DNA from: Flavobacteriaceae bacterium
GTDB taxonomy: Bacteria > Bacteroidota > Bacteroidia > Flavobacteriales > Flavobacteriaceae
DNA: 33,495 nt
Reading direction: 5' to 3'
Assembly (NCBI GenBank): GCA_029249225.1
Contig: JAQWHT010000057.1
Span: 1-33,495 of the forward strand
In this document: positions 1 through 33,495 of the stretch, piece after piece
How positions within the stretch are numbered: position 1 is the stretch's first letter
Layout: every line of letters begins with the position of its first letter
Position numbers and translations under genes: made by a program
Notes under the pieces: generated by a model
The model's input: the letters and a program-made list of their open reading frames with translations, nothing else
Databases searched by the model: none
What the model was told of the DNA's origin: nothing

Positions 1-331
1 GCCATACCACAACTTTTTTATCATTTTTTTCACCTGAGACGATACCACTATTTTGCAAATGAGTAGTCCGAATAGATTCTAGATTATTTAAATTATCCTC
101 AGATGAAATAAAAGCCAATTGGAGTAAACGACCTTCATTAGTTCTTCCGTAAGGTTTTAATTTTATAAGAGAGGATTCTTTTTCTAAATGCTTAAAGTAG
201 TCAACAACTTGGTGATGACGTGTGAAGAAAGACCCGAGTTCATAATTTAAATATTCATCAGGTGATTCAAGTTGTGATTGAATCGAGTGGATCGACAATA
301 GAGTTAAAAGTGTAAACAAAGTCCGTAACAT
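1..331 (-). CDS. M14-family zinc carboxypeptidase, N-terminal part (cut by window edge)
   Basis: The minus-strand reading frame opens with ATG at 331-329 and runs off the left edge without a stop, giving about 110 residues. The first 20 residues (MLRTLFTLLTLLSIHSIQSQ) form a signal peptide, so the protein is exported. The following stretch (ESPDEYLNYELGSFFTRHHQ, then YGRTNEGRLLQLAFISS) matches the usual start of the large Bacteroidota M14 zinc carboxypeptidases, where a GRTxEGR-like segment precedes the first zinc ligands. The zinc-binding HxxE and the catalytic Glu lie outside the window, so activity cannot be judged. It is divergent from bshC with 85 bp between the two starts. Family assignment is from motif memory; substrate unknown. 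Confidence 0.75.
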   Translation of the reverse strand, partial: MLRTLFTLLTLLSIHSIQSQLESPDEYLNYELGSFFTRHHQVVDYFKHLEKESSLIKLKPYGRTNEGRLLQLAFISSEDNLNNLESIRTTHLQNSGIVSGEKNDKKVVVW

Positions 332-395
332 AAAAACTATTTTTCAACTAAAATACGCTTTATAACCGAACTCTATTTTCTTTTTTTAAAATGAA

Positions 396-403
396 TATCT
401 TTA
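396..403 (+). promoter_or_regulatory. -7 box upstream of bshC
   Basis: TATCTTTA lies 13 nt before the bshC ATG and fits the Bacteroidota -7 consensus TAnnTTTG except for the last base. The 11-nt string TATCTTTACAC here recurs exactly before mnmA (8953-8963), which strengthens the call. No clear -33 TTTG was found. Confidence 0.45.
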
Positions 404-416
404 CACAAATAGAGGC

Positions 417-2021
417 ATGAAAAAGAAATATATTTCATTTGAAGAAACAAAGCGTTTTTCTAAACTAATTACATCTTATCTAAATCAAACTGAAGAAATG
501 AAGCCTTTTTATGGTTTTTTTCCTTTGATTGATAATTTTGAGAAGCAGATTGAGTTAAAAAAAGAAACATATTCCGTTTTGAATCGTCAAGTATTAGTGG
601 CTTCCCTAGAGGAACAATATCATTCTGTAGCTCATTCTACTGCTGTAAAAAAAAACCTTAGTCTTCTTAAGAAAGAAAATACCTTTACAATTTCAACAGG
701 GCATCAGTTGAGTTTGATGACAGGTCCCCTTTATTTTTTATATAAAATTATAAGTACCATAAATTTGTGTAAGCAACTGAAAAAAGCGTACCCTAAGTCA
801 AACTTTATTCCAGTGTATTGGATGGCTTCTGAAGATCATGATTTTGAAGAAATCAGTTCGTTTCGTTTTGAAAATAAAAATTTTGTTTGGTCCAGAGAGC
901 CTGCCGGGGCTGTTGGGGAACTGCCGTTAGAGGACTTGAAGCCTACATTAGATGCTTTTGAACAACAATTAGGAAGCAGTGCCAATGCAGAATTTTTAAA
1001 AGACCTAATTGGCAGAACTTACCGAGCTTCGGAGTCACTTTCTGAGGCCACTTTTCGTATGGTGAATTTTCTTTTTGGAGAGTATGGGTTGGTAGTTATT
1101 GAGCCACAAACAAATAAATTAAAAACACTTTTTAAACCTATCATTAGGGAGGAACTTACTAAAAACTCATCTTACAAGAAAGTCACGAGTCAAATTGAAC
1201 AATTAATAAAAGAATTTGACCCAAACTACAGTCCTCAAGTAAACCCAAGAGAGATTAACCTTTTTTACCTAACACCTAAGGGTCGATACCGTATTGAGAG
1301 AATTCAAAATCGTTATCATTTAAATGGAACAGAACAATCGTTTAATGAAGCAGAATTTTTGAAATTAGTAGACAGCCAACCTGAACGATTTTCTCCAAAC
1401 GTAATTCTAAGACCTTTATATCAGGAATGTATTTTACCCAATCTGTGTTATATCGGAGGGGGTGGAGAATTGGCCTATTGGTTTCAGCTAAACTCGACTT
1501 TTAAGCATTTTAATGTTCCCTTCCCTGTTCTTTTGTTGAGAAATTCAGCCCTACTCTATACTAAAAAATTAAGTAAGAAGATTGCCAATTTTGATCTTCA
1601 AGTTTCAGATTTATTTATGAAGCGTGATGTACTCATCAATAAAAAAATCAGACAAATTAGTAAGATTGATTTGGATCTAACGCCCCTAAAAAATCAGCTA
1701 AAGAAACAATTTACAAGGTTACACAATTTAGTTGCTCAAACTGATGGTTCATTTAAAGGAGCAGTAGCCGCTCAAGAGGCGAAACAATTGAAAGGGATTG
1801 AATACTTGGAAAAACGATTGCTTAAAGCTCAAAAGCGGGTGTTAAAAAGTGATGTAGAACGCTTAGCAGTTATTCATGAGCTGTTGTTTCCCAATGAAAG
1901 CCTACAAGAACGCGCATTAAATTTTACTAGTTTTTACTTAGAATTAGGTGTTGATTTGATACCAAATCTAGTAGGAGCTCTAGATCCTTTGAATCCAGAC
2001 TTCGTTTTACTAGAATATTAA
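417..2021 (+). CDS. bshC: Bacillithiol biosynthesis cysteine-adding enzyme BshC
   Basis: BshC is the cytosolic enzyme credited with the last step of bacillithiol synthesis, adding cysteine to glucosaminyl-malate. The 534-residue length is normal for the family. Recognisable blocks are STGHQLSLMTGPLYFLYK (93-110), with the GHQ motif, and PVYWMASEDHDFEEISSF (132-149), with its Glu/Asp/His cluster, both in the nucleotidyltransferase-like (Rossmann) core. The C-terminal third is Lys-rich and helical, consistent with the coiled coil seen in this family. It heads the plus-strand housekeeping run, 65 bp before guaA, which has its own promoter box. It implies that this organism uses bacillithiol as a low-molecular-weight thiol; bshA and bshB are not in the window. 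Confidence 0.92.
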   Translation: MKKKYISFEETKRFSKLITSYLNQTEEMKPFYGFFPLIDNFEKQIELKKETYSVLNRQVLVASLEEQYHSVAHSTAVKKNLSLLKKENTFTISTGHQLSLMTGPLYFLYKIISTINLCKQLKKAYPKSNFIPVYWMASEDHDFEEISSFRFENKNFVWSREPAGAVGELPLEDLKPTLDAFEQQLGSSANAEFLKDLIGRTYRASESLSEATFRMVNFLFGEYGLVVIEPQTNKLKTLFKPIIREELTKNSSYKKVTSQIEQLIKEFDPNYSPQVNPREINLFYLTPKGRYRIERIQNRYHLNGTEQSFNEAEFLKLVDSQPERFSPNVILRPLYQECILPNLCYIGGGGELAYWFQLNSTFKHFNVPFPVLLLRNSALLYTKKLSKKIANFDLQVSDLFMKRDVLINKKIRQISKIDLDLTPLKNQLKKQFTRLHNLVAQTDGSFKGAVAAQEAKQLKGIEYLEKRLLKAQKRVLKSDVERLAVIHELLFPNESLQERALNFTSFYLELGVDLIPNLVGALDPLNPDFVLLEY

Positions 2022-2075
2022 CAGCTAGATGACGAATTATTTAGCTTGGGTATTTTTACAGCAAGGATTAAATCG

Positions 2076-2083
2076 TATTTTTG
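2076..2083 (+). promoter_or_regulatory. -7 box abutting guaA start (leaderless promoter candidate)
   Basis: TATTTTTG is a full match to the Bacteroidota -7 consensus TAnnTTTG and ends only 3 nt before the ATG at 2087. Transcription would therefore start at or next to the first base of the start codon. It also argues against the TTG at 2081 as a start, because that codon lies inside the box. Confidence 0.6.
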
Positions 2084-2086
2084 CCC

Positions 2087-3616
2087 ATGCAAGAAAAAGT
2101 ACTCATTTTAGATTTCGGATCACAGTATACGCAACTAATAGCGCGTAGAGTTCGCGAACTTTTTATATACTGTGAAATTCACCCTTACAATAATCCTCCA
2201 AAAAACCTTTCAGATTTTAAAGCAGTTATCTTATCAGGCTCACCGTTTTCCGTAAGAGCTGAAGATGCACCTCACCCTGATTTAAACGAAATAAAAGGTA
2301 AAATTCCTCTTTTGGGAGTGTGTTATGGAGCTCAATATTTAGCTCATTTTTTTGGAGGTAAAGTCAGTCCTTCTAATAACAGGGAATACGGTAGAGCGAA
2401 TTTATCTTTTGTAAAATCTGAGGATATTTTTTTCAAAGAAGTACCGTCAGATAGCCAAGTATGGATGAGTCATGCAGATACTATACTCCATCTCCCCAAA
2501 GAAGCAGAGTGTTTAGCTAGTACTACTGATGTGGAAAATGCAGTATACAAAATTAAAGGGGAAACCACCTATGCCATACAATTTCATCCAGAGGTATATC
2601 ATTCTACTCATGGAAAGCAGATTTTAGAAAATTTCTTAGTTGATATTGCTAAAGTAAAGCAAGATTGGACTCCTGATTCATTTGTGGATATGACCTTGAC
2701 CGAGCTAAAAGAAAAGGTAGGTGACGACCAAGTGATTTTAGGACTATCGGGAGGTGTAGATTCCTCAGTTGCAGCCATGTTATTGCACCAAGCAATAGGA
2801 AAGCAACTCAATTGTATTTTTGTAAACAACGGCTTACTTCGTAAAAACGAATTTGAACAAGTTCTCGAACAATATGAAGGTATGGGCTTAAATATTAAAG
2901 GAGTTGATGCTTCTGATCGATTTCTTGATGCTCTAGATGGGGTTTCAGATCCCGAAACTAAACGAAAAATCATTGGTAAAACATTTATTGATGTCTTTGA
3001 TGCTGAGTCCCATTTAGTAGATGGTGTTCGATGGTTGGGTCAGGGGACAATATATCCTGATGTCATCGAATCTATTTCGGTAAACGGGCCTTCTGCTAAA
3101 ATTAAATCTCATCACAATGTTGGCGGGTTACCAGATTTCATGAAGTTAGATTTGGTAGAGCCTCTAAGAATGTTATTTAAAGATGAGGTAAGACGTGTTG
3201 GAAAAAGTTTGGGAATGGACCCCGCATTATTAGGAAGACATCCCTTTCCTGGCCCAGGGTTAGCGATTCGAATTTTAGGAGAGATTAGCCGCGAAAAAGT
3301 ACGAATGCTTCAGGAAGTTGATTCAATTTTCATCCAAGGGTTGAAAAAATGGGATTTATACGATCAAATTTGGCAAGCTGGAGCCATGTTTTTACCCATC
3401 AATAGCGTCGGAGTTATGGGAGATGAAAGGACTTACGAGAATTGTGTAGCTCTTAGGGCTGTTCAATCTACTGATGGGATGACAGCAGACTGGGTAGATT
3501 TACCCTATGCTTTTCTTCAAAAAATGTCGAATGAAATCATCAATAACGTAAAAGGTGTAAACCGTGTAGTGTATGATATTAGTTCAAAACCACCAGCAAC
3601 TATAGAATGGGAATAG
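2087..3616 (+). CDS. guaA: GMP synthase (glutamine-hydrolysing)
   Basis: GuaA converts XMP, ATP and glutamine to GMP in the cytosol, the final step of guanine nucleotide synthesis. Counting from ATG 2087 (509 residues), the N-terminal class I glutamine amidotransferase has nucleophile Cys79 (GVCYGAQY) and His167/Glu169 (QFHPEV). The ATP-pyrophosphatase domain has the P-loop SGGVDS (221-226). The C-terminal dimerisation domain ends with the family-typical [17 protein letters not shown]. The frame is also open from a TTG at 2081, but that codon overlaps the promoter box and the normal protein begins [21 protein letters not shown], so ATG 2087 is preferred. All key residues are present. The LysM gene follows after 20 bp, probably co-transcribed. 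Confidence 0.97.
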
Positions 3617-3636
3617 TTATTGATAAAGTATAACAC

Positions 3637-5397
3637 ATGAAATACTTTCGTTCTTTTTTGTTTTTTGGTTTGTTTTTATTGACAAGCCTATATTCTGTGG
3701 CTCAAACTCCAGACTCTTTTACTACCCACAAGGTAAAACGAGGAGAAACTATTGAGTTATTAATTGATCAATATAAAATTACAAAGACTCAGCTTCTTGA
3801 ATATAATCCATCCCTAGAAAAGTTTGGGCTGAGAAAAAGAATGAATTTGAGGATTCCGGTTTATCAAGTTAAAGAGCCAATCGCAGTAACTGAAAACAGC
3901 AACCTCACAGCTGAAGATTCATTTGAATTTACTCTTCATGAAGTTGTTCCAAAAGAAACGAAGTGGCGTTTGGCATATCAGTACAAAACAACTATTCAGA
4001 CACTAGACTCCCTGAATCCAGAAATCAAAGAAGGTTTAAAGATTGGTCAAAAGATTAGAATACCTCTTACTCCCTCATTACAGGTTCTCCCAGAGAAAGA
4101 TTCTCTTTATAATTATTATACAGTACTCCCCAAAGAGGGATATTATCGTATTGAAAAAAAGCTAGGAGTAGATCAAGCGACACTGGATTCACTAAATCCT
4201 AATCTAAAAGAGACTGGATTGATAGTTGGGATGATTTTAAAAATCCCTGGGGAGCAAAGTGGAGACTATAAAATTGAGGACGATTTACTAGTGGAACGCG
4301 TAAATTTATCGGATTCTACTTTTATAAAAGGAGAAATTAATTTAGCATTGCTTTTACCTTTCAAGGTTAATGAAATTGTATTTGACTCCATTGAAGACAC
4401 AAAAAAACTCCTCCAAACAAGAAACTTACACACCCTCTCCTTAGATTTTTATACAGGGGTACTTTTTGCTGTAGAAAGGGCAAATGAGCTTGGGATCAAG
4501 GTTTTAATTAACACCTTTGATACTGAAAATAAAACTTCCACGTTGGATCAAATTATAAGTGAATTGGCTAGCCAAAAGACAGATTTTATTGTTGGTCCTC
4601 TTATTCCAAATAATTTTAATTATGTCTCCAATCAAAAAATATTAGCAAATACGCCCAAGATTGCACCGCTTTCTTCAAACCCTGTTGTACTGAGGAAAAA
4701 TGTTTATCAGTCAATTACTCAAGCAGAAACATTCCGAACAAAAATGTTTGACTATCTCAATAGGGTGATTGATACTACCCAGCACGTAGTCATCGTTGCA
4801 GATTCTTTAAATCGTTCTATTGAAAAACAATTAAAATCTCAATTTCCTTGGGCCATTACTTTACGACCTGAAAAGGGGGATTATATTCTACCTGAATTGG
4901 CGGATTCTTTGCTAGTTGATTCATTACCTAATAAGGTAATTTTAGAAACACAATCCTTTCCGTTAATTGCTAATGCATTATCTCAATTTAATGCTCAGAA
5001 TTCTGGAGAAAGGAAAGTTCAAGTATTTACAACCTACAGGAGTAATGTCTATAATAATGAAAACTTATCTCGTAAGGTTTTAGGGGGTATTGGGTTTACT
5101 TATCCTGTAGGATTTAAGCCTCTTGATTACAGTACAAATGAAATGTTTATTGAATCTTTTGAAAATCGTTTTGGAAAAAGACCTAATAAGGAATCTCTTC
5201 GTGGTTACGATTTAGTCATGGACTTGATACTTCGAACTGCAGCATCCGATAATTTGGAAGAATCACTAAAATATGGAGAAACACAATATTGGTCTAATCG
5301 ATTTTTATATCAGTCAGGTGTAAATGGTTCTTATATGAATCAAGCACTATATCTTTTACAACATCGAGGCTATGAAATATTAGAAATAAAAGAATAG
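3637..5397 (+). CDS. Exported protein: three LysM domains plus type I periplasmic-binding fold
   Basis: A signal peptide (1-23, ending SVAQ) is followed by three LysM modules, about 31-74, 101-143 and 160-204. Each carries the pattern of a repeated LNP(N/E)L-type turn and a closing K(I)RIP segment. LysM modules bind peptidoglycan, so the protein should be held in the periplasm at the cell wall. Residues about 230-586 resemble the type I periplasmic-binding (amino-acid ABC receptor-like) fold: LALLLPF, then SLDFYTGVLFAVERANELGIKV, DFIVGPLIP and GYDLVMDLI. No ABC transporter genes lie nearby, so a transport role is unproven; a structural or cell-wall function is as likely. It sits between guaA (20 bp) and pyrG (70 bp), an arrangement I recall as common in Flavobacteriaceae. 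Confidence 0.85.
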   Translation: MKYFRSFLFFGLFLLTSLYSVAQTPDSFTTHKVKRGETIELLIDQYKITKTQLLEYNPSLEKFGLRKRMNLRIPVYQVKEPIAVTENSNLTAEDSFEFTLHEVVPKETKWRLAYQYKTTIQTLDSLNPEIKEGLKIGQKIRIPLTPSLQVLPEKDSLYNYYTVLPKEGYYRIEKKLGVDQATLDSLNPNLKETGLIVGMILKIPGEQSGDYKIEDDLLVERVNLSDSTFIKGEINLALLLPFKVNEIVFDSIEDTKKLLQTRNLHTLSLDFYTGVLFAVERANELGIKVLINTFDTENKTSTLDQIISELASQKTDFIVGPLIPNNFNYVSNQKILANTPKIAPLSSNPVVLRKNVYQSITQAETFRTKMFDYLNRVIDTTQHVVIVADSLNRSIEKQLKSQFPWAITLRPEKGDYILPELADSLLVDSLPNKVILETQSFPLIANALSQFNAQNSGERKVQVFTTYRSNVYNNENLSRKVLGGIGFTYPVGFKPLDYSTNEMFIESFENRFGKRPNKESLRGYDLVMDLILRTAASDNLEESLKYGETQYWSNRFLYQSGVNGSYMNQALYLLQHRGYEILEIKE

Positions 5398-5429
5398 AAT
5401 GAGAATCACAGAAGTTCCCATTGATTTTG

Positions 5430-5437
5430 TAAATTTG
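5430..5437 (+). promoter_or_regulatory. -7 box upstream of pyrG
   Basis: TAAATTTG matches the Bacteroidota -7 consensus TAnnTTTG exactly and lies 30 nt before the pyrG ATG, in the 70-bp gap after the LysM gene. No good -33 TTTG is visible at the usual spacing, so a separate pyrG promoter is likely but not certain. Confidence 0.45.
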
Positions 5438-5458
5438 AGTCCGGTAAACATGAACTAA

Positions 5459-7081
<1,623 letters not shown>

Positions 7082-7098
7082 TAAGAAAGAAAAAAACT

Positions 7099-8937
7099 AT
7101 GGAAGAAAAAAAATTTGATCCCTACCAATTCATTGGATTCATTCTCATCGCTCTAATTTTGACTTGGATGCTCTATCGCAATGGATCTCCTCAAGAAGAA
7201 ATAAATAACACTGAGGTCACTACAGAACAAGTTGTTCCTCAGAATTCAAATTATGAGACGCCTTCTGCGCTAAGTGATTCCCTAGCTCAACAGCAGAAAG
7301 TAACTGCGTATGGAAACTTAGGTGGCCTTTTTGCAATTGAGAATTCATCCATTATAAGCTTCGAAACAAAGCAGATGATCATAGAGTTAGACCCCAAAGG
7401 AGGTCAGATTTCAAAATTAACTCTAAATGATTATAAAAATTATGAGGAAACACCCCTTCCTTTAATCAGTGATGGAAATACGGATTTTAATATTCAACTC
7501 AATACTTTAGATGGTCGTGTTTTGAATACTCGAGAAATGTATTTTACACCAATCAAAAGAGAGGGTTCAGAGGCTGTTCAGGTTGAAATGAAAGCATCTT
7601 TGAACGCGCAACAATACATTTCGTTTTTATACAGTTTCCCAAAAAATGGACATCTATTTTCTTTTACAATAAAAACAGTTGGGATGCAAGCCATGCTGAA
7701 TACAGCGTTAGCTCCAGAATTGTCATGGAAAACAGATGTTTTTAGAAATTCTAGAAGTATTGACTATGAAAATAGATATACAGAATTCACCTTTGGCTAT
7801 GAAGATGATCGTGTAGATTATTTGTCTCTAAGCGGGAGTGATGAAGAAACTCGACAAGATATTCGTTGGATTTCTTACCGTCAACATTTTTTCAGTGCAA
7901 TTCTAATTCCTGAGCAATCCATAACTGAAGCAAAAATTAAATCTACCGATCGTTCTGGGGAAGAGTCCTTAAATGAAAAATATACTAAAACTTTTACTAC
8001 TAACTATCCTCTGAATACCGGAGGAGAAGTGAATACAAGTATAAAGTTTTATTATGGTCCAACAGATTACAAGGAGTTAAAAGAATTAGAAGGGGATCTG
8101 GAAACATCTATCCCAATGGGTTGGGGTATATTCGGGTGGATTAACCGCGTGATCTTTTTACCATTGTTTGAATTTTTATCTTCTTTTCTTTCTTATGGAA
8201 TTGCGATCATAGTGATGACGATAATTGTTCGTTTAGCGATGTCTCCAGTAACTTACAAATCGTATGTCTCTCAAATAAAAATGAAGGTTTTAAGGCCTGA
8301 TATCGAGGTGATTAACAACAAGTATAAAGACGATGCGGTAAAACGTCAGCAAGAAACGATGAGCTTGTATTCAAGAGCTGGAGCAAATCCGATGTCAGGT
8401 TGTGTTCCTGCATTATTGCAGTTGCCTGTGTTCTACGCATTGTTTTCTTTCTTCCCAGTAGCTTTTGTCTTAAGGGATAAATCTTTCTTATGGGCAGATG
8501 ATCTATCTTCTTATGATTCTATACTGGACCTTGGTTTTAGTATTCCATTTTACGGTGATCACATCAGTCTGTTCCCAATTTTAGCATCAGTTGCCATCTT
8601 CTTTTATACTAGAATGACTACAGGACAACAGCCCATGCCACAACAACCGGGTATGCCGAATATGAAAATCATCATTTATTTAATGCCATTAATGATGTTG
8701 TTTTTCTTTAATAATTACGCTAGTGGGTTGAGTTTATATTATTTTGTTTCTAACCTTCTAACAATTTTGTTGATGTTGATCATAAAAAACTATATCATAG
8801 ACGATACTAAGATACATGCCAAGATTGAAGAGAACAAAAAGAAGCCTAAAAAGGCAGGTGGATTTTCTGCACGTTTACAGAAAGCAATGGAAGAAGCAGA
8901 AAAACAGAAAAACGCAGGAAAAGGGCGTAAAAAATAA
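7099..8937 (+). CDS. yidC: Membrane protein insertase YidC
   Basis: YidC inserts and folds inner-membrane proteins, alone or with SecYEG. The 612-residue protein has the Gram-negative layout. The first transmembrane helix is at about 9-25 (FIGFILIALILTWMLY). A large periplasmic beta-sandwich domain spans about 60-330. The conserved insertase core starts near 345, with MGWGIFGWINRVIFLPLFEFL and IVMTIIVRLAMSPVTYKSYVSQIKMK, whose Arg in the groove is conserved, and further helices follow (VPALLQLPVFYALFSFF, IIYLMPLMMLFFFNNY). The C-terminus is strongly basic (KKPKKAGGFSARLQKAMEEA...), the ribosome-facing tail typical of Bacteroidota YidC. It lies 17 bp after pyrG and 27 bp before mnmA. Confidence 0.96.
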   Translation: MEEKKFDPYQFIGFILIALILTWMLYRNGSPQEEINNTEVTTEQVVPQNSNYETPSALSDSLAQQQKVTAYGNLGGLFAIENSSIISFETKQMIIELDPKGGQISKLTLNDYKNYEETPLPLISDGNTDFNIQLNTLDGRVLNTREMYFTPIKREGSEAVQVEMKASLNAQQYISFLYSFPKNGHLFSFTIKTVGMQAMLNTALAPELSWKTDVFRNSRSIDYENRYTEFTFGYEDDRVDYLSLSGSDEETRQDIRWISYRQHFFSAILIPEQSITEAKIKSTDRSGEESLNEKYTKTFTTNYPLNTGGEVNTSIKFYYGPTDYKELKELEGDLETSIPMGWGIFGWINRVIFLPLFEFLSSFLSYGIAIIVMTIIVRLAMSPVTYKSYVSQIKMKVLRPDIEVINNKYKDDAVKRQQETMSLYSRAGANPMSGCVPALLQLPVFYALFSFFPVAFVLRDKSFLWADDLSSYDSILDLGFSIPFYGDHISLFPILASVAIFFYTRMTTGQQPMPQQPGMPNMKIIIYLMPLMMLFFFNNYASGLSLYYFVSNLLTILLMLIIKNYIIDDTKIHAKIEENKKKPKKAGGFSARLQKAMEEAEKQKNAGKGRKK

Positions 8938-8952
8938 TTCCATTAGACTCCT

Positions 8953-8960
8953 TATCTTTA
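8953..8960 (+). promoter_or_regulatory. -7 box abutting mnmA start
   Basis: TATCTTTA (one mismatch to TAnnTTTG) ends 4 nt before the mnmA ATG, and the surrounding TATCTTTACAC string is identical to the one before bshC. It predicts a leaderless or nearly leaderless mnmA transcript. No -33 TTTG is visible at the expected distance, so the call rests on the -7 box and its recurrence. Confidence 0.45.
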
Positions 8961-8964
8961 CACG

Positions 8965-10149
8965 ATGAAATCCAAAAGGGTAGTTGTAGGACTTTCAGGC
9001 GGAGTTGACTCCAGTGTGGCCGCCTTTTTGTTAAAGAAGGCAGGCTACGATGTGGTTGGGTTATTTATGAAAAATTGGCATGATGAATCCGTCACGCTTT
9101 CCAATGAATGCCCTTGGCTAGAAGACAGCAACGATGCTATGTTAGTTGCTGAAAAACTTGGGATTCCCTTCCAGACAGTCGATTTAAGTAATGAGTATAA
9201 AGAGCGTATTGTAGACTATATGTTTGATGAATACGCCAAAGGAAGAACACCCAATCCGGACATTTTATGTAACAGAGAAATCAAATTTGATGTCTTTCTA
9301 AAAATTGCCCTTTCCCTTGGAGCTGATTATGTAGCTACAGGACACTATTGTCAAAAAAGTCAATTCACCGATTCCACCGGAAAGCAAGTGCATCAGCTCT
9401 TATCAGGAGAAGACAGGAATAAAGATCAATCTTATTTTTTGTGTCAGCTTGATCAGCAACAACTCTCCAAAATACTTTTTCCCATTGGACATCTTCAGAA
9501 AGCTGAGGTCAGAGAAATTGCTACAACTCAAAACTTGGTTACAGCTGATAAAAAAGACTCTCAAGGGCTTTGCTTTATTGGAAAAGTGAGTTTACCAGAT
9601 TTTTTACAACAACAACTTAAACCTAAAAAAGGTGAAATTATTGAAATATCTTCTGATTTCGAACCGTATCAGAATCCTCAAAAAGGGGGTAAAACTTTAC
9701 AAACAAGGTCTGATAAGCTTCAGTATTCCAGAGAAGACGGAACTCTGGTAGGAGAGCATGACGGAGCTCATTTTTTTACGGTAGGTCAGAGAAAAGGTTT
9801 GAGAGTGGGAGGAATGGTTGAGCCGTTGTTTGTAATTGACACGGATGTTGAGACTAACACAATATTTGTAGGACAAGGAAAACAGCATCCTGGCTTGTAT
9901 AGAGAAGCTCTTAAAATCAACATTGCTGAAATCCACTGGGTACGTCAAGATTTAAGTATTTCTTCTGGTGAAACTTTGGAGGTCTTGGCACGAATTCGTT
10001 ACCGTCAACCTTTACAGAAAGCAACTCTTTATCAGACTGAAGAAGGGTTGTATGTACTTTTTGAAAAGCCACAATCTTCAATAACGTCGGGGCAGTTTGT
10101 AGCTTGGTATCTAGACAATGAATTGCTGGGTTCGGGAGTCATCAATTAA
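8965..10149 (+). CDS. mnmA: tRNA-specific 2-thiouridylase MnmA
   Basis: MnmA places sulfur on U34 of tRNA-Lys, -Glu and -Gln to form 2-thiouridine, in the cytosol. The protein starts with the ATP-pyrophosphatase loop [16 protein letters not shown] (7-21). The two catalytic cysteines are present: Cys102 in [12 protein letters not shown] and Cys203 in [26 protein letters not shown] marks the central domain, and a C-terminal beta-barrel ends the chain. The 394-residue length is slightly long because of loops around 245-262. It is the last gene of the plus-strand run and ends 38 bp from the convergent cytochrome gene. Confidence 0.96.
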
Positions 10150-10187
10150 ACTTTAGATGTACATCTCTTTTTTACCCATCAAATCCG

Positions 10188-11360
10188 TCAATAAATATCA
10201 ATCTTATGGGTGCGAATCATTACGGATTTAATACTGTCTGGATTAATTTGAATTTTCATGATATTACTTTCTCTGTAGGGCATGTGACAGCCAACACAAT
10301 CCGAATTTTGGTCAGTTTTGAAACGAATGTGCTCTTTATTTTGATGACATTCTATACAGCGATTGTTGAATTTCACCATATTATTTTTTTCGTCTGAATG
10401 GGGGTCATGGCAAGTCATACAATCCATTTTTTCAGATTCAATAAAGCAGGTACTTTTTAATAACAGCCCGACTTGGTTTGAGTGTACATCTGGTTCTCCT
10501 GTAACTTGAGGGGATAAATAATTATCCAACAAATCACCAACTTCAAAAGAAAAAGCTGGTTGATTAATGTTGCTTCTTGACCCAGAATGACACAAAGCGC
10601 ATACATCTAATCTCTGTTGCTGTGTTAAATCAGCAAACTTGATTATTTTCTTGGCCTTTTTATCATATTGATTTTCACGATGATACTTTACATGTTCAAG
10701 AACAGGCCCGTGACATCTTTGACAATCAATTCCAAATACGATATTGTTTTTATTGTATCTGTTGTTGACAATTGGACTTTCCCAATTTTCAGATTGACTA
10801 TAGGTGACGTGACATTCTAAACATCTTGGGTAAATAGGTCTAAATGCTTGAAATTTTGAGGGATATCCAGGACTGTTAATCCAATTCAAGTTGGGTTTGT
10901 AAAATGAACCTTGCAATTGGAACAACGAACTCTTTTCCCAACTCAAAAAAGAATATCCAACCTTAGTGCCAGATCCAATCACTACGTCTAACGATTTACT
11001 AAAAAAGGGTGTTTGATAAGGAGGGTTGTATACTTGCTGATAGATACTGTCATTGATGGACGTAAAACGCACTTCAGTGTTGTCTTCAAGAAAAAAAGAA
11101 TTAGTATTCACATTCAAGAATGGAACCAAATTATCACTTCTTACTTTGGATGACGTTAACCAATGTGAAGTGCTTAAGTGAGAATTAACAATATCTAAAT
11201 GACATTCTTTACAACTTTCCATTCCGATAAAGACATTTCCATTGGGGTGAACCCCTAGAGGTTCAACACCAACAAATTCAGAACTGAAAGAATTACAAGC
11301 CGATAATAATAAGACTCCGAGAAGAGAGAAAACTTGATCTTTACGAAATAATGAAAGCAT
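10188..11360 (-). CDS. Seven-haem c-type cytochrome lipoprotein
   Basis: The protein has seven CxxCH haem-attachment sites, in order CKECH, CLECH, CQRCH, CALCH, CMTCH, CIECH and CVGCH, with several extra His that could be distal ligands. It resembles the cytochrome c554/multihaem family that moves electrons in the periplasm. The frame is open up to ATG 11426, but the start at 11360 gives a clean lipoprotein signal (MLSLFRKDQVFSLLGVLLLSAC, lipid Cys22) and places a -7-like box just upstream, so I chose it. The longer form would put 22 basic residues before the signal. No nitrite or sulfur reductase, NapC/NrfH-type partner or cytochrome maturation gene is next to it, so donor and acceptor are unknown. 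It is divergent from the amidohydrolase gene. Confidence 0.85.
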   Translation of the reverse strand: MLSLFRKDQVFSLLGVLLLSACNSFSSEFVGVEPLGVHPNGNVFIGMESCKECHLDIVNSHLSTSHWLTSSKVRSDNLVPFLNVNTNSFFLEDNTEVRFTSINDSIYQQVYNPPYQTPFFSKSLDVVIGSGTKVGYSFLSWEKSSLFQLQGSFYKPNLNWINSPGYPSKFQAFRPIYPRCLECHVTYSQSENWESPIVNNRYNKNNIVFGIDCQRCHGPVLEHVKYHRENQYDKKAKKIIKFADLTQQQRLDVCALCHSGSRSNINQPAFSFEVGDLLDNYLSPQVTGEPDVHSNQVGLLLKSTCFIESEKMDCMTCHDPHSDEKNNMVKFNNRCIECHQNKEHIRFKTDQNSDCVGCHMPYRESNIMKIQINPDSIKSVMIRTHKIDIY

Positions 11361-11363
11361 AAC

Positions 11364-11391
11364 TAAATTTAACCAAAATTTCCTTACCAAA
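11364..11391 (-). promoter_or_regulatory. Promoter candidate for the multihaem cytochrome
   Basis: On the minus strand, TTTG (11391-11388) is followed after 16 nt by TAAATTTA (11371-11364), close to the Bacteroidota pattern TTTG-N17-23-TAnnTTTG. It ends 3 nt before the preferred start at 11360. One mismatch in the -7 box and a slightly short spacer keep this tentative. Confidence 0.35.
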
Positions 11392-11497
11392 GTTGAGCTT
11401 TTACTTTTGATCACTATCTTTAACATATACCAGCAAGTAAAGTTGATTTTAGTCTACATAAACTTGATAGCAAATCGCAATAAAAAATTTTTAAGTC

Positions 11498-12586
11498 ATG
11501 AGGTCAAAACTTTCTTATAATTTGATAGTAAGACTAGGAGGGATCCTAATTCTTTTTGTTTTTTGGAAGTGTAATCAATCAGATAGTATTTCCTACAAAA
11601 CTTTTGAGCAACTGCCAAAAATCGATATTCATTCTCATTATAAATATTCTAGGGAATACCTTCCAGAATTTTTAAATAAATGGAATATGAAAACAGTATT
11701 AGTTGATGTGGCATTGGAAGACGAAGATAGCCTTGTAAGAAATTTCGATAATTATCTAGATCATTATAAGGAATTCTCTCAGTACTTTTTCTTGTGTACT
11801 ACATTTACTGCTGCGGGTATAGAAAACCCAGATTTCATTAAAAAGACCCTTGAACAACTTCAAAAAGATCTCTCTAGAGGAGCAACTATGGTTAAGGTGT
11901 GGAAAAACTTTGGGATGGTTACTCAAGATTCTTTAGGGAACTATATCATGATCAACGATGAAAGATTAAATCCTATCTGGGATTTTTTAGTTGAAAAGAA
12001 TATTCCTGTAATAGCCCATATTGGCGATCCTGAGCAAGCATGGCGACCATTAAAAGATCCTCACAACCCGCATTATAATTATTATAAAAATAATCCAGAA
12101 TATCACGCTTATAATTTTCCCAATATACCGTCCTACCAACAGATTATTCAAGCTCGAGATCAGTGGGTTCAAAAGAATCCTAACTTAAAGATTATCGCTG
12201 CTCATCTTGCAAGTATGGCAAACAATATTTCTGAAGTAGCACTTCGTTTGGACAACTATCCCAATTTAAGTGTAGAACTTGGCGCTCGTTTTGGTGATTT
12301 GGCTATGCAAGATTCAAAAACAGTAAATGCATTTTTCGAGCGTTATCAGAATAGAATTTTGTTTGGAACAGATTTTGGCAATTCAAAACCTGACACGCTT
12401 CTTAGTAAAGAGGACCTTGAAACTGAGTTAAATAATTTAGACAAAGATTATCAGCTTTTGTTCAACTACTTAGTTAAGAGTGATTCGATAGTTGTCAGAA
12501 ATCAAAAAACTAAAGGGCTTGGTTTATCAGAAAACGTTTTAGCTAAAATTTTCAGCGAGAATTTTTTTAGAATACTTGAAAATTAG
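11498..12586 (+). CDS. Membrane-anchored amidohydrolase (amidohydrolase 2 / TIM-barrel metal hydrolase)
   Basis: This is an exported 362-residue TIM-barrel hydrolase. Residues 9-24 are hydrophobic and followed by Cys25, but the sequence before the Cys (VFWKC) is a poor lipobox, so it may be a lipoprotein or a simple membrane-anchored protein. Metal-ligand motifs of the amidohydrolase_2 family follow in order: IDIHSHYKY (His45/His47), PVIAHIGD, IIAAHLAS and a terminal ILFGTDFG aspartate. Substrates in this family include decarboxylated aromatic acids, lactones and cyclic amides; nothing here picks one. The gene is divergent from the cytochrome (137 bp between the chosen starts) and convergent with the SPATA20-like gene. 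Confidence 0.8.
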   Translation: MRSKLSYNLIVRLGGILILFVFWKCNQSDSISYKTFEQLPKIDIHSHYKYSREYLPEFLNKWNMKTVLVDVALEDEDSLVRNFDNYLDHYKEFSQYFFLCTTFTAAGIENPDFIKKTLEQLQKDLSRGATMVKVWKNFGMVTQDSLGNYIMINDERLNPIWDFLVEKNIPVIAHIGDPEQAWRPLKDPHNPHYNYYKNNPEYHAYNFPNIPSYQQIIQARDQWVQKNPNLKIIAAHLASMANNISEVALRLDNYPNLSVELGARFGDLAMQDSKTVNAFFERYQNRILFGTDFGNSKPDTLLSKEDLETELNNLDKDYQLLFNYLVKSDSIVVRNQKTKGLGLSENVLAKIFSENFFRILEN

Positions 12587-12711
12587 AGTTTTTAAATGAC
12601 CAATTCAATTTTAAAATTTTAGTAGTTTTTTAGCTCGTGGTTTAATTCCTTTGACTCTAACTAAAGGTTTTTTTTAGGAGATCTAGGTAAAAAAGTGAAA
12701 ACAGCTATCTT

Positions 12712-14832
12712 TTAATCCTCTATTTGTTTTAGAGCTTCAGCTATTGTTTTTGAGGGACGTAAACATATTTTATTTTCACAGACATAAATGAGTGTTTCAT
12801 CCTCGAAATAACGATCTTCCAAAAGAGGTAAGTCACTTTCTTTTTCACTTATCTGAAAAAGTACATTGGGTAAATAGTTTTGCTGGATTTGTTTGTTTAT
12901 TTTCTGAGCCTCCGAACCAACAATAACTACTTCTTTGTAAGAAAAGGCCTCTTTTGCTAATAATTGAGCCCATTGACTATAATCTTTACCCCTTCCCTCA
13001 TCAAAAAAAGGAACTACAGCATCAAGCATATTTTTTGCTTTTATAGTGTAGTCTTCATTCTCAAAGAGTTGACCTAATTCCCAAAGATTTTCAGCCATTA
13101 TTGCATTGGCAGAGGGAATCACGTTGTCGTCTACTGAAATGATTTGAGAAAATAATACTGGATGTTCAGTAAAGGTGAAAAAAGGATTTTCACTGGTCTC
13201 AAAGTTTTTTATTGCAATTTTATTGAGTTGATTCGCTTTTTCTAAATAGTTAGTATCTCCAGTACTTTTATATAACTCTAATGCTGCTCTGACTGTAAAT
13301 GCATAATCCTCAAGATTTGCCTCTATCTTAGCTTGGTCAGCTTGATAAGTATGCATTAAATTGCCCTTAACAATTAGTTTTTTCTGAATAAAATTAAAGG
13401 TTTCTTTTGCTTGATCTAGAAAAGTGTCATCTTGGAATGCTCCAAAAGCACTTATTAAACCCGAGATCATCTGAGCATTCCAGGAAGTGATTATTTTGGT
13501 GTCAATTAATGGAAACTCTCTATTAATTTTGAGTGATTCAAATTGAGTTTCCCAAGCGGATCTTTTATCTATGAATTCAGGTTCAGTGATATTAAAAGTA
13601 TTGATTAAACCAGCCAGATCATTTATTTTTCTAAGATGGTAATGAGTGTCCTCAAATGGTTTATCTAAATCTATTTGGTAATACTTAAGAAGTAATTCAA
13701 GATCATTCCCAGCCACTTTTTTTATCTCCTCTGCATTAAAAATATAAAATTGACCTTCACCTTCTTCGTTGTCGGCATCAATAGCTGAAAAAAATGCTCC
13801 TTCATTACTCTCCATTCGTTTTTGTAAAAACTCAAATGTTTTGTAGACAGTTGACTTAAATAGAGGCCTCTTAAATTCTTTATAGGCATTTGAGTAAATT
13901 GTTAAAAGTTGTGCATTGTCGTAAAGCATTTTTTCAAAGTGTGGAATTTTCCACTCTGGATCTACTGTATAACGATAAAATCCCCCTTCTAAATGATCTA
14001 CAATACCACTAAGAGCAATATTTTGGAGAGTAGTCTCTAGATAATTACCTATTTTCTCATCTTTGTTTAGATGCTGATATTGTTGGATATAGTTAAATTT
14101 TACTGGGGTTATAAACTTTTGATTTTGTTGCTCACCACCGTTTATTGTATCCCAACGACTTGACCATAAAGCTATTTCACTTTGAAGCATTTCAGTTTCA
14201 AAAGCTTCAATTTCTTTAGTGTATTCAAATCGGTTAACTTCTTGTATTCCTTTCTCTACTTTTTCAGCAAACTCATAAAGTTGTTTTTTATCGTTGGTGT
14301 AAAGCTTTTGAATTTTACCTAGAACCTCAAGCCACTGTTCTTTGGTGTGATAAGTACCACCGTAAACAGGTCTCCCGTTTGGCAAGCAAACTACATTTAA
14401 GGGCCATCCGCCACTACCAGTCATCATCTGAGTAGCAGTCATGTATATATTATCAATCTCAGGGTTTTCTTCCCGATCCACTTTGATACTTATGAAATTT
14501 TCATTCATGTAGTCGGCAACCTCCCTGTCTTCAAAGGTTTCTTTTTCCATAACATGACACCAATGACAACTAGAATATCCAATACTGACAACAAGAAGTT
14601 TTTCTTTATTGTTTAACCCGCTGAACAAATTGTCATTCCAGCGTTGCCAAAATATAGGATTTTTGGCATGTTGAATAAGGTATGCGCTTGACTCAAGGTG
14701 CAAATTGTTTTGGCTCAATTTGGGATCACTAGAGCAAGAAAAAAAGATATTTAACATGAGGACGACAAATAAAAGATTGGAAATTGATGTATTGAATTTA
14801 CAACCAAATTTCTCATGATATTTTACATTCAT
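12712..14832 (-). CDS. SPATA20/YyaL-type thioredoxin-fold lipoprotein (DUF255)
   Basis: The protein is 706 residues, the usual size for the SPATA20/YyaL family: an N-terminal thioredoxin-like domain followed by an (alpha/alpha)6 barrel like that of N-acylglucosamine 2-epimerase or cellobiose epimerase. The thioredoxin part has SSCHWCHVM (Cys89, Cys92), VDREENPEID and GGWPLNVVCLPNGRPVYGGTY, all family hallmarks. Unlike many cytosolic members it has a lipoprotein signal (LFVVLMLNIFFSCSS, lipid Cys33), placing it on the periplasmic side of a membrane. Its start overlaps the stop of the NHL-repeat gene by 4 nt (ATGA), so the two are translationally coupled. The reaction is unknown for the family; a redox or protein-quality role is a guess. 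Confidence 0.85.
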   Translation of the reverse strand: MNVKYHEKFGCKFNTSISNLLFVVLMLNIFFSCSSDPKLSQNNLHLESSAYLIQHAKNPIFWQRWNDNLFSGLNNKEKLLVVSIGYSSCHWCHVMEKETFEDREVADYMNENFISIKVDREENPEIDNIYMTATQMMTGSGGWPLNVVCLPNGRPVYGGTYHTKEQWLEVLGKIQKLYTNDKKQLYEFAEKVEKGIQEVNRFEYTKEIEAFETEMLQSEIALWSSRWDTINGGEQQNQKFITPVKFNYIQQYQHLNKDEKIGNYLETTLQNIALSGIVDHLEGGFYRYTVDPEWKIPHFEKMLYDNAQLLTIYSNAYKEFKRPLFKSTVYKTFEFLQKRMESNEGAFFSAIDADNEEGEGQFYIFNAEEIKKVAGNDLELLLKYYQIDLDKPFEDTHYHLRKINDLAGLINTFNITEPEFIDKRSAWETQFESLKINREFPLIDTKIITSWNAQMISGLISAFGAFQDDTFLDQAKETFNFIQKKLIVKGNLMHTYQADQAKIEANLEDYAFTVRAALELYKSTGDTNYLEKANQLNKIAIKNFETSENPFFTFTEHPVLFSQIISVDDNVIPSANAIMAENLWELGQLFENEDYTIKAKNMLDAVVPFFDEGRGKDYSQWAQLLAKEAFSYKEVVIVGSEAQKINKQIQQNYLPNVLFQISEKESDLPLLEDRYFEDETLIYVCENKICLRPSKTIAEALKQIED

Positions 14833-16043
14833 TCATTTTCGATTTTTCGTTTTTGAATGCGATTATTTTTAGCATCAGCGATGATAAGATCTCCCATAAT
14901 GTCGACAGCTGTCTGATAAGGTTGAGAGAGTTTGTCTTCCTCATTTTCTATGGTCTCATTTGTAGAAATAATTTTAAAAGTATCAGTTTCAAGATCATAT
15001 CTAATAATTCTTTTTTGCTGATAATCTGTGATGTAAAGGTAAGAGTCGTTGACTAAACTAATCCCACTGAAGTAATTGATTTGGGAATCAGGTTTAAAAT
15101 CCTTTCCGGAGATTAGTGTTCTTCCCTTGGTAGCGCCTTGTTCCCAGAGCTGAATACGGTGGTTATAAGTATCAGCGACAAACACATCTCCTTTATTATT
15201 TACAGCGATTCCCATAGGAATTGAAAGTTGGTTGGGATTACTTCCTTCTCCATTGCCTCCTGCAACTAGCTCACCTTTTGATGCTCCTTTACTCCACTTG
15301 GTTACTCTGTGATTTCCTAATTCCGAGATATAAATGGCCCCAGCATTGTCTACTGCAATTCCAAAGGGTTTATTTAATTGATTGAGTTCGTTCCCCATAC
15401 CATTTCCTCCAGCCACGGTAAATCCTGTAAGACCTCCGTATTCCCATTTTTGAATTCTGTTATTTCCTGTATCTGCAATAAAGAGATTACCCTGACTATC
15501 GATATCAATTTTTCCAGGTTCTTCAAGCTGAGAAGCACCATAGCCAAAACCATTTCCACCTGCAGCTGTAATTCCAACGGTAGCCCCGGGTTTCCATCTT
15601 TGAATTCTGTGATTGTACATATCGCTCACATATAAATCGCCTGAGGGGTCTAAAGCAATTCCAGTAGGGTAGTAAAGTTGATTAAGCTGACTTCCTTTTC
15701 CTTGACCTCCAGCAATAGTTCTTACGTTAAATGTATCTTTTGTAAATACAGCCCGGATAGCAAGATTGTCATAAAAAGAAATCGCAGTAGGATTGTCAGA
15801 TCCATTAATGGCTCCTTCCCACCGATCAAATACCCATCCTGGCTCGGGTCGTGCATAGATAGTCTTAACTGTAAATGGATTATAATCCCCCTGACTTGGT
15901 ATGATTTTTCCATTTTGGTCGCTAGGCCAAACCTCTGTTTTTAACCTGTAACTGGTAGATTCTTTTTCATCCTCTTCAATTGAACAACCGATTAAAAGAA
16001 AAAAAAGCGCTAATAAATAAAATGGTTGGTTTCTTGTCATCAT
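14829..16043 (-). CDS. NHL-repeat lipoprotein with N-terminal bacterial-repeat domain
   Basis: From the start chosen here (MMTRNQPFYLLALFFLLIGC) the protein has a lipoprotein signal with lipid Cys20. A short beta domain follows (PEPGWVFDRWEG...AIRAVFTKD), matching the divergent InlB B-repeat pattern. The rest is about five to six NHL blades with the pattern QLxxPxGIAxDxxGxxYVxDxxNHRIQKW, forming a beta-propeller that usually binds proteins or ligands. The frame is open to ATG 16067, but 16043 gives the better signal peptide and has AAAGGA about 6 nt upstream. Its stop overlaps the start of the SPATA20-like gene, so they form an operon; the pairing suggests a shared envelope function, which is inference. 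Confidence 0.82.
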   Translation of the reverse strand: MMTRNQPFYLLALFFLLIGCSIEEDEKESTSYRLKTEVWPSDQNGKIIPSQGDYNPFTVKTIYARPEPGWVFDRWEGAINGSDNPTAISFYDNLAIRAVFTKDTFNVRTIAGGQGKGSQLNQLYYPTGIALDPSGDLYVSDMYNHRIQRWKPGATVGITAAGGNGFGYGASQLEEPGKIDIDSQGNLFIADTGNNRIQKWEYGGLTGFTVAGGNGMGNELNQLNKPFGIAVDNAGAIYISELGNHRVTKWSKGASKGELVAGGNGEGSNPNQLSIPMGIAVNNKGDVFVADTYNHRIQLWEQGATKGRTLISGKDFKPDSQINYFSGISLVNDSYLYITDYQQKRIIRYDLETDTFKIISTNETIENEEDKLSQPYQTAVDIMGDLIIADAKNNRIQKRKIENE

Positions 16044-16110
16044 ATATCCTTTCCCATTCATACACAATATTAAATTGTATATTTTTATTAAATTTAGTCA
16101 AATTTATTTG

Positions 16111-16512
16111 ATGATGGAAAATTCCATTAAATTTTGTGCTCTATTCGTCTTGGGATTCCTGATTAACACCTCCCTTTTGTATTCTCAAGAAGTTATAATG
16201 GCTCCCAAAAACTTTATTTTTTCTTGGCATAAAGCGAATGGTGATCAATACGATATCCCTGTTGAGAATAATTTAGATGTCCAAATTGAGCAGCAACGTG
16301 TAAATCGGGCATTGATGCAAATTCTTTTAAAATCAATAATAAAAAGTAGGGATTTTGAAGGATTTGATCCGCTTCAAGTAACATTGCTTCCAGATGAAAA
16401 ATATCAAATTGCGATTATAGAGTTTTCCAAACTCGACAATATTGGTGAGACACAAAAATTTACATACTATTTTACCTTTGATACTTTCGGCAATGTGTTT
16501 AATCAGTTGTGA
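16111..16512 (+). CDS. Small exported protein of unknown function
   Basis: I do not recognise this protein. From ATG 16111 it has 133 residues with a signal peptide (MMENSIKFCALFVLGFLINTSLLYSQ) and a mature part rich in beta-type residues (NFIFSWHKANGDQYDIPVEN, YQIAIIEFSKLDN, KFTYYFTFDTFGNVFNQL). The frame is open from ATG 16075, but the 12 extra residues would break the signal peptide, so 16111 is preferred. It is divergent from the NHL gene, and its 3' end overlaps the convergent lipocalin-like gene by 14 nt. Signal peptide and even codon use make it a likely real gene. Confidence 0.6.
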   Translation: MMENSIKFCALFVLGFLINTSLLYSQEVIMAPKNFIFSWHKANGDQYDIPVENNLDVQIEQQRVNRALMQILLKSIIKSRDFEGFDPLQVTLLPDEKYQIAIIEFSKLDNIGETQKFTYYFTFDTFGNVFNQL

Positions 16513-16891
16513 GATTAGGGTCTAGTATGCGGGTAAAAAATGTCTGTCCTTTTTCGTCAATTATCTTCATTCTATCATTATTCAGGGGTACAAATTGAAA
16601 AATGGTTTTTTGGGGCTGTTTGTCAATGGTTACAACAAAAGTATCGGTTAGAGTTCCTTTGCGTATTTCATTTAAGCTCCACTTTCCTGTTTCAGCAAGG
16701 CTATCTAACCGGTAACTAAATTGATTTAGATAATATGTTGTTTTCCCATTTTCTTCAAATCGAATGAAAGATTGTAGTATGGGATTCTCAATTCTCCACT
16801 CTCCGATTAAGTACTCGTTAAATTGACGAGATTTTTGATTCGAGCAACCCGTTACCAGTATAATTGAAAAAAAAGTTAACAAAAAACGCAT
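16499..16891 (-). CDS. Small lipocalin-like lipoprotein
   Basis: A 130-residue lipoprotein: the signal MRFLLTFFSIILVTGC gives lipid Cys16. The mature part has GEWRIENP...FIRFEENGKTTYY...GKWSLNE, the opening pattern of small lipocalin-like eight-strand barrels common in Bacteroidota. No ligand can be predicted. Its ATG shares one base with the TAA of the FG-GAP/UnbV gene (TAATG), so its translation is likely coupled to that gene and it belongs to the same transcript. Its 3' end overlaps the convergent small exported gene by 14 nt. Confidence 0.7.
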   Translation of the reverse strand: MRFLLTFFSIILVTGCSNQKSRQFNEYLIGEWRIENPILQSFIRFEENGKTTYYLNQFSYRLDSLAETGKWSLNEIRKGTLTDTFVVTIDKQPQKTIFQFVPLNNDRMKIIDEKGQTFFTRILDPNLTTD

Positions 16892-19800
16892 TAATTGATT
16901 CTGATTTGTTGTAATGATTGGTTGTTTTTAGCGACTAACAAGTGGGTTTGATCACCCACTTTTATCGGTTTAATATTTCGTACATCTCCACGGATTACCA
17001 AACCTGTTTTTCTTGGCTCTTGAGCGCTAAAGCCATTTGATCCGTCTCCTTTTAGCCAAAGTCCGTAGCTGGCATCGTTTCTTGGGGTTTCTACTTCTGC
17101 ATTATATAGATTTCCACCGAGAACAACATCAAGATTTCCGTCTAAATCCACATCTTTCACTACCATGGCATTTATATTTGAAAATTGAGCTTGAAAGGGG
17201 AGGGGTTTAGCAGTAAACTTTCCATCATTATTTTGTAAATAAATACTTGAGAAAGAAGAAATCTCATATTTCAAAGATTCTTCTAGCATTTTATCTGAAT
17301 ATATTTCTTCAAGCGAAGCTTTTGCGAAACTATTATAATTTTTGAATTTTTCTTTTATTGCAGGCATTTGTTCAGAAGAGCATTGACGTCCTCTGACAGG
17401 ATACTCTGTATCGTCTGATTTGTAACTCAGCACAATATCATAAGTTGCGTTTTTGTCGAAATCGTTTAGATAAACTCGAAACGGTTTTTCAACTGAGGCT
17501 TGGTATTTATAGTTTAAGCCGAGATTTCCAACAATAAGATCCATATCCCCATCATTATCAAAATCTCCTTTTTCAATATCATACCACCATCCGCGATGGT
17601 CTGGGAGATAAATTTCTTCGGTAACTTCATTGAATGATTTACCCTCATTGTTTTTAAAGAAGCGAATAGACATCCATTCTCCAGCAACAACTAAATCCTC
17701 CCATGAGTCGCCATCTATATCTACCCATTTTGAAGTAGTTACCAATCCAATATTGGTGAGCATTGGATTTTTTTCTTGGGTAACATCTACAAATCGAATA
17801 TTTCCTGAAGTACTTTGATTTTCTAAAATCCTTGAATTTGAAGGATATGGATATTTTTTTGGACTAAGTCTGCCTCCTACAAAGAGATCTAAATCACCAT
17901 CATGATCAAAATCACTCACAGAGATCTCAAGTCCACTGATTCTTGTATCAGGTATTGCTGATCTATTTCTTTCAAAGACAAGGCTTCCTTTGTTTTCATA
18001 AAATCGATCTTCATAACCTTGAGAATCACTTTTAAACTCATTACCACCACTAGCTAGATAAATGTCTTGATCTCCATCATTATCAGCATCAAAAATTTGA
18101 ATTCCTAAATCTTCATAAAACTTATCTTTTTCAAAAATGGGAACGTCTACTTTTTCAAACGTTCCATTGGCTTGTTGGATATAAAGTGATGTAGCTTGTG
18201 CAATGGCACCCCCTATAACATAATCCTCTTTACCGTCATTGTTTAAGTCTCCTACAGCTAAAGCGGGTCCTAAAGTAGAGTTTTTGTGTGGTAATAACAC
18301 TTCATCTTTAAAGTCATCATATGGATTTTCTTTATGAATAAAGGCATCTTTTTGAACGACAGTTTCAAATTGTTTTGCTTTAGGCTTTACTTCTTTTTTA
18401 GTGGGAGCAGTAGATGTATTTTCATTGTAAACTACGTTGTTGTAAGTATTCATTTGATAGTCCTTGAGCTCACTTTTTCTTCCATCTGGCCATTCAATTA
18501 TAACTTCTTCAAGTTCTGTGATGGTCCCAAGTCCAAAGTGAACTCTTGGTGAGACTGATGAAAGATATCCTCTGCTAAGATTGAGTTCTTGCATTTGGTA
18601 ATTTCCTGAGGCTTTTAAGTGTATTCGAGCACCCACAGGGAGCTGATTGTCTTCTCCCTCCAGCTTAAATCCGATAAAATTTGAATTAGTATTATTATTT
18701 CTGTAAATACTAGCAAAATCTTCAAGGTTATTTACCACCAAATCCAGATCTCCATCATTGTCTAAGTCACTGTAAACAACTCCGTTTGAGAATGTTTTTT
18801 CATCGAGTCCCCATTCTAAATTTCTGTTCACAAAGCCGTCTTCTTGCTGGTTTTGGAATAAATAATTTGAAAGTTTTTCAGAGGGCATTTTTTCTAAATA
18901 TGACAATAATTTCACTTCCTCTTCTTTATTTTTATAATTAGGATCATTTTCCATTTTATCAAAAAACGCTCGGTGTTCATTATAAAAATCTTTGTTGTTC
19001 ACATCCCTTCTGATCCCATTGGTAACATATAAATCTTTCCATCCATCATTATCAAAATCAGCAAATAATCCCCCCCAACTCCAGTCTGTAGAGGAAACAC
19101 CACTCCATCGAGCAATATTACTAAAAGCTGGAGATGAATTGTTAAGATTTCCTTGGTTCAATTGCAAAGAGTTTTGCATGTACTGATGATGAAGACCAAG
19201 TGCAACAGATTGATAAAAAACTTCGGGATTCATAGATGACATATTCGCCTTAGATCTAAAATTATCTGCAGCGTTCATGTCGAGCTGAAATAGATCTACC
19301 CAGCCGTCGTTATTAAAATCGGAAGCATCTACACCCATTCCGAAAAATGAGGTTTGCTGAAGTGAATTAAGGATGTCATTTGTAAAAGTTCCGTCTCCAT
19401 TATTGAGATACATAAAATCTGGAGCATTAAAATCATTCGAGATATATACATCCGGATAGCCATCATTATTGAAGTCTGAAGCCACGACACCTAGACTCAA
19501 TCCAAAATTACTAATTCCTGATTCGTTTGTAACATCTACAAAATGATCTCCATCATTTCTGTATAGGTGATCTGAATCTCTATCCTCATGATTTTCGATC
19601 ATATATTTATAATAATCTACAGGAGCTTTAAAACTGGTAGGAGGGTAGTTTGCTACGTATAGATCTAAATCACCATCTTTATCGTAATCAAAAAAAGTTG
19701 AATGCATGCTGTATCCGTAGTCATCGATTCCATAAGCTTCAGCTTTCTCTGTAAAGGTATTGTCTTGATTATTTATGTAGAGTACATTATTATTAGGTTC

Positions 19801-20199
19801 ATTTTCTCCGCCTACAGCGATATAGATATCTAGAAAGCCATCTTTGTTGATGTCGATAAGACTTACACCCGAATACCATCTATCGTCTCCTTCAATTCCC
19901 GCTTCGTCACTTATGTCCTTAAATTTAAAATCTCCTTGATTTATGTAAAGTTTATTTGGCACCATATTTCCGGTAAAGAACAAATCTTCCAGACCATCGT
20001 TGTTAAAATCTCCTGCTGCAACTCCACCCCCTAAATACATATAGGGATAGGTAAAATAATTTCTTGTGTTGGTTTCATAAAGCTTGTTTACAAAATCAAT
20101 ATTGGTATTGTTAGAATTTAATTTTGAAAATTGTTTTACTTCAGTTTCACACGCAAAAGTGATAAACACCAAAATGAATAACCCAATTATCTGTTTCAT
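16891..20199 (-). CDS. FG-GAP/VCBS repeat lipoprotein with ASPIC/UnbV domain (CRTAC1-like)
   Basis: A 1102-residue surface or periplasmic lipoprotein (signal MKQIIGLFILVFITFAC, lipid Cys17). I count 14 acidic FG-GAP/VCBS-type repeats; 12 are of the DxNNDG or DxDxDG form (such as GDFNNDGLEDLFF and FDYDKDGDLDLYV) and two have decayed (DIDGDSWED, DFDKNATYD). These loops bind calcium and build beta-propeller blades. Between two repeat groups lies an ASPIC/UnbV domain (VGARIHLKASGNYQMQE, then VHFGLGTITELEEVIIEWPDG). Homologues are frequently encoded beside SusC/SusD and are sometimes mislabelled RNA-binding proteins. Here it is downstream of susD but separated from it by a perfect terminator. A role in ligand capture or adhesion is inference. 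Confidence 0.88.
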   Translation of the reverse strand: MKQIIGLFILVFITFACETEVKQFSKLNSNNTNIDFVNKLYETNTRNYFTYPYMYLGGGVAAGDFNNDGLEDLFFTGNMVPNKLYINQGDFKFKDISDEAGIEGDDRWYSGVSLIDINKDGFLDIYIAVGGENEPNNNVLYINNQDNTFTEKAEAYGIDDYGYSMHSTFFDYDKDGDLDLYVANYPPTSFKAPVDYYKYMIENHEDRDSDHLYRNDGDHFVDVTNESGISNFGLSLGVVASDFNNDGYPDVYISNDFNAPDFMYLNNGDGTFTNDILNSLQQTSFFGMGVDASDFNNDGWVDLFQLDMNAADNFRSKANMSSMNPEVFYQSVALGLHHQYMQNSLQLNQGNLNNSSPAFSNIARWSGVSSTDWSWGGLFADFDNDGWKDLYVTNGIRRDVNNKDFYNEHRAFFDKMENDPNYKNKEEEVKLLSYLEKMPSEKLSNYLFQNQQEDGFVNRNLEWGLDEKTFSNGVVYSDLDNDGDLDLVVNNLEDFASIYRNNNTNSNFIGFKLEGEDNQLPVGARIHLKASGNYQMQELNLSRGYLSSVSPRVHFGLGTITELEEVIIEWPDGRKSELKDYQMNTYNNVVYNENTSTAPTKKEVKPKAKQFETVVQKDAFIHKENPYDDFKDEVLLPHKNSTLGPALAVGDLNNDGKEDYVIGGAIAQATSLYIQQANGTFEKVDVPIFEKDKFYEDLGIQIFDADNDGDQDIYLASGGNEFKSDSQGYEDRFYENKGSLVFERNRSAIPDTRISGLEISVSDFDHDGDLDLFVGGRLSPKKYPYPSNSRILENQSTSGNIRFVDVTQEKNPMLTNIGLVTTSKWVDIDGDSWEDLVVAGEWMSIRFFKNNEGKSFNEVTEEIYLPDHRGWWYDIEKGDFDNDGDMDLIVGNLGLNYKYQASVEKPFRVYLNDFDKNATYDIVLSYKSDDTEYPVRGRQCSSEQMPAIKEKFKNYNSFAKASLEEIYSDKMLEESLKYEISSFSSIYLQNNDGKFTAKPLPFQAQFSNINAMVVKDVDLDGNLDVVLGGNLYNAEVETPRNDASYGLWLKGDGSNGFSAQEPRKTGLVIRGDVRNIKPIKVGDQTHLLVAKNNQSLQQIRIN

Positions 20200-20221
20200 A
20201 AATACAAATTTTATTAAAAAT

Positions 20222-20253
20222 AAAAAAACCCCGCAAATTTGCGGGGTTTTTTT
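20222..20253. terminator. Perfect palindromic rho-independent terminator between susD and the FG-GAP gene
   Basis: Seven A, the palindrome CCCCGCAAATTTGCGGGG, then seven T: a 32-nt perfect inverted repeat. It has a GC-rich stem and a U-tract in either direction. On the minus strand it lies 21 nt after the susD stop and 22 nt before the FG-GAP start, so it should end most susCD transcripts; leakage or a separate start would supply the downstream lipoproteins. Confidence 0.9.
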
Positions 20254-20274
20254 AAAAGTAAAAGACTCCTACAA

Positions 20275-22158
20275 TTAGTAACCCGGATTTTGGATTAAAG
20301 AGGGGTCACGATCAATTTCATTTTGTGGAATAGGCATGAAGTATACATGATCTCTCCATATTCTATTTTCAAAAACGATATCAGTCGGTCTGTACGTATA
20401 TTCAAAGTCAGCAGTACTCTTTCTATAGTTTGCTGGAGTCATTGAGCTACCTGCTTTTTGAGTCGCTTGTATCAATGTTTGTTGCACTTGCTTATCAAGA
20501 GAATAAGGACCTTCTAGCCAACGTTTCATCGCAAATAATCGATCATCTTCGTTAACTAATTCTTTATCGCGTTCTCTTTTATACAGCTCAACTAATGCAG
20601 CTCCAGATTCAGTAACTGCTGGTAATCCATTTCTATAACGAAGTTTATTTAACCAAGCTTTTGCATCACTTTCTTGTCCTAAATTAATACTAGCTTCAAC
20701 ATAATTTAAAAGTACTTCAGTATATCTTAAATAAGGCGCATCAACTTTCTGAAGGTTGTTTGGCCACGAAGCTGGCATATAAGGATCAGCAAACTTTTTA
20801 AAGTAGTACCCAGTTCTCGAACCGTTCCAGTCTTCAATGGGTCCTTGACGAGTATCGACACCGTTTACAATAGTTCCATCAGAGAATGTGTAGTATCCTG
20901 TTTGAAGTTCATTAAAGTTGTCAAACTTCGTTACATCACTGGTTCTTACTTTCCAGGGTGCACCATCAAACAACAGAGTAGAGTAAAAACGTGCTTCACG
21001 ATTTGAATAGGGATCCGCAGCATGATCTGGGTTGTTCCAATCAAATTCGGTACCGTCTGCTAAACTATACTTTGAAGCTAAGGCTTCCGTTGGAGTAGTA
21101 CCAGCCCACTCGTGATAACCATTAGGTCCGTGATAGAGGGCTACCATACCTGGTCCTTGCGACCAATCATCACCCCCTGGATAGGTTCTAGAACCGTATC
21201 CAAATCCTTCGATCATTCGTCCCCAGATAAAGTCTTGATTTTTGTCTCCTTGTAGCCAGATGTCTTCGTAATTCTGTTTAGCTTCCTCAAATGAAACAGG
21301 TGCAGCATAATCTAACTTGTACCCTGATGTAGCATCTAAAAGCGCTTTAGAAGCAGCTTTTGCGGCTTGCCAGCGTTGCTCTTGAGAACCTCCAGTATAT
21401 CCTATCAGTTCTTTATTACCAAAGGAAGATAATGTTGATACTCCACCTGACTTAGAAGGCTCATATAAATCACTCGCAGCATGAGTCAAAACTCTTGATT
21501 TTAGAGCATGAGCTGTTAACTTATGTGCTCTAGCTTTACTCGCTGGTGCATCTGCCAATAAGGAGATGGCCTGATCTAAATCAGACACTATTTGGTTTAC
21601 AGTTGCTTCAAAACTTGATCTTGGATTTTCAGCTTCACTGTCTAAGGTAAGAGGTTCAGTCAAAAGAACTATACCTCCATACTGTCTCATTAGCTGGCTG
21701 AAGAAATAGCCACGCATAAAATAGGCTTCTCCTAAAAGTCTTTTAGTTAAAGATGCATTTAATCCTCCCTCGTTTTCAGTCAACTTTTGGATTGCTATAT
21801 TGGCACTTCGCACGTAAGGATATAGTTGAGTCCAGCTCATCCATTGCATATCCATATATCCTCCTGAGGGATTCATTTTCCCTTCAGTATAGCCGTCAAC
21901 TCCTCGACCAGGATGCGTAAATACTGCTTGGTCTGTAAACGCATCTGTTGTTTCCTCCCGAGTAAGTGTTCCGGCCCAGGTCCCTTGGTATAAGTCAAGT
22001 ACTGCTGCCTCTGCTAGTTTGGTTGATGACCAAACATTAGACTCGGCAATTTCACTCAATGGCGTTGTGCTTAAAAAATCATCTTGGCAACTTATAAGTG
22101 CCGCAACAAACATAAATCCAACAGCAAATTTTGAAATAGTCTTCTTCATTTTTCTCAT
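20275..22158 (-). CDS. SusD/RagB-family nutrient-binding outer-membrane lipoprotein
   Basis: A SusD-type lipoprotein that caps its SusC partner and binds ligand at the cell surface. The lipoprotein signal ends ALISC (Cys24), followed by the family-typical QDDFLSTTPLSEI. Helical TPR-like segments (LLGEAYFMRGYFFSQLMRQYGGIVLLTEPLT), a PYLRYTEVLLNYVEA block and the C-terminal ending PIPQNEIDRDPSLIQNPGY are standard RagB/SusD features. The 627-residue length is somewhat above average, suggesting large surface loops. ATG 22149 (MKKTISK) is an alternative start. It starts 10 bp after susC. The ligand cannot be predicted by eye. Confidence 0.94.
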   Translation of the reverse strand: MRKMKKTISKFAVGFMFVAALISCQDDFLSTTPLSEIAESNVWSSTKLAEAAVLDLYQGTWAGTLTREETTDAFTDQAVFTHPGRGVDGYTEGKMNPSGGYMDMQWMSWTQLYPYVRSANIAIQKLTENEGGLNASLTKRLLGEAYFMRGYFFSQLMRQYGGIVLLTEPLTLDSEAENPRSSFEATVNQIVSDLDQAISLLADAPASKARAHKLTAHALKSRVLTHAASDLYEPSKSGGVSTLSSFGNKELIGYTGGSQEQRWQAAKAASKALLDATSGYKLDYAAPVSFEEAKQNYEDIWLQGDKNQDFIWGRMIEGFGYGSRTYPGGDDWSQGPGMVALYHGPNGYHEWAGTTPTEALASKYSLADGTEFDWNNPDHAADPYSNREARFYSTLLFDGAPWKVRTSDVTKFDNFNELQTGYYTFSDGTIVNGVDTRQGPIEDWNGSRTGYYFKKFADPYMPASWPNNLQKVDAPYLRYTEVLLNYVEASINLGQESDAKAWLNKLRYRNGLPAVTESGAALVELYKRERDKELVNEDDRLFAMKRWLEGPYSLDKQVQQTLIQATQKAGSSMTPANYRKSTADFEYTYRPTDIVFENRIWRDHVYFMPIPQNEIDRDPSLIQNPGY

Positions 22159-22168
22159 GTTTATATAA

Positions 22169-25100
22169 TTAAAAAGTAATTTGTATTCCGGTTATTATTG
22201 TTTTTAGTAGTGGGTAAGCACCTCCATTATTAACAGATCCTCCCCCAGCTGCTCTAGTGTTGTTAATATTAACTCCACTTTGGATAACTTCAGGATCAAA
22301 TGGGAAATCCGTTATCGTTATTAAGTTAGTTCCAGTAACTGAAAGCCTTATGCTATCAGCATTAATTCGGCTTGTAATAGAGTCACTAAAATTATATCCT
22401 AACTCTAAAGTTTTTAGTCTTAAAAAATCACGTGTGATTAAAGCATAATCAGTTTGTCCCGAATACCACTGGTCACCTCTGTCAGCTAGACGTGGAGCAG
22501 GAGCGTTTGGATTATCTAAAGACCATGCACGATCAAATACATCACGTTGGACATTTGCAAGCGTACCTGACATAAAACTCCATTCGTAAGAGTTATATCC
22601 TCCTGCTGCACCATTCCAGTACATATTAAAGTCAAAATTCTTGAAGGACATCGCAGTGTTAAAACCAAACTGAGTGTCTGCAAAAGTGCTCCCTCCAACT
22701 CGTGTTCTGTCAGCAGGTGTAATTTTACCATCTCCGTTAATATCAACTACTTTAGCATCACCAGGCTTAAGAAGAGGAGCAATAGCGCTGTAATCTAAGC
22801 TTTCAGAGTCAATATCTGATTGAGAACGAAAAACACCATCAAATTCGTATCGAAGTGGTCTTCCAAGTTCCCCTCCAGTTTCTCTTTGCCAAGGTCTGTC
22901 AGCTAAATCCGGTTCATCCACAAATAGTAATTTATTATTTGAGTCACTCACATTAAAAGTAAAATTATAAGTCAAACCTGAGTTTGTTTCACCATTAAAT
23001 CCTGCAGTTACCTCTAGACCCTTATTTTCAAATTCACCAATATTCTGGGCTGGAGGAGTAATACCACTGTATGATGGTAGCGTTTTGTTGGGTAATGTTA
23101 AAATATCTTTTCTCAAATTACTAAAATACTCAAAACCAAAAGATAATCTGTTATTTAAAGTTTTTAAATCAATTCCAATATTTGATGAGGTTTGCGTCTC
23201 CCAAGTAACGTTAGGATTGGGAACCTTTGTCTCAAACGCAGTTGTGACAACATCACCTAAACTTGTTGCAGAAAATCCATAAGAAGCAAGGAACTGGAAT
23301 GCAGCAACATTATCATTACCTAATTGTCCCCAAGAACCTCTAAGCTTCGCATAATCTAAAAAGCTAACAGAATCAAAAAAACTTTCTTCAGATAATACCC
23401 AACCTACTGAAGCTCCAGGAAAGACCCCATAACGTGTAGCTTCAGGGAATAAGTATGAGCCATCATAAGTAACAACAGCTTCTAAAAGATATTTTTCTTT
23501 ATAGTTATAGTTCAAACGACCATAGTAATGAATACGAGCAATTTGATTTCCAGTACCCTGACTGAACTGTCCGTCTTGGCCACCAAAGCTCAACTGATCT
23601 AAATCATTTGAAAGAAAGAAACGTTTAAAAGCTCTCATAAAGCTTAATTCAGATTGCTCTCTCGTAATCCCTCCTAAAATTTTGAAATAATTGTCACCAA
23701 AATCTTTTTCATATGATGCATTAAATATTGCAGTAATGTCTGTCCTTGTAGTATGATCCTGTCTTAAACTTGGATCTCCAGGACCACGATCTGCAGCAGT
23801 TAAACCCGATGAATCTTTATTTATACCATCCCAAGTATATAATTGCCAAGGACGTTGCCATAATTTTTGGCTAAAATTCATTTTATCATAGGAAACAATT
23901 CCCTTAATCAAAAGTCCCTCGACACCTGGCACATCAAAATTGATTCCGATATTACTTTGGACAAAATTCGTGCTTCGGTTGTTGTAACCTGGTTCATCTG
24001 TTACTCGAATTGCTGGGTTGTTACCATTTTCAATATCAGGACCGTACTCTCCAGTAGGCCAGTAGGCAGGGAACCAAGGGTATTGACGTACTAAATCGTT
24101 AAATACGTTTGAGGGTGCATTAGTCGAAGTTAAATTTTCTTCTTGTCTTGAGTATAATCCAACATCAACACTTAGAAAGTCATTGATTTTAGCATCAAGG
24201 TTTAAACGAAGATCATATTGGGTAAATCCCTTGGGTGAATTTTTGAAATTCACGTCCTGTCGTAAGTATCCAGCAGAGGCTAAATAATTTACATTTTCAT
24301 CTCCGCCAGTGATTTGAACGTTCTGTCTTGTTGTGGGTGCATTTCTTCTTTGCACTTCTTCCATCCAATCTGTATCTGGGTAATTCCAAAGATCTGTTCC
24401 TGCAGCTGTATTTTGAATACGATCTGTAGAATATGTTGGGTTTAAAATCTCTCCATTTGGTCGAGTAAAAGGCAACCCTCTAACTGAGTTTGCTGCTTGC
24501 CATTCACCTACAGGTAATTTGTAAACATTTAGTACGTTTACTAAGTCCATATATTCAGCGCCAGTTAACATATCTGGTGTTGTTGTAAAATTTTGCCAAC
24601 CATAGTTTGAGGTAATTTTTACTTTAGCGTTGCCTTCTTTCCCTCTTTTTGTTGTGATTAGTATAACACCATTTGCAGCACGAGCTCCATAGATTGCTGC
24701 AGAAGCATCTTTCAGTACAGAAATACTTTCTATGTCAGCTGGATTTATTCTGGCAAGGCCACCTGCTCGATCAGGTATCCCATCTATTACTATAAGTGCT
24801 GATGAATTGTTAAAAGTATTAGTACCTCTAACTCGTATTGCAGGATTATCTGCTCCAGGAGCGCCATTACCGGTATCAATAAAAAGACCAGCAACTTTCC
24901 CTGCTAAAGCAGTACCTAAGTTGGGTGAGGATGATTTTTCTAGCGCTTCGCCACCAATTGCGGCTACAGAACCTGTAAGAGTTGCTTTTCTTTGCGTACC
25001 ATAACCAGTAACAACAATTTCATCAAGCTCGTTAGCACTCTCAGATAAAGCCACGTCAAAAGAGTCGGCACCTGCTGATAGTTCTTGAGTTTCAAAACCG

Positions 25101-25324
25101 ATGTAAGAAAACACAATAGTTGCATCACTACTGGAAACAATTAGTGAGTAATTCCCGTCAAAATCCGTTACTGTACCATTTGAGGTACCTTTCTCCACGA
25201 CAGTTACTCCAGGAAGTGGCTCTGATCCGTCAGTGACATTTCCTGAGGCAGTAATTTGTGCATAAGCAAAATTACCAATTATCATAGATAATAGTAAATA
25301 AAATAATTTCAATTTTTGTTTCAT
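22169..25324 (-). CDS. SusC/RagA-family TonB-dependent outer-membrane transporter
   Basis: A 1051-residue TonB-dependent transporter. It has a signal peptide (1-22, ending AYAQ), then an N-terminal carboxypeptidase-regulatory-like domain (about 24-96; SGNVTDGSEPLPGVTVVEKG, then FSYIGFETQE). A TonB-box region DEIVVTGYG (101-109) follows, then a plug domain with RVRGTNTFNNSSALIVIDGIP, DIESISVLKDASAAIYGARA and NGVILITTKRG. The 22-strand barrel ends in aromatic Phe. This is the full SusC layout, with no signalling (STN) domain, so it is not an anti-sigma-coupled type. It is divergent from the LytTR regulator (225 bp) and followed by susD after 10 bp. Confidence 0.95.
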   Translation of the reverse strand: MKQKLKLFYLLLSMIIGNFAYAQITASGNVTDGSEPLPGVTVVEKGTSNGTVTDFDGNYSLIVSSSDATIVFSYIGFETQELSAGADSFDVALSESANELDEIVVTGYGTQRKATLTGSVAAIGGEALEKSSSPNLGTALAGKVAGLFIDTGNGAPGADNPAIRVRGTNTFNNSSALIVIDGIPDRAGGLARINPADIESISVLKDASAAIYGARAANGVILITTKRGKEGNAKVKITSNYGWQNFTTTPDMLTGAEYMDLVNVLNVYKLPVGEWQAANSVRGLPFTRPNGEILNPTYSTDRIQNTAAGTDLWNYPDTDWMEEVQRRNAPTTRQNVQITGGDENVNYLASAGYLRQDVNFKNSPKGFTQYDLRLNLDAKINDFLSVDVGLYSRQEENLTSTNAPSNVFNDLVRQYPWFPAYWPTGEYGPDIENGNNPAIRVTDEPGYNNRSTNFVQSNIGINFDVPGVEGLLIKGIVSYDKMNFSQKLWQRPWQLYTWDGINKDSSGLTAADRGPGDPSLRQDHTTRTDITAIFNASYEKDFGDNYFKILGGITREQSELSFMRAFKRFFLSNDLDQLSFGGQDGQFSQGTGNQIARIHYYGRLNYNYKEKYLLEAVVTYDGSYLFPEATRYGVFPGASVGWVLSEESFFDSVSFLDYAKLRGSWGQLGNDNVAAFQFLASYGFSATSLGDVVTTAFETKVPNPNVTWETQTSSNIGIDLKTLNNRLSFGFEYFSNLRKDILTLPNKTLPSYSGITPPAQNIGEFENKGLEVTAGFNGETNSGLTYNFTFNVSDSNNKLLFVDEPDLADRPWQRETGGELGRPLRYEFDGVFRSQSDIDSESLDYSAIAPLLKPGDAKVVDINGDGKITPADRTRVGGSTFADTQFGFNTAMSFKNFDFNMYWNGAAGGYNSYEWSFMSGTLANVQRDVFDRAWSLDNPNAPAPRLADRGDQWYSGQTDYALITRDFLRLKTLELGYNFSDSITSRINADSIRLSVTGTNLITITDFPFDPEVIQSGVNINNTRAAGGGSVNNGGAYPLLKTIITGIQITF

Positions 25325-25549
25325 TTGTTTAATATTTGGTTATAAAGTATTTTTCAGAAACAATAAAACTCATCAAACACTACTTTCAATTTAAATTCCA
25401 TTTTGGTTTTATTATTTTCTTATTACATAAATATATAAATCATTTAACATTTTATTTTGAAAAAATAGATAAAAGAGTTATTTAGGATACAAAATAATTT
25501 TTTCTGTATACAAAAATATTATACATTTAAAAATTAATATCATTTTTTC
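25325..25549. promoter_or_regulatory. Divergent intergenic region between susC and the LytTR regulator
   Basis: This 225-bp, strongly AT-rich gap must hold the promoters for susC (minus) and the regulator gene (plus). No full TAnnTTTG box is visible in either direction. A partial susC candidate is TTTG followed by TACTTTAT on the minus strand. An inverted repeat GTATA-N9-TATAC lies at 25506-25524, 26 nt before the regulator start. LytTR proteins bind pairs of short direct repeats, but none could be identified with confidence by eye. Confidence 0.4.
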
Positions 25550-27094
25550 ATGAAGTTTTATCAAATCCTTATTGTATTTACATTTTGCCTGCAAATTAAT
25601 ATTTATTCCCAAGAAAAAAATAATATTAATAATAATATTGAATATTTTACCTTTTTATTTCAACTTAAAGATTCTGTAAGCACTCTCCCCTATCAGTTAA
25701 AATTACCAGGGGTTTTTAAAAATTTTTCTTCTTCTTTTGAAACGGGTTTATTTTCCTTTGAGAAAACATTTTACCTGACAAATAATACTTTCGATTATAC
25801 TCTAGTCATCGAAGGTGGATTTCATGATCAAGGTATGATTCTTTTAAACGATCAGTTTTTAAATAACACTATACACAGGAGTAAAAATAGAATTGAAGTC
25901 AAGCTTCCAGCCGAATTTCTTATCAAGGGGATCAATAAAATCTCATTTCTTATAGTAAGTCATTCTGAGTATGGCACCTTTGAGAATGATATTTATCTTG
26001 TTAATGATCATGATAAAGTTTTTTTAAATGGCATTTGGGATGTTATTTCATTTCAAAAAAATAAAAATAATTTTGTTAGAAAACCAACCCAAGGTTTTGA
26101 TTTGCTACAATTTGTTGATTTAAAAACAGAAAAATACTCTTCAATTAGTTACAATGATGAAAATTGGCCTAAAACTAACTTTCCAGTTTCTATCGAAAAA
26201 TTGTTTGATGATATGGAGTTAGATGGTGTTTTTTGCTTTAGAAAAAAAATTGTACTTGATCAAATCCCTAAAGAAAATTACACCTTGACTATTCCGAAAG
26301 GAATAGATGATTTTGATCAGTTTTATGTTAATGGAAAATTAGTAGCTACAACGGATTGTTTTTATTGTGAAAGGAAATATGTTATTCCCAAAGAATATTT
26401 GAGTATTGAAAATAATTTTACATTCTTTTTGATTGATAAACACGGTCCAGGAGGGGTGGCTGATAAAGTATCATTATACAATACTTTAGATTCAGTTGAT
26501 ATCTCAGGCGAGTGGTCCTATAAGAAATTGATGGAAATGCAAATGCTCGTCACTGTCAAAAATGTAGATAATTCAAAATCGTTTTTCAAAAAATCTAACT
26601 TTAGTTTTTTAAATCTCGATGGAGATGAATTGATTTTTGAAAATTTATTAATTGAAGATGTGGATGGTAGTAATTATTTGATTTTTATAATATCCTTATT
26701 TTTGTTATTATTGGTCTTGCTTTATCTTTTTTTGAGGAATAGAACAACAAAAAAACCAATTCAAAAAGAAGAATTAAAAGATGAGATTAAGCATTTATTT
26801 ATTCGCTCCGACAGAGCAGATCATAAGGTCTTGTTCAGTGAAATTCTTCTAATAGAAGGGAAAAAAGATTATGTCAAGGTGAGTCTATTAAATAAATCCT
26901 ATCTAGTTAGGAAAAATTTAAAAACATTTTTAAGTGAATTGCCTGAATCAAAATTTGTTAGAATAAGTAAGTCAGTCGCTTTGAATACAGAACAGATAGA
27001 AAAAATAGATAAAAACATGCTATTTGTGAAATCAGGAAACTATTATATAATCGGAAAAAAATATAATCAAGCAATTAAGGAATTATTAAAATAA
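25550..27094 (+). CDS. Membrane-tethered LytTR transcription regulator with periplasmic jelly-roll sensor domains
   Basis: The signal sequence (1-20, ending NIYSQ) is followed by about 350 periplasmic residues with two galactose-binding-like beta-sandwich regions. The first is about 45-160 (FSFEKTFYLTN...GMILLNDQFL). The second is about 190-310 (GVFCFRKKIVLD, IDDFDQFYVNGKLVAT, RKYVIPKEYLSI), like the jelly-roll parts of sialate O-acetylesterases and GH2 enzymes, but without any catalytic domain. One transmembrane helix follows at 376-395 (YLIFIISLFLLLLVLLYLFL) with a basic RNRTTKK on the cytoplasmic side. A C-terminal LytTR DNA-binding domain spans about 424-514 (LIEGKKDYVKVSL, KFVRISKSVALN). 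No receiver or kinase domain is present. It is divergent from susC and upstream of the oxidoreductase set, so it probably controls one or both. Confidence 0.85.
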   Translation: MKFYQILIVFTFCLQINIYSQEKNNINNNIEYFTFLFQLKDSVSTLPYQLKLPGVFKNFSSSFETGLFSFEKTFYLTNNTFDYTLVIEGGFHDQGMILLNDQFLNNTIHRSKNRIEVKLPAEFLIKGINKISFLIVSHSEYGTFENDIYLVNDHDKVFLNGIWDVISFQKNKNNFVRKPTQGFDLLQFVDLKTEKYSSISYNDENWPKTNFPVSIEKLFDDMELDGVFCFRKKIVLDQIPKENYTLTIPKGIDDFDQFYVNGKLVATTDCFYCERKYVIPKEYLSIENNFTFFLIDKHGPGGVADKVSLYNTLDSVDISGEWSYKKLMEMQMLVTVKNVDNSKSFFKKSNFSFLNLDGDELIFENLLIEDVDGSNYLIFIISLFLLLLVLLYLFLRNRTTKKPIQKEELKDEIKHLFIRSDRADHKVLFSEILLIEGKKDYVKVSLLNKSYLVRKNLKTFLSELPESKFVRISKSVALNTEQIEKIDKNMLFVKSGNYYIIGKKYNQAIKELLK

Positions 27095-27207
27095 TTTAGT
27101 TTAACATTAATTTTATATATAAAAAATTATGTATTCTAGACATTTGGCTACATTAAAGTATTTTAAACACTAAATAATAAGTTATTAATTATTAATTTAA
27201 AATTGTG

Positions 27208-27236
27208 AATTTTTAATTTAAATTAAATTTAAAAAG
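27208..27236. repeat. AT-only imperfect palindrome upstream of the SUMF1-like gene
   Basis: The last 30 nt before the TTG start form an imperfect inverted repeat of TTTTTAATTTAAATT-type sequence around a central AATTTAAATT. In a 144-bp AT-rich gap this may be an operator, an AT-rich promoter upstream element or chance. No consensus promoter was found between the regulator and this gene, so read-through from the regulator is possible. Confidence 0.25.
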
Positions 27237-27238
27237 TC

Positions 27239-28216
27239 TTGAATAGAAATGTATTAAATCACAATTTGCTTTATTTGTTTTTAATAAGCTCATTAGTTGT
27301 TTCCCAAGAGAAGTATATTGAGACAATATCTGGCATTCAATATGATCTTCACATGGAATTTATACCACAAGGCGATTTTATGATGGGTAGTCCTAAATTT
27401 GAGCAAGGTCATTTTGGTGATGAGGGTCCTCAGCATAAGGTAACTGTTGACGGGTTTTGGATGAGTCGTTACGAAATTACTTGGGATTTATATAATCTTT
27501 TTGTGAGTAGAGAACTGGATGCGAACCAAAAGACGAAAACAAATGAATCTGAAGTACAGGTTAATGTGGATGCTGTTTCTGGAGCTACCACCCCTTACGT
27601 GGAAATGAGTTTTGGAATGGGGGTTGATAATTATCCAGCTATCTGTATGACTCAACTCGCTGCGGTAAAATTTTGTGAGTGGTTATCGGCAATGACAGGT
27701 CATTTTTATCGATTACCTACAGAGGCTGTATGGGAATATGCTTGTAGAGCAGGAACAGAAACTGCTTACAGTTTTGGAGATGATTTTAGTCAGCTTGCTG
27801 AGTATGCTTGGTTTTCAGAAAATAGTCAGGATAAATATCAACAAGTAGGGACTAAAAAAGCTAATCCATGGGGATTATTTGATATGCACGGAAACGTAGC
27901 TGAATGGACCTTAGATCAATACGTTCCTTCAGTTTACAGTAAAAGAGAAGATGGAGAAAGTAATCCGTTAGTAGAAGGAGGAAAAGTTTACCCCAAAGTA
28001 GTGCGAGGGGGTTCCTGGATGGATAATCCAAACCGATTGCGGTCTGCAGCAAGAAGACCTTCTTCGAAAAAATGGAAGAAGCGAGATCCACAAATACCGA
28101 AGAGTAAGTGGTGGCATACTGATGCTCCTTTTGTGGGGTTTCGGATAGTTCGCCCTTTGATAACACCTTCTGAAGAGGATCAAAAAAAATATTGGAAATA
28201 CGAATTAACAGATTAA
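27239..28216 (+). CDS. Exported SUMF1/FGE-fold protein lacking the formylglycine-enzyme cysteines
   Basis: A 325-residue protein of the sulfatase-modifying-factor fold (PF03781). Motifs include FIPQGDFMMGSP (41-52), HKVTVDGFWMSRYEITW, VKFCEWLS, FYRLPTEAVWEYACRAG (157-172), WGLFDMHGNVAEWT (211-224), VVRGGSW (254-260) and the terminal VGFRIVRP. True formylglycine-generating enzymes carry two cysteines just after RGGS; here that stretch reads WMDNPNRLRSAARR, without cysteine, so sulfatase activation is unlikely. It may be a binding protein or a different oxidase. The start is TTG 27239, chosen because it alone includes the signal peptide (NHNLLYLFLISSLVVSQ) and an in-frame stop lies just upstream. 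The oxidoreductase gene follows after 10 bp. Confidence 0.8.
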   Translation: MNRNVLNHNLLYLFLISSLVVSQEKYIETISGIQYDLHMEFIPQGDFMMGSPKFEQGHFGDEGPQHKVTVDGFWMSRYEITWDLYNLFVSRELDANQKTKTNESEVQVNVDAVSGATTPYVEMSFGMGVDNYPAICMTQLAAVKFCEWLSAMTGHFYRLPTEAVWEYACRAGTETAYSFGDDFSQLAEYAWFSENSQDKYQQVGTKKANPWGLFDMHGNVAEWTLDQYVPSVYSKREDGESNPLVEGGKVYPKVVRGGSWMDNPNRLRSAARRPSSKKWKKRDPQIPKSKWWHTDAPFVGFRIVRPLITPSEEDQKKYWKYELTD

Positions 28217-28226
28217 ACTAACGAAC

Positions 28227-29558
28227 ATGAACAACAAAAACAAAAATCAGAACAATGAATCACGACGTGTATTTGTCCAAAAAACTGCTATGGCAGCGGG
28301 TGCCCTTCTAACGGTGCCTATGGGAGTTGAGGGAATGGCTCGTGTAAACGGAAACCAAAAATTAAAATTGGCCTTGGTAGGTTGCGGAGGTAGGGGGTCT
28401 GGAGCGGCAGTGCAAGCACTTACAGCTGATGAAAATGTAGAGCTTGTCGCTATGGCTGATGCATTTGGAGATCGTATTGAAAGAAGTTTAAAAGGAATCC
28501 AAGAACATTTTGACGGAGAGAAGAAAATCAGTGTCAAAGAAAAAAATCGCTTTGTTGGTTTTGATGCCTACAAAAAAGCAATTGATCTGGCAGATGTTGT
28601 TATTTTGACTACACCTCCTGGATTTAGACCTTATCATTTTGAATATGCAATTGCTAACGACAAGCATGTGTTTATGGAAAAACCTGTTGCGACAGATCCA
28701 GTAGGAATCCGTAAAGTTCTAGCGACAGCAAAACTTGCTAAAGAAAAAAAACTAAATGTAGTTGTTGGCTTACAACGGCACTACCAATCAAAATACATCG
28801 ATTTAAAACAACGTATTGACGCAGGAGCAATTGGAAAAATTAGAAGTGGTCAAGTGTATTGGAATGATGCTGGAGTTTGGGTAAAGAAACGTAAACCAGG
28901 TCAAACAGAATTAGAATACCAAATGCGTAATTGGTACTATTTCAACTGGCTTTGTGGAGATCATATTCTTGAACAACATATTCATAATATAGATGTGGCT
29001 AACTGGTTTATAGGAGACTATCCAGTCTCTGCTCAAGGAATGGGGGGACGCCAAGTGCGTAACGGAAAAGATCATGGAGAAATTTTTGATCACCATTTTG
29101 TAGAATTTACTTATGCTAGTGGTGCGGTAGTCGCGAGTCAATGTCGACACATTCCTGGAACAATGAGCAGGGTAGATGAAGTTTTTCAAGGAACCCAAGG
29201 AAGTGTTGAAATTGGAAAAGGGATTATTAGTGGTTTAGATGGGGAAAGCAGCTATAAGTATCCAAATAAATGGGGTGAGGATCCGAATCCTTACCAAGTA
29301 GAACACGATCGGTTATTTGCATCCATCCGAAATGGAGGTGTGATTGCAGATGCTGAAAACGGAGCTAAAAGTACTTTAACTGCAATTTTAGGTCGAATGG
29401 CAACATATACAGGTAAGAAGATCACCTTTGAAGAGGCACTCAATTCTAAACTACATTTAATGCCAGAGGAAGTCACTTGGGATACAACCCCTCCCACCCT
29501 CCCAGATTCCGAAGGCCAGTATCCGATTCCTACACCTGGAAAAACAAAAATGGTTTAA
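28227..29558 (+). CDS. Tat-exported Gfo/Idh/MocA-family oxidoreductase
   Basis: A NAD(P)-type sugar oxidoreductase of 443 residues. The N-terminus has a twin-arginine signal, SRRVFVQK (12-19) followed by a hydrophobic AMAAGALLTVPMGV, so it is exported folded with its cofactor already bound. The Rossmann domain opens with KLALVGCGGRGSGAA, and the family EKP motif is in MEKPVATDP. The C-terminal substrate domain has YYFNWLCGDHILEQHIHNIDVANWF and is typical of Bacteroidota secreted members. Tat-exported Gfo/Idh/MocA proteins have been linked to oxidation of sugar hydroxyls in the periplasm; the substrate here is unknown. The next gene starts 2 nt after the stop. Confidence 0.9.
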   Translation: MNNKNKNQNNESRRVFVQKTAMAAGALLTVPMGVEGMARVNGNQKLKLALVGCGGRGSGAAVQALTADENVELVAMADAFGDRIERSLKGIQEHFDGEKKISVKEKNRFVGFDAYKKAIDLADVVILTTPPGFRPYHFEYAIANDKHVFMEKPVATDPVGIRKVLATAKLAKEKKLNVVVGLQRHYQSKYIDLKQRIDAGAIGKIRSGQVYWNDAGVWVKKRKPGQTELEYQMRNWYYFNWLCGDHILEQHIHNIDVANWFIGDYPVSAQGMGGRQVRNGKDHGEIFDHHFVEFTYASGAVVASQCRHIPGTMSRVDEVFQGTQGSVEIGKGIISGLDGESSYKYPNKWGEDPNPYQVEHDRLFASIRNGGVIADAENGAKSTLTAILGRMATYTGKKITFEEALNSKLHLMPEEVTWDTTPPTLPDSEGQYPIPTPGKTKMV

Positions 29559-29559
29559 G

Positions 29560-30474
29560 ATGAAACGTAGAAACTTTACACAATTAGCTGGAATGAGTGG
29601 ACTTGGTTTGTTCTCAGCTCCTTCAGTTTTCGTAACTGAGATCAGCCAAAACAAGCACTCTTTTAATTTGGCTTATGCCCCCCATTTGGGGATGTTTCGA
29701 CATCATGCAGGGAATGACCCTATTGATCAGCTCAATTTTATGGCAGATCAAGGATTTACTGCTTTTGAGGACAATGGGATGCGAACCCGTGAGGTCGCAT
29801 TACAAGAGAAAATGGCTCAGACTATGGCCAACCGAGGTTTGCGTATGGGAGTTTTTGTGGCACACGAAATCTACTGGAAAAAGCCAAACCTTGCCAGCGG
29901 TGATCTAGCCTTAAGAGAAGAGTTTTTAGACTACATTAAGAAAGCAATTCCTGTGGCTAAACGAGTCAATGCAAAGTGGATGACTGTTGTGCCAGGACAT
30001 GTGGATCTGAGACAGAATATGGCTTATCAAACAGCTCATGTAGTGGAAAGTTTAAAACAGGCCGCTGCTTTGCTGGAGCCTCATGGGATTGTTATGGTAT
30101 TGGAGCCATTAAATTTTAGAGATCATCCAGGCTTATTTTTAGCAGAAAGTCCTCAGGCGTATGAGGTTTGTAAGGCGGTTGATTCACCCTCTTGTAAAAT
30201 CCTTTTTGATATTTACCACCAACAAATTCAAGAAGGAAATTTGATCCCAAACATTGAAAAATGTTGGGATGAAATTGGATATTTTCAAATTGGAGATAAT
30301 CCAGGTCGAAAGGAACCTACCACGGGGGAGATCAACTATACTAATGTGTTTAAATATATACACTCTCGTGGTTTCGACGGTATTTTAGGAATGGAACACG
30401 GCAACAGTCGCAAAGATAAAGTAGGTGAACAAGCTGTTATAAATGCGTATATCAGTGTAGATCAATTCCTCTAA
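29560..30474 (+). CDS. Tat-exported hydroxypyruvate-isomerase-like TIM-barrel protein
   Basis: A 304-residue member of the xylose-isomerase-like TIM-barrel superfamily, closest by eye to hydroxypyruvate isomerase (NLAYAPHLGMF...QGFTAFEDNGM). The N-terminus MKRRNFTQLAG (Arg3-Arg4) plus a short hydrophobic stretch is a Tat-type signal. Likely metal and catalytic residues are Glu182 (VLEPLN), Asp217 and His220 (FDIYHQQ), Gln243 (YFQIGDNPGR) and Glu279 (GMEHG), all present. Classical hydroxypyruvate isomerase is cytosolic, so export implies another keto/aldo sugar-like substrate, presumably the product of the upstream oxidoreductase. Its stop overlaps the next start by one base (TAATG). Confidence 0.85.
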   Translation: MKRRNFTQLAGMSGLGLFSAPSVFVTEISQNKHSFNLAYAPHLGMFRHHAGNDPIDQLNFMADQGFTAFEDNGMRTREVALQEKMAQTMANRGLRMGVFVAHEIYWKKPNLASGDLALREEFLDYIKKAIPVAKRVNAKWMTVVPGHVDLRQNMAYQTAHVVESLKQAAALLEPHGIVMVLEPLNFRDHPGLFLAESPQAYEVCKAVDSPSCKILFDIYHQQIQEGNLIPNIEKCWDEIGYFQIGDNPGRKEPTTGEINYTNVFKYIHSRGFDGILGMEHGNSRKDKVGEQAVINAYISVDQFL

Positions 30475-31418
30475 TGGCCAATTCCATAGCCCAGTTGTTT
30501 GGGATTCGCTATCCAATCATTCAAGCCGGCATGGTATGGGCGAGTGGATGGCGCTTGGCTTCGGCCGTCAGTAATGCTGGAGGATTAGGACTTTTGGGAG
30601 CAGGTTCTATGTACCCAGAAATACTTCGTGAACACATACAAAAATGTAAAAAAGCAACGGACAAACCCTTTGGAGTCAACATACCCTTGCTCTATCCTGA
30701 TATAGATAAGTTGATGGAGATCATTGTGGAGGAAAAAGTAACGATTGTATTTACAGCTGCAGGAAATCCAAAACTATGGACGGAGTTTTTAAAAACGAAT
30801 GGGTGTATTGTAGTTCATGTTATAAGTTCTGTCAAATTTGCGTTAAAAGCTCAAGTATGTGGAGTGGATGCCATTGTTGCTGAAGGATTTGAAGCTGGAG
30901 GTCATAACGGGAGAGAAGAAACTACTACGATGACATTAATCCCTTTGGTCAAAAAAGCCATAAACCTCCCTTTGATTGCTGCAGGTGGAATTGGCTCGGG
31001 TCAAGCCATGCTCGCCGCAATGGCATTGGGTGCTGATGGGGTGCAGGTGGGTTCGCGTTTTGTTGCCACTCCTGAAGCGTCTTCCCATCCTGATTTTAAA
31101 TCCGAAGTGCTGAAAGCAGAGCAAGGAAGCACTGAGTTGACCTTAAAAGAATTGACTCCAGTACGATTACTCAAAAATCCTTTTTATGACCAAATCAAAA
31201 AACTTTACAATGAGGGAGCCAGTTCGGAAAAATTAAAAGAAGTGCTAGGAAGGGGACGTGCCAAAAAAGGAATGTTTGAAGGAGACCTAGTTGAAGGAGA
31301 ACTTGAGATTGGGCAAGTAGCCGCTCAAATAGATACCCTGCTTCCTGCTGAATCTATTGTCAACGAATTTATTACAACTTACAATGCCACACTCAAAAGA
31401 CTAACTCCTCTCGGTTAG
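30474..31418 (+). CDS. Nitronate monooxygenase-like FMN protein (2-nitropropane dioxygenase family)
   Basis: A 314-residue FMN-binding TIM barrel of the nitronate monooxygenase / FabK family. The N-terminus (IRYPIIQAGMVWASGWRLASAVSNAGGLGLLG) is the usual first FMN segment. FEAGGHNG contains His144, the residue used as catalytic base in true nitronate monooxygenases. AAGGIGSGQAMLAAMALGADGVQVGSRFVAT (169-199) binds the FMN phosphate. No signal peptide is present, so it is cytosolic, unlike the two upstream enzymes. The start overlaps the upstream stop (TAATG), which points to translational coupling. It could oxidise nitronates as detoxification or act as an enoyl reductase; the sequence favours the former only mildly. 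Confidence 0.85.
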   Translation: MANSIAQLFGIRYPIIQAGMVWASGWRLASAVSNAGGLGLLGAGSMYPEILREHIQKCKKATDKPFGVNIPLLYPDIDKLMEIIVEEKVTIVFTAAGNPKLWTEFLKTNGCIVVHVISSVKFALKAQVCGVDAIVAEGFEAGGHNGREETTTMTLIPLVKKAINLPLIAAGGIGSGQAMLAAMALGADGVQVGSRFVATPEASSHPDFKSEVLKAEQGSTELTLKELTPVRLLKNPFYDQIKKLYNEGASSEKLKEVLGRGRAKKGMFEGDLVEGELEIGQVAAQIDTLLPAESIVNEFITTYNATLKRLTPLG

Positions 31419-31479
31419 TTACTTTTAGCTGTGGTCACTACCCTTGCTTTTGTTCAACAGGGGAGTACTCTCTTACTTA

Positions 31480-31499
31480 TTTGATCTTATATGATCAAA
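31480..31499. repeat. Inverted repeat TTTGATC-N6-GATCAAA
   Basis: Two perfect 7-bp arms around a TTATAT spacer, 61 nt after the nitronate monooxygenase stop. It could be a protein-binding site or a weak hairpin. No U-tract follows on either strand, so it is not a standard terminator. Confidence 0.35.
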
Positions 31500-31552
31500 G
31501 GAATCTCATTCGTTGAGACACGAATTTCAACACCATATGTGACCCCCCCCTT

Positions 31553-31761
31553 GAGGAAATTAAGGACTTAAAGCTACTGAAGTTGAGCTGTTAAATTTGG
31601 TAAACTTTTTAAATTAAGCGATGCTGCCGAGGCGATCGGCTGAATCCAAAGTAAGTAGCTCAGAAAAAATTTCGCAAAGCATATATGAAAATATTGGATA
31701 TGAAAGTTTAGCTGCCTTGACCTTAATGATTGAGGGGCTCAAGGCATTAAAAAACTCCTAA
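31553..31761 (+). pseudogene. Possible decayed coding remnant with a surviving 46-codon ORF
   Basis: This stretch fills most of the only gap over 300 bp in the window (31419-31757). Three short frames look protein-like in succession: EEIKDLKLLKLSC then stop (31553-31594), AVKFGKLFKLSDAAEAIG then stop (31587-31643), and an ATG-started ORF at 31621-31761 ending EKISQSIYENIGYESLAALT plus about a dozen further residues. The charged, helical composition and the frame changes suggest a gene broken by indels just after a C8 tract (31543-31550). The last ORF overlaps the end of lysA by 4 nt. I do not recognise the family; the 46-residue ORF could instead be a real small gene, or all three may be chance. 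Confidence 0.3.
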
Positions 31762-32987
31762 GCTTCCACCTTTTCCTTAAAATCAATAAGCACTTGATTT
31801 TGCAATAAATCCTCAAAAGTTTCTTGTTTGCGGATTAGATGAGCCTGTCCTTCATACCAAAGTACTTCTGCGGGGCGAAAGCGAGAATTGTAATTACTCG
31901 CCATAGTGAAGCAATAGGCTCCTGCATTCTTAAAGGCGACAACATCACCTTCTGAGATTTCAGCAATCTTACGATTACTTCCAAAAGTATCAGTTTCACA
32001 AATATAGCCAACCACAGTATAAAAACGCTCTCTCCCCTCGGGGTTGGAGATGTTAACAATTTCATGATAGGAATTGTAAAGCATAGGTCGGATCAGGTGA
32101 TTAAAACCAGAATCTACTTGTGCAAATACCGTAGAGGTAGTCTGTTTTACCGCATTGACTTTCGTCAAAAAATACCCTGCTTGACTAACTAAAAATTTGC
32201 CCGGTTCAAATGCGAGCTCTAAGGTTTTGCCATAGGTCTTACAAAACTCAGCAAAACGGTTAGCGAGTTTTTCACCCAATTCTTCAATATTAGTCTCAAT
32301 ATCTCCTTCTCGGTATGGAACCTTAAAACCGCTTCCAAAGTCAATAAACGAAAGATCTTTAAACTGGAGGGCTGTGTTGAAAAGAATCTCTGAGGCGTGC
32401 AAAAAGACTTCTATGTCTAAAATGTCACTTCCCGTATGCATATGCACCCCGTTAATGTGCATTTTAGTATTTTCTACAATTCGCAATACATGCGGAATCT
32501 GATGAATAGAGATCCCAAATTTAGAATCGATATGGCCTACAGAAATATTGCTGTTTCCTCCTGCCATTACGTGAGGGTTAATTCGAATACAGACAGGAAC
32601 TTTAGGGTGTTTAGTTCCAAATTGTTCTAAAATGGAAAGGTTGTCAATATTGATTTGAACTCCCATTTTAGCAACAGTCTCAATTTCTCCTAAAGAAACC
32701 CCATTTGGGGTAAAAATGATGTCGGCTGGCTCAAATCCTGCTTCAAGACCCAATTGTACCTCTTGGATAGAAACGGTATCTAACCCAGACCCCATGTTTT
32801 GCATGAGTTTCAAAATGGAAATGTTAGACAACGCTTTACAGGCGTAGTTGATTTTTAATTGAGCGACTCCAGAAAAGGCATTTTTAAGCCTCTGGTATTG
32901 CGAATGAATCTTGGAGGCTTCATAAACATAGACAGGGCCATTGGCTCTCTTTGCTATGGTTTCTAAATCAAAATGTGTCATAATCAT
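31758..32987 (-). CDS. lysA: Diaminopimelate decarboxylase
   Basis: LysA removes CO2 from meso-diaminopimelate to make lysine, in the cytosol with PLP. The PLP lysine lies in LKINYACKALSNISILKLM (Lys51 counted from ATG 32987). Other fold type III motifs are HINGVHMHTGSDI, FIDFGSGFKVPYREGD, FEPGKFLVSQAGYF, the partner-subunit Cys segment ICETDTFG, and FKNAGAYCFTMASNYNSRFRPAE near the end. The 409-residue length is normal. A second ATG at 32981 (MTHFDLETIAKR) is equally plausible as the start. It has its own strong promoter candidate and is divergent from sucC (167 bp). Confidence 0.95.
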   Translation of the reverse strand: MIMTHFDLETIAKRANGPVYVYEASKIHSQYQRLKNAFSGVAQLKINYACKALSNISILKLMQNMGSGLDTVSIQEVQLGLEAGFEPADIIFTPNGVSLGEIETVAKMGVQINIDNLSILEQFGTKHPKVPVCIRINPHVMAGGNSNISVGHIDSKFGISIHQIPHVLRIVENTKMHINGVHMHTGSDILDIEVFLHASEILFNTALQFKDLSFIDFGSGFKVPYREGDIETNIEELGEKLANRFAEFCKTYGKTLELAFEPGKFLVSQAGYFLTKVNAVKQTTSTVFAQVDSGFNHLIRPMLYNSYHEIVNISNPEGRERFYTVVGYICETDTFGSNRKIAEISEGDVVAFKNAGAYCFTMASNYNSRFRPAEVLWYEGQAHLIRKQETFEDLLQNQVLIDFKEKVEA

Positions 32988-33000
32988 GATGTATTAGGTT

Positions 33001-33032
33001 CAAAAGTAGGAATCAAATCTAAAGTGGGCAAA
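33001..33032 (-). promoter_or_regulatory. lysA promoter (full TTTG-N20-TAnnTTTG match)
   Basis: On the minus strand TTTG (33032-33029) is followed after exactly 20 nt by TACTTTTG (33008-33001), matching both boxes of the Bacteroidota primary-sigma consensus at ideal spacing. The -7 box ends 13 nt before ATG 32987, so the leader should be very short. This is the best promoter in the window. Confidence 0.7.
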
Positions 33033-33059
33033 GAAAATCAGGAAACAACAAAAAATTAC

Positions 33060-33089
33060 AACTTTTTGTTTTATTTATAACAAAAAGTT
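33060..33089. repeat. Perfect 11-bp inverted repeat in the lysA-sucC divergent region
   Basis: AACTTTTTGTT and AACAAAAAGTT face each other across an 8-nt spacer. A further AACAAAAA copy just upstream (near 33046-33053) could pair with the first arm instead, giving two exclusive hairpins. It is AT-rich, so it may be a dyad operator or an upstream element of sucC rather than an RNA switch. Confidence 0.4.
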
Positions 33090-33125
33090 TTAAGCCTTGA
33101 AGTTCTAAATACGCTTGGGATTAGC

Positions 33126-33133
33126 TATTTTTG
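33126..33133 (+). promoter_or_regulatory. -7 box upstream of sucC
   Basis: TATTTTTG is an exact TAnnTTTG match, 21 nt before the sucC ATG. A TTGA at 33097-33100 is the nearest -33 candidate but sits 25 nt away, slightly beyond the usual spacing. Confidence 0.5.
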
Positions 33134-33154
33134 CTCTGGATTTTAGAACGCATT

Positions 33155-33495
33155 ATGAATTTACACGAATATCAAGGAAAAGAGATGCTCGCTGGTTTTG
33201 GGGTAGCCATCCAACGAGGGATTGTGGCAAAGACAGCTACTGAGGCTGTGACTGCAGCAAAGCAACTTACAGAAACTACGGGTACCGATTGGCACGTGAT
33301 CAAAGCCCAAATCCACGCAGGTGGACGCGGTAAAGGAGGAGGTGTTAAGCTTGCCAAAAACCTAAACGAATTAGAGACCCTTGCCGATCAAATTATTGGC
33401 ATGCAATTGATCACTCCTCAGACGCCACCAGAGGGGAAAAAAGTCAATCAAGTTTTGATTGCTGAGGATGTGTATTACCCAGGGGCTTCAGAACC
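33155..33495 (+). CDS. sucC: Succinate-CoA ligase (ADP-forming) beta subunit, N-terminal part (cut by window edge)
   Basis: The plus-strand frame from ATG 33155 is open to the right edge (about 113 residues). It begins [17 protein letters not shown] and continues with [20 protein letters not shown], the ATP-grasp nucleotide-binding stretch, and [10 protein letters not shown] and [15 protein letters not shown], all hallmarks of SucC. The enzyme makes ATP (or GTP) from succinyl-CoA in the TCA cycle, with SucD as partner (outside the window). It is divergent from lysA. Confidence 0.95.

Follow-up and report, generated by a model that had tools for sequence, protein, structure and literature searches.

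A probable membrane-anchored LytTR regulator with duplicated esterase-type jelly rolls beside a SusCD locus in a Flavobacteriaceae bacterium

How might a LytTR protein that carries its own membrane helix, and whose gene stands back to back with susC, take part in the control of that nutrient-uptake locus? SusR-type regulators are among the proteins that switch Bacteroidota nutrient loci. The main switches of such loci, as described in the relevant part of PMC10766802, are hybrid two-component and ECF/anti-sigma systems. The stretch of DNA analysed here (the window, 33,495 nucleotides of a Flavobacteriaceae contig) holds a divergent susC gene next to an open reading frame for which the original prediction had proposed a fused signal peptide, two jelly-roll regions, a single helix at residues 376-395 and a LytTR domain at 424-514, with neither kinase nor receiver. 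A topology like that of ToxR/CadC built from different parts, and a role as nutrient sensor for susCD, had also been proposed.

The open reading frame encodes 514 residues with no internal stops (Table 1). Its C-terminal part matches LytTR (PF04397) at residues 425-513 with an E-value of 3.7e-16 and 59.6 bits against a curated Pfam cut-off of 22.6, and is by this measure a member of the family. No kinase or receiver was matched by Pfam at E up to 1, the sole further match at this level being FtsL_2 over the transmembrane region (E 0.08, below its cut-off), and an NCBIfam search of the protein returned no informative name. On hydropathy a single strong hydrophobic segment is observed at residues 377-395 (Kyte-Doolittle 3.26); the signal-peptide-like segment of the window copy scores under the 1.6 cut-off, and is presumably cleaved. 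The 15 residues on the N-side of the helix are acidic (4 D/E, 0 K/R) and those on the C-side basic (6 K/R, 2 D/E). Furthermore, the 15 residues after the last hydrophobic segment contain 4-6 K/R in seven of the eight copies, the window's own included, and 2 K/R in the copy at L063. This charge bias, together with the signal peptide, points to a periplasmic sensor part and a cytoplasmic LytTR domain. DNA-binding domain and transmembrane helix are thus found in one chain with the sensor probably outside, as in transmembrane transcription regulators.

Table 1. Positions of the features of the window
Feature	Position	Strand	Basis
FG-GAP/ASPIC-UnbV protein, after susD on the same strand	16891..20199	-	Pfam
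susD	20275..22158	-	Pfam
susC, divergent from the sensor, proposed main target	22169..25324	-	Pfam
TCTATTTTTTC, promoter-like block at a near-constant distance beyond the operator toward susC	25459..25469	-	weak, AT-rich, by eye
Predicted operator, direct repeat TTTGTATAC-N12-TTTGTATCC, 21-bp period	25485..25514	-	sequence comparison
Sensor/regulator gene, 514 aa: signal peptide, two CE20-type jelly rolls, one transmembrane helix, LytTR	25550..27094	+	
Signal-peptide-like N terminus, residues 1-21, ending ...YSQ	25550..25612	+	sequence; model helix 2-23
Jelly roll 1, residues 47-168	25688..26053	+	profile matches to jelly roll 2 and PDB esterases
Jelly roll 2, residues 184-332, CE20 ancillary-domain type	26099..26545	+	profile and structure matches
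Transmembrane helix, residues 377-395	26678..26734	+	hydropathy and model
LytTR DNA-binding domain, residues 412-514	26783..27091	+	Pfam, profile and structure matches
Formylglycine-generating-enzyme-like (FGE-like, PF03781), conserved neighbour on the other side	27239..28216	+	Pfam
Gfo/Idh/MocA oxidoreductase, xylose-isomerase-like TIM barrel and nitronate-monooxygenase-like genes, conserved	28227..31418	+	Pfam

A single-sequence AlphaFold2 model of the protein was discarded (mean pLDDT 36.6). The model built on an eight-row alignment (mean pLDDT 67.8, pTM 0.43, with unreliable relative domain placement) shows strands within residues 48-168 and 208-329, followed by a helix (373-399) and an alpha/beta domain (415-513), a low-confidence linker at 399-412 joining helix and LytTR. 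Residues 412-514 of the model superpose on the LytTR structure 3d6w (Z 15.2, rmsd 2.3 over 103 residues) and on AgrA 4xqj (Z 12.8, rmsd 2.0 over 95 residues). Pfam, hydropathy and AlphaFold2 hence bear out the proposed layout: the domain search gives LytTR with kinase and receiver absent, and the structure prediction gives two beta-sandwiches N-terminal to the helix and a LytTR fold. The same architecture was found in 8 of the 38 genomes of the window's genus, its own included. Since it is kept in seven further genomes (the copies of G322 and G327 being N-terminally cut by a contig edge), chance is excluded and the one-piece LytTR architecture is confirmed as real.

The origin of the periplasmic part was then traced through profiles and structures. 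The family profile over the second sandwich matches solved SASA-type esterases (9ega, E 6.9e-16; 9h4u, 9.2e-13; 7kmm, 1.7e-10) and, more weakly, lectins and glycosidase sugar-binding domains, and the first-sandwich profile on its own matches 9h4u (E 2.6e-12) and 9ega (E 6.1e-9). In the model, residues 181-331 superpose on 9h4u (Z 19.4, rmsd 2.2, 148 residues) and residues 184-332 on 9ega (Z 19.1, rmsd 2.2, 145 residues). Moreover, jelly rolls 1 and 2 match each other in a profile-profile comparison (probability 98.7, E 3.4e-16, 100 columns, 25% identity). By these matches both sandwiches look like a tandem duplication of the CE20/SASA ancillary jelly roll (X448; 9ega, 9h4u), which jelly roll 2 resembles in sequence and fold and jelly roll 1 in sequence; the two jelly-roll regions first described are in this way sharpened to one duplicated domain. 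Unlike the CE20/SASA esterases, the sensor has the jelly roll in duplicate, fused to a transmembrane helix and LytTR, and no SASA/SGNH catalytic domain (PF03629) was matched in it by Pfam, whereas two esterase relatives (L102 and L064:3228-5330) do score a SASA match.

By homology and fold the jelly rolls are candidate carbohydrate binders. In CE20 enzymes the ancillary domain is packed against the catalytic one and contributes to the active-site or substrate cleft (PMC12313940), and the passages of that source which describe it do not state stand-alone sugar binding by the ancillary domain. Such packing would suit a sensor whose jelly rolls bind no sugar and dock on a periplasmic protein, for example a CE20-type esterase or a part of SusCD, reporting its state, and the periplasmic part does diverge fast, jelly roll 1 of the relatives being 24-43% identical to the window's. 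We nevertheless hold this reading to be doubtful, as all eight copies retain the GIDDxDxxYxN...RxY core of jelly roll 2 and the sensor has no conserved esterase neighbour, the one in G299 being the only case among the stretches read. A CxxC in a loop of jelly roll 2 (C270/C273, window 26357-26368) is invariant in the eight sensors and is a possible disulfide. It recurs in one of 30 non-sensor esterase-type domains (a set that leaves out L040, the G299 sensor itself), namely the esterase-length L091 of G303, and this weakens its candidacy as a sensor-specific redox switch. In the G299 sensor (L064:13202-14929) the N terminus ahead of jelly roll 1 includes LFTSC, which by eye resembles a lipobox, and this protein may be lipid-anchored besides being membrane-spanning.

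Beyond the eight copies, a ninth genome of the genus (G318) holds a 62-codon C-terminal sensor fragment at a contig edge, and among the seven genus genomes that are at least 90% complete the sensor is found only in the window's own. No full-length relative apart from the own genome was found in an order sample of 296 genomes by single-protein search, nor any in a family sample of 397 (cut-off 1e-30) or in class and phylum samples of 395 each (cut-off 1e-25 each), the best 3-5 candidates per genome being scored throughout; the samples overlap, and the results hold among the matches listed. Among the weaker matches outside the genus three loci were read, the others being judged by matched part and frame length; L004 and L005 were rejected as sensors, being receiver-LytTR proteins, and L032 is an esterase. 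On these searches the architecture is likely absent outside the genus. A single-protein search of genome contigs yielded no related locus. A family-alignment profile search of the same contigs yielded seven loci, five of them sensors matching five of the copies in our genomes and two of them esterases, and viral contigs gave no match with any of three family alignments. The window's bacterium is probably marine, and isolate names suggest the same of five of the copies, which belong to metagenome assemblies. Its genome has two LytTR proteins in all, the second being of 235 residues with an apparent receiver preceding LytTR (by eye).

As to the neighbourhood, Pfam confirmed the divergent genes of the window as susC and susD. 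Among the nine genomes with a sensor or sensor fragment, susC is the next gene in five (four whole, one cut at the contig end), the sensor stands directly after susD in one (G299), and a contig edge lies on the susC side in the remaining three (G322, G327, G318). The survey of homologues thus places the sensor beside susCD in six of six loci with a readable susC side. It is divergent from susC in the window, G330, G316 and G297 (the contig of the last holding only the first 174 susC codons) and immediately precedes a co-oriented susC in G303, where (L063:1-2777 compared with window 22169-28216) the sensor is reversed relative to both neighbours, 35-37% identical to the window's. On its other side it is adjoined by the FGE-like gene in eight of nine genomes (G318 by eye), the exception being G299. 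Besides susC, susD and the sensor, the latter locus has genes for a GH36 melibiase, a SASA esterase, a GH109-type protein and a GHMP kinase, a content which suggests a galactose- or GalNAc-containing glycan as target. With 11 sulfatase matches in the window's genome, a role of the FGE-like neighbour in the use of sulfated glycans is conceivable. The susC, susD and FG-GAP/UnbV genes are of two very different types in the window (16891-25324) and G330 (L058:11849-20000), 35-47% identical, and the FGE-side flanks of the same two genomes are 81-89% identical; the transporter module appears to have been exchanged between similar flanks.

The gap between sensor and susC (25325-25549) contains a predicted operator of two 9-bp direct repeats 12 bp apart, which agrees with the canonical LytTR site of 9-bp direct repeats 10-13 bp apart given in PMC11347149. 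The window has one occurrence of the core pattern YGTATA-N15-TGTRT, whereas shuffled sequences average 0.06 (at least one in 6 of 100 shuffles), and the longer operator pattern is matched exactly, at the sole window site found with up to 2 mismatches. Across the whole genome (2.09 Mb) three sites match the 28-base pattern at up to 2 mismatches, among which the one in the sensor/susC gap is the only exact one. Over the 38 genus genomes, up to 2 mismatches gave 204 sites versus 195 for a reversed control (summed); loose matches therefore carry no meaning, and as genome-wide evidence they were dropped. Among the sites listed, exact ones are found only beside the sensors of G000 (the window's genome) and G297, and the nine with 1 mismatch include two beside sensors (G316, G330) and seven elsewhere, four of these in sensor-less genomes. 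Hence only exact sites, or placement upstream of susC, carry weight.

Such placement was scored in the 260 bp that precede susC. There the best matches of G000, G316, G330, G303, G297 and G299 have 0, 1, 1, 2, 0 and 2 mismatches respectively, and are equalled by 0, 0, 0, 0, 0 and 1 of 200 first-order randomised sequences. Each of the 11 readable sensor-less loci has 3-5 mismatches in this region, the best being G296 with 3, and 22 to 179 of 200 randomised sequences do as well. Site presence in 6 of 6 sensor-bearing against 0 of 11 sensor-less loci corresponds to 1/12376 in Fisher's exact test (by hand, with no kinship correction), in a tally that leaves out the three contig-edge sensor genomes and with a consensus read from the same sites later counted, in which the sensor-less loci took no part. 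The distance from operator start to susC start is 190, 166, 159, 135, 150 and 70 bp in G000, G316, G330, G297, G303 and G299. Operator-like repeats are also seen elsewhere around some sensors: G303 has one in each gap flanking the sensor, and in G316 a second site (L059:10291-10318, 2 mismatches) overlaps the annotated sensor start. The sensors of G316 and G327, both flanked by such extra repeats, are the two most similar non-window sensors. In the window, the gap on the far side of the sensor (27095-27238) has no operator-like site at up to 3 mismatches.

Nineteen genomes with a susC match allow a comparison of loci with and without the sensor. Four have the sensor next door; in eight (G298, G311, G331, G306, G328, G326, G319 and G307) susC and the FGE-like gene diverge from one another as immediate neighbours, the sensor being absent; three (G296, G308 and G320) have neither within the examined stretch; and four cut or partial rows (G317, G318, G322 and G310) were left out. 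G297 and G299 were added to the sensor-bearing loci from beyond this set. The sensor is dispensable, because 11 of the 15 readable susC loci do without it. On a susC tree of these 15 rows sensor presence needs three changes, all three forced by well-supported branches, and 130 of 500 shuffled labellings are as low. An earlier tree, with six changes and four forced, was replaced on account of doubtful rows (G317, scored sensor-less; G318 and G322, scored sensor-bearing). The carriers form three lineages on the 15-row tree (G000 with G316, G303, and G330); G297 groups with G330 (susC 88% identical) and G299 is a fourth, distant lineage. Operator and sensor thus co-occur in some four lineages, which between them have two susC types about 45% identical, and the remaining lineages lack both. 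Since three changes are forced and the site follows the sensor on both types, their co-presence would seem, from these sequences, to be more than susC descent, the independent contrasts being few.

Taken as a whole, the comparisons make it probable that the protein is a membrane-anchored one-component transcription regulator of the adjacent SusCD nutrient-uptake locus. The proposal of a nutrient sensor for susCD stands as far as the conserved linkage and the predicted operator reach, and the ligand can be put forward only as a candidate. The two periplasmic CE20-type jelly rolls would sense a ligand, the likeliest being an oligosaccharide that the locus releases or imports, or such a sugar complexed with a partner. 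This would alter the pairing of the jelly-roll and transmembrane part, the signal crossing through one helix, and a LytTR pair held at the membrane would occupy the two repeats, recruit polymerase and switch on susC; the sensor probably also switches on its own gene. In published accounts, CoxC binds its operator from membrane fractions and releases it on CO exposure (PMC11347149), and an AgrA dimer binds two direct repeats (PMC4227749).

CoxC, the MHYT-LytTR protein of Afipia carboxidovorans, resembles the window protein in joining a membrane sensor and a C-terminal LytTR in one chain, in having a direct-repeat operator at the target promoter and in being encoded alongside its targets. It senses CO through a 7-TM MHYT and uses three 8-bp repeats (PMC11347149), whereas the window protein has a signal peptide, two jelly rolls, one transmembrane helix and two 9-bp repeats; MHYT was absent from it in Pfam at E up to 1 and it has one strong transmembrane segment, which sets it apart from CoxC-like MHYT-LytTR proteins. 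Could it, as CoxC does, repress? A membrane-anchored repressor whose LytTR pair is freed from DNA by ligand, derepressing susC, is conceivable but unlikely in our judgement. The CoxC operator overlaps the -35 box and the second repeat could overlap an upstream promoter element here, but most LytTR-type regulators are described in PMC11347149 as binding upstream of -35 and activating.

A rather more improbable alternative to control of susC is that LytTR regulates its own gene alone, perhaps with the neighbouring FGE-like operon, and that the site is near susC by geography. In divergent loci the operator could indeed serve the sensor's own promoter alone: the window site is 63 bp from the sensor start versus 190 bp from that of susC, 11 susC loci manage without the sensor, and degenerate sites lie in the sensor-FGE gap of G316 (L059:11900-11927, 3 mismatches) and G327 (L062:1461-1488, 2 mismatches). 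Such a reading fits poorly with G303, where a site lies between the sensor stop and a co-directional susC, and with G299, where the site is upstream of susC although the sensor follows susD. A TATTTTT run, moreover, begins 16-17 nt past the second repeat toward susC in five of six loci and 19 in G303, a weak sign read by eye in AT-rich sequence. Release of LytTR from the membrane by regulated proteolysis, for which the low-confidence linker 399-412 would offer a place, is the least probable course, as the scanned conserved neighbours include no protease and CoxC binds DNA while membrane-embedded (PMC11347149).

The window protein can be set beside other known systems. With ToxR/CadC and other transmembrane transcription regulators it would share a sensor outside and a DNA-binding domain inside, in one protein (PMC10269533). 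ToxR/CadC have an N-terminal winged HTH (PMC5936718), whereas here the sensor is N-terminal, the DNA-binding domain is a C-terminal LytTR and no winged HTH was matched by Pfam. The comparison with ToxR/CadC first drawn for this protein is hence right about the different parts, but the topology is not new: transmembrane transcription regulators are widespread, LytTR examples with transmembrane helices being described in Caulobacter (PMC10269533) and in Bacteroides LRS-like operons (PMC6193735). In an LRS the LytTR regulator is soluble and its membrane inhibitor is a different protein of the same operon; here the transmembrane helix is in the regulator and the next gene is FGE-like. With the hybrid two-component and ECF sigma/anti-sigma systems of Bacteroidota loci (PMC10766802) the protein would have in common a membrane-spanning sensing tied to susCD, but it has no kinase, receiver, sigma or anti-sigma match in Pfam, and thus no histidine kinase and receiver in one chain. 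A Reg_prop/Y_Y_Y/LytTR protein of another Bacteroidia genome (G725, L156:2796-5450) has a comparable order, with an N-terminal hydrophobic segment, a beta-rich sensor, a second such segment at about 733-757 and LytTR, with no kinase or receiver match; its sensor differs, being a propeller with Y_Y_Y, and no SusCD match was found in the two other open reading frames scanned in that stretch.

Membrane-bound LytTR regulators are therefore already known, and it is the esterase-type sensor on LytTR and its link to SusCD that appear undescribed. In the literature outside subscription papers no SusCD regulator of the esterase-jelly-roll/TM/LytTR kind was found described, and in the parts of PMC7440613, PMC11278836 and PMC10197871 that concern it LytTR is mentioned only in passing. 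We lean towards the view that this is a further route of SusCD control in Bacteroidota, in which a single membrane-anchored LytTR protein with a duplicated esterase jelly roll as sensor is gained or lost jointly with its operator while the genes on either side stay in place, and is paired with SusCD modules of very different type. If true, SusCD would here be controlled more simply, with no kinase and through a short operator at an exact position; an enzyme accessory domain would have become a receptor, and a single genus would offer a natural with/without comparison.

The sensor evolves fast relative to its surroundings. In six genomes with the same FGE-side neighbours it is 44.5-65.7% identical, the FGE, MocA, TIM-barrel and PLP-decarboxylase genes being 75.4-97.5% identical, and between window and G316 the values are 47.3% for the sensor and 92.5% for susC. 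LytTR shares in this (58% between window and G316; 58-73% to the window's in the five closest), and the operator is nearly unchanged while the sensor drifts, LytTR included. Such divergence would not be expected of a sensor matched to a single conserved transporter, and speaks against the proposed role. Positive selection as its cause is unsupported, dN/dS being below 1 wherever dS could be estimated, with sensor dN above that of most neighbours. In the pair G330/G297 sensor dS is 0.95 versus 0.26-0.55 for the neighbours, which would fit allele replacement. Elsewhere in the window, and unrelated to the sensor, a multihaem-cytochrome-like open reading frame at 10188-11426 has several c-type cytochrome Pfam matches.
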